A stretch of DNA of 53,959 nt from a virus. Position 1 is the first letter of the stretch, and each line of letters begins with the position of its first letter. The notes below the pieces were generated by a model. That model ran no database searches. It had not been told where the DNA came from and worked only from the letters and a program-made list of their open reading frames with translations. Position numbers and translations under genes: made by a program. Location of the stretch: positions 1 to 53,959 of the IMG/VR virus record IMGVR_UViG_3300033149_004108; one strand, 5' to 3'. Shown here one piece after another: positions 1 through 53,959 of this stretch.

Positions 1-114
1 CTGCCTGGCTTGACCGACGCATTGCAGAAGATAGACGAGCCGTTCGTGTTGGATGCGAGCGTTGGTATCGAACGAGACGGCAAGCCACTGCCGAGAATCG
101 AGCTGATGACGCTG
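1..114. repeat. Terminal direct repeat, left copy
   Basis: These 114 bases are identical to the last 114 bases of the window. The codon frame running off the right end continues in phase here, so this reads as an overlap of a circular or circularly permuted genome, not as two biological copies. Confidence 0.95.
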
Positions 115-1926
115 ACTGCGAAGACCCCGCAACTCAAGGAGGGTGATGTTGTCAAGGCCACGGTCTTCGACCTGCCGTATTGGCGCGAATCGCTGGAGGC
201 TCTTCCGTTCGGTGAACGCAGAGAGCGGCTTGAGCAGTTCTTCGAGAAGCACCTTGCGGATGACGAGCACTTCGCTATCAGCCCCCAGAAGAAGATTGAG
301 GACAAGAAAGACCTCGAACAAGCATTCAAGGAGTTCGGGGCGCAACCAGGCTCAGAAGGAGTGGTCTTGAAGGACCTGTCTGGTAAGCCGTACGGCTCTG
401 GCGGCGTATCGTGGATGGCGAAGATAAAGCATACTGCCGAATTGAAGGTAAAGGTTCTGTCTCGTTCGCGCACTGCGATTGGTACATATGTGTATCGGGC
501 GGGGCTACTTCCGAGCATCGGCGACAAGTGGCGCAACCTGACGAACTTCAGAGGCAGGCAGTATATTGACCTCGGCGAGACCTTTGCCACGAAGTTGCTC
601 GCTCAGCCAGGCGATGTATTGACGGTACAGGTGCAAGAACTCATGCCGCGCGATAATGAACTACAATGGCTTGGTGCGAAGGTGGTAGATGTAGACAAGA
701 CGCGCAAGCTGCCGTATTACTCCTCGCAGGCGATTGACATTGCGCGTCGCGCCAATATTCTGCAAGGCGGAACGCAGGATGTGCAAAAGGCCGTTGGTGA
801 TGAAGGTGGAGATGAGACGCGCGCTGGTGCTGCATTGCGGTTCTGGGAAGAATACTGGCATGAACAACCGCCGAAGTCCGGCAAGGGCCGCTGGGTGCTT
901 CAGCATCATTGGCGCGGGCTTACCGAAGAGGAAGCGAAACTCTCCGAGAAGGAACTGATGGAGACAAGGCACTCGGTACACGCCGATATGCGTTTCACCG
1001 ATGATGACGACCACCTATGGGGGTTCTCCATCTTCATCGGAAGAACCGATGACAACAGAGACCTTGACCCGCCATGCAGGGTTGTGCATCTTGGGCCTGA
1101 CGACAAACTGCAATGCCAACCCAAGTTGGAGCAGCCGACCCAATGGCTGAAGGTTGGTGGCGGTGCTGGCGAAGCGATGGAACCTGGCGAACCTGGTAGC
1201 ACTAGCAAGACATGGAGCAAGTTCTTCATCATTGACCAGGGAACCTATGAGGTTGGTGTGTGGCGCGAACATATGCAGGAGGTGTTCGTTGAGGGTCGTC
1301 ATCTGAAAGGGCGCATACTGTTCCAGTACGCTCCGGTTGGCGGCAGGCGCATCTGGCTAATGAGCAAGCCGAAGGACCAGCGGCCATATGCTGAGACCCA
1401 CGATCTTGAGGAGGTGAAGAGAGAACTTGCCAGCAAGGGACAGAAATACCTGGTCTGGTCAAAGCCAGGCGAATGCCCACAATTCATTGAAGTGAAGCGC
1501 GCTGGCTGGTTCACATTCTCGGAGAGCAGAAAGAGAGCGGAGTACTACAGCGATATTCTGAAGGCAGACGAAGAGAAGCAAATCGTCTATGGCGTTGTTC
1601 TCGAGCCGGGAAACCCAGACCAGACAGACGCGCATGGCGATTTCATTACTGCCGAGGATATCGAGCAAGCAGCGCATGACTTTATGATTCGCTGGCGTGC
1701 TCAGAAGGCAAAGATTGGACTCCAGCATCGCAAGCCAGCGAAGTGCGACATTGTCGAGAGTTTCATTGCGCCATCGGACATGCAGCTCGGCGTTGGCAAG
1801 GTGAAGAAAGGCTCCTGGGTAATGGGAGTCAAAGTATACGACCAGCGTATTTGGAAGCAGGTTCGGGACGGCGAGCTGACGGGTTTCAGCATTGGGGCTT
1901 TCGGCGACCGCATAACCGTATCGTGA
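1..1926 (+). CDS. Multidomain fusion protein, C-terminal part (ligase-like, LigD phosphoesterase-like, XkdF-type prohead protease)
   Basis: This is the continuation of the gene that starts at 52499; joined, the protein has 1090 residues. The frame is open from base 1, so the TTG at base 10 is internal. Numbering on the joined protein: the rest of a DNA-ligase-type adenylation domain includes EGVVLKD (568-574, motif IV-like) and MAKIKH (588-593, motif V-like). The expected motif III glutamate is not evident, because FVLDASVGI replaces the usual DGE. Residues about 745-920 resemble the LigD 3'-phosphoesterase fold (VLQHH, then HSVHADMRF, and a C-terminal LKGRILF). Residues 977-1090 match XkdF-type phage serine proteases: YGVVLEPG, GLQHR with the likely catalytic His, and TGFSIGAFG with the likely Ser. 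The protein ends soon after that Ser. The family's usual EVSLVDRPAN-type tail is absent here but appears in the gene at 7007. The next gene starts 9 bases downstream. The protease call is fairly firm; activity of the other domains is inference. Confidence 0.8.
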   Translation: MPGLTDALQKIDEPFVLDASVGIERDGKPLPRIELMTLTAKTPQLKEGDVVKATVFDLPYWRESLEALPFGERRERLEQFFEKHLADDEHFAISPQKKIEDKKDLEQAFKEFGAQPGSEGVVLKDLSGKPYGSGGVSWMAKIKHTAELKVKVLSRSRTAIGTYVYRAGLLPSIGDKWRNLTNFRGRQYIDLGETFATKLLAQPGDVLTVQVQELMPRDNELQWLGAKVVDVDKTRKLPYYSSQAIDIARRANILQGGTQDVQKAVGDEGGDETRAGAALRFWEEYWHEQPPKSGKGRWVLQHHWRGLTEEEAKLSEKELMETRHSVHADMRFTDDDDHLWGFSIFIGRTDDNRDLDPPCRVVHLGPDDKLQCQPKLEQPTQWLKVGGGAGEAMEPGEPGSTSKTWSKFFIIDQGTYEVGVWREHMQEVFVEGRHLKGRILFQYAPVGGRRIWLMSKPKDQRPYAETHDLEEVKRELASKGQKYLVWSKPGECPQFIEVKRAGWFTFSESRKRAEYYSDILKADEEKQIVYGVVLEPGNPDQTDAHGDFITAEDIEQAAHDFMIRWRAQKAKIGLQHRKPAKCDIVESFIAPSDMQLGVGKVKKGSWVMGVKVYDQRIWKQVRDGELTGFSIGAFGDRITVS

Positions 1927-1935
1927 GGAGGGTGC

Positions 1936-2808
1936 ATGGGAGACCACATTATCGGGGTGAGTCTGCTAGCATGTAACGGTGAGTCCTCGGCGTTGGAGTG
2001 GCCGGCAACATATGCGGCGGTCGAGAGTTTGTTGGCGAGCGACCTGCGCGATACGCGGTTCTTCTTTGCGATGGTAGACAATGGCTCTACCTGCAAGAGA
2101 ACGATACGCTACCTGAAGAAACTTGGTAGGCGGTCGAACTTTGGGTATCTGCGGCAGGATACGAACATCGGCATTGCCCGTGGCCGCAATGTTGCTGCGC
2201 GCTGGCTACTGGAACAAAGCCCGCGTCCGACGCTGTTGCTCGAAGTACACACAGACCACGTGTTTCCCACAAACTGGCTTGGTAATCTGCTTCGATGGAT
2301 TGACGCGAAGAACAACCTGGGCATCATATCTCCTGGCATTCTTACTCCGCGCAGAACATGGGGTACGCCACAGTATCGAGCGAGTTACGCTACGAAGTGG
2401 CAGGTGATTGCGTCCGATATTACACAGTTGAGCGAGAAACTAAGCCGAGCGGTAATAGCGCGCGGTTTGTTTCACCCTGCATTGAAGCGCGTAGCGATGC
2501 TCGACGAGATTGGGCTATACCCAGATGACTGGCCCGCGAACACGAACTTCGAGGATACTGAGGAATGGTATCGCGCAGAACGGGCTGGCTGGATAGTGTG
2601 CGTGTGTTTGGAGTCGTGGGTGTACCATCACTATGGTCTCACGAGACTGGCATCGCCGATACGAAGGCACGCGGCGGCGGTAGACTGGCATAAGAACAGA
2701 GAGTATGTTGTTAGCCTACACAGCGATTGGAATGAATGGGTTGTTGGCGCTCACGCGAGCGAAAGGGCGATATTCGCAAGCACTGCCGTTGGAGATAGTG
2801 GCAAGTGA
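1936..2808 (+). CDS. GT2-like glycosyltransferase
   Basis: A 290-residue protein of the GT-A (family 2-like) fold. It shows VDNGS near residue 49, the NIGIARGRN segment that follows the nucleotide-binding region, and an acidic LLLEVHTDH segment where family members carry the metal-binding DxD. Later come FEDTEEW and a conserved-looking HH. It should transfer a sugar from a nucleotide donor; the acceptor is unknown. The start follows a clear GGAGGG ribosome site and the stop overlaps the next start (GTGA). It is the first of seven overlapping genes that form a sugar-modification cassette between the fusion protease and the scaffold gene. Confidence 0.75.
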   Translation: MGDHIIGVSLLACNGESSALEWPATYAAVESLLASDLRDTRFFFAMVDNGSTCKRTIRYLKKLGRRSNFGYLRQDTNIGIARGRNVAARWLLEQSPRPTLLLEVHTDHVFPTNWLGNLLRWIDAKNNLGIISPGILTPRRTWGTPQYRASYATKWQVIASDITQLSEKLSRAVIARGLFHPALKRVAMLDEIGLYPDDWPANTNFEDTEEWYRAERAGWIVCVCLESWVYHHYGLTRLASPIRRHAAAVDWHKNREYVVSLHSDWNEWVVGAHASERAIFASTAVGDSGK

Positions 2809-3785
2809 AGGTCGCATTATACTACCCAGTGCTATACGAAGGCGGGTGCGAAAAGCGGCTGGGCGAACTTGCTCGCTGGCTGTTGGATAATGGCGATGAT
2901 GTATACATCGTTGCCATTAGTGCGAGCCGCGTCAAGGCGGGTGAGGATATTATCTGTCGCAGATGTGGTTTTCCGCGCGAACGCATCATCACCAAGCCGC
3001 TCTACGACACGAGGACGGATGAAGAGTTCATTACGAATGTCATCGGGTGGATGCGACCAGATGTGATAGACTGCCAATGGCATGGCCCGTGGCCCAATGT
3101 AACGCTACCCATTGTGTACACGATGCATGGCGCGGGCCAATTGGTGCCGAACAAGGACATTGCCGCGGTCATCAGCGTAGAAGACCTTCCCGACGGTCAC
3201 GCGGCGTACCGTGTTGCGCCTGTGCATGTAGTGTGGAACTGGGTAGACACGAAGCGATTTCAGTTCGTCAAGGCGTTGGGTTCTGGCGTCGCATTCTTCG
3301 GGCGTGCGTTCAAGATGATTCCGAATGTAATGCATATTGCGCGCAAGTACCCAACTGTGCAGATTGACGCATACGGCTTTGGGCCGGTCCCTGCATTGCC
3401 AGACAATGTAGTGTGGCATGGATATGTTGACCCGCTCAGCGTCATCTACTCTTATCGCGTCGTTTTTGCATCGGCACAGGCCGCGTTGGAAGCGATTGCG
3501 GCGGGCAGGTTGGTAATATGCGGACATGCCCAGGATAACCGCAAGCCACTGGCTGCATTGGCCCTACCGCACAACATTCAATTGCTATCGCGTTCCCAGA
3601 TGTGGTCTAGCAAAGGGAGCGGGGCACCAGATTTCAAGCAATTGAAGAGGGACTTCGAGACTGCTAGGAAAAACAACCTAGCGACTGAGCGTGCCGTTTT
3701 GCGACGCTATATCGAAGAATACCACGACCTCGACACTCAGTGTCGAAAGATACGCGAAATCTACGAAACGGTGGTGCGAAAATGA
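2805..3785 (+). CDS. GT-B-fold glycosyltransferase (GT4-like)
   Basis: 326 residues. The N-terminal MKVALYYPVLYEGGCEKRLG followed by an alpha/beta pattern is typical of GT-B enzymes that begin by binding the acceptor in a Rossmann-like domain. The second half has AFFGRAF, a predicted donor-binding segment, and an AALEAIAAGR motif equivalent to the ExFGxxxxE region of GT4 enzymes. GTG start overlapping the previous stop; the end overlaps the sulfatase start (ATGA). This spacing suggests translational coupling within the cassette. Substrate unknown. Confidence 0.7.
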   Translation: MKVALYYPVLYEGGCEKRLGELARWLLDNGDDVYIVAISASRVKAGEDIICRRCGFPRERIITKPLYDTRTDEEFITNVIGWMRPDVIDCQWHGPWPNVTLPIVYTMHGAGQLVPNKDIAAVISVEDLPDGHAAYRVAPVHVVWNWVDTKRFQFVKALGSGVAFFGRAFKMIPNVMHIARKYPTVQIDAYGFGPVPALPDNVVWHGYVDPLSVIYSYRVVFASAQAALEAIAAGRLVICGHAQDNRKPLAALALPHNIQLLSRSQMWSSKGSGAPDFKQLKRDFETARKNNLATERAVLRRYIEEYHDLDTQCRKIREIYETVVRK

Positions 3786-4726
3786 ATGTCTGCATGGTAT
3801 GCATTGATGCACTGAGGCTTGACCATGTAACACCCGAGGTGATGCCACACCTTACCAAGCGGCTGGATAGTGGCCTGTGGTACTATGGCGTCAAGACGAA
3901 GACGCCGTGGACCCCATCCTCGGTAGCCGCTATGTTGCTTGGCAAAGACGACGCCTTCAGCGTTGGACCGAAAGCGATGATTGGCCACCCCAGCATTGCC
4001 GGTCGGTTACATGGTACGCACGACACTGGGGCCTTCATTGGCAATGCTACACTGACAACTGAACATGCCATGTGGGTATTCCGCGACTTCGACTATGTGT
4101 GGTCTTGTGCAATGGGAGTCGTGCCGGTATATCGCATGGATGGGGTATGGGCACAGTTCTTTGCCTGGCGCGAGCAACGCACGAGACCGTGGTTTGCTTA
4201 CCTGCACCTATGGGAGACCCATGAACCGTATCAAGTGCCGAATGATGAGGAGCCGCCAGCACCGGACTGTTTGAAGAGATGGCCGTACATGAAGCAGGGG
4301 CTGTTTGCCAGGTACATGGATCTTGATAATGCCGTGTTGCCAGTAGCAGAAGAGGCGAAGGAGTACCTTCGGCAACGATACAAGGTCTACTGCAAGACGA
4401 CGGATAAGAGACTTCGTGGGTACTTTGAGCAGGTGATAGATGACGACACCGTCCTTGTGGTGGTATCTGACCATGGGGACTCGCATGATGACGAAGGCAG
4501 GTGGGGCCATGGGAGCAAGCCATGTTTTGCGACTGAGGCTACATGTCGCGTCCTTTGTGGCATCATTGGGCCTGGCATACAAGCAGATAGGATTGATGCT
4601 TCTATGTTGAGTAACGCAGAGATACCCGATTTGCTGGTGAATAGCATCTTCGGCAACCGTCAGACTAATGCTGTTGACCAGGATAAGGTTGCAGAACAAC
4701 TGCGAGCACTGGGGTATCTAGGATGA
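3782..4726 (+). CDS. Sulfatase / alkaline-phosphatase-superfamily hydrolase
   Basis: 314 residues. It has the N-terminal sulfatase signature CIDALRLDHV, with the metal-binding Asp, then WTPSSVAAMLLG, which contains the candidate nucleophile Ser. VVVSDHGDSHDDEGRWGHG supplies the C-terminal metal ligands (DHG and H). There is no signal peptide or membrane segment, so it probably acts in the host cytoplasm. It could hydrolyse or transfer a sulfate or phosphate group on the sugar built by its neighbours. The superfamily includes sulfatases, phosphodiesterases and phosphoglycerol transferases, and the sequence alone does not decide between them. Presence inside a phage glycosyltransferase operon is unusual. 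Starts at ATG overlapping the previous stop. Confidence 0.75.
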   Translation: MNVCMVCIDALRLDHVTPEVMPHLTKRLDSGLWYYGVKTKTPWTPSSVAAMLLGKDDAFSVGPKAMIGHPSIAGRLHGTHDTGAFIGNATLTTEHAMWVFRDFDYVWSCAMGVVPVYRMDGVWAQFFAWREQRTRPWFAYLHLWETHEPYQVPNDEEPPAPDCLKRWPYMKQGLFARYMDLDNAVLPVAEEAKEYLRQRYKVYCKTTDKRLRGYFEQVIDDDTVLVVVSDHGDSHDDEGRWGHGSKPCFATEATCRVLCGIIGPGIQADRIDASMLSNAEIPDLLVNSIFGNRQTNAVDQDKVAEQLRALGYLG

Positions 4727-5703
4727 GTACCAACCTGACCATCTTCATGCTTGATGATTTCCTTGCTCCGTTCTTCGAGTCAATCGCTGGCTGTAATGTG
4801 ATTGTGATAGGTGGGACAAGGCAAAAACGCGCGGCTCGTCTGCGCGAGGCAGTGCGAGATGTATCTGGCAATGCCATTCTGTTGACCCTACCGACGCCGG
4901 TTACCTCACACCATATGCTATCAGAATGCTATCGTGTGTGTAAGGAAGCCGGTGTGCCAACAGTATACTGGGCTATCGAGGACCCAAACTTCTGCTCTCA
5001 ATTTCTACCACAGGCGAAGATGGTAGACTTCGTGTTCACGACAGATGCCTGCTGCATTGATGCATATCTGGAGGGCTGCAACAAGAAGGCATATTGGCTG
5101 CCGCTCGCTGCATCGCCGGAATATCACGGCCCCATTTCGCAGAAGCCGAAGTTCGATTTCGTATTCTCTGGCAATTGGTATCCCAATAAGGCGCGCATTT
5201 GGGCGACAGAAACGCTCATCATACCGATTGCCGAGAAGTACGATGTTCTCGTGTTCAGTTATCGCAAGCCGCAGAACCCAGCATTGGCGAAGAACTATGC
5301 CGGCGCGCCTTCATACCTCACGACGGCGCAACAGTACGCAAACGGGCGCATCATACTTGGGGCGAACAATCAGCGAAGTGGATTTGACGGCATCGAGAAG
5401 ACCGTAATGACGAGTATGCGCACCTTTGAGGCTTTGGCGTGTGGCAAGCCGTTTCTTACTACATCGAGCGATGCATACCAGGCACTCGGCATGACGAATG
5501 GCGTGCACTTGGTGGCTGTCAACAGCAAGCAAGAGGCGCTTGAGAAGGCGAAGGCGTTGCTGAGGAACAAGCGCATGGCGAAGAACATTGGTGACAACGG
5601 ACGCACCCTCGTACTAAGCAACCATACATACAAGCATCGGCTTGAGCGCATACTTAGAGTGGTGAGAGGAGAGAATGCAGAACAGTTCTGTTACCGATAC
5701 TGA
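4723..5703 (+). CDS. CgeB-like glycosyltransferase
   Basis: 326 residues resembling the spore-protein CgeB / DUF3880 glycosyltransferases. VPTVYWAIEDPNF and FVFTTDACCID form the N-terminal signature, FDFVFSGNWYPNK opens the second Rossmann domain, and RTFEALACGKPFLTT is the donor-binding segment before the C-terminal helix. The start overlaps the sulfatase stop (ATGA). Together with the GT genes on both sides it points to a short glycan of several sugars. The acceptor could be a virion protein, a host surface component or modified DNA. Confidence 0.75.
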   Translation: MSTNLTIFMLDDFLAPFFESIAGCNVIVIGGTRQKRAARLREAVRDVSGNAILLTLPTPVTSHHMLSECYRVCKEAGVPTVYWAIEDPNFCSQFLPQAKMVDFVFTTDACCIDAYLEGCNKKAYWLPLAASPEYHGPISQKPKFDFVFSGNWYPNKARIWATETLIIPIAEKYDVLVFSYRKPQNPALAKNYAGAPSYLTTAQQYANGRIILGANNQRSGFDGIEKTVMTSMRTFEALACGKPFLTTSSDAYQALGMTNGVHLVAVNSKQEALEKAKALLRNKRMAKNIGDNGRTLVLSNHTYKHRLERILRVVRGENAEQFCYRY

Positions 5704-5893
5704 GAGGTACATACGCCTTCAATGCCGACACAATCCAGAGCGGAAGGGTTGTGTGCATATTGCAAACGAAGATGGCGGCCCGCTTTGTGGCTACACACCG
5801 CGCAGCAGGCGCGTTGAGTGGGTAACGGTTGACGAGAGACCACTACAGCATGAGCTGTGTCATAACTGCTGGCTGGAGGCGTCTCGGAAATGA
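5675..5893 (+). CDS. Small cysteine-rich protein
   Basis: 72 residues with five cysteines (17, 26, 38, 62, 65). The last two form CHNC, compatible with a small zinc site. It begins inside the end of the preceding glycosyltransferase after a GAGGAGAGA ribosome site, and its stop overlaps the next gene. No family recognised. It may be an accessory to the enzymes on either side. Confidence 0.65.
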   Translation: MQNSSVTDTERYIRLQCRHNPERKGCVHIANEDGGPLCGYTPRSRRVEWVTVDERPLQHELCHNCWLEASRK

Positions 5894-6615
5894 GAATTGT
5901 GGTCGGCGGCATCATTCATTACAGAGCGACGATACAACAGCATCTGCGGTCTGTACTTGCACTCGATAATGGAAAACATGAGTTGAAACACGCGTGGGTT
6001 GTTGACAACTCTCCAGAGGTGGTGCGACTGTTGGAGGGCGACGCCGATGCTATTGTTGACGCAAGGATACCAGGCGATAGATATAAGCGCGAGCAGTTGC
6101 CCGCAAGCAGGCGGAGGCCAATCTATGCCAGGCTTGCTGCGTTGAGGAACATGCTTGCCGAAGTTGCTATCAGCCTTGGCGCTGACGCGCTGCTTTCGAT
6201 TGACTCCGATATTGTGGTGCCAAAGCATCTTCTGGTGAAACTTGCCGATGTTGATGTTGACTGGGTTGCGGCACTGGTGCGCAACGGTGCGGAGCCTACC
6301 ATCTACAATGTGTTCAAACTCGTCAACAATCATGTGAAGCGGTTTGCCCCCATTGTATACGAGGGTGGCTTTCAGAGGCCCACGAGTGCTGTTTGGTATG
6401 ACCCGCAAGACGAGGGAAAGAAGCCGTGTCTTGCTGCGGGTGCGGTATGCATGTATTCACGCAGACTGCTGGAATCTGCGCGGTGGAGCACGGACGGAAG
6501 GGGCTGCCAAGAAGATGTTGGCTTCGCCCGCAATGCTCACGCAGAGGGGTTCAGCGCGTGGTATGTTCCTGTAATATGTAGACACCTTACGGTTGGTGGT
6601 GCTGATGGGAACTGA
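5890..6615 (+). CDS. GT-A-like glycosyltransferase
   Basis: 241 residues. The pattern fits a short GT-A enzyme: an N-terminal VGGIIHYRA strand, WVVDNSPE in the nucleotide-binding region, LLSIDSDIVVP carrying the DxD metal motif, and a C-terminal GCQEDVGFARNAHAEGF with the likely catalytic acid, followed by a conserved-looking His (RHLT). ATG overlaps the preceding stop. It is the fourth glycosyltransferase of the cassette. Donor and acceptor unknown. Confidence 0.7.
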   Translation: MRIVVGGIIHYRATIQQHLRSVLALDNGKHELKHAWVVDNSPEVVRLLEGDADAIVDARIPGDRYKREQLPASRRRPIYARLAALRNMLAEVAISLGADALLSIDSDIVVPKHLLVKLADVDVDWVAALVRNGAEPTIYNVFKLVNNHVKRFAPIVYEGGFQRPTSAVWYDPQDEGKKPCLAAGAVCMYSRRLLESARWSTDGRGCQEDVGFARNAHAEGFSAWYVPVICRHLTVGGADGN

Positions 6616-6847
6616 TCTTGACAAGCAAGCGGGTTTGCAGCCCACCCTGATAGCACTGAGGTGTCCAGAGGTAACGCCGAAAGGTCGGTTGTGCAACAGG
6701 CTTTTGCTTCGTGTGGTGCAGAAATCTGGTGTCTCCGTGTTGGAGACATACTGCCCGAATTGCGGGACATGGGCGCAATGGCAGGTAGAACATGGCAGAA
6801 GGCCAATCTACAAGATGGTCCGAAAAAAGTGGGGAAGAGGGGGTTGA
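6605..6847 (+). CDS. Zinc-ribbon protein, Com-like
   Basis: 80 residues with two cysteine pairs: one early (CPEVTPKGRLC) and one late (CPNCG). This is the layout of small zinc ribbons such as the phage Mu Com translation regulator. ATG 6605 is preferred over an in-frame TTG at 6593 because it overlaps the preceding stop in the cassette's usual way. The stop codon lies inside the -35 box of the next promoter. A regulatory role is possible but not shown. Confidence 0.6.
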   Translation: MGTDLDKQAGLQPTLIALRCPEVTPKGRLCNRLLLRVVQKSGVSVLETYCPNCGTWAQWQVEHGRRPIYKMVRKKWGRGG

Positions 6848-6873
6848 CAAATAACCGACTTCGTACTTAGAAT
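6844..6873 (+). promoter_or_regulatory. Sigma-70-like promoter for the capsid operon
   Basis: TTGACA at 6844-6849 and TAGAAT at 6868-6873 are separated by 18 bases. It sits immediately after the sugar cassette and reads into the scaffold and capsid genes. A terminator-like hairpin lies about 60 bases downstream, before the first gene. Confidence 0.7.
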
Positions 6874-6935
6874 TGCCATGTAAGCAATCGAATAGAGGTC
6901 TGTGGCCAGTTGCGCCCAGGAAGTAGCGGCCTAAT

Positions 6936-6972
6936 AAGCGGCCCGTGCGCTAAGCGTGCGGACCGCTTTTTT
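6936..6972 (+). terminator. Rho-independent terminator or attenuator
   Basis: A 15-pair stem (6936-6950 with 6954-6968; one mismatch, two wobble pairs) with a 3-base TAA loop is followed by six T residues. It lies between the 6844 promoter and the 7007 gene. It may end read-through from the sugar cassette, or attenuate the promoter. Confidence 0.8.
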
Positions 6973-7006
6973 GGCATATCCTTCATAGACGGTAGGTGCG
7001 TAGGCG

Positions 7007-7996
7007 ATGGTGTGGTTTGCTAGGCAGGCGATTGAGAAGGCACGGCAGTTGCGGCGGCTTGCCGTGTACGAAGTATCGCTTGTGGGCAAGCCGGCCAATC
7101 GGCGGCGCTTCCTGCTGTTCAAGTCAGAAGGAGGTAATAGCGATATGGACAGGTTGACAGAAGATGATGCCCTGGACCTGGAGGAGCGTCTGAACACGCC
7201 TGCCAGCAAGGAAGAGGATGTAATGTCTGCGCTTGAGAAAGCGGAGGGACTCTCCGACAAGGAGAAGAACGCCGTGCGCGGCGCAATGCGTCTGCTGGGG
7301 AGTCTCAAGGACAACAAGGTGATTGCAAAGGTGTTGCAGTCCCTTGCAAGCATTGCTGGCTATGGCTATGCTGCTCCAACGAAGGGCACTGGCGACAAGG
7401 ACGAGGAAGAGGAAGACAAGGATAAGAACACGGACACTCCCGTGAACAAGAGCGATAAGTTTGCGATTCCAGAGGAGATTGCCAGCCTCTCCAAGTCCGC
7501 GAAGCCCGATGAGTACGAGGCGATGCTGAAGGCAGCGCGCGAGAATCCTGGTGTGGTGGCCCTGCTTCTCCCCATTGTGAAGGCCCGCGATATGGAGATC
7601 GAGCGTCAGGCCCAAGTTCTCAAGGAGATGAAGGAGCGCGAGGAGATGGCGCAGATTGAGAAGATGGTTGACGAGGTCAATCTGCCTGGCACCTCGCGCG
7701 AGGACCAGGTCAAGTTCCTGAAGGCGTTGACTCCAGAGCAGCGCGATGCTTGGCTCAATCAGATGAAGGCTGTTGCCGCCGCTGTGGACGTTGCGAATCT
7801 GACTTCGGAGATTGGCACGTCCCGCAAGCCCGATTCTGACAAGGACTCTCCGATGGCGCAACTGGCCAAGATGGTTGACGAAGCCATCGAGAAGTCAGAG
7901 GGCAAACTGACGAAGGGCGAAGCCTGGGATCGCGTGTTGAGCACGCCCGAGGGCCAGAAACTCTATGAGACCTACGAAGCGAAGGTCGGGAGGTAA
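7007..7996 (+). CDS. Scaffold-like protein carrying the displaced C-terminal signature of a prohead protease
   Basis: 329 residues. Residues about 19-44 contain VYEVSLVGKPANRRRFLLFK, which closely matches the segment that normally ends XkdF-type prohead proteases (EVSLVDRPAN-like). The rest is charged and helical: a very acidic KDEEEEDKDK stretch near residue 130 and a predicted coiled coil around residues 195-225. That composition and the place just before decoration and capsid genes fit an internal scaffold. Weak SD; start at ATG 7007, with GTG codons close behind. The most natural reading is that one protease-scaffold gene was split, leaving the protease core at the end of the fusion gene and the remainder here. 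Scaffold role is inferred. Confidence 0.65.
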   Translation: MVWFARQAIEKARQLRRLAVYEVSLVGKPANRRRFLLFKSEGGNSDMDRLTEDDALDLEERLNTPASKEEDVMSALEKAEGLSDKEKNAVRGAMRLLGSLKDNKVIAKVLQSLASIAGYGYAAPTKGTGDKDEEEEDKDKNTDTPVNKSDKFAIPEEIASLSKSAKPDEYEAMLKAARENPGVVALLLPIVKARDMEIERQAQVLKEMKEREEMAQIEKMVDEVNLPGTSREDQVKFLKALTPEQRDAWLNQMKAVAAAVDVANLTSEIGTSRKPDSDKDSPMAQLAKMVDEAIEKSEGKLTKGEAWDRVLSTPEGQKLYETYEAKVGR

Positions 7997-8002
7997 GGTG
8001 TT

Positions 8003-8428
8003 ATGGGTCTGGAACTAGGCGTGTGCTATCACACATTCGTTGCCGGTGAGGACCTAACCGATGCACAGTACCACGTGGTGAAGATTAGCGGCTTCGATTC
8101 GGCGGCTAACGCGCCGAAGGTGGCCCTATGCGGCGACGGCGAGAAGATGTGCGGCATCCTTCAGAATGACCCCGATGACGGAGAGGCTGCGCTGGTCATG
8201 CGCGTTGGCAAGTCTCCTGCGGTCATTGCTGCGGCCATTGACGCCGGTACTTCGTGGGCGTCCGATTCCAACGGGCATATCAAGGCAGTTGACGAACTTG
8301 AGTGGGTCGGTGGAATGGTACACGAAGCCGGCGTTACTTCGCCCACGACTACTGGCTCGGAACTGACCACGGTTGATGTTGAAGCACTCAACCCGTGGAA
8401 GACCCCGTCTGGCTTCACTGACGAGTAA
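8003..8428 (+). CDS. Capsid decoration protein, DUF2190-like
   Basis: 141 residues. It is a small beta-rich protein with the DUF2190 style of sequence: an early strand pattern, GDGEKMCGILQNDP, ALVMRVGKSPAV and GTSWASDSNGHIK. This family lies directly before major capsid genes in many siphoviruses and is thought to decorate or stabilise the shell. GGGAGG precedes the ATG. No membrane segment or signal peptide. Confidence 0.7.
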   Translation: MGLELGVCYHTFVAGEDLTDAQYHVVKISGFDSAANAPKVALCGDGEKMCGILQNDPDDGEAALVMRVGKSPAVIAAAIDAGTSWASDSNGHIKAVDELEWVGGMVHEAGVTSPTTTGSELTTVDVEALNPWKTPSGFTDE

Positions 8429-8464
8429 GCGGGGCCAGGAGAGGACATAAGGAGGTAGCAACAT

Positions 8465-9472
8465 ATGCCACTACCGACATATAGCGATGTGCATGTGAAT
8501 GTGCCGCTGACCAACATCGCTGAATCGTGGCTGGTCCGCGAAGACCAGTACATCGCAACCCGCGTCTTCCCCGTGGTGCCGGTTCAGCAAGCCAGCGGTA
8601 AGGTTGTGCGGTACTGCCGCAAGGACTTCTTCAACGCCGAGATTGTGCGGCCGCGTGCACCTGGTGCGAAGAGCCAGGGCACTGGCTTCCACGTGGACAC
8701 CGATACCACCTATAACTGCATGAACTATGCGCATAGGTGGGAGTTGCCCGATAGGATTCGCCAGGCTGCTACCAGCCCAATCAATCTTGAGCGGACTGGC
8801 GTCGGCATCATCATGCAGCGCCTGAAACTCAAGATGGAGATTCTGTTCGCGCAGGCTGCATTCCAAACCGGCATATGGGGGTCGCAGGTAACTGTTGGTC
8901 TGCCGTGGAACAACGCGAATGCCACTCCGATTACCGATGTTCGGGATGCCAAGTTGCGCATGGCGTTGGCGACCGGCTTCGAGCCGAATACCTTGGTGGT
9001 GAATACGCAGGTCTTCGAGTATCTGCGTACGCACCCGACAATTACGGCGGTATACCGGAACAACGCCGAGCCTCAGCCGAACCTCTCTGCTTCGCAGGTG
9101 GCGGCGGTGTTGGACATCGAGCGGTTGCTCGTTGGCCGCGCCGTCTATGACGCCGGGCCGATGCAGGGGCAGTGGGAAGGAAACTTCGTGTTCGGCAACC
9201 ACGCGTTGCTATGCTACACCACGTCCGCCCCGTCCTTGCAGGAGCCAAGCGCGGGCTATGTTCTCGGATATGTTGGCGGTTCTTCATCTGGTACTGTCGT
9301 GAAGATTTCGCAGTACCGTGGTGAAGAAGACACCAACAAGGACATCTTCGTCGGCGAGTTTGACATTGATACGAAGGTCGTTGAGCCTGACCTTGGCGTG
9401 TTCTTCCCGAATGTCATCAGCGGCGACGATGTTCTGACCGAGGTAGTCATGGATGTTGACATCTGCGAGTAG
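8465..9472 (+). CDS. Major capsid protein
   Basis: 335 residues of a HK97-like or E-like capsid type. It follows the decoration gene, has a near-ideal AAGGAGG ribosome site, and contains segments common to this class: VREDQYIATRVFPVVPV, HRWELPDRIRQA and LVVNTQVFEYLRTHP. No N-terminal delta domain is obvious, consistent with a separate scaffold gene upstream. A strong terminator-like hairpin follows, as is usual for an abundantly made capsid protein. Confidence 0.85.
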   Translation: MPLPTYSDVHVNVPLTNIAESWLVREDQYIATRVFPVVPVQQASGKVVRYCRKDFFNAEIVRPRAPGAKSQGTGFHVDTDTTYNCMNYAHRWELPDRIRQAATSPINLERTGVGIIMQRLKLKMEILFAQAAFQTGIWGSQVTVGLPWNNANATPITDVRDAKLRMALATGFEPNTLVVNTQVFEYLRTHPTITAVYRNNAEPQPNLSASQVAAVLDIERLLVGRAVYDAGPMQGQWEGNFVFGNHALLCYTTSAPSLQEPSAGYVLGYVGGSSSGTVVKISQYRGEEDTNKDIFVGEFDIDTKVVEPDLGVFFPNVISGDDVLTEVVMDVDICE

Positions 9473-9493
9473 GGGGTGATACGCTAGCACTAC

Positions 9494-9549
9494 AAGGGGG
9501 GCTGGTAATGGTGCCACCGCTGGTCTGAGCGCCCCCGGCCCCCCTTCTT
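9494..9549 (+). terminator. Terminator after the major capsid gene
   Basis: AAGGGGGGC (9494-9502) is complementary to GCCCCCCTT (9538-9546), followed by a T-rich CTTC. The 35-base loop contains smaller complementary segments. It lies in the 114-base gap between the capsid gene and the next CDS and may partly reduce read-through. Confidence 0.6.
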
Positions 9550-9586
9550 CAACACAACTCGAAAAACATAGGTGAGGAGAGACACG

Positions 9587-10012
9587 ATGCCATGGTGTGT
9601 TGTGTGTCGCGACAAGATTTACCTAATGGTGGACGGGGTTCAACAGAAGTTCGAGAGGGGCGAACTCGTGCGTCTTGCACCACGCGATCCCTTGATTGTC
9701 GCAGAGGATGTTGAACCTCTCTCTGATGCCGACCTTGAGGAATGCGTTACTTGTGTGTGCGGTAGGCGGTTCTATGGCACCTCAGTAGCGCATTTCGCAT
9801 TTGACGGGCACAAGCCCGCAGGTTCTCAGGCCGCATTAGAGCAAGACGAGGAGCAGGCAGAGGAGATAGAGCTGGAGCAAGAGGAGGAGCAAGCGGAACA
9901 GGTAGCACTAGAGCAAAAGGAACAGGTAGTCGAAGGTGAGGCCCAGGCCGAAGCAAGCGAAGAGACCGATGCAATGCCAAAGCGACGCGGTAGGAAGAAG
10001 GTCGCGGCATGA
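9587..10012 (+). CDS. Zinc-finger protein with acidic Glu/Gln tail
   Basis: 141 residues. The first 70 carry CVVC and CVCG pairs, compatible with a zinc site. Residues about 85-125 are an imperfect repeat rich in Glu and Gln (units like LEQEEEQAE), and the end is basic (KRRGRKK). ATG 9587 follows GAGGAGAG and is preferred to the in-frame GTG at 9572. The stop overlaps the next start (ATGA). Its place between capsid and connector genes suggests a head-associated role. No family recognised. Confidence 0.6.
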   Translation: MPWCVVCRDKIYLMVDGVQQKFERGELVRLAPRDPLIVAEDVEPLSDADLEECVTCVCGRRFYGTSVAHFAFDGHKPAGSQAALEQDEEQAEEIELEQEEEQAEQVALEQKEQVVEGEAQAEASEETDAMPKRRGRKKVAA

Positions 10013-10392
10013 CCGATGTCGAATGGATACGCCTCTACATTGGTGATTCTGGCGACGCCGAGGTCTTCACGGACGCCGAGATTCAGCAAGTATTGACCGA
10101 TGCCAACGGCAACAAGTGGCTAGCGTCGGCATGGCTGCTGCAAATCTGGGCGCAGAACCTTGGTAAGAATCCGAAGTTCACCATTGGGCGTTTCTCTGAG
10201 GACTTCACGGCGGCGGCGGAGTTCCTGATGGAACGAGCGCGTGAGATTCTGAATGGCCCCCATGTTAGCGCCACTGGCGTCTATGTTGGCGGCATTAGCG
10301 AGGTAGATAAGCAAACTAAGGAGGCAGACTCGGACAGAGTATCGCCAGCGTTCAAGCGGGGTATGTTTGATAACCCAAACTCTGGATGGTGA
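10009..10392 (+). CDS. Head-tail connector (adaptor) protein
   Basis: 127 residues, mostly helical. VEWIRLYIGDSGDAEVFTDAEI at the N-terminus and the WLASAWLLQIWA helix resemble gp6/gp15-type adaptors that bind under the portal. It is the first of four small genes in the usual order adaptor, stopper, tail completion, tail terminator. Confidence 0.65.
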   Translation: MTDVEWIRLYIGDSGDAEVFTDAEIQQVLTDANGNKWLASAWLLQIWAQNLGKNPKFTIGRFSEDFTAAAEFLMERAREILNGPHVSATGVYVGGISEVDKQTKEADSDRVSPAFKRGMFDNPNSGW

Positions 10393-10398
10393 TACACG

Positions 10399-10767
10399 GT
10401 GAGAACCGACCCCCTAGACTACATGTTCGTTCAGAGCGCTGATGTGTATCACCTTGACCAGTCAGAGGAGACAGACGGGCAGTTGGTTGAGGGTTACCCG
10501 GACACACCAGATATTGATGACCTAGCGTGTCTCATCGGCGACACGGACATCATGTATCTGGAATCTGACGCTGGCGTAATCACTCAGATGACAGCGCTGA
10601 TGTACTGCAAGGGAGACGCAGACATTCAAGTGCGTGATAGGATTGAGGTGGATGGCAAAACCTACTATGTTGCAGGTCAGCCACGCAAGATAATCAATCC
10701 GTGGCTTGCTGGGCACAAGAGCCCTTGGGTGCTCGAAGTTGAACTGCAACGCGAGATTCCAGGATGA
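10399..10767 (+). CDS. Head closure (stopper-like) protein
   Basis: 122 residues from a GTG start. Beta-rich, ending IEVDGKTYYVAGQPRKI, a segment typical of SPP1 gp16-like head-closure proteins. Position between the adaptor and the HK97 gp10-like gene supports this. The stop overlaps the next start (ATGA). Family assignment rests mainly on order and fold pattern. Confidence 0.55.
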   Translation: MRTDPLDYMFVQSADVYHLDQSEETDGQLVEGYPDTPDIDDLACLIGDTDIMYLESDAGVITQMTALMYCKGDADIQVRDRIEVDGKTYYVAGQPRKIINPWLAGHKSPWVLEVELQREIPG

Positions 10768-11411
10768 CAGCACCAGTTGCGCTACAGATAAAGATGGAAG
10801 TGCGCAACATGCGACAGGTAACTCGCCTTGCTCGCATGATGCCGGATGCCGTCAATGCCAGGATGATACGCTTGGTTGGCAAATATGGCAGACGTGTTGA
10901 GCGTGATGCCAAGCGTGCAGCGCCAGTGAATACTGGTCAACTGAAATCGAGCATCAATACCATCCTGGAAGTGGGGCGATACGATATACGAGCGAGGGTT
11001 GGAACTGATGTAGAGCATGGATGGTATCAGGAGTACGGTACTGGTCTGCATGGTCCGCGCAAGAGAAGGTATCCAATTGTTCCGAAGCGGGCAAAGGTGC
11101 TTGCGATTCCCATTCGCGCTGGCAGAACAAAGGCCGGGAAGGTTAAGTACCTACGCATCACGAAGCGTGGACGCGTTTCTACCACAACGCGATATGAGCG
11201 CGCACAAAAGATATTCAGGAAGTCTGTGATGCATCCTGGTGTTGCGCCGAGGCCATTCTTGCGTCCTGCTTTCTGGAAGAATGTGCGCGGCTTCCGAAGG
11301 GAATTGTCGCAAATCATTGCTCGCTTCTGGTCTCGGCGGATGCGTGCATATGAGAGAGTCGTCGAACCTGCCGGAGAGAAGCGACGGTTTGCGCGCAGGT
11401 TCAGAGCGTAG
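10764..11411 (+). CDS. Tail completion protein, HK97 gp10-like
   Basis: 215 residues. ERDAKRAAPVNTGQLKSSI near residues 49-67 is the core signature of the HK97 gp10 family, followed by VEHGWYQEYGTG. The C-terminal 110 residues are strongly basic and longer than usual for the family (about 120-150 residues in total), suggesting an added nucleic-acid-binding or structural extension. Confidence 0.75.
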   Translation: MTAPVALQIKMEVRNMRQVTRLARMMPDAVNARMIRLVGKYGRRVERDAKRAAPVNTGQLKSSINTILEVGRYDIRARVGTDVEHGWYQEYGTGLHGPRKRRYPIVPKRAKVLAIPIRAGRTKAGKVKYLRITKRGRVSTTTRYERAQKIFRKSVMHPGVAPRPFLRPAFWKNVRGFRRELSQIIARFWSRRMRAYERVVEPAGEKRRFARRFRA

Positions 11412-11413
11412 CA

Positions 11414-11878
11414 ATGGCGGAAACGACTGGCTACAACAGCAAAGCGCAAGCGGCGGAGATTCTATCTGAGCTCTCCGATAGCCTTGATGCTATGGGCGTC
11501 GCCCATATCACAAGGGCGCGCATATGGCAACTGCCGTCGCGCCCTTGCGTCGTGTTGGTGGGGCCGTCAATTGAAGTGATGCCACTCAGCCTTGGCCAAG
11601 ATGAGGCAGTATACAACTGGCTGATACTGGTGGCGCGCGATATTGACGACAATGATAGGCGGGCAGATACCCTTGATGACTGGGCTGATGTCGTGATGGC
11701 GGTTATCTCCGACTTGAGTAGGACAGCGACTACCTTCCAGATGCAGGCAGGGGACGGACCGCGTAGGTTAGAGGACCATGCTCTCGCGGGGCTTCTGGAG
11801 CGAACTCCAGAGAAGATGGATGCTACTGCAATAGCATTCAATACCCGCGTGTTCATACAACCTCCGTGTTCGGAATAA
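11414..11878 (+). CDS. Tail terminator-like protein
   Basis: 154 residues. The pattern is a helix, a short beta strand, then a helix around DTLDDWADVVMAVI, as in lambda gpU / SPP1 gp17-like proteins. It sits exactly where a tail terminator is expected, between the gp10-like gene and the tail tube. Starts 2 bases after the preceding stop. Confidence 0.6.
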   Translation: MAETTGYNSKAQAAEILSELSDSLDAMGVAHITRARIWQLPSRPCVVLVGPSIEVMPLSLGQDEAVYNWLILVARDIDDNDRRADTLDDWADVVMAVISDLSRTATTFQMQAGDGPRRLEDHALAGLLERTPEKMDATAIAFNTRVFIQPPCSE

Positions 11879-11897
11879 GCAAAGTGAGGGATGTACC

Positions 11898-12761
11898 ATG
11901 AGGTCAAGTTATGCGAGAGTGATGTATGGTGTTCAGGCGAGCAAGGGTACAGAAGCAGCGTCTTACAGCGCGTTGGGCATCGTTGACCGCCCGCACACTG
12001 AGATAGACGCTGGTGTTGAGCGTCTGTACTCTGTAGGCGACCGAAATCCAATGCAACTCAGCGAAGGGCTGACGCTGGCGAATGTCGGCCTCTCGATTGT
12101 GGCATTGCAGAACTTCGACTTCCTTTCGCACGCACGAGTAGACGACACGAGCGGCGAACTCGATTGGCTGTCTATCAAATGGGGTTACACAAAGGGTTCT
12201 CACAACCTAACGGTAACCGTGATTGACTGCAAGATAGACAACTTCACGCTTCGCTGCGAGGCTGGGGGACGCGTTGAGGTTGACGCTGCTCTCATTGGCG
12301 GCAAGGTAACGAAGGTCGCTTCGTCTCCTGGTGCGATGCCAACGCTGTCAGAACAGGCATACAGGTGGTTTGAACTGCAATGGGACGAGGTGCGCGACCT
12401 GCTGTCATTCGAGATGACAGTTCGCAACAATCTCAACGCACAGCCGGTGATTGCCGGTTCTGGCACTACCAGAGACCCCGAACGCATTTGGGACTACCTC
12501 GACGAGGGCCAGAACGAAGTCGAGGGCACCTTGGCATACTTCCTGGGAGATGCCAATGTGGACCTGCAAGACTGCCTGGTGTCTGAGGCTGACCATACCC
12601 TGACCCTAGCATCCTGCTCAGATATTTCGCCGGCTCAGAGTGCTACCATCACGCTGAGCGACCTGAAATTGACGAGCGAGGACCACCAGGCGAATGTTGG
12701 CGCGAACATCGTTGTACAGACCCCGTTCATGGCCACTGACTGGCAGGTGAGCGAGTCCTAA
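11898..12761 (+). CDS. Major tail tube protein
   Basis: 287 residues. It begins with a short extension then GVQASKGTEA, common at the start of siphovirus tube proteins, and is otherwise beta-rich (TVTVIDCKIDNFTLRCE, WFELQWDEVRDLLSFEMTV). SD GTGAGGGA before the ATG. It lies between the tail terminator and the tail assembly chaperone pair, the usual place. Confidence 0.75.
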   Translation: MRSSYARVMYGVQASKGTEAASYSALGIVDRPHTEIDAGVERLYSVGDRNPMQLSEGLTLANVGLSIVALQNFDFLSHARVDDTSGELDWLSIKWGYTKGSHNLTVTVIDCKIDNFTLRCEAGGRVEVDAALIGGKVTKVASSPGAMPTLSEQAYRWFELQWDEVRDLLSFEMTVRNNLNAQPVIAGSGTTRDPERIWDYLDEGQNEVEGTLAYFLGDANVDLQDCLVSEADHTLTLASCSDISPAQSATITLSDLKLTSEDHQANVGANIVVQTPFMATDWQVSES

Positions 12762-12789
12762 GCAAACCAACAATGAGGAGGTTGGGAGA

Positions 12790-13281
12790 ATGGTAGATGA
12801 CCAGATGGACCAGCAACAGGCTACGCCGGAGGATGAAGCGGCTATCACGCCGGAAGAGGACATGAATCTTGTCGCCCTGCTCGATGCAGAACGGCCAGTG
12901 CAAAGGTTTCCGCTACCTGGCGAGGGGGGCCAACCCAGCGAGACCTATTACATTGAGGCTCGCCGGTGGACCTTCGCGCAGGAACAGAAGTACCTCATGG
13001 CCGGGATGCAACTCTCGATGCCCGTTACGGGCGGAAGAAAACGCCAGCCAGATATGGCGAACTTCAACATCAACTCGTTGGAGCAGTACCGCGTGTTGGT
13101 AGAGGAAAGCATTGTTGGCTTTCACCTGAAACGCGGTGGCAAAGATGTGCAATACACCGGCCACTCGTCAGTATGGCCCGTGTTCCGCGACCTGCCGCCC
13201 GCTGTGGCGCGATGGGTTCAGAGGACTCTACAAGAGTTCCAGGGCCTTGAGATAGTCGAGGGCGAGCAGGGGGAAGCCTAA
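12790..13281 (+). CDS. Tail assembly chaperone, shorter form (G-like)
   Basis: 163 residues, acidic, helical in the second half. It lies between the tube and tape-measure genes and is followed in the -1 frame by a second open frame. This is the arrangement of the lambda G/GT tail chaperones. The last codons contain a run of five G followed by a hairpin (see the frameshift signal), so a longer fusion is expected at low frequency. GAGGAGG lies 10 bases before the ATG. Confidence 0.75.
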   Translation: MVDDQMDQQQATPEDEAAITPEEDMNLVALLDAERPVQRFPLPGEGGQPSETYYIEARRWTFAQEQKYLMAGMQLSMPVTGGRKRQPDMANFNINSLEQYRVLVEESIVGFHLKRGGKDVQYTGHSSVWPVFRDLPPAVARWVQRTLQEFQGLEIVEGEQGEA

Positions 13282-13328
13282 GAGGGCGGTTTCTCGAATT
13301 CCTGTATGACCAGGTGAGGGCCGCCCTC
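13269..13328 (+). promoter_or_regulatory. Programmed -1 ribosomal frameshift signal
   Basis: Five consecutive G residues (CAG GGG GAA in the zero frame) are followed about 7 bases later by GAGGGCGG (13282-13289), perfectly complementary to CCGCCCTC (13321-13328), with a 31-base loop. Wobble pairs could lengthen the stem to 11. A slippery run plus a downstream hairpin is the standard layout. The A-site repairing is imperfect, so P-site slippage is more likely. Confidence 0.6.
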
Positions 13329-13628
13329 GCTGGCGACAAGGCGAGGCCGAGTATGGCGGTGCAGATGGTACTCGCGTACTACCGTCAGTACCGTGCAGGT
13401 TTTCTTCCGTGTGCCGGAGGTGTTGCCGACCAACCCGCGTTTCTGATGAAAGCAATCGAAGCGGCGGACAATGCGCGAGTTGACCACGAGAAACTGGAAG
13501 CGCAACAACGGGACCAGGAAATGCGCGCAACTTCCGGCTCAAGAAAACCCGCCGCTCCGGTTGTGCTCGGAAAACTGGACCCAGAGGATGTTGGCCCTGG
13601 ATGGCGCAGGAAGTTGAAGCCACTATGA
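13269..13628 (+). CDS. Tail assembly chaperone, -1 frameshift extension (T-like)
   Basis: This frame is open from inside the end of the preceding gene, with no stop between the G-run and the GTG at 13314. A -1 shift at 13269-13275 would add about 119 residues to give a GT-like protein. The extension is basic and helical (KAIEAADNARVDHEKLEAQ). If it were started independently, GTG 13314 would give 104 residues, but it has no good ribosome site. In lambda-like tails the longer form binds the tape measure and the tube protein. Confidence 0.65.
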   Translation, partial: GGSLRGRFLEFLYDQVRAALAGDKARPSMAVQMVLAYYRQYRAGFLPCAGGVADQPAFLMKAIEAADNARVDHEKLEAQQRDQEMRATSGSRKPAAPVVLGKLDPEDVGPGWRRKLKPL

Positions 13629-13643
13629 GACTGGTAGTAATTC

Positions 13644-16325
13644 ATGGAACGCCAGCGCCTTGAAGTAATCCTCAGTGCGCGAGACCAAGCCAGTGCGGTG
13701 TTGATGCGCTTTGGCGAACGAATGCTTGCCACAAGCGCGATGGCAAACCGCGCAGTCAACCGTATCAGCAGGTCCATTCGCCAGGCTGGTATGGACCTTT
13801 CGCTAATGGCCGGTAGTGCGCGGGGCCTTGGGCGAACATTCATCTGGGTTGGTACTGCTATTCGTTCGCCGTTCCTTGCCATTCTGAGCCTTGCTCAATT
13901 AGGCGTCATCTACTTCACGAAGTTTGCTCGCGCTGTTGCTGACGCCGCAATGGGCGTCGTGCGCTTTGCGATGGCGGTGGTGAGGTGGTTGGGCACTACC
14001 GTCATCAATATCATTAGTCGCGTTACACGCATGGCGACATTGATGGGGCTGGCATTCGCCGCGGCTGCCGCAATGACGGCGCGTTCTGTGTTGTCAGCGG
14101 CGGGGCAGATGGAACGGTACGAATCGCAGTTCGCAGTTCTCGTTGGCGGAATTGACAGGGCGAGGGAACACCTCGATACGCTGCTGCGCTTCGCGGCTAC
14201 GACGCCCTTCGAGATTGAAGGAGTAGTAGAGGCCAGCCTGCTTCTGGAGGCATTCAACATTCGCCTTGGAGATGTCGAGAACACTTTGCGCCTTGTTGGC
14301 GACGCGGCGATCGCGATGCATGTGCCGCTCGACCAGGTGATTCGTGTTCTGGCGAAGGCGAAGGCTGGCATCTTCACGATTCGGGAGTTTGCTCCGGTTG
14401 GTGTTACGCGTGAGAGGCTGCAACAGTACGGCGTGCAGTTCAGTGCTCGCGGGCAAGTGCTCAATCGGGCACAACTCTTCCCCGCAACTATTGCCGTACT
14501 CTCAAGGTTCTCCGGCATGATGGAACGCATGATGGGGAACCTGGAGCAACGGACTGCGAACCTTGCTGACCAGTTCTTCAGGTTGCGTTCCGCTGCTGGA
14601 GAGGGTCTGCTGGAGGGCGCGAAGGTTGGACTCGCTGCGTTGGATAGGGCTATCGGCGACCTCATTCCACGCGTCCGAGAACTCTTCAGAGCGATTGGGC
14701 AGATGTTCGGCCCTGTCGTACTCCGCCTTGCAGAGGGCATGATTGACACCTTCAAGCGAATCGTGGATGTCATTACCACGATTACTTCCAGCGGTAGGTG
14801 GCGCCGATTCGTTACTGTCATCCTGGCGATATTCCAGCTTGTGCAACGGATTATCGCCAAATGGCTGGCATGGCTACAAGAGAACTGGACAAGTGTATGG
14901 GACGCCATTGCAAGCCGGTTCTTTGTCGCCGCCCAACGCATTGTTGAGTTCGTCTATGGCATCGTGGACTCGATACGCGAGCTGTGGAACTCTCGCCAGA
15001 TGATATGGGAATGGGCAAGGGAGGTGGCGCGAGCTGCTGTGCAGGTCGGTACTGCCATCCAAGAGTTCGTCATCAATCAGGTGAACGCAATGATAGAGTG
15101 GGGGCGACAACACGGATGGAAAGGGCCTGCCCTTATCGCTGGTTATCAAGGTGCAAAATTGGGCCTCAAGATAGGCTCCAGATTCGGCCCAATTCCAGCC
15201 GGTGCTGGCTTGGTGATTGGTACTGGCGCTGGTATTGCCGCTGCTTATTATGGCCATCGCAAAGTAATGGACATAGCCGGTTCCAAGATAGAGGATTTTC
15301 GGTCAACGATTGTTGACGCTGGGCATCAGTTCCTCAACACAATCACCTCTCGCATAGGGCCGATTGGCCGCGGTGTTGAAGCTGCATTCCAGACTGGTCG
15401 AGGCCGTGGTGTCACCGCCTTCGGTCAGTTTGTCCGCACGGTTCAAGACCTAGAACAGACAGTAAAGATGGAAGCGGCCGGTCTATACATGAGACGCGTT
15501 GCCCCTGGCGTGTGGATGCTTGAACGCGCATCGGATTCCTTGGCGCGCGCCGGTCATGGTCTCGAAGAGAATGCCGACCAGATGCAGAACGTGTTGAACA
15601 TATTGGAGAATGCCGGCGAGGATCTCGGCAGTGCTAGCGATGCCCTAGAAGGGACGGCCGCAACGCTCGGCAGTGCTGCACAAGCCGCGCAGAGAATGCA
15701 CGAGGCGCTTCAGCGCGTATATGAACAACAAGCACAGGTTGGCTTGCCGGAAGATGTGCAGTTCCTCGGCTTGCTATCGCGTTGGTTTGAGGCGCAAGGC
15801 TTGCCAGGTGCAGCGAGGGTTATGCGTATTCGCCAGGCGGGTCTCATGCGCCAGTACACGCAACAACTAACAGAGCCGATGGTGGAGGCTCTGCGCCAGG
15901 GCATCATGCCGTCGCTAACCGCCTTCGAGAATGCGGTTGAGGCACAGGAACGGTTGCGTCAGTTACTAGAGGCGATTGGTGCTGGCGTTGAGGGGGCTGG
16001 GCCGCGTATTGGGCAGGGCAGGCTTACCGGCATTCCCGCTATGCAGGCGGGCCTAAGAACACTAAGCGAGTGGCTGCGCGCCGGCCATCCCCTGGCCTGG
16101 CGACCAATGCCGCCGGAACCTCCACAGTTGGCACCGTTGACGCGGGACCAGATAGAAGCACTACTTCGGGAACCGTATACTGGCGGCGTCCCGATTGTCA
16201 GCGTGAATATCAACGGGGATGTGAACGACCTTACAACCCTCAAGGCGCATGTGAATCGTGCACTTGAGGAGTTCTGGGATGAGCAGGTGAGGCTCGAAAG
16301 CGTAGACGCAGGGTGGCGACAGTGA
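13644..16325 (+). CDS. Tape measure protein
   Basis: 893 residues, the typical tape-measure build. MERQRLEVILSARDQASAVL at the start is a common opening for these proteins. Long helices follow, with hydrophobic membrane-like segments near residues 70-145 and again near 500-545 (alanine/glycine-rich), which may act in genome delivery. At about 0.15 nm per residue the tail would be roughly 130 nm long. The ribosome site is weak, so its expression may depend on coupling to the chaperone genes. Confidence 0.85.
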   Translation: MERQRLEVILSARDQASAVLMRFGERMLATSAMANRAVNRISRSIRQAGMDLSLMAGSARGLGRTFIWVGTAIRSPFLAILSLAQLGVIYFTKFARAVADAAMGVVRFAMAVVRWLGTTVINIISRVTRMATLMGLAFAAAAAMTARSVLSAAGQMERYESQFAVLVGGIDRAREHLDTLLRFAATTPFEIEGVVEASLLLEAFNIRLGDVENTLRLVGDAAIAMHVPLDQVIRVLAKAKAGIFTIREFAPVGVTRERLQQYGVQFSARGQVLNRAQLFPATIAVLSRFSGMMERMMGNLEQRTANLADQFFRLRSAAGEGLLEGAKVGLAALDRAIGDLIPRVRELFRAIGQMFGPVVLRLAEGMIDTFKRIVDVITTITSSGRWRRFVTVILAIFQLVQRIIAKWLAWLQENWTSVWDAIASRFFVAAQRIVEFVYGIVDSIRELWNSRQMIWEWAREVARAAVQVGTAIQEFVINQVNAMIEWGRQHGWKGPALIAGYQGAKLGLKIGSRFGPIPAGAGLVIGTGAGIAAAYYGHRKVMDIAGSKIEDFRSTIVDAGHQFLNTITSRIGPIGRGVEAAFQTGRGRGVTAFGQFVRTVQDLEQTVKMEAAGLYMRRVAPGVWMLERASDSLARAGHGLEENADQMQNVLNILENAGEDLGSASDALEGTAATLGSAAQAAQRMHEALQRVYEQQAQVGLPEDVQFLGLLSRWFEAQGLPGAARVMRIRQAGLMRQYTQQLTEPMVEALRQGIMPSLTAFENAVEAQERLRQLLEAIGAGVEGAGPRIGQGRLTGIPAMQAGLRTLSEWLRAGHPLAWRPMPPEPPQLAPLTRDQIEALLREPYTGGVPIVSVNINGDVNDLTTLKAHVNRALEEFWDEQVRLESVDAGWRQ

Positions 16326-16329
16326 TTAT

Positions 16330-18042
16330 GTGGTCGAGAGGTCTATAAGGGTGGCCGTACACGTCGCAGAGTTCAAATTACGGCCAGTTACTTGCGAGAC
16401 TAATGGGTTCAGCCCAGGTGGCTATCCATATACTGCGCCGCTTGGCGATGCTAGCATTAGCTTGAACAGTACAACAACATATATACATGACCGAGTAATT
16501 TTGCGCGTAGAGCTGGGTGTGCATTGGGACGGCGTAACATGGGATTCATATGAAAGAGTCTACATGCCCGATGGTTTGACAGCGTTCTATCAACCAGTGC
16601 CATTCAAGTTGCAGAATTGGCGTATCTCCTATGACGATGGTACTGGTGAGTGGCAGGTCATACGGAATGGGATACTACTAGCAAGTGGCATAATAGCGTC
16701 GCCGTGGCCCGCTGGGTTATTTCAATGGACGGCGGATTTGTATAACCCACCGATGGTGACCATTCCAGTAGTGGGGCTAATATGCTATCTGGAGTTTCAC
16801 GTTGACGATGTAAGATACTCTGGTGATGGTGGTAACACGTGGGACATCGAAGAAGGCTTTGCAGACTTGGACTTTTCTGCTGACCCTGCGTGGGACTCAT
16901 ATAATGTTGAGACTGGACTGGCACCCTATGCCGAGGTGCTAGCGTCGTGGGCGCAATGGGCTATAGGGCCTGTCCTGAAAGTAATTATGCGCTCGCAATG
17001 GCCTGGCATGAGGGCTGGCGCAAGGGCACAAAAAGAAATTGCATCATATGTTCAAGACGAGGAAGTTATCGGCGTTAGCATTCAACGGCTCGATACCTGC
17101 CGTTTTGCTGTTGCTAGGTCGCCGCGAGATGGTGCGGGCAGTCATAGCATCTGGATAAAGTACACCGAGGTTGATGGTGCTGGCATCGTGGACTCGTATC
17201 TGCCAACTGGATACATCCGTGGTAGTTCTGCTTCGTACATTTTCTGGCATGTTCGCCCACGATTGGCAAAGTGCGAACCGTATCTCGTATGTGCGATGAT
17301 TGTTCCGCGGTGGCAAGAAGTTGGTGGGGAACGAGTAATGCAGGATGTCGGTTCGGTTGCTATCCACCACCTCAACGACCGTGCGCTGGTCGAAATAGGC
17401 ACCATTGGCTCGCCTGGCGCGAACGATTACGCGCATGTCGAGGTGGCGGCTTTTCCTGGCAATCGCGCTCTGCTGCTGATGATACTCGACGCGCCAGGGA
17501 CCGGAGATGCATGGAAGCAATCCGTCGCAACATGGGACGCTTCGTCAGAGTGGCTTGATACGACAACGCCAGCGTCGTCAGGACTGGCAACGCCACATAT
17601 CGCAGCCGGTTGCCTTCGCTCATTGCGCGACGGCGGGTTCGCGTTTCTGATGATTGATTCATCGCAAGATGTGAAGGCATATGTGTGCGACAACATGCCA
17701 CTTGATGGCTCCGGCACCTGGTCCTTGGAGGCCACGCTGTCATGTAGCGCAGAGCAGGTATCGTTTGCTTTCTGGCCAGGCATGGCGAAGGCACTCGTCA
17801 TGGTCCTGGAGGATGTGAGCGGTACGCTGACCTGGAAGCAAACAACGCTGGAACTATCTGGCGGCACCTGGTCGTTTGGCGCGCTTGCTGTTGCTACCGG
17901 AATTGCGGCAGGGCAAGACGCGGCGGCCGAAGTATGCTCCGATATGGCTGGGGGCTTTGCGTTTGCGATGATTGACGAGAATGGGAACACGCGTATCTAC
18001 CGTTGCGATGACCCCGTTGGCTCGTGGACAGAGGTAACCTAA
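16330..18042 (+). CDS. Minor tail protein (distal tail region)
   Basis: 570 residues after the tape measure, where distal tail and tip proteins are encoded. The first 200 residues are beta-rich. The second half has spaced similar units (GGFAFLMID ... AYVCD, GGFAFAMID ... IYRCD) that look like beta-propeller or jelly-roll repeats, possibly sugar-binding. GTG 16330 gives the longest form; GTG 16351, after a TAAGGG, is an alternative start. Receptor binding or tail-tip structure is inferred from position. Confidence 0.55.
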   Translation: MVERSIRVAVHVAEFKLRPVTCETNGFSPGGYPYTAPLGDASISLNSTTTYIHDRVILRVELGVHWDGVTWDSYERVYMPDGLTAFYQPVPFKLQNWRISYDDGTGEWQVIRNGILLASGIIASPWPAGLFQWTADLYNPPMVTIPVVGLICYLEFHVDDVRYSGDGGNTWDIEEGFADLDFSADPAWDSYNVETGLAPYAEVLASWAQWAIGPVLKVIMRSQWPGMRAGARAQKEIASYVQDEEVIGVSIQRLDTCRFAVARSPRDGAGSHSIWIKYTEVDGAGIVDSYLPTGYIRGSSASYIFWHVRPRLAKCEPYLVCAMIVPRWQEVGGERVMQDVGSVAIHHLNDRALVEIGTIGSPGANDYAHVEVAAFPGNRALLLMILDAPGTGDAWKQSVATWDASSEWLDTTTPASSGLATPHIAAGCLRSLRDGGFAFLMIDSSQDVKAYVCDNMPLDGSGTWSLEATLSCSAEQVSFAFWPGMAKALVMVLEDVSGTLTWKQTTLELSGGTWSFGALAVATGIAAGQDAAAEVCSDMAGGFAFAMIDENGNTRIYRCDDPVGSWTEVT

Positions 18043-20202
18043 ATGGCGGAACGAGTCATTCCAATCAGCAGGATTCGGATATACAATGTCGGTTCAGAAG
18101 GGTACTGCACCGACCCAGGATGGGCATGGTACTCGCCCCTGTCTGTTGACCTAACAGGCGATGAAGCGGTGTGGTCAATCCCCAGCGCGTACGAGTGGGG
18201 CGCGACCGGCTCGCCGCCATCTGTGCCAGCATTTCAGAGCATTCAACTTGGCAAGCGCACATCTGTGATTCCGCGTTTCAGCGTCAATCGCTGGGATATG
18301 GACCTTGACGATTGGACAGAGAGCGGTTCATGGTCTGAGTTGCAGGCGATTGATGCACCCGTCGTATTCGCATACAACGCGAACCCGTCTGGCAGTCTCA
18401 CGGCGGATTTCTCGCATCCAGAGGGGCCGAATGTCGTGCTGGCTGTCCAGCCGCTTGCAGTTGGGGCTGATGCGGATATTACCAACACGCCGCCACAATG
18501 GACCTTCGGTTGGGGGCCATCGTCTCCTGGTGCGGGCGAGTATCGGTATGAACTGCGAGTCAACGCTGATGGGCGCGCAGAACTATGGCAGATTGGAACA
18601 GGAGGCACCGCGAGCGTCCTTGGGGCAGTAGACATTGGCTGGAAATGGCCACAGATTGGTGAAGAAGCGCACGCGCTCCAGTTGGCGATTCTCCACCTGT
18701 CAGATGGTATTGTGCTACACAATGTAGAGGCTGGAACCTGGCAGTTCATTTCCGCTGATGACCCAATCTGGCCCACTAGCGGCACCTTCGTATTCTCACA
18801 CAGTGGCAGCCGTATGTACTTCGCGCTGTGGGGAGTATTGGGGCCTGTCCCCAGCGTCGGGAGCACGAATACCCAGCATACTCTCACGAGTGCAGAGATA
18901 GATACCGACAGGACGCGCTCAACGAACCCGACGGTCGAGACTTGGGATAATGTACCGTCTGTATCCTCACCAGATGTTGCCCCAAACATCAGCGCGTCTG
19001 CGATTGACCATACTGGCACAGCAAAGGCGCAATGTGAGGTGGATGTTACCTGGGGCTACAAGGATGTAAGCGGGACCACGAATACCTACCGCTTCACATA
19101 TCTGCCGGAACTCTATGCGGTTCAGATGTACTGGGACCCTACGATTCAGTCAGCGAACCTGGCGTATTCAACCGAGTATGCCAATCAGATTGCCGAGGCG
19201 CGCGTCGAGTTACCAGACGAGAACTCTGTATCGCGTGCGCGGATTCGCCTCTATTGGAACACGAACGAATATGGCGCATTTGCCGACTGGCTATACATGC
19301 GCTTCATTGACCTCGCGCTCGGCTGGAAACATGACGATGATAGCGAAACGCTAACGGTTGTGTTCACCGGCTATGTTGCCGAGAATGATGTAGTGCAAGA
19401 ACAGCCGAATGTGGTGATTGCCAACCTGGGCGCGGTTGACCCGACTGTAAGATTGCGCTCCCACGAGTGCGATGATACATGGCCGGTGATGGACGGGTGG
19501 ACCTCGCAAGACGCTGTAACATACATTCTGAAGAGGTGCGGTTGGGACCCAACACGCGCAGATGCGACTGCCCTTACTGATACACTAAGCGAAGGCATAG
19601 CAGAACAGCCACTTTGGAGGCCGCAGCCAGGACAATCTCCTTGGGACTTTCTGGAGAAGGTTGCGCGATACAATGGGTGCGAGTGGGCGGTCAATGCTGA
19701 CGGCACAATCACTGCCAGAAGCATCGCCACCTGGACGGCAACAATGCACAATATTGCGGCCACCTCGATGTTGAGTCCAGCAGTAGACATTCGCCGTCGC
19801 AATGCATGGCAATACACAGGCGTAATTGTGGTGGGCAGAACTACGAATGGCAAGAAGTTGACCTCGATTCAGTCAAATGCCGACGCGGAAAGCAATCCTG
19901 CTGCGGCCAACTTCAGGGGCTTCCGGCGGTTAGAACGAATCGAAGATTACGCGTTCACCACACAGAGCAAGTGTGATGCCCTAGCCACCACATTCTACAA
20001 TTCCCTGGTATACCGCATGGGGGATATTGCCAAGTGGCGGACGGTTGGATACGAAACCGCAGTAAGGAGGGACAAGGCGAACATATCCGGCCTAAGCATC
20101 TCGCTGACCACCAGCACCTGGGGGATTGTCGCGTTGACCCACTACTGGAGTGCTCGCAAGCCTGGGTGCTATACTGAATGGGAGGCAGTCCCAATTACAT
20201 AG
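18043..20202 (+). CDS. Tail hub / tail-associated protein
   Basis: 719 residues starting right after the previous stop. The segment around residues 490-570 (TYILKRCGWDP, then SPWDFLEKVARYNGCEW and ADGTITARS) resembles the hub domains of T4 gp27-like and late-control-D-like proteins, in which WDFL..A and a Gly-Cys/Tyr-Glu strand recur. The first 350 residues are beta-rich. It would cap the tail tube and carry the fibre encoded next. Confidence 0.6.
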   Translation: MAERVIPISRIRIYNVGSEGYCTDPGWAWYSPLSVDLTGDEAVWSIPSAYEWGATGSPPSVPAFQSIQLGKRTSVIPRFSVNRWDMDLDDWTESGSWSELQAIDAPVVFAYNANPSGSLTADFSHPEGPNVVLAVQPLAVGADADITNTPPQWTFGWGPSSPGAGEYRYELRVNADGRAELWQIGTGGTASVLGAVDIGWKWPQIGEEAHALQLAILHLSDGIVLHNVEAGTWQFISADDPIWPTSGTFVFSHSGSRMYFALWGVLGPVPSVGSTNTQHTLTSAEIDTDRTRSTNPTVETWDNVPSVSSPDVAPNISASAIDHTGTAKAQCEVDVTWGYKDVSGTTNTYRFTYLPELYAVQMYWDPTIQSANLAYSTEYANQIAEARVELPDENSVSRARIRLYWNTNEYGAFADWLYMRFIDLALGWKHDDDSETLTVVFTGYVAENDVVQEQPNVVIANLGAVDPTVRLRSHECDDTWPVMDGWTSQDAVTYILKRCGWDPTRADATALTDTLSEGIAEQPLWRPQPGQSPWDFLEKVARYNGCEWAVNADGTITARSIATWTATMHNIAATSMLSPAVDIRRRNAWQYTGVIVVGRTTNGKKLTSIQSNADAESNPAAANFRGFRRLERIEDYAFTTQSKCDALATTFYNSLVYRMGDIAKWRTVGYETAVRRDKANISGLSISLTTSTWGIVALTHYWSARKPGCYTEWEAVPIT

Positions 20203-20214
20203 GGTGTTTGTGAT

Positions 20215-22398
20215 ATGCGAAGAAGCATCACAAAGCAAACACAACCTAGCAGGTATGCGCGACAGGTACTCTCTCCAGAACCGGAGAGTTACTACGGTCT
20301 CACCGCACTTGGCACATACGCTGCTGGTGGCATTGCCGCCCACACGCACGACCACGGTGCATTGACTGGTCTTGGCGATGATGACCATACGCAATACCTT
20401 CTTGCTGACGGTTCTCGGTATCTTGGTGGGGACCTGTTGCCAGACGGGAGTGGCAACAGAAGCATAGGCAGCTCAACCCGTGAGCTCGCTGCTGTCTGGC
20501 TTGACGGCGACCCGACATACAATCACGAAGCCGCCACCAAGGGATATGTGGACAGGGCGGTAACTTCCCTTGGGGCAGTGTACTTCGCCTATGACGATGA
20601 CTCCGGCATCTCCGATTACAAACTATGCGAACTCATACCCTCCAGTGGCGGTACGCAAAGCGTGTCAAAGGCCAGCCTATCGGATGGCGATTACATTCAG
20701 GGCTGGATTTCGACCGCTGATAATACTCCACCGATTTTGCTCGCTGGCGTGTACGATTTCACCATATACGCCGAAAAGACCGCAGGCACCAAGACCCTTC
20801 AGATATACTGGGAGTTGTACGAACGGAAGTCGGATGACTCGGAGGTGCTGATTGCTACCTCGGCTGACTCCGATGAGGTTGGGGGGAGCATCACCAAGTT
20901 TGCTCCGCCGATAGTGCTGACCGATGACTACTACCCCGATGCAGGAAGCCGGATTGTCGGCAAGATTCGGGCACGGGTAAGCGGTTCGGGTAACGCTCCG
21001 AGCATCACGCTCTATTACGAGGGAGACTATGACTCCAGGTGGGAGATTCCCGCGTCGAGTGAAGTCCTGCGATACTTGTTTGTCCCCTACGAGAATGCGG
21101 TCAGCGATGTAGACCTTGGCGCCTATGGGTTGACCGCACAGGATATTACGGTAACCGGCCTCACGCAGGGGAGCGTACCGTTCATAGGTTCGGGCGGGCT
21201 TCTATCCGAGGATAACGACAACCTTTACTGGGACAACACCAATAAGCGGCTCGGAATCGGGACGGACAGCCCCGCGACAGGCCTGCATATCTACGGAACA
21301 GGCCGAAGGGAAGCGCGGGTGGAGACCACGGGAGCCACCAGCGACGCCATTCTAAGCCTGGGCACGGACAACGCATCTCGCGCCGCGTACCTCATCGCCT
21401 ATGGTTCCAGCCACGCCAGCGCAGCCAATGACTTCGCCATGAAGAACGCGTACGGCGATATTGCGTGGTTCACTGATACCGGAGGCTCACCATCCGAGAG
21501 AATGCGCCTGAGCGGGTACGCGCTGACGCTCGGCACCTACTCGGCGACAGATGTCACCATTTGGCTACAGACCCAGGCTGGCTCCTATGACAGTTTCCTC
21601 AAGCATCGGGAGTCCGACGCAAACTACGGCTTCACCGTCGGATATGACGGTGGCCTGAATCAATACATCTGGCGTCGGCACAACAACAGCGAGGCGGGTT
21701 CAATCGTGATGAGCCTGTACCGCGACAAGGACCTGCTCAACCTCACGCCGGGGACGGACGCGCCGAGCGCGGAGGGCGACTTGGGGATGGATAGCGCGCT
21801 CCCCTCACTGCGTTACTACATCGGCGGAGATGAACATCGCGTTACGGCCAGCCTCTACGAGTTGTCTGCCCCTGTCCAACAGTCTGGCGCAGGCGGCTAT
21901 GACGATGATGTAGTATCCTACACCATCCCACACGAACTGCGTAAGGCGGGTTCTAAGTTCCGCGTTGTGGCGCGGGGAACGGCATACATCGCCGAGAACA
22001 ATAATGGGATGGCTGGCATAACGATTTACCTGAACCTTGAGAAGAGCGATGGCACGGTAGTCGTAACCTTCTGGAGTGGTAGTACAAACATCGACCAGGG
22101 GTTCGGAGGCTCCGCCAAGTGGATTGACTGGCAGATGGAGGGAGAGTTTGTGGCCGAATCCACTACGGAGATTCATCCGAACGGAAACGGTCATTTCACT
22201 GTGTCCAATTCAGACCCTGGTTGGCCGTCGCAGAAGACTTCCGATTGGAAGCGAAGGACCTTCGAGGACGCAGATTCGATTACCTTGGACGCGGCGACCG
22301 ACTACGACCTGACCGTTCACGCGCAATTCAGCGCGACTCCAGGGGCAGGAGCCTATGTCGAGGTAACTGGATTCTCGGTAGCCGTGAACAACAACTAG
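20215..22398 (+). CDS. Tail fibre / receptor-binding protein
   Basis: 727 residues. Residues about 55-115 contain the fibre signatures LGDDDHTQYLLADGSRYLGG and EAATKGYVDRAV, found in many trimeric tail fibres. The middle has repeated strands with DNLYWDNTNKRLGIGT, typical of fibre shafts ahead of a chaperone or adhesion tip. The C-terminal 170 residues form a separate beta-rich domain that is probably the receptor-contacting tip. There is no obvious self-cleaving chaperone triad. No ribosome site is strong; the gene starts 12 bases after the hub gene. Confidence 0.75.
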   Translation: MRRSITKQTQPSRYARQVLSPEPESYYGLTALGTYAAGGIAAHTHDHGALTGLGDDDHTQYLLADGSRYLGGDLLPDGSGNRSIGSSTRELAAVWLDGDPTYNHEAATKGYVDRAVTSLGAVYFAYDDDSGISDYKLCELIPSSGGTQSVSKASLSDGDYIQGWISTADNTPPILLAGVYDFTIYAEKTAGTKTLQIYWELYERKSDDSEVLIATSADSDEVGGSITKFAPPIVLTDDYYPDAGSRIVGKIRARVSGSGNAPSITLYYEGDYDSRWEIPASSEVLRYLFVPYENAVSDVDLGAYGLTAQDITVTGLTQGSVPFIGSGGLLSEDNDNLYWDNTNKRLGIGTDSPATGLHIYGTGRREARVETTGATSDAILSLGTDNASRAAYLIAYGSSHASAANDFAMKNAYGDIAWFTDTGGSPSERMRLSGYALTLGTYSATDVTIWLQTQAGSYDSFLKHRESDANYGFTVGYDGGLNQYIWRRHNNSEAGSIVMSLYRDKDLLNLTPGTDAPSAEGDLGMDSALPSLRYYIGGDEHRVTASLYELSAPVQQSGAGGYDDDVVSYTIPHELRKAGSKFRVVARGTAYIAENNNGMAGITIYLNLEKSDGTVVVTFWSGSTNIDQGFGGSAKWIDWQMEGEFVAESTTEIHPNGNGHFTVSNSDPGWPSQKTSDWKRRTFEDADSITLDAATDYDLTVHAQFSATPGAGAYVEVTGFSVAVNNN

Positions 22399-22409
22399 AG
22401 GAGCGAGTG

Positions 22410-22667
22410 ATGTTCAAGACCCGAATGCACGCACGGCTATATGCGCTGCGAAGAATTGTGGGAAATGACAGCCAGGTCATTCCACTTCTGCGCGACATGC
22501 AGAAGGAACACCCGCGGGCTTTCGCGTGGCTAATGAACCGGCTCGACGCGAAGGTATCGGCGATTCGCGAGGAACGGTTGGCGGAAGTGCCACCGCCCTT
22601 GACTGAGTTGCCGGAAGGCAAACTTGAAACGCGGCTGATGCCGGAGATAGAGGAGGTGCCACTGTGA
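22410..22667 (+). CDS. Small hypothetical protein
   Basis: 85 residues, helical and basic at first (MHARLYALRRIVGN), then acidic. GAGGAGCG precedes ATG 22410. An upstream in-frame start at 22221 would overlap the fibre gene by 178 bases and is less likely. The stop overlaps the next GTG start. Not recognised. Confidence 0.65.
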   Translation: MFKTRMHARLYALRRIVGNDSQVIPLLRDMQKEHPRAFAWLMNRLDAKVSAIREERLAEVPPPLTELPEGKLETRLMPEIEEVPL

Positions 22668-22891
22668 GCGAGAAGAACGACGAACTCACTGACGACGAGT
22701 TGGAGGCGTTGCGCGCGGAGCGTTTCAAGGAACGCGTGCAGAGGGTTTTTGGGAAGATGGTCGAGGAAGGTGTAGATTTTCAGGCGGTGCCTGGATTCGT
22801 GCCGGACGGCACTGGCGGCTGGCGAATTGTGCTTCGTATCGTTCCCGTTGACACTCGGTTGCAGAACCATCGGCCGGAGAAGAAACCATGA
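22664..22891 (+). CDS. Small acidic hypothetical protein
   Basis: 75 residues, GTG start overlapping the preceding gene (GTGA). A helix with many Glu and Arg is followed by a short beta-like GGWRIVLRIVPVD. Its stop overlaps the holin start. Possibly a lysis-timing accessory by position only. Confidence 0.65.
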   Translation: MSEKNDELTDDELEALRAERFKERVQRVFGKMVEEGVDFQAVPGFVPDGTGGWRIVLRIVPVDTRLQNHRPEKKP

Positions 22892-23397
22892 TGAAAGGAT
22901 GGAATGACATGCTTTGCGAGTTTGCTTCCGCATCGGCAGAGCGTGCGAGCACCCTCGTACACACAGGTAAGTGGGGCTGGACAGCCGCGCTCGTCGCTGG
23001 CGGCACTTCTTTTGTGCTAGACGCGCCGAATATCTGGCGCACGGCCGGTGTAGTTCTGCTGCTCTGCCTTGGCATGGACATGTTGACGGGGATGGTCGCC
23101 GCCGTCTTCGTGCACGGCCGCCACATCACCAGCGGGGCGATGGCCCGTACGATGGCCAAGGGGTTCTGCTATGGCGTGCTCCTCATCGTGGCCGCGTGTC
23201 TTGACGAAATCGCCGGAAGCCGGTACGCCCTCTCGACCACCGTGCTCACCCTTGGTGCCTTCTTGGAGATGACCAGCGTGCTGGAGAACACGCGGGCCAT
23301 CTGGGAAAAGTTGGGGCTGTCATGGCCCTTCGGCTTCCTCGGAGACAGGTTGCGCGAGTTGGGCAAGGAGGAGAGAGAGAAGCATGAAGACCAGTAA
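22888..23397 (+). CDS. Phage holin, phi29/Cp-1-like family
   Basis: 169 residues. Predicted membrane segments lie at about 30-45, 52-72 and 90-110 (TAGVVLLLCLGMDMLTGMVAA and FCYGVLLIVAACLDEIAG). The GMDMLTG element is characteristic of the toxin-secretion/phage-lysis holin family, which is common in Firmicutes phages. It lies directly before the endolysin and overlaps it by 14 bases, a classic lysis cassette. Makes the membrane lesion that releases or activates the lysin. Confidence 0.85.
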   Translation: MMKGWNDMLCEFASASAERASTLVHTGKWGWTAALVAGGTSFVLDAPNIWRTAGVVLLLCLGMDMLTGMVAAVFVHGRHITSGAMARTMAKGFCYGVLLIVAACLDEIAGSRYALSTTVLTLGAFLEMTSVLENTRAIWEKLGLSWPFGFLGDRLRELGKEEREKHEDQ

Positions 23398-23986
23398 ACT
23401 GCGCGTCGTCATCAACCCAGGCCACGGCCCACGCGGCGGCGACCCTGGGGCAGGCCGCGAAGGTGTGTGGGAGGCCGACATCGTCCGCGCTATCGCTCTG
23501 GAGATGAAGAAACTGCCCACCCCCAAGGGCGTCCGCATCGAGTACAAGAGGCAACCAAAGCAGGGCAAGGATGGACTCTCCGCCCTTGGTATCCTCTGCC
23601 AAACTCTCCGGCGCAACAAGCCGGATGTTCTCATCTCCCTGCACCTGAACTCCACAAGGGAAAAAGAGACAAGGGCATCCTACTGCCTCATCATCCGCCC
23701 TGCTCCTGAACGCGTTCCCCACAAGGTCTGGGTGAACTCCGGTCTCCTGGCGAATCTCGTCAGCGTGGAACTGAGCGCGGCTGGCCTGTTCAAGGGGTGT
23801 CAGAGGTGGGACAGAGGGCTGGCCATTCTCCGGCGCACGGCGAAGAGCGCAGCGGTGCTCGTCGAACTTGGCTTCATCAATAACCCCTCACAGCGGGCGA
23901 AAATGCTTACAAGTACCTGGAGAAAACAGGTCGCCCGTGCTATCCTGAAGGCCGTGGGGGAATATGCTAAGGAGGAGTCCACATGA
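23384..23986 (+). CDS. Endolysin, N-acetylmuramoyl-L-alanine amidase (Amidase_3)
   Basis: 200 residues. It shows all Amidase_3 landmarks: NPGHGPRGGDPGA with the first zinc His, WEADIVRAIAL with the zinc Glu, LISLHLNS with the second zinc His, and VELGFINN with the catalytic Glu. There is no signal peptide and no separate wall-binding domain; the catalytic domain fills the whole length. It cleaves the amide between N-acetylmuramate and L-alanine and needs the holin to reach the wall. Confidence 0.9.
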   Translation: MKTSKLRVVINPGHGPRGGDPGAGREGVWEADIVRAIALEMKKLPTPKGVRIEYKRQPKQGKDGLSALGILCQTLRRNKPDVLISLHLNSTREKETRASYCLIIRPAPERVPHKVWVNSGLLANLVSVELSAAGLFKGCQRWDRGLAILRRTAKSAAVLVELGFINNPSQRAKMLTSTWRKQVARAILKAVGEYAKEEST

Positions 23987-24138
23987 GAAAGGGCTATGGT
24001 CTGAAGAACGGAAGTGGCAAAGGGCGCGGCGTCCCTGGCGGAGGCCGGCGGAACCGTAACACTGGCGGGTGCTCCAGGGGTGGCCCTGGGCATGGCCGCG
24101 GCGGTGGTCGCGGTAAGGGCACTGGTCGAAAGGGATAG
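23983..24138 (+). CDS. Tiny Gly/Arg-rich protein
   Basis: 51 residues, about 45% Gly and strongly basic, with one Cys and one His. It starts at an ATGA overlap with the endolysin stop after AGGAGG, so it is very probably translated. The composition recalls small Gly/Arg-rich proteins such as DUF5320, or RNA-binding RGG-like segments. No function can be read from it. Confidence 0.6.
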   Translation: MRKGYGLKNGSGKGRGVPGGGRRNRNTGGCSRGGPGHGRGGGRGKGTGRKG

Positions 24139-24141
24139 CGG

Positions 24142-24438
24142 ATGCTGAACTTCAACCGCGCTCAAGAGGCGATTGAATCCCTCGCGCAGAATTTCGGGCC
24201 GGAGGGGAAAGCCGCCCTCCAGGAAGCCCGCAAGACCCTAGAGAGATTGCAGGCCGAAGTAGAACCCCTGGATATTGCCCGTATTCAGGACGCGCTGTGT
24301 CTGCTCCTCAGCCGGTGGGAGCGCGTCGGGCTGAAGAGCAAGGAGGTGATGGAGAAACTACTGGAGGACGGTATCGTCTTTGAGCTCGGCGAGGGGAAGT
24401 ATCCTGTGTTGGTGAGGAAGGCGAGGAAAGGAGAGTGA
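24142..24438 (+). CDS. Small helical hypothetical protein
   Basis: 98 residues, predicted mostly helical with a coiled-coil-like middle (ALQEARKTLERLQAEVEPL). Three bases after the previous stop. Not recognised. Confidence 0.6.
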   Translation: MLNFNRAQEAIESLAQNFGPEGKAALQEARKTLERLQAEVEPLDIARIQDALCLLLSRWERVGLKSKEVMEKLLEDGIVFELGEGKYPVLVRKARKGE

Positions 24439-24439
24439 G

Positions 24440-24859
24440 ATGAAACTGCTAACGCTGTTACTGTGTCTGATTGTCGCATGTTCTGTCGTGAGTGTGTCGT
24501 GGGCGGGGCTTACTATCCCCCTTGAGGGCGCAGATGTTGGGCCGGCTGTAATCACGCCTCTTGGGGATGATGACCCGTTCGTGGCATTGGACATCACACT
24601 GCACCCGTTCAAACCGTCTGAGAAGCGGGTGGACACGCCGACCAATCTGAACGAAGTGCTGGCGTGGTCAAAGGACAACTTAGGCGTTGATATTCCCTTC
24701 GAGGGAGACGCCGACACGCTAATCAAGCCGCTGGGACTCGGTGTGAGCGAAGCGGTAAAGGTAGGGACCGTTGGCGGCGCCCCCGTTCGGTTTGGGCTCG
24801 TCTATCTATTCGGGAGGGATGCCGCGTACTTCATCAAGACGGACCTAGTACAGCTCTGA
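24440..24859 (+). CDS. Secreted protein or lipoprotein, unknown
   Basis: 139 residues. An N-terminal signal segment LLTLLLCLIVACSVVSVSWAG contains a possible lipobox (IVAC, Cys15) and, further on, a possible signal peptidase I site after SWA. The rest is acidic and beta-like. As the last gene of the plus arm, close to lysis genes, it could be a superinfection-exclusion lipoprotein or a lysis accessory. This is position-based inference. Confidence 0.6.
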   Translation: MKLLTLLLCLIVACSVVSVSWAGLTIPLEGADVGPAVITPLGDDDPFVALDITLHPFKPSEKRVDTPTNLNEVLAWSKDNLGVDIPFEGDADTLIKPLGLGVSEAVKVGTVGGAPVRFGLVYLFGRDAAYFIKTDLVQL

Positions 24860-24891
24860 CCACTTCCCGCCCACCTCCTCACCACCACCGA

Positions 24892-24926
24892 GGGTGGCCC
24901 TGCTGGCATTGCTGGCGGGGCCATCC
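24892..24926 (+). terminator. Hairpin after the plus arm
   Basis: GGGTGGCCC pairs with GGGCCATCC (one wobble), enclosing a GC-rich loop, then GCTTTC. It lies 33 bases after the last plus-strand gene and can act as a terminator, although the T-run is short. Confidence 0.5.
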
Positions 24927-24955
24927 GCTTTCGAGCGCGTGAAGATACAAAGAGC

Positions 24956-24995
24956 GAGAGGCCCCCACCACTGCGGGATGTAGTGGAGGCCTCTC
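24956..24995. other. Strong hairpin in the convergent intergenic region
   Basis: GAGAGGCC (24956-24963) pairs with GGCCTCTC (24988-24995). Inside it CCACT (24968-24972) pairs with AGTGG (24982-24986). No T-run follows. It is stable in transcripts of either strand. Confidence 0.6.
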
Positions 24996-25033
24996 CAGCC
25001 GCACGAACCGCAACACCAGAAAGGAGGGAGGCG

Positions 25034-25132
25034 ATGACGACAACACCGCTCCAATATCATCATATCATGCCGTTTACTTGGTGTCAATCCCCCTCTCTCC
25101 TCGCTCACACGCGCGAAGACCCTCGCCTTTAG
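25034..25132 (+). CDS. Possible 32-residue peptide
   Basis: A short ORF beginning MTTTPLQYHHIM after an AGGAGGGAGGCG ribosome site, unusually strong for chance. The peptide is not clearly hydrophobic. The antisense promoter lies inside it. Leader peptide, decayed toxin-like peptide and chance ORF all remain possible. Confidence 0.3.
   Translation: MTTTPLQYHHIMPFTWCQSPSLLAHTREDPRL
25059..25087 (-). promoter_or_regulatory. Sigma-70-like promoter, minus strand
   Basis: On the minus strand TTGACA (25087-25082), 17 bases, then TATGAT (25064-25059). It points away from the minus-arm genes and into the intergenic region. Confidence 0.65.
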
Positions 25133-25166
25133 ACGAAGGGCCTCGCGTTGGGGGTATCGAACGACT

Positions 25167-25481
25167 TCACTGTGCTGTGTCGTTCTTGTCTTCTTGGTCA
25201 GTTAGCATCGTCTCTAGAAGGCACAATTGTTGTTCTGTCTCTCCGATAGTCTCCAGTAGAGTCCGTGACATCTCGCTGAGTTTGGTTAGAGTTCCACTCT
25301 TTGATTCTATGGCTTGGGCTGTTTCTTGCTGTGATTCGCGAGGTGGTTCCTCTTGCAAGGTAAGGCAGAGGGTCGCTAGTCTTTCGTTTACGGCGTGCAA
25401 ATGGTCAAGTGCCACTACGAGTCGCTTGACCGCGAGGGGCAAAGATTCGAAAGCAACTGATGCCACATGGTCTTCGCTCAT
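25167..25481 (-). CDS. Hypothetical helical protein, end of minus arm
   Basis: 104 residues, almost all helix, with a likely coiled coil (LSEMSRTLLETIGETEQQLCLLETML). Starts 4 bases after the stop of the upstream gene with a GGGAGG site. Last gene of the minus arm; imperfect hairpins follow in the 25112-25147 region. Not recognised. Confidence 0.65.
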   Translation of the reverse strand: MSEDHVASVAFESLPLAVKRLVVALDHLHAVNERLATLCLTLQEEPPRESQQETAQAIESKSGTLTKLSEMSRTLLETIGETEQQLCLLETMLTDQEDKNDTAQ

Positions 25482-25485
25482 GTTC

Positions 25486-25821
25486 TCACCTCCCTTCCCG
25501 AATCCTAATCACCCGCAACTTCCCGCCCACGGTTTGCTGACAGATGATTACTACATACCTGTCCAGCGGGATGGCGGCCCCAGCCACGCTTGTTACTTGC
25601 AGGGCCACCCCGTCATCCATGAACAGGCACCCGTCGCGGTAGTCGCGAATCACTCCGCGGAATCTCTGCGGGCTTGAGTTGTCGGTTGGCTGAGTCTCCG
25701 TGCGCACTACCGGCGTGTAGGCTGGCAGTTGCGGATGAAACAATGGTCGCCAGAGACCCCAGGCGCGGGCCGCGGTCGCGAGGACCGCGACGAACAACAA
25801 TGCGACGATGAGACGCTTCAT
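25486..25821 (-). CDS. Secreted small protein with signal peptide
   Basis: 111 residues from ATG 25821. A clean signal sequence (MKRLIVALLFVAVLATAARA) is followed by about 90 residues with beta character (RFRGVIRDYRDGCLFMDDG, YVVIICQQTV). An upstream in-frame start would add a 47-residue basic stretch and is disfavoured because GGAGGAGAAGG lies just before this ATG. Function unknown; probably periplasmic or membrane-attached. Confidence 0.65.
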   Translation of the reverse strand: MKRLIVALLFVAVLATAARAWGLWRPLFHPQLPAYTPVVRTETQPTDNSSPQRFRGVIRDYRDGCLFMDDGVALQVTSVAGAAIPLDRYVVIICQQTVGGKLRVIRIREGR

Positions 25822-26096
25822 TCCTTCTCCTCCTTTGCGAGTTCCTCCAGCATTATGCGCCACCGCTTGGGCAATCCCTGAGCGGCGTACTTCTCGGCGA
25901 GACTGTTCATTATGGCTTGCACCACCTCTATGGCACAGTGAACGTCTGCCGCCTCCCGCCACAGATGGCTGTACTATCTCCGGCGTACCATCTCATCTTT
26001 CATACCACGCAAGGTTCCCGACAATGCGGAGGCAGACAGCCCAAGGATGTGCGCGACTCTCCTCTCAAGCGGACTAACCTGCTTCTCTTTGTTCAT
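25818..26096 (-). pseudogene. Small gene interrupted by an in-frame TAG
   Basis: From ATG 26096, after AGGAGAACGAAGG, the frame gives 40 residues and stops at TAG (25976-25974). The same frame then continues open for 51 codons to TGA overlapping the next gene's ATG. Both halves look like protein (EKQVSPLERRVAHILGLSAS; AEKYAAQGLPKRWRIMLEEL). Either a nonsense mutation, suppressed read-through, or two small ORFs, the second starting at ATG or GTG near 25910. TAG is used as a normal stop elsewhere, so general recoding is unlikely. Confidence 0.5.
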
Positions 26097-26126
26097 CCTT
26101 CGTTCTCCTTTCCTCTGCTTGCTTTC

Positions 26127-26264
26127 TCACGAGTTCCTGCGCTGTTGCCAAGTCAACATCGCGCAACGCGCAGAGCACACGGCCGCGACGAGCGCGCGCC
26201 AGCCGTCGTCGAGCACTGGCCTGCTTGCGGTCTTCGGCTGGATGCGGTAGTCAACGACCGGCAC
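26127..26264 (-). CDS. Small hypothetical protein
   Basis: 45 residues from a GTG start that lies directly after the methyltransferase stop, with GGAGG 7 bases upstream. Begins with PVVDYRIQPKTASRP and ends basic. Shows no known motif; two cysteines. The good ribosome site and tight packing support it. Confidence 0.55.
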   Translation of the reverse strand: MPVVDYRIQPKTASRPVLDDGWRALVAAVCSARCAMLTWQQRRNS

Positions 26265-26783
26265 CTAGAGGCCTCCGATGTCGAGTTTCATCTGTGCGCG
26301 TTCGCGGTCAATACGCTTCTGGGCTATCGCCGCGTATTCGGGGTTGATTTCCGCGCCTATCCAACGGCGACCTTCTCGCTCACAAGCAACAGCCGTGGTG
26401 CCGGAGCCAAGATAACAATCAAGCACCCGTCCTTCTATATGGCGCACCAACTTTCGTATAACCCATAAGGGCTTCACGGTTGGATGTCCTTCTACTTCCT
26501 CCATTCCGACTCTCCGGTGAATATAGCAATCATGGTCGAATCCATTTCCCGGTTCTAACCACCGTTTCGGTTTACCTTTTGAGAAGAGCAGGATGGCTTC
26601 TGAAGTCAGAAGCCATCCCCGCCAGGGGTAAGTGCAATCTGCGGGCTTATACATCCATAGCATTCGTTGAAAGTCGAGCGGCACACACGCTCCCAAGTCA
26701 ATCACTTTAGCGGTTCCGCTGAAGATACAACACATGCCCCCCCCTCTCAGTAATCGCGCTGCCTCAGTTAATCGTTCCTTCAC
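26265..26783 (-). CDS. DNA N6/N4-type methyltransferase, C-terminal part of a split gene
   Basis: 172 residues. It holds the SAM-binding motif I (LDCYLGSGTTAVACEREGR, then WIGAEI), HPTVKP before it, and RLLRGGGMCCIF. This is the C-terminal part of a beta-class methyltransferase. The DPPY catalytic motif lies in the upstream ORF in a different frame; the two overlap by 4 bases (GTGA). One extra T in the TTT just before the junction would join both into one 224-residue enzyme reading DYLFAVKERL across it. Either a recent frameshift, a sequencing indel, or a coupled two-piece enzyme. Would methylate A or C in phage or host DNA. Confidence 0.7.
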   Translation of the reverse strand: MKERLTEAARLLRGGGMCCIFSGTAKVIDLGACVPLDFQRMLWMYKPADCTYPWRGWLLTSEAILLFSKGKPKRWLEPGNGFDHDCYIHRRVGMEEVEGHPTVKPLWVIRKLVRHIEGRVLDCYLGSGTTAVACEREGRRWIGAEINPEYAAIAQKRIDRERAQMKLDIGGL

Positions 26784-26938
26784 CGCGAAAGGTAATCTTT
26801 ACCGTCCGTTTCGAATCTCCCGAAGCCATACGGCGGGTCGGTCACCACCGCGTCCACGCAGCCATCCGGTAACTGCCGCATGAACTCCAGGCAGTCGCCA
26901 ACCCATATCTTCCCTTCCCAATCGCGGGGGTCAATCAT
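26780..26938 (-). CDS. DNA methyltransferase, N-terminal part with DPPY motif
   Basis: 52 residues from ATG 26938, chosen because it overlaps the upstream stop (ATGA) as most genes of this arm do. IWVGDCLEFMRQLPDGCVD and VVTDPPYGFGRF are the start and catalytic motif IV of N6/N4 methyltransferases. It stops at TGA inside the start of the C-terminal part. See that entry for the frameshift. Confidence 0.7.
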   Translation of the reverse strand: MIDPRDWEGKIWVGDCLEFMRQLPDGCVDAVVTDPPYGFGRFETDGKDYLSR

Positions 26939-27174
26939 GCTCTTTTCCTCGGATGCTTCTTCTTTCTTGGGTCCTTTAGTTTCCATGAAGAATCATCATC
27001 TAGCGGTGTTCTCGTTGCTGCCTTTGGTGCTTCGAGCATCGCTTCAAGGTTGTCGTTCAGTCGGGTCATCTCATACACCATTGCTATCACTACGCACCGT
27101 TGCAGGTGTGGTGAGTACCATGCGCAATCGTTCCCTTTGCACACTTTGCCATCAATTGGGCACTTTAGAATCAT
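26935..27174 (-). CDS. Small cysteine-containing protein
   Basis: 79 residues. Cysteines at 5, 12, 17 and 27 (CPIDGKVCKGNDC, then RCV) fit a metal site. The C-terminus is very basic (DPRKKKHPRKRA). Two bases downstream of the previous gene. Not recognised. Confidence 0.65.
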   Translation of the reverse strand: MILKCPIDGKVCKGNDCAWYSPHLQRCVVIAMVYEMTRLNDNLEAMLEAPKAATRTPLDDDSSWKLKDPRKKKHPRKRA

Positions 27175-27175
27175 C

Positions 27176-27379
27176 TCACTTCGCCTTCCGAATCTTCTCT
27201 ATCGCGCGGCAGAGTGCGCGCTTGGCGGAGGCACCGTTTCTGTGGATACAGTGGAAGGCATTGTCAGCACTATCATGTAGTGCTAGGGTAGCCACCCATT
27301 GTGCACCAGTAGCGAAACATCCCGTGTATACTTCCATCCCATTCCTCTCCGCCCATTCGGTCAACTCTTTCCAGGTCAT
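27176..27379 (-). CDS. Small hypothetical protein with duplicated N-terminus
   Basis: 67 residues starting MTWKELTEWAERNGM. Its first 42 bases are repeated exactly at 27798-27839, where they start another tiny ORF. The body ends KRALCRAIEKIRKAK. No family recognised. Confidence 0.65.
   Translation of the reverse strand: MTWKELTEWAERNGMEVYTGCFATGAQWVATLALHDSADNAFHCIHRNGASAKRALCRAIEKIRKAK
27338..27379. repeat. 42-bp direct repeat, copy 1
   Basis: Exact match to 27798-27839. Both copies are the 5' coding ends (MTWKELTEWAERNG) of minus-strand ORFs, and the sequence diverges abruptly beyond. Confidence 0.9.
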
Positions 27380-27400
27380 GGTCTCCTCCTCTTTAGTGCC

Positions 27401-27754
27401 TCATCCCCATATACTCGCCAACCACCAAGCAGGCCCCTTGACTTCCTCTTCCCATGCCTGTGCCTTTTGTAGCAAGCCTGTCTTAACAAGAAACTCTCGG
27501 AGGTGTTCGTCCCATCTCGTCAAAGTCTTTTCGTCCACGCATATGAGGATCGGCGAAATCTCCTCTGGATAGCCGCGTGCAGCATTCTTGATTGTTTCAC
27601 TAATTGCCACCGCAAGCATAGGATAGCTCCAAGCACAATGGACTACTACCTCACAATGTTCGTCCTTCATATCATTCACGGTGTCAAGGTCCATCTGTAC
27701 CTCTTCCGGTAACACGTAACCGTAGAAAAGAAGCCCATCTGTGCTAATTCCCAT
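27401..27754 (-). CDS. Hypothetical protein
   Basis: 117 residues from ATG 27754 behind AAGGAGGAAGA. Alternating strand and helix (VVVHCAWSYPMLAVAI, ISPILICVDEKTL), Trp-rich C-terminus. Overlaps the end of the preceding tiny ORF. Not recognised. Confidence 0.65.
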   Translation of the reverse strand: MGISTDGLLFYGYVLPEEVQMDLDTVNDMKDEHCEVVVHCAWSYPMLAVAISETIKNAARGYPEEISPILICVDEKTLTRWDEHLREFLVKTGLLQKAQAWEEEVKGPAWWLASIWG

Positions 27755-27839
27755 CTTCTTCCTCCTTGTTTTTACCTTCAGAAGCCCGCTCAACCCACCC
27801 ATTCCTCTCCGCCCATTCGGTCAACTCTTTCCAGGTCAT
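27744..27839 (-). CDS. Tiny ORF made from a duplicated gene start
   Basis: 31 residues. The first 14 (MTWKELTEWAERNG) equal those of the gene at 27379; the rest is a charged tail ending EEEDGN. ATG overlaps the upstream stop (ATGA). It probably arose when the start of the neighbour was copied, and may be functionless. Confidence 0.5.
   Translation of the reverse strand: MTWKELTEWAERNGWVERASEGKNKEEEDGN
27798..27839. repeat. 42-bp direct repeat, copy 2
   Basis: Second exact copy of 27338-27379, 460 bases away in the same orientation. Confidence 0.9.
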
Positions 27840-28342
27840 CTGGCGTCTCCTTCTACCTCCAACTCTAGACTTGCCCCCTCGACATACAGAAAGTGCCGCT
27901 TACCGCGAAGGCTCCAGGTGCGGCCGCCCCAATCGGGGCCGACCGGCAGGATGTTCAGGCCCGCCTTGTCTGCGCTCAGGTAGTATGTGGATACTCCCCT
28001 ATTCCCCATACTGTAGGTGCCGATGATTTCCTGGTCTTCAGGCTTGCCGCCGTGCACGACTCCCCATTCTGCGCCCAGGATGCCGAAGCGGATGTATCGC
28101 AGGGGGTAGATGTCGCTGTCGTTCGCCATGAACCACAGGTCGCACCACGACGGCGCGTCCTTGATTGCCGAGAGCCGCTTCACCTTCAGTTTCAGCGGCT
28201 GCATCTCTTCTGGTCTCGGCAGGTCGCGCACCTCGGCCAGCGCGCTGCCGATGCCGTCGGGCGCGTCATCTGGTGCGGCGAACACCCAGGCGTTTGTCGT
28301 GAGCAGAGGCTTCAGTTCATCCCAGATGCGAATGAGTATCAT
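27836..28342 (-). CDS. Hypothetical protein
   Basis: 168 residues from ATG 28342 after GAGGAGG. Beta-rich with many Trp, Tyr and Gly (GAEWGVVHGGK, GPDWGGRTWSLRGKRHFLYVE). No signal or membrane segment. Overlaps both neighbours by 4 bases. Not recognised. Confidence 0.65.
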   Translation of the reverse strand: MILIRIWDELKPLLTTNAWVFAAPDDAPDGIGSALAEVRDLPRPEEMQPLKLKVKRLSAIKDAPSWCDLWFMANDSDIYPLRYIRFGILGAEWGVVHGGKPEDQEIIGTYSMGNRGVSTYYLSADKAGLNILPVGPDWGGRTWSLRGKRHFLYVEGASLELEVEGDAR

Positions 28343-28737
28343 GATGACCTCCTCTTCGGCCTTGCTTCTAACACCTCCCGAATCACCTCCGCATGGCAGG
28401 GCCGTTTGCCCTTCCCTGTCTCGGAGTCGAAGCACCAGCAGACCAACACGAGCTTGCCGGGCTTCCTCAGGAGGGTACGGAGGCGCTTGAGTTCGCCTGT
28501 ATCGGCGTCACGCGGTCGCCGCATTTCCAGGTAACGTCGGTACAGGGAAACGGACTTCGCTTGTGACGCCCTGTATCTGTCATCACGGAGGTGGGGCCCC
28601 CAAGGATTCGCCAGCGGGCTCGCCCTCAGCCCATACCGCGGTGCCGCCCGCCCCACGTACACGACCCACTCCGGCCACTCTGCAGGCGGGCCGAACTCCT
28701 TGATCGCTCGGGGAACCGTGGTGATGCGGATGGTCAT
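28339..28737 (-). CDS. DUF4326-like protein
   Basis: 132 residues. WVVYVGRAAPRYGLRASPLA, NPWGP, YRRYLEM, LVCWC and CHAEVI in this order are the hallmark of DUF4326, a small family common in phages, with a Cys and His that could bind metal. ATG 28737 overlaps the upstream stop. Biochemical role unknown. Confidence 0.75.
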   Translation of the reverse strand: MTIRITTVPRAIKEFGPPAEWPEWVVYVGRAAPRYGLRASPLANPWGPHLRDDRYRASQAKSVSLYRRYLEMRRPRDADTGELKRLRTLLRKPGKLVLVCWCFDSETGKGKRPCHAEVIREVLEARPKRRSS

Positions 28738-29018
28738 GTGGACCGCTCCTTTTCCAGTTCTCGCAGGGTGCGCTTCGCCCTTCTGATTGCTCGGCGCATT
28801 TTCCAAAGCCAGATGCGATGGCGGATTCTCTCGGCCCAGTTTCGGGGGTAGGTCACTACCACTTTCTCCACCGGCCCATACTCCCCCCATTGGACCACAC
28901 ACTGTATCCAGCCCTGAGAAGCATAGCGATGGAAGGCCGTTTCTAGCATCTGCTCAACTTTCCCCGCCCGCAAAGCACTCATTTCCGCTATGATTCTGTT
29001 TATCTCTTCGGATATCAT
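28734..29018 (-). CDS. Hypothetical helical protein
   Basis: 94 residues from ATG 29018 (ATGA overlap with the upstream gene). Helical, basic in the second half (RRAIRRAKRTLREL). Not recognised. Confidence 0.6.
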   Translation of the reverse strand: MISEEINRIIAEMSALRAGKVEQMLETAFHRYASQGWIQCVVQWGEYGPVEKVVVTYPRNWAERIRHRIWLWKMRRAIRRAKRTLRELEKERST

Positions 29019-29779
29019 GGCAACCTCCACGCCAAGTCCCCAGGCGTCGGTTCAAAGTGAATCACTTTCGGTTCCCCTTCTTCTCCCGACACCTGCTTTA
29101 CATAGCAAGGGACGCCCGCTTCGCGACACTGCTCTTGTATGGAGCGAAACCATGCGCACTTGGCGCGTCGAGCAGCTGGCCCGCTCTCGCAACCCGCAAT
29201 CACCTGGTCAAGTGAGTGGCAGTAGTCGGTGATATCTACCGGCTCCAGCAACGGTTCCAGGCTAACTCCCCGGTGCGCGGCTGGCGTCTCCAACAGCAAC
29301 GGCACCCTCTCGTCGACCTCTGCCTGCGTCGAGCAGGAGACGAAGAGCCAGACGTTTTTTGGGGGCCATTTGCCTGACGCTTTCGCCGCGGGTGAGTATC
29401 GGCTTCGGTATAGCATGTACTGCTTCATACGCTCGGCGCGCTTGGTGAACACCAGGAATGTGTGTTTGTCGGCCTCCATCATGGTGGACACAACCTTATC
29501 AATGAACTCGAAAGGGACGCGTGCATGAAACAAATCACCCATCGAGCACACAAACACCACCCGCGGCTTCCGCCACTGCAACGGCTCCTCAAGGCGTTCG
29601 GGGTGGTAGACAATCTCGGAGAAGGGGACGCCTGGCCCGCCGTGAATGTACGGCAGGTTCCTCCGCGCCAGCCGCGCGGCCCAGCACCTCTCCCTACACG
29701 CTTCATTGTGCTGGTCAGGCGGACAGCCCGTAACGGGATTGAAGGTGTGCGTGCAGAACGGTATGTCGGATTTGCTCAT
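29015..29779 (-). CDS. DUF5131 (phage Gp37/Gp68) family protein
   Basis: 254 residues. FNPVTGC...C...CWA near the start is the family's cysteine cluster, then VFVCSMGDLFHA, FLVFTKRAERM, NVWLFVSCSTQAEVD and ITDYCHSLDQVIAGCESGPAAR. These are the DUF5131 landmarks in order. The family is distantly like radical-SAM enzymes of the photolyase type. The spacing of the N-terminal cysteines (C-x8-C-x3-C) would suit an Fe-S cluster. The phage role is unknown; DNA or nucleotide modification is often suggested by context. Confidence 0.75.
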   Translation of the reverse strand: MSKSDIPFCTHTFNPVTGCPPDQHNEACRERCWAARLARRNLPYIHGGPGVPFSEIVYHPERLEEPLQWRKPRVVFVCSMGDLFHARVPFEFIDKVVSTMMEADKHTFLVFTKRAERMKQYMLYRSRYSPAAKASGKWPPKNVWLFVSCSTQAEVDERVPLLLETPAAHRGVSLEPLLEPVDITDYCHSLDQVIAGCESGPAARRAKCAWFRSIQEQCREAGVPCYVKQVSGEEGEPKVIHFEPTPGDLAWRLP

Positions 29780-29798
29780 CTTGCCCTTCTCCCTTTGA

Positions 29799-30002
29799 TT
29801 ACTCTGTCTCATCGCCTATGGCACAGACCGGCTTCCCGCAATGGGGGCATAGCCGTGGCCTGAACTTCGGGTCGTCCGTCCACTGGTCGCAGGCTTCCGT
29901 ATCCGGCTGTTCATAACTATCGTGCAGGCGGCAGTAGAAGAGACCTTCTTCTTCAGCAGGCCACAGATGCGAACAGGTGCCGCAGGTTTTCTTGCCAGCC
30001 AT
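29799..30002 (-). CDS. Zinc-ribbon protein
   Basis: 67 residues, Cys at two pairs: CGTCSH with CRLHDS and CPHCGKPVC near the end. Two zinc sites are likely. ATG 30002 follows AGGAGG. Confidence 0.65.
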   Translation of the reverse strand: MAGKKTCGTCSHLWPAEEEGLFYCRLHDSYEQPDTEACDQWTDDPKFRPRLCPHCGKPVCAIGDETE

Positions 30003-30013
30003 GTTCAGCCTCC

Positions 30014-30235
30014 TCACCACGGCGGCAACGCGTCGGCCCGCTCCGGTTCCTTCTCCGGCGCGGCATTCACTTGGTCCTCCAACGCTTGCCGGAGGTTGTT
30101 GTAGTACGCGGCTTCAACCGTGTTCCGCGCGTCCCACGATACGCAGGCTTCACTGGCCAGCCAAGCAAGGCGGGCCACCGACAAGGCGGCAAGAATCAAG
30201 GCGAGCACTAAGGCGCGGTGTAGTAGACGGTCCAT
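30014..30235 (-). CDS. Small membrane protein
   Basis: 73 residues, one membrane segment (ALVLALILAALSVARLAWLA) near the N-terminus, then a helical soluble tail. Its start overlaps the previous gene's stop by one base. An i-spanin-like shape (N-terminal anchor plus helical tail) is noted but unproven, as it lies far from the lysis genes. Confidence 0.6.
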   Translation of the reverse strand: MDRLLHRALVLALILAALSVARLAWLASEACVSWDARNTVEAAYYNNLRQALEDQVNAAPEKEPERADALPPW

Positions 30236-30651
30236 TAGTCCTTCTCCTTCTGGTACTTCTCGCAGAGGGATTCGTGGGCGCGGAGAGCGCTTTCCCTTTG
30301 TTGAAACGCCCACCCGCGCAACTTCTCACCAGCGGCACAACATGGGCGAACGGTGCACTCTTGGTCGTGAAGCGAAACTTCCTTCGCCGCCTCAAGTGCT
30401 TCTGCCAACCTCTCCGCGTCATCCCGCCAGGCATCGCGCTCGGCGATGATGTGGCCGAGAGCGTGGGCTAAATCGAATATCCATCCAGAAACGCTGCGCA
30501 ATCTACGGGCCGCGCATTCCGCCGTCTCCAGCGGTTTGTAGTCAATTCCGTGCACTGGGCACTCGTAATGCTGAGTTACGGGATGTTCGTCATCGTGAAA
30601 GTCCCCGATGCCCTTTACGACCAGTTCCCTTCCACACCAACACTTAGGCAT
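30235..30651 (-). CDS. Cysteine-rich helical protein
   Basis: 138 residues from ATG 30651. MPKCWCGRELVV and YECPVHGIDY form an N-terminal zinc-ribbon-like unit. A long helix and a second Cys group (DQECTVRPCC) follow. Not recognised. Confidence 0.65.
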   Translation of the reverse strand: MPKCWCGRELVVKGIGDFHDDEHPVTQHYECPVHGIDYKPLETAECAARRLRSVSGWIFDLAHALGHIIAERDAWRDDAERLAEALEAAKEVSLHDQECTVRPCCAAGEKLRGWAFQQRESALRAHESLCEKYQKEKD

Positions 30652-31015
30652 TGTTCTGCTCCTTTCCGCCGAGAGCGCGGAGGGCAGACTTCGCATGGCT
30701 TACAAGCATCGCCACCTCTCGATACACGTCCTGCGATTGGCGCAATTCAGGGATTTCTGCCGCCTTGTCTATGATGAGACGAAGACGAGCCCGCGCCTTC
30801 CTCACAGCATCTTTCTCCACTTCTTCCTCGATATTGACGAGACTATGCCTATCAACAACTTGCGCGAACTCCGCGTCGGTGTATGCGGGAGGGGACCCAA
30901 TCAACGCCCTTGCTTGGTTCTCACCCATCATGCCACAGAACTCTCCAAACGCAGCCACGGCGTGGGCGAACCTACGGACAGTCCACTCGAACCGCTCGAT
31001 GTCGTCACTCGTCAT
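30644..31015 (-). CDS. Hypothetical protein, paralogue of the 31005-31319 product
   Basis: 123 residues. Its second half has VRKARARL then a helix ending SALRALGGKE, matching VRKARERL ... EALRALSGKE in the gene immediately upstream, so the two share a domain by duplication. Helical; no known motif. Overlaps both neighbours. Confidence 0.6.
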   Translation of the reverse strand: MTSDDIERFEWTVRRFAHAVAAFGEFCGMMGENQARALIGSPPAYTDAEFAQVVDRHSLVNIEEEVEKDAVRKARARLRLIIDKAAEIPELRQSQDVYREVAMLVSHAKSALRALGGKEQNNA

Positions 31016-31319
31016 CGCGTGTCTCCTTTCCGCTGAGGGCGCGGAGTGCTTCCTCTACGCATTTCATCATTTGGGTATGCGTGGAGTGAACACTTAGTGC
31101 TTGCAGCCTTTCCCGCGCCTTCCTCACGCACCCCTCCTCCGGCTCGCCCTCGAAGCCGAGGTAGGAGAGAGCCGCGCGGGCGATTGCCAGCGCTAAATCC
31201 CTCCACTTTTCATCAAGGCCCTCATACGAGACAAGTTCGCACTCATTCACTAGTCCCAAAAGAAGGGCTTCCTCAGACCCAGCATCATGGATTACCTTCG
31301 CCATCTCCTCAACGCTCAT
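31005..31319 (-). CDS. Hypothetical protein, paralogue of the 30644-31015 product
   Basis: 104 residues, helical and acidic. Its C-terminal half is similar to the downstream neighbour (VRKARERL, EALRALSGKE). Overlaps the next gene by 11 bases. No known function. Confidence 0.6.
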   Translation of the reverse strand: MSVEEMAKVIHDAGSEEALLLGLVNECELVSYEGLDEKWRDLALAIARAALSYLGFEGEPEEGCVRKARERLQALSVHSTHTQMMKCVEEALRALSGKETRDDE

Positions 31320-31539
31320 TTCCTTCCTCCAGTGCCTTCGCCAGTTTCACCGCGGTTTCCGCCACTAGGCGACGGCCCTCACGACGGGATAGGCCTTGCT
31401 TCCATGCCCAAATGTGGTACTCGACGGACACGCCGTCATACCAGGGCTTCTTCCAGATAATTACACTCTGTCGGTCCCAGGGCGTTTTCATTACCCATCC
31501 CATCTTCTTCAGTTCTGCGCGCGCCTCGCTAATGGTCAT
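31309..31539 (-). CDS. Hypothetical protein
   Basis: 76 residues. MTISEARAELKKMGWVM, a Trp-rich beta part, and a closing helix (RRLVAETAVKLAKALEEG). The layout resembles the product at 31726-31956 (LTIKQVNEELRKSGKWG ... AAKRAAANLLLEAL), so both may be distant copies of one small domain. Confidence 0.6.
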   Translation of the reverse strand: MTISEARAELKKMGWVMKTPWDRQSVIIWKKPWYDGVSVEYHIWAWKQGLSRREGRRLVAETAVKLAKALEEGNER

Positions 31540-31729
31540 GGCTTTCCTCCCCGTTCACTATCTTGTTCAAGCACCTGGTGCATACCATGAACGCCATCTC
31601 GAATAGTGACTGTTCAAGACGAAACTCCAAGTATGGCGGCTCATGTCTACCGTCAAAGACACAATAACCTATGCTTTCCTTGTCCAATAGGCGCACCTCA
31701 ATGCTGCCCGCGCTCAGGTATCGTTTCAC
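31529..31729 (-). CDS. Hypothetical protein
   Basis: 66 residues, beta-like (IEVRLLDKESIGYCVFDG, PYLEFRLEQSLF) with a CTRC pair near the end. Overlaps the next gene by 11 bases. Not recognised. Confidence 0.55.
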   Translation of the reverse strand: MKRYLSAGSIEVRLLDKESIGYCVFDGRHEPPYLEFRLEQSLFEMAFMVCTRCLNKIVNGEESHDH

Positions 31730-31956
31730 TTCAACGCCTCCAGCAGTAGGTTCGCGGCCGCGCGCTTGGCGGCAAGTTCGGAAGGGTGGTCGTCAATGAC
31801 CTCCCATTGGGTTTCAGCCCAAACACCAGATACGCCGCGCCGCCATGCATATGCTCGCACACTCGTCCACGCTCCATCCTCATCTTTTTCAAACAACACC
31901 GGACCCCACTTTCCGCTCTTCCTCAGCTCCTCGTTGACCTGCTTGATTGTCAGCAT
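31726..31956 (-). CDS. Hypothetical protein, similar layout to 31309-31539
   Basis: 76 residues from ATG 31956. Helix, then a Trp-rich beta segment (WTSVRAYAWRRGVSGVWAET), then a helix ending LAAKRAAANLLLEALK. The stop overlaps the next start (ATGA). Confidence 0.6.
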   Translation of the reverse strand: MLTIKQVNEELRKSGKWGPVLFEKDEDGAWTSVRAYAWRRGVSGVWAETQWEVIDDHPSELAAKRAAANLLLEALK

Positions 31957-31958
31957 CG

Positions 31959-32243
31959 CTATCTCCCGTGTCGCTCCAATCTTGCGCACTCCCTCCTCAA
32001 TTGCCTATGCACCATTTTCACCAACATGGAGAGAGCAGCATAGTTTTCCCATATGATGGCCCGTTCGATAACATCGTAGTCCACATATAGTCTTGCGATA
32101 GCCTTATCTGGACGCCGGAGCCATACCTCTATTTCTTCGGGCAGCGTTAGTGCTAAATGGTCTCGCACTACGATTCCGCAATCTGCACACGCGTCCCGGA
32201 AGATGCGTAGGACTTCAAAAACCGTCACTTCATTCCTCCGCAC
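31959..32243 (-). CDS. Hypothetical protein
   Basis: 94 residues, helical with a short beta part (IEVWLRRPDKAIARLYVDYD). Overlaps the upstream gene by 19 bases. Not recognised. Confidence 0.55.
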   Translation of the reverse strand: MRRNEVTVFEVLRIFRDACADCGIVVRDHLALTLPEEIEVWLRRPDKAIARLYVDYDVIERAIIWENYAALSMLVKMVHRQLRRECARLERHGR

Positions 32244-32425
32244 CGCTTGCAGATTCGCCAGCCCTTATCCAGCAGCCGCTGCGCCTGCTTCTGCGTGATG
32301 CGAATTGGGTGGCACCAAGTGAGGGCCGTACACCTCTCCGCTTCGTGGATGGCGTATCTGTGGCCCCACAGGCTCTTGCCCCCATGATTGGGCATCATGT
32401 AGTACCATCTCCTAGTCGCTCTCAT
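32225..32425 (-). CDS. Small basic protein with CxxC
   Basis: 66 residues from ATG 32425 with AAGGAGAAG before it. Ends with a helix and CKRCGGMK; Arg- and His-rich. A nucleic-acid-binding zinc site is possible but only two to four ligands are visible. Confidence 0.55.
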   Translation of the reverse strand: MRATRRWYYMMPNHGGKSLWGHRYAIHEAERCTALTWCHPIRITQKQAQRLLDKGWRICKRCGGMK

Positions 32426-32503
32426 CTGACTTCTCCTTTCCGGCAAGGCGGACGGGACACGGGGCACCGCCCCTTTGCGCGCTTCGTTTCACAGGCGCGG
32501 AAG

Positions 32504-33046
32504 TTATTGCGCCGTCCCGTCCGCCTCGTCTTCTACATACTGCACCCCGATGAAGTACGCACCGCAGTATGAACATCGAATGTCAGATTCATTTCCGGGC
32601 GTCCCGCACAGTTTGCATACCACGACAGATTGCGGCTTTACATCGTAAAGTTCGCCATGAACAACCGTGCGCCTATGTGGGGCAAGTTGTTCGCGACGCT
32701 CTTTGGGCCATACCAATCGCCGCGTGGTTTTGGGAGTCTCTGTGCATAGTTGACAGATACGAAACACGCCAGGTTTATCGAATCCCCAACGAGACAGGGG
32801 GTGATATGCCTCTCTTCTTGGGGCGGCTGAATCATCCTCGACAATCCACCAACAATCTTCAGTTTGTATTACGCTTACCACCCTCTCGTTTTGCACTTCT
32901 GCACTGTCCAGTTCGGCTTCCAATGCGTCAAGTAATTCCATGACGCACGGGAGGTCGCTAACTAGATAGGTAGACTTGCCCAGTGCTACTTCATCTAGGT
33001 GGCGAACAATCCTGCGGATGCGTTCAATCCTCTGCTTTCCCGTCAT
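32504..33046 (-). CDS. Zinc-ribbon protein, paralogue of the 39393-39872 product
   Basis: 180 residues from ATG 33046. Helical start, then a C-terminal module TTRRLVWPKERRE ... VVCKLCGTPGNESDIRCSYCGAYFIG that forms one four-Cys zinc ribbon. The 39393 gene shares this module (TAKRLVWSAETRE ... CGGCG ... CHFCGARFMG). The 78-base gap between this stop and the next gene holds nothing clear. Confidence 0.65.
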   Translation of the reverse strand: MTGKQRIERIRRIVRHLDEVALGKSTYLVSDLPCVMELLDALEAELDSAEVQNERVVSVIQTEDCWWIVEDDSAAPRREAYHPLSRWGFDKPGVFRICQLCTETPKTTRRLVWPKERREQLAPHRRTVVHGELYDVKPQSVVVCKLCGTPGNESDIRCSYCGAYFIGVQYVEDEADGTAQ

Positions 33047-33059
33047 CGCTTTACCTCCC

Positions 33060-33611
33060 TCACTCCTCGATTTCGGTGAAGCCGTATCGTTCATACGCCC
33101 GTACGCGTTCACCCTCTGTATCGGCCGCCATCATGTTGCGTCGGCAGGCTTCGGCAATCCAACACGCCTCTGCGCGTCCATCCAGCAATCGTCCCCGTTC
33201 TGTCCGAAAGGCGCCATTCGGCCATTGGCGTTCAGCGAGTTCAACGAGTAGCCGTTTGCGGTCCCTCTTGTCTCGCGGGAGGGTTTGAGGCACTACCTTG
33301 CGCCACTTGGCTGGCGATACCTCAGAGAATGGTATACACAGGGCGGTGAACACCCCTCGCCAGTACCCGCAGGCAACGCCCACTTTGAAGTTGGTAGTAG
33401 CGGGGGTCTTGGGGAACGCGTGCTGTGCTTCGATGAAGGCACAGACCGGCCCGTTCACCTCTACCCGTTCATTGCCGCGCACTATCGCCAGACAATCATT
33501 CTTTCGGTGTAGGCGAAGCCCATCCGTGTCAGCGAGTGCCTGTAATGTCCCAGTTTCGTCTACAACCGCCAGCGCGCCCTGCGCTCCTGGGTCTATGCCG
33601 ATGTAGTTCAT
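33060..33611 (-). CDS. RuvC-like Holliday junction resolvase
   Basis: 183 residues from ATG 33611. The RNase-H-like fold is visible: YIGIDPGAQGALAVVD with the first catalytic Asp, CAFIEAQHAF with the catalytic Glu, FKVGVACGYWRG and WRKVV in the usual places, and a C-terminal DGRAEACWIAEACRR with the last acidic residues. It would resolve branched DNA before packaging. Overlaps the upstream membrane-protein gene (ATGA). Confidence 0.8.
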   Translation of the reverse strand: MNYIGIDPGAQGALAVVDETGTLQALADTDGLRLHRKNDCLAIVRGNERVEVNGPVCAFIEAQHAFPKTPATTNFKVGVACGYWRGVFTALCIPFSEVSPAKWRKVVPQTLPRDKRDRKRLLVELAERQWPNGAFRTERGRLLDGRAEACWIAEACRRNMMAADTEGERVRAYERYGFTEIEE

Positions 33612-33757
33612 TTCCCATACCTCCAAGGCGGCACAAAGAGTGAGAATAGACACCCAACTGCTATCGCTGCCCACCAGGGCCACCCATACATGCTGTGGGC
33701 AATGATAGCGACCAGGGGAACTGATAATAGTGCTCCCGCGTTGATGCTAATCCGCAT
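33608..33757 (-). CDS. Tiny membrane protein
   Basis: 49 residues with two closely spaced hydrophobic stretches (LLSVPLVAIIAHSM and WWAAIAVGCLFSLFV), mostly membrane-embedded. Its stop overlaps the resolvase start (ATGA) and its start lies inside the end of the upstream gene. Confidence 0.6.
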   Translation of the reverse strand: MRISINAGALLSVPLVAIIAHSMYGWPWWAAIAVGCLFSLFVPPWRYGK

Positions 33758-33962
33758 TATGCCATCTCCTTTCCGAGAGCGAAAACAGGGCCCTCTGTGT
33801 CGGCTTGTTCTTACGCTTTCTCGGTCGCTCCTGTCCGTAAGCGCAAGTGATACCTACCCAATCCCTCACCGTGCCGTACCAGGGCGAGTCTGGATTGACG
33901 CAGGTTCTATCCTTCCTTCGCCACCATCGGCAGTATCCACAACAGCTGGGTTCGCCTGCCAT
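33747..33962 (-). CDS. Cysteine-rich small protein
   Basis: 71 residues. CGYCRWWRRKDRTCVNPDS and a later Cys form a C-x2-C / C metal-like pattern typical of phage zinc microproteins. Overlaps the next tiny gene by 11 bases. Not recognised. Confidence 0.6.
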   Translation of the reverse strand: MAGEPSCCGYCRWWRRKDRTCVNPDSPWYGTVRDWVGITCAYGQERPRKRKNKPTQRALFSLSERRWHNAD

Positions 33963-33980
33963 TGTGTACCCTCCCTTGTC

Positions 33981-34235
33981 TTACTGCATCCTTTCCAGTC
34001 CTGGCTCGCGTGATAACATCGTCTGCGCCAGCACAAGGTGCGTGGCCTGCATGGAGAATTGCCATCGTTCCTCTGTCAATAACCCCTCGTTCAGCAAGTC
34101 GTCAAGGGCCTGGCAAACGCAACCAGCGACTGTCGCCCAAAACAGTCCCCTCTTTTCTGCATCAGCGTCTTTATCAAGGAGCTCGTTAGCTATGGCCATT
34201 ACAGCCTCTTTTGTTCGCTGTTCCCTGTTATTCAT
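33981..34235 (-). CDS. Hypothetical helical protein
   Basis: 84 residues from ATG 34235, helical (RTKEAVMAIANELLDKDADA, QALDDLLNEGLL). Overlaps the upstream gene by 8 bases. Not recognised. Confidence 0.6.
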   Translation of the reverse strand: MNNREQRTKEAVMAIANELLDKDADAEKRGLFWATVAGCVCQALDDLLNEGLLTEERWQFSMQATHLVLAQTMLSREPGLERMQ

Positions 34236-34470
34236 TGCCGCGTTCCTTTGTGTCGCGCAGGGCAAGACAGTCTTCTACCGAGTGAAGAGCGTCCGCCTCT
34301 GCCTCTGTTATCTGCCACTCCCTGTTGCCAGCAGGCGACCTGTGCATGAGGAACAACATGCCCTTTGTCCTGCGTTGCACAATCCAGATGCCTTCGTGTT
34401 CGCTGCCAACGAAGGCGGCGATTGGCTCTCCGTTATTCCCAGGGTTCGGGTTCTGCGTTGCTGTCGTCAT
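34228..34470 (-). CDS. Hypothetical protein
   Basis: 80 residues from ATG 34470, which lies inside the end of the helicase gene with GGAGG upstream. A beta-like middle (GIWIVQRRTKGMLFLMHR) is followed by a short helix. Not recognised. Confidence 0.55.
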   Translation of the reverse strand: MTTATQNPNPGNNGEPIAAFVGSEHEGIWIVQRRTKGMLFLMHRSPAGNREWQITEAEADALHSVEDCLALRDTKERGNE

Positions 34471-36112
34471 CGGATGCACCTCCTTCCTCTTGTTCGGGTT
34501 CTGGCTCATCCTTTGGTAGCAAGTAGTATTCGGCGTAACGACCTGCCTGCCGAGACGCTAGCACCTTCTGCTTGCGGAGCATGGCCAACGCCTCGTCAAA
34601 GGTCCGCACCGAACAAGGGATGTCTGCCTGTACTGCACCAAGGAGGTCCCTTCTGGACATTGGCGAAGTGGACAAGAGGGTGTAGATGACTTCCTTCACC
34701 TGGTCGGTAACCGCTTCGATTGACTGCGAGACGGTTCCGCCATAGACGAAGGTGGTCCCTTCGCCATTCGGCCCCGATTCTTCGAGTATCTGGAAACGAG
34801 GCTCATATTGCTTCGGGTGTCGCGCCTTGCGGTGTTCGAGTACGCGCGTTCCCTGGCCCGTCTTTATCATCAGCATCATACTGTCCGCCAGGTGAGCAAT
34901 CGCGCCGCTTCCAGACACACCGCGGTTGCCCAATTGTTCTCCAGGTTGCAGTTTCGGCGGGTGGGCAATCACGAGAACATGGCAGAAGTGTTGCTCGGCG
35001 AATAGGCGAAGGCGGTTGAAGATAGGCGCTACCACCTCTCGCTTATTCAAGTCGGCAGTACCACTCAGGCTTGCCATCGAGTCCAGAATCACGAGACGCG
35101 CCTTCGTTTGTCGCACTGGCCCAATCAGGATATTGACCGCCGACAGCAGAGGTCTGTTGTGTAGCACCTTCGCCAGGGTCTCGCCGAAGATGAACTCGAT
35201 GCGCCTCTTTGGGGGAGGAGCATCATCGGAATCGCTCTGTTCCTGTTCTTCGCCTTCAATCCCGAACACTTCTATTGCCTGCTTGTGCCTCATATGCAGA
35301 ACATAGTCTGATGATACTCCTGACCCCTTGTCGAGGTCCTCAACACGCTCAGTGTTCCCTGCCCGGCCGGTTTCGGCATCCACGAAGATGACGCCGCCCT
35401 CCTGTTCGAACTTGAACTTGCCGAGCCACTTGTGGCCATGCACGTATGCATGGGCTAGCGACAGCGCAATCAGGCTCTTGCCGCACCCCTCGGGGCCAAA
35501 GAGCACTGATACCCCAGGTATGGGCAGAAGCGGATACATGAGATATTTCACCTTGTTTCCCTCCAGGATTAGGTCATCAACATTCACCAGTTCGAGTTGT
35601 TCACCGCAACCCTGGTCGAGGAGTTCGCGCAGATATGACACGCGGTCTGGGTCGGACTTCAGTAGTACCGAACACAGGGCGTCCCGCAGGCGTCTACGGT
35701 CGGCAGCGACCTTCACGGCACGAGCGTATTCGCCGACAAGCGCCGCTGTCGAACAGTCATTCGTCAACTCCACGAGGTAGTCAATGCCGCCGCAGGCTTG
35801 CAATGCGTCGGGGGCTAGGTCTGACTGGAGCACGATGTAGTCCACCGGCCTCCCCTCGTTGTAGATGCGCAGGATATGGGAGTACAGATATCGGTGGGCG
35901 GGTTCGCCGAAGTCCTCTGGCATCAGCCATGATGCGACGGAGGTAATGGCGGCCCGCTCTGTCAAACACGCCCCTAGGACGGCCCGCTCTGCGTTTATGT
36001 CAGCCAGTTGGCGGCTCGCCTTGATTGTGGCTATGATGGCCTCGGCGTCGTTGCCGAGCAAGGCTTCGGGATCGAACTCTGGCCGTTCCTTTTGTCGCTT
36101 TTTTCGAGCCAT
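34433..36112 (-). CDS. DnaB-N / RecA-fold replicative helicase-like ATPase
   Basis: 559 residues. Residues about 38-145 are a DnaB N-terminal helical domain (NAERAVLGACL, HRYLYSHILRIYNEGRPVDY, GGIDYLVEL). It is followed by a RecA-fold ATPase of the RepA/AAA_25 type with Walker A GPEGCGKS (residues 206-213), IFVDAETGR and Walker B RLVILDSMASLSG, then LVIAHPPK. The C-terminal 90 residues look like a winged helix (VIYTLLSTSPMSRRDLLGAV) with an acidic end. Presumably unwinds DNA at the origin. The iteron array lies immediately upstream. ATG 36112 or 36115. Confidence 0.75.
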   Translation of the reverse strand: MARKKRQKERPEFDPEALLGNDAEAIIATIKASRQLADINAERAVLGACLTERAAITSVASWLMPEDFGEPAHRYLYSHILRIYNEGRPVDYIVLQSDLAPDALQACGGIDYLVELTNDCSTAALVGEYARAVKVAADRRRLRDALCSVLLKSDPDRVSYLRELLDQGCGEQLELVNVDDLILEGNKVKYLMYPLLPIPGVSVLFGPEGCGKSLIALSLAHAYVHGHKWLGKFKFEQEGGVIFVDAETGRAGNTERVEDLDKGSGVSSDYVLHMRHKQAIEVFGIEGEEQEQSDSDDAPPPKRRIEFIFGETLAKVLHNRPLLSAVNILIGPVRQTKARLVILDSMASLSGTADLNKREVVAPIFNRLRLFAEQHFCHVLVIAHPPKLQPGEQLGNRGVSGSGAIAHLADSMMLMIKTGQGTRVLEHRKARHPKQYEPRFQILEESGPNGEGTTFVYGGTVSQSIEAVTDQVKEVIYTLLSTSPMSRRDLLGAVQADIPCSVRTFDEALAMLRKQKVLASRQAGRYAEYYLLPKDEPEPEQEEGGASDDDSNAEPEPWE

Positions 36113-36119
36113 CACCTCA

Positions 36120-36411
36120 ACCTTTGCAGGTGTTTTGCACTTGTATTGTACTGCTTTTGCAATACCTTTGCATTGCAGGACCTTTGCAGGGAAAACCCTT
36201 GTTTTGCGCTACCTTTGCAGGCTTCACTGCAAAGGTCCGACCTTTGCAATAGCAGGCGAGCGGCAGTCTAGCACTCTGCAAAGGTCGTTTTTGGGCCAGA
36301 AGCCCTCTAGATTGCCCCAGGAGACGATTTCGCTCGACCTTTGCACCTTTGCAAATACTATAATAGACTGCAATCCTGCAAAGGTCGTGCTCAGAGGGTC
36401 TAACCTTTGCA
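36120..36411. repeat. Iteron array: 11 copies of ACCTTTGCA (candidate origin or operator)
   Basis: Perfect 9-mers on the plus strand at 36120, 36164, 36180, 36211, 36240, 36337, 36345 (sharing one base) and 36403. On the minus strand they lie at 36228-36236, 36277-36285 and 36377-36385. Several partial copies (TTTTGCA, ATTGCA) lie between. A TATAAT at 36359 and other A+T-rich spots occur inside. The array fills the whole gap between the annealing-protein stop and the helicase start. Clusters like this bind a replication initiator or a repressor. Confidence 0.8.
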
Positions 36412-36427
36412 GAGCACTATTGCAGAA

Positions 36428-37921
36428 TCATGCCGATTTTTCACCTCCGACAAGGCCCAATTCCTGGGCCGCCTGCAACAGTTCTGACCTGTCGAGTTGC
36501 CCAACGGCCTTCTTCTTGAACCGCTTGGCAAGCCAGTCCATCGCCCGCTTCGGGTTCGCCTCTGTAGCATCTCTCAAAGCGTGGCCCACCATCTGTCGAA
36601 GGGTAGGGTCGTTCAGGTCAGGGAATGGGTCCTCGTCGGACCCTTCAGATTCCTGCGTCTCCTGGGGCGTCTCTGCTCCACTTTCTGACGAAGCCCCCTT
36701 CTGAGGCGATTCTACGCCCTCGTTTGGGGTCTCAGGCTGTTCTGCTTCGGCGTTCTCGACAACAGCACTGTCTTCCCCGAAGGTCTCAGCCACCGCGTCC
36801 CACACAGAACCCTGTTCTGCGCCCTCAGCGTCCGCAGGAGCGTCGCTTTCGGCGGGAGGTGGGCTACCCCCCGTCTTCCCCTGTTTGCTCTCGTCTGAGG
36901 GCGTGCTAGAGGCATTTTCCGGCTTCTTAGCATCGCCCTCCAGGTCGTAAACATATCTGCACTTGGGATAGCCGGAACACCCCAGAAAACGGCCATACTT
37001 GCCAGTACGCTCCTTCAGGGGCTTTCCGCAGTTCGGGCAGACGGTGGGGGCATCCTCAGCACCCTCGATTTCGCCCGTATTTTCGCTCTGAGCGGCGTTC
37101 GGAGGTGGAGACGGGTTACCCCCCATGTCGGCCCCTTCCGCCGTCTCCTGCGAAGGCTGAGGGGCTTCTGCGGGGCTTACAGTCATCGGTTCGCTGTACT
37201 CAGCACCACCGCCAGCCGTCGTGGTGTCGGCTGTCTGCGCTAGGGACGGCATAGGGGCGAACTCCACTTGCTCGGCAATATCACGATATTCGGGGGTGGG
37301 TTCGCCAGACGCAACGCCGAACTCTTCGGGGGCATACCCCGTCAGGCCGGTGGCAATGCGGAACGCCCTGCGCAAGAGAGTTACCTGGAACATGTGATGC
37401 CAACCGACCCTGTCCTCTGACCACGAACCACCGATACGGTCCTTGTATCGCTTGACGACCGAACCCAAGTAGGCAGTATAGTGCAGGGGGTCCAAAGGCG
37501 GCTTTCTTCTGATGATGATGGTGGCCTGGAAATCATCACCAGGATACTCCCGCGGCCATTCTGACGGGTCGGGCTTGATAGTGTAGCCGAGGATTTCGCC
37601 ACCCTTCACCGCCAGTTTGAGGTAGATTTGGTACGCCAGTCCCATTTCCCACTTCACATACTTCCTGCCGTTGTATTCGACCTCGAAGGGGATTAGGTAG
37701 GCTTCCTTGGTGCGCGGGTCTACGCCGTATCCCGCACAGTACAGCAGGAACTGTCGGGCCGTATCAATGCCTGGCGCGCCATGCCGAGAACGGAAAAGCA
37801 GTTGCACATCGCGCACAGAGACCGCGACCTTCCGCCCTGGCATGATTGCCGATTCCCACAGGACTGGCTTGTCGAGCGCGATGCCCGTCGTCTCCTCTGG
37901 GTGTTTCTGGATATTTCGCAT
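36428..37921 (-). CDS. RecT/Bet-like annealing protein fused to a topoisomerase-type zinc ribbon
   Basis: 497 residues from ATG 37921. Residues about 30-205 fit the RecT/Bet single-strand annealing family ([31 protein letters not shown], then [19 protein letters not shown]). A Pro/Glu-rich linker follows. Residues about 292-325 form a topoisomerase-I-style zinc ribbon: [26 protein letters not shown]. The last 170 residues are acidic and disordered, then end in a basic helix ([11 protein letters not shown]). The next gene upstream is a PD-(D/E)XK exonuclease, the usual partner. The zinc ribbon would add single-strand DNA binding. Confidence 0.75.
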
Positions 37922-37940
37922 GGGTGTTGCACCTCCTCTG

Positions 37941-38915
37941 TTATTCGGCGTCGTCCACCACCAAGCGGCGCACGGTGCTGAAGGTGGCGTACTTGTCTTT
38001 GATTTCCTGGGGAAGGGCTTTGGTGTCAACGCGGGTCTGTTCGTGGACCTTCACAAAGAAAACCTTGCCGTTGTGCTCGATGCAATTATCTTCGCGGGCG
38101 AGCACGATTTCCTGTGCCGCCTTCTTTGCAGCATCGAATGCCTTGATTCGCTCTCTGTGCTGGTCGTACCATTCGCTCAGTTCGAGGAACAGGTCGAGTT
38201 GGCGTTTCTCGTAGTCGTTCAGTTCAGATGCTTTGCGCGCACCGAAGCAATCCGTGCACGACCACTCGCTACGGGCACACGCTTCTGGATTGTGTGGTAG
38301 GTCCGCAATGAGGTTCGCCAATGCCGCAAGAACATCGGGGTCGTCTTGTGGGACACCGTCTTTGGCGAATCGGTCGCGAATCGCCTGCCCCTCTTTCACA
38401 ATCGGGGCGAGCATATCCGCCCATTCCCTCAGAACGGAGGTCAGTTCTGGCGGGGGACCATCCAGGCGCATTTCCGTGCGTGCACCCATCTGGCCGTAAA
38501 CGGCGAAGGTGATGGGCACACCGTCATACCGCAGGGAATAGGTCCCCGCCTGGTACAGCCACGCAAGGGGCGGACTTGCGGGCGGCGTGGTGCGAAACTT
38601 GACTTCCCGTACCTCGACTACCTTGCCGCCTTCACGAATCAGAAAGTCAGGGGTCCCCCGAACCGGCAGCGCGAGTCCCAGTAGAACGACCTGTCTGCCG
38701 CGGTAGAAGTCAACGCCGTCTGCCTTCAGGCGTTCTGCCTCTACCTCTTCCCAGTATTTGCCCATTGCCATCCATCGCTTTTGGGCGGGGGAGAACGGGC
38801 GCGTTTTTGGTAGCCCTAATAGGCGCGCTCCCACACAATGTGGGCAACTGGTGAGTTCTGACGGCGCGATTGCGCCTTCGTGATGTGCCTCCCAAGGGGC
38901 TTGGTGTTGCGTCAT
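37941..38915 (-). CDS. PD-(D/E)XK exonuclease (Cas4/RecB-like)
   Basis: 324 residues. [12 protein letters not shown] with the catalytic Asp and VVEVREVKF with the E-x-K core, then YQAGTYSL, form the nuclease active site. Early cysteines ([11 protein letters not shown]) and a late [13 protein letters not shown] may bind an Fe-S cluster as in Cas4/AddB enzymes. It sits next to the annealing protein, giving an exonuclease-annealase recombination pair. TCCTTTC-type spacing upstream includes GAAAGGAGAGGAAAG as a ribosome site. Confidence 0.75.
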
Positions 38916-38934
38916 CTTTCCTCTCCTTTCTCAG

Positions 38935-39180
38935 TTACGGTGCTGGTGCTGGCGTATTCTCTTTGGGATATCCGAACCGCCGCACTTCGGCCGCGATTCT
39001 GTTGGAGCCGTAGATGAGGGCCTCCAGCAGGGCGTTCCTAAGTTTGGTGGCGAAGTAGTCATCATCGCTAGCACTAGTGCGCCTGATGATTGACAGCACC
39101 TCTTCCGCGTCGAGTTCGATTTCGACGCGATCGATGGCGTCCTTGGGGTACGAGGTACGTCGGACGATAGTAATTTCCAT
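38935..39180 (-). CDS. Hypothetical protein
   Basis: 81 residues, beta strand then helices (IELDAEEVLSIIRRTSA, LRNALLEALIYGSNRI). Preceded by a long structured leader (39200-39354) and a GGAGAGAGGAG site. Not recognised. Confidence 0.6.
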   Translation of the reverse strand: MEITIVRRTSYPKDAIDRVEIELDAEEVLSIIRRTSASDDDYFATKLRNALLEALIYGSNRIAAEVRRFGYPKENTPAPAP

Positions 39181-39199
39181 CTCCTCTCTCCTTTTGTGT

Positions 39200-39354
39200 G
39201 GGGCCGGGCGTGGGATGGAACCCGGCCCCGTGTCTGGGGCGGCTAAAGCCGCGGAGGTAGGCGCCCTCCGTGGAGAACGGGGGCAGAGGGGTGGCCTAGT
39301 CTCGTCCCCCCCTCGTACCCGCTGGTCTGACTAGACAGTTTTCCGCTCTCCACG
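39200..39354 (-). promoter_or_regulatory. Structured leader upstream of 38935-39180
   Basis: Three helices lie in series. 39200-39208 pairs with 39221-39229 (9 perfect pairs). GCGGCT-AA-AGCCGC occupies 39239-39252. A long-range stem pairs 39269-39280 with 39343-39354 (CGTGGAGA with TCTCCACG plus CGG with CCG), enclosing CTAGTC/GACTAG and G-run/C-run pairs. No ORF fits here. A cis-regulatory RNA or a small RNA is plausible. Confidence 0.5.
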
Positions 39355-39392
39355 CAGGGGGCGGCTTGCGGACAGCGACGCCGCCTCCCTCG

Positions 39393-39872
39393 CTATTCAG
39401 TTGTCATTCCAGCTGGCCGGAAACCTAATTCTTCCTCGCCCATCTGCTTATCGCCCATGAATCGGGCACCGCAGAAGTGGCAGGTGGGGTCCTCGGCGTA
39501 CGAATCCCACAGAGCAGAGCCGCATCCTCCACAAATCACCAACCTCTCTGCTTTGTTTCCGTAACGCTCTCGCGTTTCCGCACTCCACACCAACCTTTTC
39601 GCTGTCTTCTCTGGCTCGTCGGGAAGGCGCAGTATGGCGTAGCGGCCGGGCTTGTCCATGCCGAGGTCTCGGAGGGTGCTACGAGAAGCCGAGAGGCTTA
39701 TGGTCTCGCCGCCCTTCGCCTCAATGCTCTCATTTTTCCCCAATACTACTCGCAATCCAGGATTCAGATGCGGTTTTATCAGCACCACCCTCACATCCTT
39801 CACATCATCCACATGGCATCCCAGAGCGCAGCATATAGAGCCATCTTGCGACAGATGCTTACACGAAGGCAT
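39393..39872 (-). CDS. Zinc-ribbon protein, paralogue of the 32504-33046 product
   Basis: 159 residues from ATG 39872 after AGGAGGG (an in-frame GTG at 39878 is less well placed). Early Cys group (CKHLSQDGSICCALGC) and the C-terminal module TAKRLVWSAETRERYG ... CGGCG ... CHFCGARFMG. The shared module with the 32504 gene implies duplication. Nothing indicates its target. Confidence 0.65.
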   Translation of the reverse strand: MPSCKHLSQDGSICCALGCHVDDVKDVRVVLIKPHLNPGLRVVLGKNESIEAKGGETISLSASRSTLRDLGMDKPGRYAILRLPDEPEKTAKRLVWSAETRERYGNKAERLVICGGCGSALWDSYAEDPTCHFCGARFMGDKQMGEEELGFRPAGMTTE

Positions 39873-39898
39873 CGCCACCCTCCTTTCAGATTTTCATT

Positions 39899-39970
39899 GC
39901 GACCGGGCCGGGTTCCCCAACCGGCTCCCAATTCGGTAGTCCTTCACGGTCTACCACCAACCCAGGTCGC
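39899..39970 (-). promoter_or_regulatory. Three-way-junction-like RNA element before the 39872 gene
   Basis: Outer stem GCGACC/GGTCGC (39899-39904 with 39965-39970) encloses GCCGG...CCGGC (39907-39911 with 39921-39925, extended by two A-T pairs) and GGTAG/CTACC (39935-39939 with 39951-39955). The 72 bases end 27 bases before the start codon. Looks like a folded leader or tRNA-sized RNA; no tRNA T-loop is present. Confidence 0.45.
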
Positions 39971-40011
39971 CGCCTAGGGAGCGACGCCTCCGGCCGGAAA
40001 ACTTACTAGAC

Positions 40012-40290
40012 TCATTCCCCACTCCGTGAAGCAGTTTCCCTTTCCCTCACTTCTTCATTCTCGCCCTCTTCGGCTTCGTCTAGATAGAGCACCTCCTTCG
40101 GCTCTTCAAGTTTCGCTTGTCGTTCCGCTTGAGCGACCCAGGCTTCGACTTGTTCGCGAATCACAGCACCCATTGAGGTGCCAACGCGCGTAACCGCCGC
40201 TTTGAAACGGGCGTGTAGGTCGGTTGGCAGCAACACCAACAGGGGTTGAATATCCTTTTCTTCTTTCGTTCGTGCATACACAGTCTTCAT
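40012..40290 (-). CDS. Ribbon-helix-helix DNA-binding protein (CopG-like)
   Basis: 92 residues from ATG 40290. LLVLLPTDLHARFKAAVTRV then GTSMGAVIREQVEAWV is the strand-helix-helix pattern of CopG/Arc-type repressors, followed by an acidic tail. It is the first gene downstream of a strong promoter (40556-40584). A broken paralogue lies at 43528. It may regulate the early arm or bind the iterons; this is inference. Confidence 0.7.
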   Translation of the reverse strand: MKTVYARTKEEKDIQPLLVLLPTDLHARFKAAVTRVGTSMGAVIREQVEAWVAQAERQAKLEEPKEVLYLDEAEEGENEEVRERETASRSGE

Positions 40291-40555
40291 TCGATTTCGC
40301 CTTGAGCAAAGAGGAAGGGGCGCAGGCAGAGGTTGTTTGGATTCAAGGGTGCGAGCGTGGCGAAGAGCACCCCTGGGAAGGGTCGTCATGCCGAGACTTG
40401 CCTACTGTCCAGAGAGGAGGTGACTCGGCTGTCTCTTTTGTCGCGCTGTGGGGAGCAACAGCAGCAAAGGAGAAAACGCCCTGCCTGCGCCTTGTTCGCT
40501 ATTCCGATGCCATTGTCGCACGGCCTCCTTATCTGGTCATTGCGATTCTGCATGG
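40291..40555 (-). other. 265-base leader between promoter and CopG-like gene
   Basis: No gene of convincing size. It contains only fragments such as GGAGGCC followed by a 4-codon ORF. It would form the 5' untranslated leader of the CopG-like transcript. Confidence 0.4.
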
Positions 40556-40584
40556 ATTATATATCACATATATATCTAGGTCAA
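40556..40584 (-). promoter_or_regulatory. Promoter inside the end of the sliding-clamp gene
   Basis: On the minus strand TTGACC (40584-40579), 17 bases, then TATAAT (40561-40556), in an A+T-rich ATAT stretch. Nearly the same sequence forms the promoter at 47352. It would drive the CopG-like gene and the recombination genes. Confidence 0.75.
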
Positions 40585-41846
40585 GAGCCCTCGTAATGAA
40601 CCTTTGTGAAGTTCTTCGCACATGGGTAGACGGGTGCTAAGAGCGCCGCATGTCGTTCGCCAATCAACAAAACCCGTGGCGGGTTATCGTCGGTCAATCC
40701 TAGCACCAGATACTCTTGTTCCCGAAACGGCATGATAGCGTCGAGCAGATACCGCGCGTTGACTCCGAACGATACCTGTCGGCGCGGGTCTTTACCGCCC
40801 ACTGCCCTACACGCCATGCTCAGCGTTAGCGGACTGCCTCCCGCCAAGATCATCGTCATATTCAGGTTCCGCTTTGTTCTAGTGCAGTATAGCGTTTGCC
40901 CGCTAGTGGCAATGCGCATACTGCTGGACAAGTGGCGGCACAGCCGCCTGACCGAGAGCCGCAGTTTCACGGCGATGTTTGCGCGCGCCCTGTTCAGCAT
41001 GTTGATAGCGGAGGTGGCGGCCTTCTGCGGCAGGTTGTGCTTGACTGCGAGGAGGCCGATGCTACCCTCTACGACCGTCCAACCTGGAGGTTTGGATACA
41101 TAGCACGAGACCCCGCTATCAAACTCCTGCCTGAATGATGCTGCGACCGCAGGTAGGCTTCTATGCGGCCAGATGCAAGCGGCCTTTTCATCTACTGGGG
41201 CTTCACCTATATGCACGGCGTGGATACGCCTGCCGTCGGTAGCAAGGCAGACGAGATTGCCGCCGTCCGGCACAATGCACCCGAACGATTGGTCTTCAGG
41301 GTCTCTGAAGACCGCGCGGCGCACCCACACCAGGTCGGGATGCAACGAACGGGTATCGTCTATGCGATAGACGAATCGCAGGTCTGGCTTCGGCGGCCCC
41401 TTGGGTTCAGTTGTGGCGTGCAGGAGGGCGCGCGTTTTGTCTATCGCCTCGATTGCGAGCATGGGCTTCGTCCCATCTTCCCACCAATCGAGGGAGAAGT
41501 TCAGCCCCCTGCGGTATCGCATGATGCGCGCGGCTTGTCTCCACGGCAACAGATAGACGCCCACAAAGCCCTCGCCGTCTTTTGCTACCCGTCCGGGCAC
41601 CCGTTGCGAACACAGAACTCTGTTGCCAACATACCGCAAGATTGGCTGGCCGTCGTAGCCACCTAGTTGTATGACGGTGTTCTTATCGAGTTCCGCACCG
41701 TCGGCCTTCACCGCCTGCCACAATACACGCCAGCGTTGCCACATGTAGCGAGCGTACATGTTGAATTTCACTTGCGGCTTGGTGGGCGGTTTCGGCGCGG
41801 CCTTCAGTGCGGCTCTTCGTATCGTGTCCAGGCTCATGTTCACCAT
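40581..41846 (-). CDS. DNA sliding clamp (beta-clamp-like)
   Basis: 421 residues. NLVCLATDGRRIHAVHI matches the conserved ATDGHRLA segment of bacterial beta clamps. The C-terminal region (FGVNARYLLDAIMPF, YLVLGLTDDNPPRVLLIGERH and a closing beta segment) matches the end of their third domain. It is longer than the usual 370 residues and divergent in the N-terminal domain. No DNA polymerase gene is seen, so it probably recruits the host replicase or another clamp-binding enzyme. ATG 41846 overlaps the end of the HTH gene; ATG 41837 is an alternative. Confidence 0.7.
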   Translation of the reverse strand: MVNMSLDTIRRAALKAAPKPPTKPQVKFNMYARYMWQRWRVLWQAVKADGAELDKNTVIQLGGYDGQPILRYVGNRVLCSQRVPGRVAKDGEGFVGVYLLPWRQAARIMRYRRGLNFSLDWWEDGTKPMLAIEAIDKTRALLHATTEPKGPPKPDLRFVYRIDDTRSLHPDLVWVRRAVFRDPEDQSFGCIVPDGGNLVCLATDGRRIHAVHIGEAPVDEKAACIWPHRSLPAVAASFRQEFDSGVSCYVSKPPGWTVVEGSIGLLAVKHNLPQKAATSAINMLNRARANIAVKLRLSVRRLCRHLSSSMRIATSGQTLYCTRTKRNLNMTMILAGGSPLTLSMACRAVGGKDPRRQVSFGVNARYLLDAIMPFREQEYLVLGLTDDNPPRVLLIGERHAALLAPVYPCAKNFTKVHYEGS

Positions 41847-42049
41847 TTCGGTTTCTCGTCTTCGGGGGCGGGCACGAATCGCACCCACCCGCCGTACTTG
41901 TTGTTGGCGTTGCCAACGCGAATGGGGATGTAGCCCCCGAAGTTCACGGGTTCGCCTTGTTCCCACGCCTTTACCCAGCGCAGGATTGTCCCTTTGGTAA
42001 CGCCGAGCAGTTCGGCCATTTCGCCCGGCGTCAGAAGGAGGGAGGGCAC
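41840..42049 (-). CDS. Helix-turn-helix DNA-binding protein (excisionase/MerR-like)
   Basis: 69 residues. LLTPGEMAELLGVTKGTILRWVK is a clear helix-turn-helix, followed by a wing-like GGYIPIRVGNANN segment. Such small proteins act as excisionases or regulators. With no integrase seen, a transcription role is more likely. Overlaps the clamp start. Confidence 0.75.
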   Translation of the reverse strand: MPSLLLTPGEMAELLGVTKGTILRWVKAWEQGEPVNFGGYIPIRVGNANNKYGGWVRFVPAPEDEKPKW

Positions 42050-42063
42050 AGGAGCATCACCAC

Positions 42064-42201
42064 CTATGGGACGGGCGGCTTCGGCATTCCTCGGTCAATG
42101 CAGGTCATCAGGTACAGCATTGCAGCGAGGATACTGCCCACCACCAGCCCCACGAATCCGCAGTATATCGTATGTTTGTTTTCAGCGAGCCACTTTCCCA
42201 T
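42064..42201 (-). CDS. Tiny membrane protein
   Basis: 45 residues from ATG 42201. One membrane helix (TIYCGFVGLVVGSILAAMLYL) with short charged ends. Overlaps the upstream gene. Confidence 0.55.
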   Translation of the reverse strand: MGKWLAENKHTIYCGFVGLVVGSILAAMLYLMTCIDRGMPKPPVP

Positions 42202-42397
42202 CGGCTTTCTCCTTTCGGTTCGCTCCAAGCACCTGCACAATCGAGGGGCGACGGAGGCGAAGCACCCCATCGAAGCCCCTTTCTAGCGGCAGGTTGCCAT
42301 ACACGAAGCGGATACACAAGCGACACAGAGTACGGGTTGAGCCAGCGACAACTTCCATAGTTTCGCTCGCATGGCCACCGCAGTAATAACAACGCAT
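42182..42397 (-). CDS. Zinc-ribbon microprotein
   Basis: 71 residues starting MRCYYCGGHASETM, with a second pair LCRLCIRFVYG. CxxC ... CxxC fits one zinc ribbon. ATG 42397 follows GGAAGGGAGATTG. Confidence 0.65.
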   Translation of the reverse strand: MRCYYCGGHASETMEVVAGSTRTLCRLCIRFVYGNLPLERGFDGVLRLRRPSIVQVLGANRKEKADGKVAR

Positions 42398-42399
42398 TG

Positions 42400-42648
42400 T
42401 CAATCTCCCTTCCATGTCCAGGTATCCCAGGACTCGATTGCCTCCCTTATCGTGTTGGGCGACACCTCTCTGTGCCGCAGTAGTCCGCAGAACGCCACAC
42501 GGCCGTTGTCATCAATCGCTTGAAGTGCGGTCGCTTCCGCCAGGAGAACCGCTCGGAAGCGATTCGCGTTGACTAAGAGGCCACGCCAGAGAATGCCCCG
42601 CTCCGCGACGCTTACCCCCTCTCCGAGACTCGTGAAGTTCGGTAACAT
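42400..42648 (-). CDS. Hypothetical protein
   Basis: 82 residues from ATG 42648. Mixed alpha/beta with NANRFRAVLLAEATALQAID; shows no family. It overlaps the ORF at 42512-42739 by 137 bases in another frame, so one of the two may be wrong or an indel may separate them. Confidence 0.4.
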   Translation of the reverse strand: MLPNFTSLGEGVSVAERGILWRGLLVNANRFRAVLLAEATALQAIDDNGRVAFCGLLRHREVSPNTIREAIESWDTWTWKGD

Positions 42649-42739
42649 GACCTTGCTCCTGTCGCATATACGCCGCATTTCCCGCTAGGGCGATGCCCAG
42701 CAGGACGTCCACCAGTTCGTTGGCGCGCCTTTCACTCAT
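42512..42739 (-). CDS. Hypothetical protein (overlaps 42400-42648)
   Basis: 75 residues from ATG 42739 behind GGAGGTGTGAAG. The first 35 residues look genuine (NELVDVLLGIALAGNAAYMRQEQ), while the Ser/Gly/Pro-rich end looks like shadow sequence. A join to the neighbouring frame would make a single protein. Confidence 0.4.
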   Translation of the reverse strand: MSERRANELVDVLLGIALAGNAAYMRQEQGHVTELHESRRGGKRRGAGHSLAWPLSQRESLPSGSPGGSDRTSSD

Positions 42740-42741
42740 CT

Positions 42742-43098
42742 TCACACCTCCAGTTTCTCCAGGTCTTGCACTACTTGTCGGAGGGCGGCGAGAGCGGATT
42801 CGGGGGTGATGAAGCCATGTAGGGCTCGCCAAGCAATGCCAAAAGGCGGTGAGGGGAAGGCATCGCCGTTGGGTGTCTTCGTCGGATAATTCCTACTGCA
42901 GATTTTGCGGGCGACGCATTGGCGGCACCATCCCTCGACTCGACAAAACGCGCAAGTATTTGAGTCCGTCAGGCCTTTCGCTTCTTTCCAATCCCCCCTC
43001 TCGCCCGCCTTGACAGCCTCCCTATATGCCCGCAGCGCAAGTCGCTTGGCGGTCTTATATGTCATCCGCCCGATCTGGCCGTTCCGTTTCTCTCCCAT
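42742..43098 (-). CDS. Cysteine-rich hypothetical protein
   Basis: 118 residues. A helix is followed by CAFCRVEGWCRQCVARKIC, a dense Cys cluster that could bind one or two zinc ions or an Fe-S cluster. A helix-rich C-terminus follows (ALAALRQVVQDLEKLEV). Confidence 0.65.
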   Translation of the reverse strand: MGEKRNGQIGRMTYKTAKRLALRAYREAVKAGERGDWKEAKGLTDSNTCAFCRVEGWCRQCVARKICSRNYPTKTPNGDAFPSPPFGIAWRALHGFITPESALAALRQVVQDLEKLEV

Positions 43099-43273
43099 CG
43101 TCCTCTCTCCTTATGGCATCTTCGTCTACCTGTGCGTGATATGCGGCATCTCCCTCGTCGAACAGTCGGCACAGGGCTGGGTTGAACCCGCAGGTGCGCG
43201 GGGACAGCGCGCACCTGTAGCAGATGTCTGAGGTGTTACGGGTTATCGTCTCTTTCGTCACCTTGACTCTCAT
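43055..43273 (-). CDS. Cysteine-containing hypothetical protein
   Basis: 72 residues from ATG 43273 behind GGAGGAAGGAGAGA. ICYRCALSPRTCGFNPALC has the four cysteines of a zinc ribbon. Overlaps the downstream gene by 44 bases. Confidence 0.55.
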   Translation of the reverse strand: MRVKVTKETITRNTSDICYRCALSPRTCGFNPALCRLFDEGDAAYHAQVDEDAIRREDDGRETERPDRADDI

Positions 43274-43289
43274 TCTCTCCTTCCTCCTC

Positions 43290-43547
43290 TCATACACGAA
43301 AGATTTCCACCGCGGGGTTCTCAGGGGCGCGATAGTAGAGATTTGAAGGACTCCATGTCTCCAAATGAACTGTGGCGCGATCTATCACGAGTGCACCACG
43401 GCCAGGATGACAGCGAGCGTACTCTGATGCTAGGTGCTTTGCTCGCCGACCACTGTTAGTTGCAGCGACCATTTTGCGGAAGTGCCTAGAAGGTTCAGGT
43501 CGTCCCCCCGCTGTGTTTACGTCTACGTCATGGATTGCGTATCTCAT
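43290..43547 (-). CDS. Hypothetical protein
   Basis: 85 residues. RRAKHLASEYARCHPGR helix and a beta-like end. The ATG has GAAAGGAAAGA just before it and lies inside the broken RHH gene. Not recognised. Confidence 0.55.
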   Translation of the reverse strand: MRYAIHDVDVNTAGGRPEPSRHFRKMVAATNSGRRAKHLASEYARCHPGRGALVIDRATVHLETWSPSNLYYRAPENPAVEIFRV

Positions 43548-43715
43548 CTGTCTTTCCTTTCTCCTCCCCTTCCACTTCGACGGTCGAAGCGTACCGCTCT
43601 ATTATCGCCCTCAGGATTCCCGTCATGGTCTGCCCCTCTGCCGCGCAGGCGGCCTTGAATCGCCTGCGCAGGTCTTGGGAATCCACAGGACTAATTGCAC
43701 CTTCCCGTTTCTCAT
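43528..43715 (-). pseudogene. Frameshifted ribbon-helix-helix protein
   Basis: ATG 43715 opens MRNGKVQLVLWIP, and 10-12 bases later the -1 frame continues DLRRRFKAACAAEGQTMTG, ILRAIIERYAS, up to a stop at 43528. A fourth C in the CCC after the Trp-Ile codons gives an intact 62-residue RHH protein very like the one at 40012 (LLVLLPTDLHARFKAAV). As sequenced, the first frame stops after 30 residues. Real mutation or homopolymer indel. Confidence 0.65.
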
Positions 43716-43897
43716 TGCTCCTCCTTCGCCTTCCTCATTTCCCGCAGGGCTTTGCGCTCACGCGCAGAGCGTTCTTCGGCGTGCTGGACGGTCTCCCGTG
43801 CGCTGATCCCGCACACCTTGCAGGACCAGATGACCTCCGAATCATCCCCCTGTATGAAGGTCATGTACTGTCCGCAGTGGCGGGGTGCGTGGTACAT
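43712..43897 (-). CDS. Small protein with CxxC
   Basis: 61 residues. HCGQYMTF and WSCKVCGIS supply Cys/His for a zinc ribbon; then a long charged helix (AEERSARERKALREMRKAKEE). The stop overlaps the RHH start (ATGA). Confidence 0.6.
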   Translation of the reverse strand: MYHAPRHCGQYMTFIQGDDSEVIWSCKVCGISARETVQHAEERSARERKALREMRKAKEEQ

Positions 43898-44064
43898 GGC
43901 AACTCTCCTTCCCCCAGTATCTCCCGCACAATTCTTGCCACTGTCTCGCGTCGCACCAAGTGGCTCTGGTACTCCCCCCTGTGTGGGTCTACCACAATCA
44001 CCACCATCAAGTTCTTCGGCAGGTCGTCAACGTTCAATCCTAGGAATTTTGGCGTAGTCGTCAT
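43861..44064 (-). CDS. Hypothetical protein
   Basis: 67 residues behind AGAAGGAGAAGAGGA. Beta-alpha pattern (NLMVVIVVDPHRGEYQ, RRETVARIVREILG). Overlaps the downstream gene by 37 bases. Not recognised. Confidence 0.6.
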   Translation of the reverse strand: MTTTPKFLGLNVDDLPKNLMVVIVVDPHRGEYQSHLVRRETVARIVREILGEGELPCTTHPATADST

Positions 44065-44077
44065 TCCTCTTCTCCTT

Positions 44078-44479
44078 CTAACCTAGCATCACTTGCAGTT
44101 CATGCGGTCTCGGCATCGGGTGCTCTTCGCACAGCCGCCGCTCTTCTGCATACACCTTATCCTCACCCCATGATGGATGCGCGAGGTGCAGCACTTCGTG
44201 GCAGGCGGTGCGCCAGGCCTCTTTGCGCGACAGCCTCTTGCGAATGTATATGCCGTTGCAGTCTATGCACGATACACCGGCAATCACCCCTGCCGCTCGC
44301 GTTTGCGAATCGAGCAGCATATTCAGCGCCTTGCAACTGTTCGGTCGCCGCGTATCATGTTCCTCATTCCACACCCTTACAGAGCAAGTTACCCACGGCC
44401 AGTTCTCGCGTTTGCGCCGTCGCAGAAGCCGTTCGCACCAGAAGTCAACGGCCATCTTTGCGTACTCGTCAGGCGTCAT
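44078..44479 (-). CDS. Putative zinc metalloprotease-like protein (HEVLH)
   Basis: 133 residues from ATG 44479 behind CGGAGGA. TACHEVLHLAHPSWGED contains an HExxH active-site motif with a Glu downstream that could be the third ligand, as in SprT- or WSS1-like and other minimal metallopeptidases. CIDCNG and other Cys could stabilise the fold. A secretion signal is absent, so it would act inside the cell. Only the motif supports this. Confidence 0.55.
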   Translation of the reverse strand: MTPDEYAKMAVDFWCERLLRRRKRENWPWVTCSVRVWNEEHDTRRPNSCKALNMLLDSQTRAAGVIAGVSCIDCNGIYIRKRLSRKEAWRTACHEVLHLAHPSWGEDKVYAEERRLCEEHPMPRPHELQVMLG

Positions 44480-44481
44480 GG

Positions 44482-44699
44482 CTAGGAGTCCTCCGCCAGT
44501 CGTTTGATCTCTGCCCAAAAGCGGTGAGTAGTGATAGAGAATGCCGCGGTTGCGGCGGAGAGTATCGCTCTTGTGGCATCTTCCAGCGCCTCTCTGATGC
44601 GCTTGTTGTCCTTCGCCCAATCATTGTATGCAGCATCCGTGGCCCTCGGGTCGCGTTCCTGGCGCGGGAGAGTAGCTTCTGTCGTTCTGCGTCTGTCAT
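44482..44699 (-). pseudogene. Frameshifted helical protein
   Basis: ATG 44699 has a strong GGAAGGAGGGG site and reads MTDAERQKLLSRARNATRG. The sensible continuation is in the -1 frame (TDAAYNDWAKDNKRIREALE, DATRAILSAATAAFSI) and ends 2 bases before the next gene. A fourth G in the GGG of the Arg-Gly codons repairs it to 72 residues. The uncorrected frame reads on as a Ser/Arg/Pro-rich shadow to 44469. Confidence 0.55.
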
Positions 44700-44702
44700 G
44701 TT

Positions 44703-44894
44703 TCACCCCTCCTTCCACGTGAACTGTCTGCCGCTCTTGGTGTAGCCGAAGAGCGCAGCGCACCGGCGGCACTGGTATCGGCGTTCGCGGAATATAGCGT
44801 CTGTATCGCCGGTTCGCATGTACTCCCGCATCCACAACCGTTCGGCACCATTCAACGGGTGCCCGAACAGCCAGCACAGCAATTTACCGAGCAT
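44703..44894 (-). CDS. Zinc-ribbon-like small protein
   Basis: 63 residues. YQCRRCAALFGY with an earlier Cys and His (LLCWLFGHP) is common in phage microproteins of this type. Overlaps the upstream gene by 11 bases. Confidence 0.6.
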   Translation of the reverse strand: MLGKLLCWLFGHPLNGAERLWMREYMRTGDTDAIFRERRYQCRRCAALFGYTKSGRQFTWKEG

Positions 44895-45294
44895 TGGTGG
44901 CCTCCCTTTGGTCTTCTCCCCACTCTTTTAGAATCATGAGGGCTTTTTCCACCGCGGCCACGGCTTCCATTCCTCGTGCCTCTAGGCGATCCACCTCTTT
45001 ATCATATCGTGGGGAGTTCGGCAGGCTATCTATGCGGCGAGCGTAAGCGGTGTCCATTCTGTCAAGGGCCGCTCGTAACGCGCGCTCTACCTCTTCGTAT
45101 GTCGCCATCTCTACCTCCCTTATGCTGACTCGCGCGACGGTTTGGTCCCAGATGCCCTCACGTGCGCAGTCTCCGCACCAGTATTGCCCCTTGCGCTTTG
45201 GGTTCTCAAGGTCTTTACGCAACAGGACTAGGTATCGTTCCTTCTTGATGGGCCTTCCGCACTTTTGGCATATCCCTTTGCATGACTTCGCCAT
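44884..45294 (-). CDS. Zinc-ribbon protein with helical tail
   Basis: 136 residues. CKGICQKCGRPIKKERYLVLL with YWCGDCARE forms a four-Cys zinc site; the second half is a long helix (EEVERALRAALDRMDTAYARR). No partner is visible. Confidence 0.65.
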   Translation of the reverse strand: MAKSCKGICQKCGRPIKKERYLVLLRKDLENPKRKGQYWCGDCAREGIWDQTVARVSIREVEMATYEEVERALRAALDRMDTAYARRIDSLPNSPRYDKEVDRLEARGMEAVAAVEKALMILKEWGEDQREATNAR

Positions 45295-45295
45295 C

Positions 45296-45469
45296 TTACA
45301 TCCTCCTCTCTCTCCTTGCGGCCTCGAGCAGCCTCCTGGCCGCGGGATGTTCGCTCCTCTTCATCATGGACTCTGCTGCGAGAAACGCCATGTGCAGGCA
45401 GATGTCCGACAGTCGTAACCAGCACCACCATTCGGCATAGAACAGGGCCTTCAGGAGTTCGCGGTGCAT
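45296..45469 (-). CDS. Small hypothetical protein
   Basis: 57 residues from ATG 45469, helical and Trp-rich at the start (ALFYAEWWCWLRLS), then basic. Overlaps the upstream gene by 19 bases. Confidence 0.5.
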   Translation of the reverse strand: MHRELLKALFYAEWWCWLRLSDICLHMAFLAAESMMKRSEHPAARRLLEAARRERRM

Positions 45470-46098
45470 AGTTCCCTTTCCCTGGCTTTGATTTCCCAAC
45501 GCGCTATTTTTTCTGCACGAATGGCCTTCTCCAGTTCCTTCTCCACCCGCGACTCGTGAGCCCAACGGTTGCGGCGACGGCACGGTCTGCCACCTATCTC
45601 TTCGTCAAACAGGCAAGAACAGAGGCGATACTTTTGGGCCAAAGGGGGAGCGCACTCTCGGCATACGCGAGGCCCAGCATCGCAAGAGGGGCATACATTT
45701 CGGCCGCATACACGGCACCAGGTCAAGTCTTCTGCTGATTCCAGTTCTCCGCACAGATCGCAGGGCCTTAATATGCCCAACCGCACCTGCTCTTCGGTAG
45801 TCAGATTCAGGAGTTCATGCGGAAGTTCCCGCAAGGCATCAGGGGCGACGCCGTATTTTAGGCATAGACGGGCATACCATTCAGCACGCTCTTTGCGCTG
45901 AGCGGCGGAGTAGCCCTCCATGCCCCGCGGTTCAGGAAACGGTTGGTAGTAATACTGCAAGGCGGTCGCCATCGCCTCGTGTTGGTCTTCGCCAACGGTG
46001 ATGTGACCGCCCTCCTTCCGAACCCTGCGCAGTAGTTTGCGGAAGTCGGCGCGCGTCATGCCACCGCGTCCCACCTTGCCGACAGTCATGGTTATCAT
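45451..46098 (-). CDS. Multi-zinc-finger hypothetical protein
   Basis: 215 residues. N-terminal helical half, then CDLCGELESAEDLTWCRVCG, CPSCDAGPRVCREC and a further CSC pair: at least two zinc sites in a RING- or double-ribbon-like order. The C-terminus is a basic helix. ATG 46098 gives the full length; ATG 46059 would trim 13 residues. Confidence 0.6.
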   Translation of the reverse strand: MITMTVGKVGRGGMTRADFRKLLRRVRKEGGHITVGEDQHEAMATALQYYYQPFPEPRGMEGYSAAQRKERAEWYARLCLKYGVAPDALRELPHELLNLTTEEQVRLGILRPCDLCGELESAEDLTWCRVCGRNVCPSCDAGPRVCRECAPPLAQKYRLCSCLFDEEIGGRPCRRRNRWAHESRVEKELEKAIRAEKIARWEIKARERELCTANS

Positions 46099-46109
46099 GG
46101 CCCCCTCCT

Positions 46110-46298
46110 CTACACCTTCTCCGCGATCTCGCCCCTCAGTTCGTCAGCCTGTCCGCCGATCTGCGAGATGATCATCTCCAGATCGTCTCTCGTGTCGTTG
46201 GTGGCGAGGATCGCCAGGCGGCAGAATTTGTCTGTCGCCCTATCCAGCGCGTCCAACGCCTCGCCCAACAGTTGGTGTCGCCTCTCCCGTCTCGTCAT
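46110..46298 (-). CDS. Small helical protein
   Basis: 62 residues from ATG 46298 behind GAGGAGGTAGAGCG. Fully helical (LLGEALDALDRATDKFCRLA, ADELRGEIAEKV). Not recognised. Confidence 0.55.
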   Translation of the reverse strand: MTRRERRHQLLGEALDALDRATDKFCRLAILATNDTRDDLEMIISQIGGQADELRGEIAEKV

Positions 46299-46361
46299 CG
46301 CTCTACCTCCTCTCTGTAATTCCCCCTGCCTCATCAGGCCCTGGCTGGGGAGTCCGGGGCG

Positions 46362-46400
46362 ACGGGCCTAACGGCCCGTTTCGGCTAGGGTCATAACCCT
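46362..46400 (-). terminator. Two hairpins in the 46299-46390 gap
   Basis: Read on the minus strand: AGGGT...ACCCT (46400-46387) at the end of the upstream gene, then ACGGGCC-GTTA-GGCCCGT (46379-46362), 7 perfect pairs. No U-run follows. Possible partial terminator or RNA-processing site. Confidence 0.4.
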
Positions 46401-46723
46401 GCTGCCGCCCAGATGGACTCCTGGGCAAGGACCGTTACCGCTTCCGGGATAGTCCGCGGCGCATTCGGCGCGTCCCGGAGGTAGTCGGGGATCACCTCCG
46501 GGATGGTTGCATCGCCACGGAGAAGGGCGAGGGCCTTCGCGGCCAAATCGCGCGCATAGAGCCGCAAGAGCGCGCGATTTTCCAAATATGCGCGCCCACA
46601 AGCGGCCGCAGTATCCTGCGTCCATGCCTGCATATCGCGGGCATTGGGGAACAACCGCGCGGCATACCGCGCGACGTCCCCCCAGGGATGATACGGAGCG
46701 TACATCTCAAACCTATTCTCCAT
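46391..46723 (-). CDS. Hypothetical protein
   Basis: 110 residues from ATG 46723, helical, Ala-rich (ALLRLYARDLAAKALALLRG). Overlaps the upstream gene by 11 bases. Not recognised. Confidence 0.6.
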   Translation of the reverse strand: MENRFEMYAPYHPWGDVARYAARLFPNARDMQAWTQDTAAACGRAYLENRALLRLYARDLAAKALALLRGDATIPEVIPDYLRDAPNAPRTIPEAVTVLAQESIWAAAGL

Positions 46724-46967
46724 AGTTACCTCTCCCCTGCAAACATAGATTTCGGTCCGTTTCGGCCCGGCCATACGCCTCGCATGTCATCGACGAGCCC
46801 TTTCTCTGCAACACACGCCGCACCACGCGGATCTCGCCACCGCGCTCAACGGTGCGGACGTGGGCCAGGGTGGCCGGCCCAGGGCACCCCTCGTATTCGC
46901 GGCGCGCTTCCCCCTCGGTCTCATATTCCGCAAAGGTCGCTGCCGTTTCGACATGATAACGAATCAT
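46713..46967 (-). CDS. Hypothetical protein
   Basis: 84 residues from ATG 46967 behind GAGGAGGTAGTGGAG. Contains SSMTCEAYGRAETDR and beta-like segments. A longer frame to 47318 is a shadow of the next gene. Confidence 0.55.
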   Translation of the reverse strand: MIRYHVETAATFAEYETEGEARREYEGCPGPATLAHVRTVERGGEIRVVRRVLQRKGSSMTCEAYGRAETDRNLCLQGRGNYGE

Positions 46968-47041
46968 CTCCACTACCTCCTCTCTCCTCTCTCTGACTGA
47001 ATCCGGTCCTCTACCGATTCTCCTCGATCTCGCGCTCGACG

Positions 47042-47272
47042 TCATCGGCATCGGTCGTTTTGCCCATCGCCGCCCGGTTGCCGAGGCAGGGGCAGGATTT
47101 CCAGCGTCACCCCGTCCAGGGATGGATTTCCTCCCATGATGCCGTCCCTGATTCCCGCCTGGAGTTCCCGCGCACACTCCTCGCACAGGTTCCACTCCTG
47201 CCCCTCCAGATAGCACGTTGCTGCCCGTTTGACGCCAGCCTCCAGACACGAATCGCACAGCACTGGTCTCAT
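47042..47272 (-). CDS. Zinc-ribbon protein, first gene of the minus arm
   Basis: 76 residues. LCDSCLEAGVKRAATCYL and LCEECARELQ give two CxxC pairs, as in small zinc ribbons. First gene after the 47352 promoter. A tiny overlapping ORF follows in another frame (47011-47067, MGKTTDADD...), perhaps real. Confidence 0.6.
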   Translation of the reverse strand: MRPVLCDSCLEAGVKRAATCYLEGQEWNLCEECARELQAGIRDGIMGGNPSLDGVTLEILPLPRQPGGDGQNDRCR

Positions 47273-47351
47273 TCTCTCTACCTCCTCTCTGTTCTCTGCC
47301 CTCTCCCTGCCCCCTCACCCCTCACATATATACCACATATCCACCGTCCCC

Positions 47352-47379
47352 ATTATACATATATATATCACCAGGTCAA
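47352..47379 (-). promoter_or_regulatory. Main minus-arm promoter
   Basis: On the minus strand TTGACC (47379-47374), 16 bases, then TATAAT (47357-47352), with an A+T-rich spacer, 80 bases before the first gene. It shares spacer sequence with the 40556 promoter, so both may answer to the same factor. Confidence 0.75.
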
Positions 47380-47494
47380 CCCCCAGGGGCCCTTTTTCAC
47401 GACATAGCAGCAAAAAATAGCAGTTCGGGTGGTTGGAGGGGTAGCACCCGCTCGCTTGCTCTCGCCTTGTAATATAGCGGGGGGCGCCGAGATA

Positions 47495-47508
47495 GTGCCG
47501 AGGGGCAC
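47495..47508. repeat. GTGCC palindrome, copy A
   Basis: GTGCC-GAGG-GGCAC, followed by AAGGTTTTAG. Copy B, 75 bases on, has the same architecture and a similar downstream sequence (AAAGTTTGCG). Confidence 0.55.
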
Positions 47509-47569
47509 AAGGTTTTAGTGGGCGTTAGAGGGGCTTGTGAGGCGTTTTACGAGGGGTTGGGGAAAGAAA

Positions 47570-47583
47570 GTGCCGGCCGGCAC
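47570..47583. repeat. GTGCCGGCCGGCAC palindrome, copy B
   Basis: A perfect 14-base palindrome followed by AAAGTTTGCGAGGGGCG, resembling the sequence after copy A. Possible binding site for a dimeric protein. Confidence 0.6.
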
Positions 47584-47608
47584 AAAGTTTGCGAGGGGCG
47601 TGGAGTGC

Positions 47609-47636
47609 GGGGTGTGGGGGCGGGGGTGCTGGTGGG
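47609..47636 (+). other. G-quadruplex-type motif
   Basis: Four G runs of 4, 5, 5 and 3 separated by TGT, C and TGCTGGT. This meets the usual G3+N1-7 rule on the plus strand. Confidence 0.55.
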
Positions 47637-48450
47637 TTGGCCGCGTGCAAGGGTTCTGCAAGCGTTCTGCGAAGCCCTGTTGGGCGCGCAGGTCCATCCG
47701 CCCAGCATCGAGAGGGTGGCCGTCAACGGCCCTGCCCTAGCCGAAGGCGCTCGTTGCGGCCCCCGTTCCCTCCTGGTGGCGGGATCGTAAGCCCCGGCCG
47801 GCCGCCTGCGCTCCAGGAGGTGATTGGCCAGGGAGGCGGCATAGGTCATCGCCAGCTCTACCCCGCCGCTCTACCTCGGCCTAGGGCCCCGCGTAGTCCG
47901 TCCGCCTTACCACGGACATTGCCGCCTCCTGCCCCGCTCTGGTATGGGCGCACCCCCACCACCTGGCTGGGGTCCTCGAAGGCGCGCGGCCTGGCTCTTA
48001 CCTCCAGGACGGCCCGCCGCGAGACGGGGGCGCGCTCGACCACCCGCCGCCGCCTGCTTCTCCCTCTCCGCCAGCCAGAATAGGTCCCCTGGTCCTGGCC
48101 CTAGTCTCGTAGGCCCTGGCCCCTGGCCGAGGGATACCCCCCTGCCTCGCCTCTAGCGCGCACGAGAACCGGAACTGCGCCGCCCCCGCCATGCCTCTCC
48201 ACCTATCGCCACCTCGCGCAGTCCCCTCCCTCGACGCAAACACAGGCCTGCCCCTTACCCCCATCCCCACTTGCTTGCCCGCCATGCGACCACCACGCTC
48301 CCTGGACAGTCAACGCCCCCGCCGAGGGTTCGGCCGACGCCTCGCCGAGGGGGCAAGCAAGGGGAGTCTCAGGGATTTTGCCAGGACCCGCTTGTGCCTC
48401 CGAAAACACCCTCCGACCCCCTCTCGCGGCCGAAGCGGGTTTTATTGCGG

Positions 48451-48479
48451 TTCAATGGGTTGCGCGAGGGATATATAAG
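48451..48479 (+). promoter_or_regulatory. Possible promoter for the terminase operon
   Basis: TTCAAT (48451-48456), 17 bases, TATAAG (48474-48479), about 30 bases before the small terminase. The -10 is good but the -35 matches only three of six positions. Confidence 0.4.
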
Positions 48480-48510
48480 TGATAGTCTGGGGGATAGGAG
48501 GAAGAGAGAC

Positions 48511-49245
48511 ATGGCGGAACAGTGCACGGCGATACTGAGCAATGGCGAGCGGTGCAAGCAACCGGCGTTGAAGGGATTTGACAAGTGTCGGCATCATAGT
48601 GGGATGAAGGGGGAGAAGTGGCTGAAGAATCCTGGGTCGATATTGGGGAAGTATCGTCATGGGTTGTATGCGAAGTTGCTGCCGAAGTTAGAGGCGGAGA
48701 TATACAAAGAGACGCAAGATGCGGACCTAGCGGCGGAGGGGGCGAGGTTATTGGCGGCGAAGTTGGGGGCGTACATGGCGATGCAGCGGGACAGGGTGAT
48801 GAGGGGAGAGGAGGACCTATCGAACGATGCTGAAGTGATGGAGTTGTTGAGCAGGGTGGCGCATCGGATGGGGTCGTTGCAGAAGATGAGCAAAGAGATG
48901 CAGGAGGGGAAGTTGAGTGGCAGCAACACGGTGAATGTGGCGATTATCTGGGGAGGTGAAGGAGGGGCGGGGATGCCGCCTGCGGTGATGGCGAGGGTAG
49001 AGGAAGTGAAGGGGGAACTGGGGGATGGGAGTGATGACGGGGTAGTAGAGGGTGAGGTATTGAGCAAGGCGCCGGGGGCTGAGGAAGTTGGGGAGATGGT
49101 GAAGGAGGTTGAGAAGCGGCCGGTAAAGCGGAAGCGTCGGAAGCCGAGGAGCAGGGGGGTGGGAGGCGTGCGGAAGCGGCAGAGGGATATGGCGGTTGGG
49201 TTAGACCCGCGGGTAGTGGCGAGGACGGCGAAGCGGGCTGTGTGA
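48511..49245 (+). CDS. Putative terminase small subunit
   Basis: 244 residues from ATG 48511 behind TAGGAGGAAGAGAGAC; longer frames upstream read through GC-rich non-coding sequence. CTAILSNGERCKQPALKGFD, KCRHH and KYRHGLY form the N-terminal zinc-finger-like unit common in small-terminase-like phage proteins. The middle is helical (RLLAAKLGAYMAM, RVAHRMGSLQKM) and the end is very basic (KRKRRKPRSR). Adjacent to the large terminase. Would recognise the packaging site, perhaps within the neighbouring non-coding region. Confidence 0.65.
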   Translation: MAEQCTAILSNGERCKQPALKGFDKCRHHSGMKGEKWLKNPGSILGKYRHGLYAKLLPKLEAEIYKETQDADLAAEGARLLAAKLGAYMAMQRDRVMRGEEDLSNDAEVMELLSRVAHRMGSLQKMSKEMQEGKLSGSNTVNVAIIWGGEGGAGMPPAVMARVEEVKGELGDGSDDGVVEGEVLSKAPGAEEVGEMVKEVEKRPVKRKRRKPRSRGVGGVRKRQRDMAVGLDPRVVARTAKRAV

Positions 49246-49252
49246 GCGTGTG

Positions 49253-50749
49253 ATGGGCAAGGGCCAGATACCGGAAGCGGTACGGATATACCATCAAGCG
49301 AAGGAAGCGGGGCAGTTTCTCATTGCAGGGACGGTGCCGTACACGCCGCATCCTGGGCAGAGGGTGTTCCACGAATCGGCGGCGAGGATACGGGTACTGG
49401 CGTGTGGGGCGCGCTGGGGGAAAGACCGCTCGTGTGTGAACGAAGCGATACGGGTGGCGGCGGCGGCGATGCAGTTGCCTGGGAGGGAGTTGCTGGTTCC
49501 GAAGGTACACGTCTGGTTTGTTGCGCCGAACTACCCGTTGGCGAAGCAGTTGTGGCGGGAGTTGAAAGCGTTTACGCCGCCGGAGGTGATATTGGGCGCG
49601 CCGAACGAGACGGAGCGCACGATTCACTGGCGTGGGGATGTGCTGATGGAGGTGAAATCGGCGGATGATCCTCGTTCCTTGCTGGCGGTGGGGCTGGACC
49701 TGGTGGTGGTGATTGAGGCGGCGTTGTTGCGGCCGGAGGCGTGGGAGATGGCATTGTATCCGCGGCTGACTTCTCCTGGGAGGTTGGGTTTGGCGATACT
49801 GAATGGGACGCCGAAGGGGAGGAACTGGTACTGGCGATTGTTCCACCGTGGGCAGGACCCGAACGACCCAGAGGTTGAATCGTGGAACTTTCCGACGCGC
49901 GCGATACCGACGCCCGATGGTGGGTGGGAGGACCATCCGTATGGAAACCCGCATATATCGCTTGACGAGATAGAGAATGCGCGGAAGGAGATGCCCGACC
50001 GGTGGTTCCGGCAGGAGTTTCTGGCGGAGTTTCTGACGGAGGGTGGTGCGGTATTTCGCAATGTGCGCCAGAGGGTATCGTTGCCGCCGCCGAATCCGAG
50101 GCGACCGATTGTGGTGGGGGTTGACCTGGCGAAGACCGAGGACTACACAGTATTCGTTGCGATGGACGCTGATGGCCGCATGGTGGCGATGGAGCGGATG
50201 CAAAGGATACCATACGACATACAAGCGGAACGCCTGTGCGAGTTTGTGAAGCGAGTTGGCGCGCCCAGGGTGTATATCGAGAAGAACGGGCCTGGGGAAA
50301 CATTTATTGACATGGCGGAAGGTGTGTTTGGTCGTAATGCTGTGAATTGTAGCCTTATCGGACAAGCAACATCGGCACAATCGAAGCGTCAGATGATTGG
50401 GTCACTGATTGTGGGTTTCGAGCAAGGCGACAGCGGTCTTACGATATTAGACGACCCGGTGTTGTTGAACGAGTTGGAGGCATTCTCTGCCGAGCAATTG
50501 CCGTCTGGCAATGAACGATATTCTGCGCCGCAGGGATTCCACGATGACTGTGTGATGGCGTTGGCGTTTGCGTGGTCGGCGGTGCGCGACAGCGGTCGTT
50601 TCGTGCAACGCGTTGGAACGGTGCCGAAGCGTGGTGCGAACGTGTTTGTGGGATTGAAGAAACTCCCTTATACTGGTGGCACGGGCCGTGGGCCTGGTGC
50701 ATATCGGTTCCGGCCATTGCGACGGAGGTTTGCGAACCATGCCAGATAA
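49253..50749 (+). CDS. Terminase large subunit
   Basis: 498 residues from ATG 49253 (GTG 49250 is directly before it). ATPase: ARWGKDR as a Walker A variant near residues 53-59, and LVVVIEAALL near 150-159 as Walker B. The usual Asp before the catalytic Glu is replaced by Ile (an Asp does occur five residues before it). Nuclease (RNase-H-like): VVGVDLAKTEDYTVF with the first Asp (about residue 291), VYIEKNG, and GFHDDCVMALAFA with the closing Asp pair. Order of motifs fits the family. Overlaps the portal start by 11 bases. Confidence 0.85.
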   Translation: MGKGQIPEAVRIYHQAKEAGQFLIAGTVPYTPHPGQRVFHESAARIRVLACGARWGKDRSCVNEAIRVAAAAMQLPGRELLVPKVHVWFVAPNYPLAKQLWRELKAFTPPEVILGAPNETERTIHWRGDVLMEVKSADDPRSLLAVGLDLVVVIEAALLRPEAWEMALYPRLTSPGRLGLAILNGTPKGRNWYWRLFHRGQDPNDPEVESWNFPTRAIPTPDGGWEDHPYGNPHISLDEIENARKEMPDRWFRQEFLAEFLTEGGAVFRNVRQRVSLPPPNPRRPIVVGVDLAKTEDYTVFVAMDADGRMVAMERMQRIPYDIQAERLCEFVKRVGAPRVYIEKNGPGETFIDMAEGVFGRNAVNCSLIGQATSAQSKRQMIGSLIVGFEQGDSGLTILDDPVLLNELEAFSAEQLPSGNERYSAPQGFHDDCVMALAFAWSAVRDSGRFVQRVGTVPKRGANVFVGLKKLPYTGGTGRGPGAYRFRPLRRRFANHAR

Positions 50750-52199
50750 CGCAAAGCGAACGCCGAAGAAAAGGAAGAAGGCGACAACCGCTACTGGTGG
50801 CTTTGCGAAACCGCGCGTGTTCAACTTCAGCAAGGCGTTGAACGCAGAAGCGCAACGCGTAGACACATTTGCCGGCCAGATTGGGACCACTGGTCTGCGC
50901 AGGATGGGGCCGTATGTCGTCGAGGAGTATCTGACCGAACTGCGCGGGAAGCAGGGGCGCGCCCGCTATCAAGAGATGTACAACACGGATGTTGTGCGCC
51001 GCGCCTTGCGAGCGATTCTGCTGCCGATGTTGCAAGCGTCGTGGCGGGTTGAAGGCGGTGCGGGTGCGGATGCTGAGCGGGCGCGTGAGTTTGTCGCACA
51101 GTGTATGGACGACATGTCGCATACCTGGCGCGAGTGGCTACAGGATGCGTTGATTGGTACTGCGGTGTATGGCGCGTCATGGTATCAGACGATATACAAG
51201 CGTCGGTTGGGGCCGAATCAGCGCGATGCAAAGAAGCGGAGCAAGTTCAACGATGGCTTGTGGGGGTGGCGGAAGTTCAGCCCTCGCTATCAGAACACAT
51301 GGGAAGGTTGGGAATGGGATGACGACGGGGATATGAAGGCGCTGATTCAGAGCGACCCGTATTCCGGCAGAGGCAAAGTAGTAATCCCGCTGGATATTTC
51401 ATTGCACTTCACATTGGAGGGGCGGCTTGGCAACCCAGAGGGGGAAAGTTTGTTGCGCGCAGCGTACCAGCCGTGGTACGGCTATCGCCACGCCGAGATA
51501 TGGACCGGCATCCTCATCGAGCGCATGGGCGGTATCCCTGAGTTTGCGGTAGAGGACGCGAATCTGCCGTTGTTCTCGGATGATATTCCAGAGATGCAGA
51601 ATCTGCGCTCGTACCTTGAGGATGCGGGCACTGCGTTCCGATTGGACGAACAGACCTGCATCATCACGCCGCCTGGCATCAAGTTCAACTTGCACACGCC
51701 TGCGGTGAGGGTGAACGACCTCATTCGCTACATGCAGTTCTGCGCCTGGAGAATCATGGGGTGTTTGCTGGCACAGTTTCTCGAACTCGGCCAGACGCCG
51801 TATGGCTCTTACGCGAAGACCGAGAGTGAAAAGGACTTCTTCCTGCAATCGTGCCAAGCGATGTTGCAGGCGATTGCTGATGTGCTGAACAGGTATGAGT
51901 TGCCGAGACTCTTCAAGTTGAACGCCGGTTCGTTTACTCAGCTCGAAGAGTTGCCGCAGTTAGTGCCCACCGATACGCGAGCACCTGACTTGACGACGGT
52001 TGCTGAGCCGTTGGCGAGACTCGTGCGCGCTGGTGTGATGGAGCCGTATCCTGCGTTGCAGGCGTATCTGCGTCAGATTGGTCATCTGCCCGAACCTGAT
52101 GAAGAGGAAGAGGATGGACCAACGACGCGGATTGAAGAGGAACCAAACGGTGAGGAGGAGGAAGCACAACATGCGAACGAGGTTGCAAACAGAACTTGA
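50739..52199 (+). CDS. Portal protein (DUF935-like)
   Basis: 486 residues from ATG 50739 (a longer frame adds 21 residues that overlap terminase). Features of DUF935-type portals: MYNTDVVRRALRAILLPMLQ, WREWLQDALIGTAVYGASWYQTIYK, ARLLRAAYQPWYGYRHAEIW-like helices and an acidic C-terminus. It sits between the terminase and the head genes. Twelve copies would form the DNA channel of the head vertex. Confidence 0.8.
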   Translation: MPDNAKRTPKKRKKATTATGGFAKPRVFNFSKALNAEAQRVDTFAGQIGTTGLRRMGPYVVEEYLTELRGKQGRARYQEMYNTDVVRRALRAILLPMLQASWRVEGGAGADAERAREFVAQCMDDMSHTWREWLQDALIGTAVYGASWYQTIYKRRLGPNQRDAKKRSKFNDGLWGWRKFSPRYQNTWEGWEWDDDGDMKALIQSDPYSGRGKVVIPLDISLHFTLEGRLGNPEGESLLRAAYQPWYGYRHAEIWTGILIERMGGIPEFAVEDANLPLFSDDIPEMQNLRSYLEDAGTAFRLDEQTCIITPPGIKFNLHTPAVRVNDLIRYMQFCAWRIMGCLLAQFLELGQTPYGSYAKTESEKDFFLQSCQAMLQAIADVLNRYELPRLFKLNAGSFTQLEELPQLVPTDTRAPDLTTVAEPLARLVRAGVMEPYPALQAYLRQIGHLPEPDEEEEDGPTTRIEEEPNGEEEEAQHANEVANRT

Positions 52200-52491
52200 C
52201 GACAGAGAGTTCATGCAGCGATACCCGCGCGCATGGCTAGATGATGTTGACGAGTGGCTTCGTTGGGGCGGCGTTGACCTGACGAAGTATCTGAAGCAGG
52301 CTCGCCAACTCGGCGACAGATTGGCGCGGGAGCGCGGTCTGGTGATGGCGCTGGAGGAACGCGACGGCGATGAAGTTGTGAGGTACTACCTACGGCCGGG
52401 CAGCATGAACTGGTATCGCTTGCCGATATTGCAACGCATACGGGCAAGGTTGGGGATGGCGAACCTGAAACCGCAGAAGAAGGTGTGGTGA
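52171..52491 (+). CDS. Small helical protein after portal
   Basis: 106 residues from ATG 52171, inside the end of the portal gene after GGTGAGGAGGAGG. Helical, basic (LKQARQLGDRLARERGLVMA). Unknown; possibly an internal head protein by position. Seven bases before the fusion gene. Confidence 0.6.
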   Translation: MRTRLQTELDDREFMQRYPRAWLDDVDEWLRWGGVDLTKYLKQARQLGDRLARERGLVMALEERDGDEVVRYYLRPGSMNWYRLPILQRIRARLGMANLKPQKKVW

Positions 52492-52498
52492 TTGCGTC

Positions 52499-53959
52499 AT
52501 GGCGAGAAGCCAACGATTCCTTGAAGCCTGGTATCAGCGTGTCAGTCCCTGGGTAAAGCGGTATCTGCCAGGCATTGCAGACAGGTTGTTGCGCCAAGCG
52601 AGGGGCGAAGCCGGCGGGCGTTCATCGCCATTGAAGGTTGATGCGGTTGAGAAGATGGCGTTGGGCGTTTTGAACGAGAAGAATGTGCGCAGCCTATCTC
52701 GCAACGAAGTCTTGAATCTTCATCGCCGTTGTCATCAGTTGGTAGCGCGCGCCAAAACATCGGCCGATATTGACACTGCCGAACTTGCCCGCGCCCATTC
52801 GCTACTCGTTTCCGAGATGAAGCGGCGCGGTATGTTCCACAGGTCGCCGTTGCAGGCGTGCATGTTGAAGTCGGAAGTAGTATCAGATGATGTTCCAGAG
52901 GAACTGGTAGTCATTCCCGACTTCGTTTCTGTGGTGGGTTCATCTGTCGCCGACGCAGAGAAGGCGAACGATATAGATGTGCTGTTTCGCGCTACGCGTG
53001 GAGCGAAGGGCTTCACGATACCTGCCAAAGGCATTGAGGTGCTCGCACGCAAGGCTATTGCGCCGCGCAAAGATAAGGAACTCCACTATATCGACGAACC
53101 GACTGGGCCGCATGCTGATTACATCCCGTTGTACGACCTCGTGTTGCGGCGCAGTAAGAGGCCCAAGCAAGTCGTGAAGGGGGATGGCGAGCACGACAAG
53201 GTTGACCTCGGTTGCGGAGATAACAAGCCCGCCGGCTACTTTGGCATTGACAAGCAGCCAGGTGATGCTGTTGATCTTGTTGCTGACCTGGAGTTTGGGA
53301 TTCCATTGCCCAGTGAATCTGCTGAAGTAGTGCGCGCTCATCACATACTGGAGCATCTACCCGACAAGGAATCAATCATGGCGGAGATTTGGCGCGTGCT
53401 CAAGCCAGGAGGGATTGCCGATATTGTCGTTCCGTCATCCGAGGGGATTGGTGCTGATGCAGACCCGACGCACAAGAGCAGATGGAACTCTGCATCATTC
53501 GCGTTCTGGACTGAAGAGAGTCTGCTTGCAGACCGCCCTCGTTTTGAGGAGGTGTCTGTTGAGTCAAAGTTGCAGCCGAACGGCAGCATATGGGTGTTTG
53601 CGAAGTTGCGCAAACCTGTTGAGAAGGCGGTAGCACCACTCAAGACATTTACTCCGCCGAAGCCGAGTATGGCGGCAATCACCGAAGTATTCTCGGTTGA
53701 TGAAATCTGGGATGCGTGGGTGAAGAAGCATCTTGACGGCGGCGTTGTCGCTGAACCGAAGTACAATGGCTTCCGCGCGATCCTCACTGGCGATGGCAAG
53801 GGTAGCGTCTCCATCTGGTTCGAGGACGCGAAACGGGAACACGAACTGCCTGGCTTGACCGACGCATTGCAGAAGATAGACGAGCCGTTCGTGTTGGATG
53901 CGAGCGTTGGTATCGAACGAGACGGCAAGCCACTGCCGAGAATCGAGCTGATGACGCTG
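52499..53959 (+). CDS. Multidomain fusion protein, N-terminal part (nucleotidyltransferase-, methyltransferase- and ligase-like)
   Basis: Starts at ATG 52499, 7 bases after the preceding stop, with AAGAAGG upstream. 449 codons reach the repeat, and the frame continues exactly at base 1. Residues 1-130 are helical. VVGSSVADAEKANDIDVLF (145-163) is the G-S...D-x-D signature of polymerase-beta-type nucleotidyltransferases, and GPHADYIPLYDLVL completes a related pattern. VDLGCGDNKPAGYFGID (235-251), HHILEHLPD and IWRVLKPGG form a Class I SAM methyltransferase. Residues 416-429 (VAEPKYNGFRAIL) match ligase motif I, K-x-N-G, with candidate lysine 421 for adenylate. The remaining domains are in the entry at 1. 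Four enzyme-like domains ahead of a head protease is highly unusual. Confidence 0.8.
   Translation, partial: MARSQRFLEAWYQRVSPWVKRYLPGIADRLLRQARGEAGGRSSPLKVDAVEKMALGVLNEKNVRSLSRNEVLNLHRRCHQLVARAKTSADIDTAELARAHSLLVSEMKRRGMFHRSPLQACMLKSEVVSDDVPEELVVIPDFVSVVGSSVADAEKANDIDVLFRATRGAKGFTIPAKGIEVLARKAIAPRKDKELHYIDEPTGPHADYIPLYDLVLRRSKRPKQVVKGDGEHDKVDLGCGDNKPAGYFGIDKQPGDAVDLVADLEFGIPLPSESAEVVRAHHILEHLPDKESIMAEIWRVLKPGGIADIVVPSSEGIGADADPTHKSRWNSASFAFWTEESLLADRPRFEEVSVESKLQPNGSIWVFAKLRKPVEKAVAPLKTFTPPKPSMAAITEVFSVDEIWDAWVKKHLDGGVVAEPKYNGFRAILTGDGKGSVSIWFEDAKREHELPGLTDALQKIDEPFVLDASVGIERDGKPLPRIELMTL
53846..53959. repeat. Terminal direct repeat, right copy
   Basis: Identical to bases 1-114. Removing one copy gives a circle of 53,845 bases with no broken gene. 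Confidence 0.95.

Follow-up and report, generated by a model that had tools for sequence, protein, structure and literature searches.

The winged helix of the P4 alpha protein binds the repeats of its origin (PMC4234260). In SaPI Rep and Cch2, the C-terminal domain binds iterons that lie beside the gene (PMC7581432), and the PICI origins contain two sets of iterons that flank an AT-rich region (PMC6092414). RSF1010, with its RepA, RepB, and RepC proteins, combines an iteron-containing oriV with a dedicated helicase (PMC4234260).

The window (the whole record of 53,959 bases) begins and ends with the same 114 bases, and therefore it is probably a complete phage genome, either terminally redundant or circular. 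The 9-mer ACCTTTGCA occurs 13 times in the record, and 11 of these copies are found within 36120-36411, eight on the plus strand and three on the minus strand. This recount agrees exactly with the preliminary description, which had reported eleven perfect copies in these orientations ahead of a replicative helicase gene and had expected few copies elsewhere. The helicase gene is on the minus strand with the array directly 5' of its start, and the two stray copies, at 7324 and 12899 (both on the minus strand), lie within coding sequence. Such a distribution is unlike the stoperator type, in which many copies are scattered over the genome.

The chance expectation for ACCTTTGCA in the whole record is 0.40 copies, and the largest number obtained by shuffling was 3. 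When the gap itself was shuffled 1000 times with dinucleotide frequencies preserved, the most frequent 9-mer had one or two copies in 988 shuffles, three in 8, and four in 4, and never 11. A scan of all 9-mers of the record detected no word with at least four copies per 400 bp outside the helicase gap. The earlier statement that chance would give a near-zero count is therefore borne out for the array, but the word itself is not exotic, as the overlapping 17-mer TGCAAAGGTGCAAAGGT is often found in cellular genomes. No copies of ACCTTTGCA with one mismatch were found within the gap. Eleven exact copies and not a single near copy suggest either constraint on the exact word or a young array.

The gap that holds the whole array (36116-36427, 312 bp), as delimited by the list of open reading frames and gene scoring, extends from a RecT-like gene, which ends at 36428, to the helicase start, and its AT content is 51% versus 43% for the record. 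Counting from the helicase side, repeats 1 to 4 (36120-36128, 36164-36172, 36180-36188, and 36211-36219) are all on the plus strand. Repeat 5 (36228-36236) is inverted and forms with repeat 6 (36240-36248, plus strand) a palindrome-like pair, TGCAAAGGT-CCG-ACCTTTGCA, with a 3-bp centre. Repeat 7 (36277-36285) is on the minus strand. Repeats 8 (36337-36345) and 9 (36345-36353), both on the plus strand, overlap by one base and form, in an 8-bp register, the sole tandem pair of the array; they are followed by repeat 10 (36377-36385) on the minus strand and repeat 11 (36403-36411) on the plus strand. The spacing of the plus-strand copies is irregular (44, 16, 31, 29, 97, 8, and 58 bp), and therefore the array lacks the phasing of classical plasmid iterons. 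These are regular direct repeats of about 20 bp, whereas those of the phage are 9 bp long, occur in both orientations, and are spaced 8 to 97 bp apart.

Within the gap, the weakest duplex of 25 bp is at 36352-36376; it lies between repeats 8/9 and the inverted repeat 10 and is a candidate unwinding element. It is of modest length, stands at the 99.93 percentile of the record, and is the fourth weakest region at a 25-bp window; weaker duplexes exist in the record, for example at 40554 and 47352. At the other end of the gap, repeat 1 read on the minus strand (TGCAAAGGT) places AAAGG 8 nt ahead of the helicase ATG at 36112, which is probably a good Shine-Dalgarno position for this gene. Because the helicase-proximal repeat overlaps the probable ribosome-binding site, autoregulation of the helicase is plausible.

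The helicase gene (34433-36112, minus strand) encodes a protein of 559 residues, with a DnaB N-terminal domain at residues 36-134 (PF00772, E 1.4e-23), an AAA_25 core at 175-389 (PF13481, E 1.7e-23), and a predicted C-terminal helix-turn-helix (HTH) at about 465-515; it is the candidate initiator. Sequence comparison with solved structures gave DnaB N-termini and a weak match to Twinkle. A single-sequence structure prediction of a 74-residue C-terminal piece gave three helices with a block-mean pLDDT of about 78-92, together with a poorly predicted tail and a wing of low confidence. In a Foldseek search with this model, the nearest solved folds included winged-helix domains (cullin WHB, SSV1 F-93, and Rpa2) at probabilities of 0.85-0.99 and non-significant E-values, and no significant match was obtained in a viral structure library. 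The C-terminus had previously been called winged-helix-like. From the model, a winged helix there is plausible, in that an HTH of three helices is predicted and winged-helix folds are among the nearest, but the fold matches do not reach significance.

The gap sits within a cluster of recombination and replication genes, which includes, besides the helicase, a Holliday junction resolvase-like gene (33060-33683, minus strand; phrog_1770, E 4.2e-19), the RecT-like gene, and a nuclease-like gene. The RecT-like protein (36428-37924, minus strand; the start is approximate and was chosen inside a longer open reading frame that extends to 38029) carries a topoisomerase-type zinc ribbon (Zn_ribbon_Top1, E 4.6e-13), and its RecT match (E 3.9e-4) scores 20.5 bits, under the Pfam cut-off of 24. 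The adjoining gene (37941-38915, minus strand) encodes a 324-aa protein with a cysteine cluster and no Pfam or PHROG match, which by eye only has the look of a PD-(D/E)XK (RecB/Cas4-like) nuclease. By the same visual reading, these two adjoining genes may encode an exonuclease/annealase pair. The neighbourhood of the gap also contains a gene for a ParG-type ribbon-helix-helix protein. A 461-aa protein (40581-41966, minus strand), the C-terminus of which resembles a sliding clamp by eye, was considered as such and rejected: PF00712 was not found in it, and its sole match was to TIGR00663 at E 0.013.

When compared with the described systems, the locus would share with P4 alpha a helicase with a winged helix for short origin repeats, if the domain predicted in the phage is one. 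In contrast to P4 alpha, which carries a Toprim-type primase, the phage helicase consists of DnaB_N and AAA_25 with no fused primase. The P4 alpha helicase belongs to SF3. The likeness to the Rep-ori of SaPIs and PICIs and to SCCmec Cch2 consists in an array by the helicase gene, a weak duplex between the repeat groups, and a helicase C-terminus that is a candidate DNA-binding domain. However, SaPI origins are downstream of rep, whereas the phage repeats, which come to within a few bases of the ATG, are upstream of the helicase gene. The SaPI and SCCmec helicases also contain DUF927 or Primase_Cterm, while none of the cores found in P4 alpha and SaPI Rep (SF3, DUF927, or D5/Primase_Cterm) is present in the phage protein, the core of which is PF13481 with PF00772. 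RSF1010 likewise has iterons and a dedicated helicase, but there the initiator is a separate protein, RepC, the like of which was not noted among the annotated proteins of the phage, and the phage repeats are short, irregular, and of mixed orientation.

With another helicase core and an upstream array, the phage system is not a member of the P4 alpha/SaPI family. It matches the P4 alpha, SaPI, and PICI precedents in layout and, if the HTH holds, in domain order, and by analogy it may work like them. Features general to iteron origins are also seen, namely short copies clustered in a non-coding gap by a replication gene and a weak segment between repeats.

The array is probably an iteron-type origin or an operator. 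The preliminary description had offered the same pair of readings, and from the count, clustering, and position of the copies it is still the best one, the role being what we infer from these. On balance, and with only a little more confidence than doubt, the array is taken here to be a replication origin, or one of several, that is bound by a phage protein, most economically the helicase itself. In favour of an origin are the density and perfection of the array, which is unique in the record and was never approached in the shuffles, its location immediately ahead of the gene for a DnaB_N/AAA_25 helicase in a recombination/replication cluster, and the position of the weak duplex between oppositely oriented sites.

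Under the origin reading, a phage protein would bind all eleven 9-bp sites as a cluster, after which the weak duplex (36352-36376) would open and the helicase would be loaded. The most economical binder would be the predicted C-terminal HTH of the helicase. The protein would then be its own initiator and load itself, much like P4 alpha or SaPI Rep. The array may also serve to control the helicase gene, in that occupation of the site overlapping the ribosome-binding site would damp helicase expression.

Ring helicases of the DnaB type usually need a separate initiator and a loader. It is a tentative proposal, which may well fail, that this DnaB/RepA-like (RecA-fold) helicase needs neither and loads itself as an initiator: a winged helix fused at its C-terminus would read the 9-bp repeats and place the ring on the helicase's own origin. 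If true, a self-loading DnaB-type helicase would extend the P4 alpha/SaPI Rep arrangement to another helicase core, and the fusion of helicase and recognition domain would allow ring loading to be studied in a minimal system. With an origin at the array, an uncultured phage lineage would have a defined replication start, and it could be tested in a simple way whether a DnaB-type helicase can carry its own origin-recognition domain.

A model of third-position GC skew did not place the origin at the array. Its optimum, at about 25-26 kb, is inseparable from a change of coding strand. Because the best-fitting switch points coincide with coding-strand changes, the skew is uninformative in this genome, and it neither helps nor excludes an origin at the array.

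The main rival is an operator without origin function, to which a phage regulator would bind cooperatively and control the transcription or translation of the helicase. This is considered possible but doubtful. Suitable regulators are encoded, in that ribbon-helix-helix (RHH) proteins of the ParG/Arc kind are found at 40012-40389 (minus strand; ParG family, PF09274, 25.9 bits against a cut-off of 21.4) and, as a second candidate, at 43528-43686. The overlap between the helicase-proximal site and the probable Shine-Dalgarno sequence, and a skew with no sign of an origin at the array, are likewise consistent with an operator. However, eleven sites over 312 bp are many for a single promoter, and within 35900-36700 the minus strand showed no sigma-70-like promoter, although one of a non-standard type is possible; no terminator-like site was found in the same interval. 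The array is absent elsewhere in the record, and therefore a genome-wide regulon is not indicated.

It is also unlikely, and more so than a simple operator, that the array is an origin bound by a separate protein, either a phage initiator of an unassigned family or one from the host, and that the helicase is loaded in some other way. Such a binder would be compatible with the facts that most of the minus-strand early open reading frames have no family match, that the helicase HTH is a prediction and AAA_25 proteins with no arrays nearby have C-terminal stretches like that of the helicase, and that the word is found widely in tandem form in cellular genomes. In contrast, no match to the Rep_3 initiator (PF01051, at a threshold of E 0.001) was obtained in the record, and no lambda O-like, Prim-Pol, or family A polymerase families were detected, each of these negatives covering that family only and the PF04492 control having exceeded its cut-off in one genome only. 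With Rep_3, lambda O-like, and Prim-Pol undetected, no standard initiator competes with the helicase. PF08401 (ArdC N-terminal), which is not an initiator family and has no bearing on the origin question, was not found either. The gap contains no DnaA-box-like site (TTATCCACA-like, with up to one mismatch), as would be seen in an oriC-like origin, which also argues against this reading.

The array is most improbably a partition centromere, occupied by the ParG-like RHH protein, in a plasmid-like prophage: the family match is above the Pfam cut-off and the protein proposed earlier as a candidate binder is indeed encoded, but no ParA-type ATPase, as expected beside a parS-like centromere, was found in the record with AAA_31 (PF13614; control positive in 14 of 14 genomes), no tyrosine integrase was found there, and the RHH gene is 3.6 kb off with other genes intervening. 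Equally improbable is a functionless, host-derived short-sequence repeat of the kind seen between genes in Opitutae, Bacteroidota, and other groups (TGCAAAGG arrays). In its favour, at least 120 stretches in the genome collection contain the tandem 17-mer. Against it, the phage copies do not have the form of a tandem microsatellite: they are dispersed, lie in both orientations, have flanks that are for the most part unrelated, and have no one-mismatch copies and only one tandem pair among them.

Searches of IMG/VR with the helicase, the RecT-like protein, and the conserved motifs of the helicase found no relatives. An alignment of distant helicases was tried as a query and was too divergent to scan with. 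Relatives of TerL are many, with identities of up to 36%, and no helicase match was present in 20 records with such relatives, these records being fragments and the negative being without a positive control. In two phages with a TerL about 33% identical to that of the window, TTCCAA...TTGGAA arrays are located upstream of the terminase genes (L046:9060-9400 and L048:8010-8300). Distant plasmid AAA_25 proteins align over a similar C-terminal stretch, and no array of this kind was found within a few kb around the genes of AAA_25-core proteins, which counts against the favoured reading. The helicase of Vibrio phage 1.076.O (AUR85573.1) has the same DnaB_N and AAA_25 architecture at about 22% identity, and the 3.7 kb surrounding its gene contain no repeat array.

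Arrays of the same word were also sought in IMG/VR. A scan for three direct copies within 30-bp gaps was set aside, since it returned mostly regular arrays resembling coding repeats. Inverted pairs of the word gave 29 matches, among which a real cluster was found only in L158 (IMGVR_UViG_3300029957_000035), with nine copies of CTTTGCAC in mixed orientation at 6528-6862 and an AT-rich stretch between the groups. On one side of this cluster is a gene for a VapE-domain protein, and on the other a NusG-like gene. The mixed-orientation GGTGCAAAG array around the AT-rich stretch is a candidate origin of another phage.

L158 resembles the window in the core word, the mixed orientation, the AT-rich stretch between groups, and the adjacent gene of primase/helicase type (VapE-domain), but its array is downstream of that gene, whereas that of the window is upstream of the helicase. 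No protein similarity to the window was detectable in the 13 kb of L158 examined, and BLASTP of the helicase C-terminus against its VapE-type protein gave no match. In scans for the tandem 16-mer and 17-mer, the word was frequent in cellular repeats, tandem or intergenic in the cases inspected, and several stretches per genome were found in some genomes. Since a large collection allows a chance 9-bp match and the tandem word is common in cellular genomes, L158 is treated as a parallel rather than a relative, and the two may have come to share the word by chance convergence; the abundance of the word in cellular intergenic repeats likewise weakens it as evidence of homology. Tandem repeats of TGCAAAGG are frequent in Opitutae, Flavobacterium, and other bacteria, some of which have several per genome.

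Two further features of the record may be mentioned. A Type II hammerhead ribozyme was identified by Rfam in the early gene region (46320-46386, minus strand; RF02276, 42.4 bits versus a cut-off of 37). A long open reading frame on the plus strand, judged by its coordinates, runs in frame across the record ends through the 114-bp terminal repeat, from 52499-53959 into 1-1926, and its first part matches phage methyltransferase families.

Follow-up and report, generated by a model that had tools for sequence, protein, structure and literature searches.

Proheads incorporate their protease together with the scaffold. What else might travel with it? The protease of SPN3US, gp245, acts on many packaged head proteins, whose propeptides frequently exit the head (PMC10052503). 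Proteases of the XkdF type are well known, jumbo phages included (PMC7824862). The protein gp44 of 80alpha, encoded between portal and capsid, is ejected, binds the genome ends and has been proposed to aid circularization (PMC7290940). Virions of the mycobacteriophage Corndog contain the protease; they were found to lack the enzymes whose genes lie between those of portal and protease (PMC4351075). Polyvalent proteins (Iyer et al. 2017, PMC5512222) are many-domain phage proteins, encoded with portal or MuF genes and thought to be packaged, from which an embedded peptidase may release parts.

How does the present locus compare? The window, by which we mean the whole stretch of DNA that was analysed, is a virus contig of 53,959 bases. 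It encodes a protein of 1090 residues (the polyprotein; table 1) that comprises, from N- to C-terminus, a helical domain, a nucleotidyltransferase (NTase) motif, a methyltransferase, an ATP-dependent ligase, a LigD-type 3'-phosphoesterase (PE) and an XkdF prohead protease. It resembles the polyvalent proteins in that several enzyme domains, unrelated to one another, are combined in a single phage protein whose gene accompanies portal/MuF genes. We read it as an XkdF-type prohead protease with an N-terminal DNA end-processing cargo, which would cut itself in the prohead and whose enzymes would act on the ends of the viral DNA, likeliest after ejection; we put the probability of this reading at about one half.

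The gene crosses the ends of the contig, as an assembly artefact might. The two ends are an exactly matching direct repeat of 114 bp and, since 114 is a multiple of 3, the frame that opens with the ATG at 52499 continues past the join to a stop at 1926. The stretch 52499-53959 is only the first half of the gene. An earlier note on this sequence had read such a single frame, and two contigs from other samples, L007 and L008, bear it out. Both encode the domain order of the window protein in one unbroken frame with no join needed and, at ~46% identity over >1000 residues, are homologous to it on either side of the join and across it. Because the same order is encoded contiguously there, the join is not an artefact; these relatives and the exact in-frame overlap already refute that explanation, to which we give practically no weight. 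The first 52 residues of the window protein, which precede the start of L007, are homologous to the starts of L011, L013 and L017, and the ATG at 52499 is therefore supported as the start.

Table 1. Head-module genes, parts of the polyprotein and candidate cleavage motifs. Positions are those of the window unless a contig is named.
Feature	Position	Strand	Basis
Terminase large subunit	49250..50749	+	phrog_2 4e-35
Portal protein	50676..52199	+	phrog_113 5e-51, Portal_Mu 3e-26
Polyprotein gene, 5' part (residues 1-487)	52499..53959	+	open frame
Polyprotein gene, 3' part (residues 488-1090 and stop), over the circular join	115..1926	+	open frame
Terminal direct repeat, inside ligase domain	1..114	+	identical to 53846-53959
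Terminal repeat (114 bp), second copy	53846..53959	+	identical to 1-114
Conserved helical N-terminal domain core (residues 53-118)	52655..52852	+	in 27 relatives; helices pLDDT 80-93
Candidate motif MLKS, NTD/NTase linker	52862..52873	+	
NTase-like segment (residues 134-220): GS, D-x-D, third Asp	52898..53158	+	motif conservation
Candidate motif VVKG, NTase/methyltransferase linker	53171..53182	+	
Class I SAM methyltransferase (residues 228-372)	53180..53614	+	Pfam Methyltransf_11, 8e-9
Candidate motif VEKA, methyltransferase/ligase linker	53618..53629	+	
ATP-dependent ligase adenylation domain, first part (residues 388-487; KYNG lysine)	53660..53959	+	PF01068
Ligase remainder and conserved segment after it, probably OB domain (residues 488-702; SEGVVLKD, K-x-K)	115..759	+	motifs, Pfam
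Candidate motif VQKA, ligase/PE linker	781..792	+	
LigD 3'-phosphoesterase-fold domain (residues 718-947)	805..1494	+	family profile, AlphaFold/Foldseek
XkdF (Peptidase_S78_2) prohead protease domain (residues 967-1087)	1552..1914	+	PF14550; conserved His, Ser
Candidate motif ILKA, ahead of protease	1555..1566	+	
Scaffold-like head protein	7007..7996	+	10 h-x-K-[ASG] sites (2.0 expected); syntenic in relatives
Head scaffolding/decoration-like protein (phrog_673)	8003..8428	+	7e-13
Major capsid protein	8465..9472	+	phrog_1005 2e-59
Isolate proteins with motif enrichment	L004:2953-4934, L005:4578-5660, L006:3623-4534		

Of the segments that the earlier note had named from their motifs, three are recognized by Pfam in the window protein: the methyltransferase (Methyltransf_11, residues 260-306), the ligase (PF01068, residues 408-592, 5e-12) and XkdF (PF14550, E 6e-30, 104 bits against a cut-off of 24). 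In the family alignment the XkdF His is kept in 35/35 sequences and the Ser in 32/32; by analogy these would be the catalytic residues. The segment behind the ligase adenylation domain is, from its position only, probably an OB domain. The helical N-terminus matched the Pyr_excise profile weakly (E 0.003 in the window, 0.03-0.07 elsewhere) and over part of the profile, and that candidate was rejected. A single-sequence Pfam scan of the window protein detected neither the NTase nor the PE.

Are these two segments real? A profile of 12 PE segments matches five PDB sequences, all of them LigD phosphoesterases (best 2e-4). In an AlphaFold model of residues 690-1090, made with 17 sequences, the PE has a pLDDT of about 90. 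With this model the top seven Foldseek matches are all LigD PE (3p43, E 6e-7), and VIA-align superposes it on 3p43 with a Z of 13.9 (123 aa, 2.2 Å), unrelated folds staying below Z 4. Since the family profile matches and both structural comparisons agree on LigD PE, we conclude that the PE is real and that, as modelled, it has the eight-stranded barrel fold of that domain. The comparison of structures does not carry the claimed NTase as far. Its motifs are well conserved (G-S in 30/30, D-x-D in 30/30, the third Asp in 28/30) in a family that reaches down to 25-30% identity, and that much of the claim stands. The fold was not confirmed: NTP_transf_2 matches only 4/13 members, weakly; AlphaFold gives a pLDDT of about 50 over the segment; Foldseek returned nothing below E 0.1 for that pLDDT ~50 model; and the sequence profile found no PDB match. 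The NTase is accordingly named here at the level of motifs.

How widely is this protein distributed? A search with the PE region found the same kind of protein on about 45 distinct viral contigs, among them L007 and L008 with the domain order of the window. Only the PE region retrieved relatives; a close-relative scan with the whole protein or with a two-row ligase-PE alignment returned nothing. In the genome collection the protein occurs on one MAG contig, which carries the same protein as L017. Phage isolates gave no tblastn match to the N-terminal 231 aa or to the PE, and match only via XkdF, the methyltransferase or, in ANMV-1, the ligase-PE core. Matches listed on plasmids proved to be ordinary ligases or LigD and were rejected as members.

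The order of domains in the family is constant: N-terminal domain (NTD), NTase, an optional slot, ligase, a second optional cassette, PE and XkdF. The first slot may hold a methyltransferase, a Dam-type D12 methylase (2e-19), a metallo-beta-lactamase fold (MBL) or a Cys-rich segment; the second, between ligase and PE, may hold a domain of the uracil-DNA glycosylase (UDG) superfamily. Placed on a tree of 31 ligase-PE rows, the seven cassette labels require 12 changes, the least possible number being 6. Some members are reduced or divided. L053 has a DHH/DHHA1 unit ahead of the helical domain, followed by PE and XkdF, and is without the ligase; L024 also lacks the ligase. The XkdF domain is absent from L016 and from L019, where the next gene encodes an S78-type prohead protease; in L069 the next gene encodes XkdF; and L054 has a gene of its own for the NTase and lacks a fused XkdF. 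Since the enzyme block persists without a fused XkdF in L016, L019 and ANMV-1, the fusion is not obligatory. This family with its exchangeable cassettes, and the XkdF-less core in ANMV-1, are additions to what the earlier note contained.

Several members have features of their own. In L041 (4528-10065) a frame of 1846 residues combines a Dam-type D12 methylase and a class I methyltransferase with UDG, ligase, PE and XkdF. L013 and L041 share an extra conserved segment (REVASESGR.IWR.NDGWGERYYLVE) inserted between UDG and PE, and L024 has a similar one. The family gene of L047 (6383-10044) is broken by a frame change in the UDG domain, either a sequencing error or real. Beside the XkdF-less member of L016, a protein of 810 aa (7207-9639) has a major capsid protein as its C-terminal part (Phage_capsid_4, 2e-33); the long part upstream of its capsid domain may be a protease.

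Do the domains retain the residues of working enzymes? In the published LigD PE site His42, His48 and Asp50 bind the metal while Arg52, His84 and Tyr88 bind phosphate (PMC8656161). A His and an H-x-D-x-R motif, the counterparts of His42, His48, Asp50 and Arg52, are invariant in the family (36/36), and the H-x-D-x-R aligns with the LigD PE chains of the PDB. At the anion site the family alignments contain no conserved His or Tyr corresponding to His84 and Tyr88; an invariant Trp is found there instead, its position being read from the alignments. The window ligase retains the motif I lysine (K in EPKYNG), as do 31/32 members, together with motifs IV and V. Its motif III (D-G-E) reads D-A-S, the Glu being replaced by Ser; close relatives have D-C-D/N, while D/E-G-E is intact in the group of L009, L013 and L016. 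In L043 motif III is degenerate and the adenylation lysine is missing. The UDG-like cassettes carry GASPG, compared with GE(G/A)PG in family 4 UDG.

With the motif III Glu and two PE residues altered, activity of the window enzymes is uncertain; judged from their residues the ligase and PE may be weak or inactive. The claim that working enzymes are delivered was in this respect too strong, as not all segments are clearly active (two of the six PE residues have no counterpart). One might go further and propose that the domains are no longer enzymes at all and have become DNA-binding or scaffolding parts that aid assembly of the prohead. The lost Glu in the window, the ligase of L043 without its lysine and the two active-site residues missing from the PE of every member would fit such a role. 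We think it unlikely: the ligase lysine, the NTase carboxylates and the PE histidine and H-x-D-x-R are too regularly conserved in the family, and the repeated gain and loss of cassettes suits enzymes better than inert scaffolding.

Where does the gene stand? Almost every locus runs from terminase and portal, usually through MuF, to the polyprotein, then to the scaffold-like protein, in some a scaffold, and the major capsid protein (for the window, see table 1). Two families of prohead protease, XkdF and S78, were searched for in the record; XkdF is present once and S78 was not found, and for this reason the polyprotein is most likely the prohead protease of this phage. Between the protease and the scaffold-like gene, inside the head module, the window has glycosyltransferase-like genes and a sulfatase-like gene (1936-6615; PF00884, 2e-11). 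Corndog likewise has glycosyltransferase and O-methyltransferase genes in its head module, there between portal and protease. Elsewhere in the window, on the minus strand, a DUF5131 protein (29015-29812, 6e-62) lies among early genes, and a DnaB helicase is encoded at 34433-36115. Among the window genes scanned there was no match to a DNA polymerase or to a second ligase.

If the polyprotein is a protease, where might it cut? A motif, h-x-K-[A/S/G], was first noticed by eye in the linkers and then judged on the scaffold-like proteins, which the protease would be expected to cut. From composition one expects 36.5 occurrences of [VILMF]-x-K-[ASG] in 18 scaffold-like relatives; 126 are found. Control proteins show no enrichment (portal 32 vs 25 expected, capsid 7 vs 12, terminase 13 vs 27), and MuF lies in between (34 vs 20). 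When the residue pairs of the scaffold-like proteins are counted without bias, VxK (106 vs 38) and IxK (76 vs 26) rank among the strongest signals, beside a GYGY-type repeat. The motif is also enriched in three unrelated isolates with stand-alone XkdF proteases: 12 vs 1.8 expected in the Lactococcus protease including its C-terminal part, and 11 vs 1.9 and 8 vs 2.1 in the proteins that follow the protease in Pseudomonas and Rhizobium phages. These counts suggest that h-x-K-[ASG] may be a general XkdF cleavage motif.

In the window protein the motif occurs in 5/5 inter-domain linkers and at two further sites, inside domains. When residues were shuffled within the linkers, a mean of 0.56 linkers contained it and five were reached in 0/5000 trials. 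Across the family, the linker before XkdF being left out, it is present in 39/77 linkers of members with XkdF and in 0/7 of those without (one-sided P 0.01, on rows that are related and linkers that are partly homologous). It is not universal, since L007, which has the architecture of the window, has it in 0/4 linkers. We regard h-x-K-[ASG] as a predicted cleavage motif. The self-cleavage that the earlier note had proposed gains support from its presence in every linker, its enrichment in the scaffold-like neighbours and the place of the gene in the protease slot.

How, then, might such a protein work? The chain would enter the prohead via its protease and its helical N-terminus. The protease would cut both the scaffold-like neighbour and its own linkers at h-x-K-[A/S/G] sites, and this would release NTase, methyltransferase, ligase and PE units within the head. 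Once freed, the units would repair 3' ends, seal nicks or assist in closing the genome, and would most likely do so after being ejected with the DNA into a new host. We favour this timing because cuts at the linker sites would leave the domains whole. Taken together, the ligase, the PE-fold end processor, the NTase and the UDG that is often present may be read as an end-healing or excision-repair kit, and the arrangement suggests a repair kit that the virus incorporates into its head and that cuts itself apart. Against this we count the empty linkers of L007, the members without XkdF, the altered ligase and PE residues, the absence of the Corndog enzymes from virions and the usual departure of propeptides from the head.

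Might the enzymes instead work earlier, in the cell that makes the virions? There, ahead of packaging or in the course of it, they could mend nicks and ends of concatemeric DNA at the portal, with the protease clearing the prohead later. The gene adjoins those of portal and terminase, the cassettes (UDG, MBL, DHH, ligase, PE) are of a repair type, and propeptides cut by a prohead protease normally exit the head. Fusion to a protein that is assembled into the prohead would, however, be an odd route to a cytosolic enzyme, and the linker motifs would release intact domains rather than shred them, only two of the seven sites in the window protein lying inside domains. We consider this timing rather unlikely, though by no means negligible.

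Nor need the target be viral DNA. The cargo could be directed at the host, in counter-defence or in modification of host proteins or nucleotides, as proposed for polyvalent proteins, which are delivered by phages and combine NTases, methylases and peptidases (PMC5512222). The Dam-type methylase of L041 could guard against restriction. To our knowledge, however, the two most widespread catalytic units of the family, the ligase and the LigD-type PE, serve in DNA end joining wherever they are well known, and a host target seems to us very unlikely.

Returning to a self-cut cargo that acts on the viral DNA ends, we may ask how general it is. Possibly, though we say so tentatively and with less than even confidence, there is a widespread class of tailed viruses in which the prohead protease is a carrier. 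Between a helical N-terminus, which is fixed, and the protease at the C-terminus would lie interchangeable ligase, LigD-type PE, NTase, UDG, Dam, MBL and DHH units, to be freed in the head at h-x-K-[ASG], and the virion would deliver a base-excision and end-joining kit that heals and closes the incoming genome independently of the host. If the proposal is correct, some phages carry end-healing and ligation enzymes in the virion, packaged via fusion to the protease of head maturation. This would be a direct, testable route for the repair and closure of injected genomes ahead of gene expression, and it would offer a natural way of loading phage heads with enzymes. The predicted XkdF cleavage motif can be tested on isolated Lactococcus, Rhizobium and Pseudomonas phages.

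What is already familiar in this protein, and what is not? Bacterial LigD, of NHEJ, likewise has an ATP-dependent ligase and a 3'-phosphoesterase in one chain, and the PE matches it closely. The window protein differs from LigD in its virion-gene context, its extra domains (NTase and methyltransferase, UDG in relatives, and the protease) and its altered PE active site; an AEP polymerase domain is absent from it by Pfam scan, and Ku was sought in the record and not found. The archaeal virus ANMV-1 (KP703175) encodes a protein of 866 aa annotated 'ATP-dependent DNA ligase' (AJP62006) that has the same NTase, ligase and PE core directly after the portal, its NTase being detected by the family profile. 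Unlike the window protein it has neither methyltransferase nor XkdF. The ANMV-1 gene annotated 'MutT-like phage hydrolase' (L003:1913-3193) is the portal protein (PF06381, 3e-22), and the ligase is followed by a Cys-rich repeat protein of 1166 aa (L003:5868-9368) whose C-terminus (DERTCDYC...HEHCRC) resembles the MuF C-terminal signature.

The stand-alone XkdF proteases of Lactococcus, Rhizobium and Pseudomonas phages (PF14550, phrog_3017/1530) have the same domain in the same position between portal and scaffold or capsid; unlike the window protein they have no enzyme domains ahead of the protease. Several of those in GenBank (L004:2953-4002, H3/H9), and phrog_1530, are labelled 'DNA methyltransferase', probably a copied misannotation. 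We rejected these labels as evidence of fusions; the Lactococcus protein is without a methyltransferase motif. The ejection proteins 80alpha gp44 and SPP1 gp7 (PMC7290940) are, like the polyprotein, encoded between portal and capsid. They occupy the MuF slot, whereas here a separate MuF gene usually precedes the polyprotein, and gp44 is a DNA-binding protein without enzyme domains. In polyvalent proteins the peptidase is of the zincin/MPTase type, whereas here it is the XkdF protease of the head, and their description (PMC5512222) makes no mention of combinations of DNA ligase, LigD PE and UDG. In the part of the literature covered we found no description of XkdF fused to ligase, PE or UDG. 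Polyvalent proteins and XkdF proteases are thus known; what appears to be new, in the literature covered here, is a putative head-delivered, multi-enzyme protein whose carrier is the maturation protease itself.
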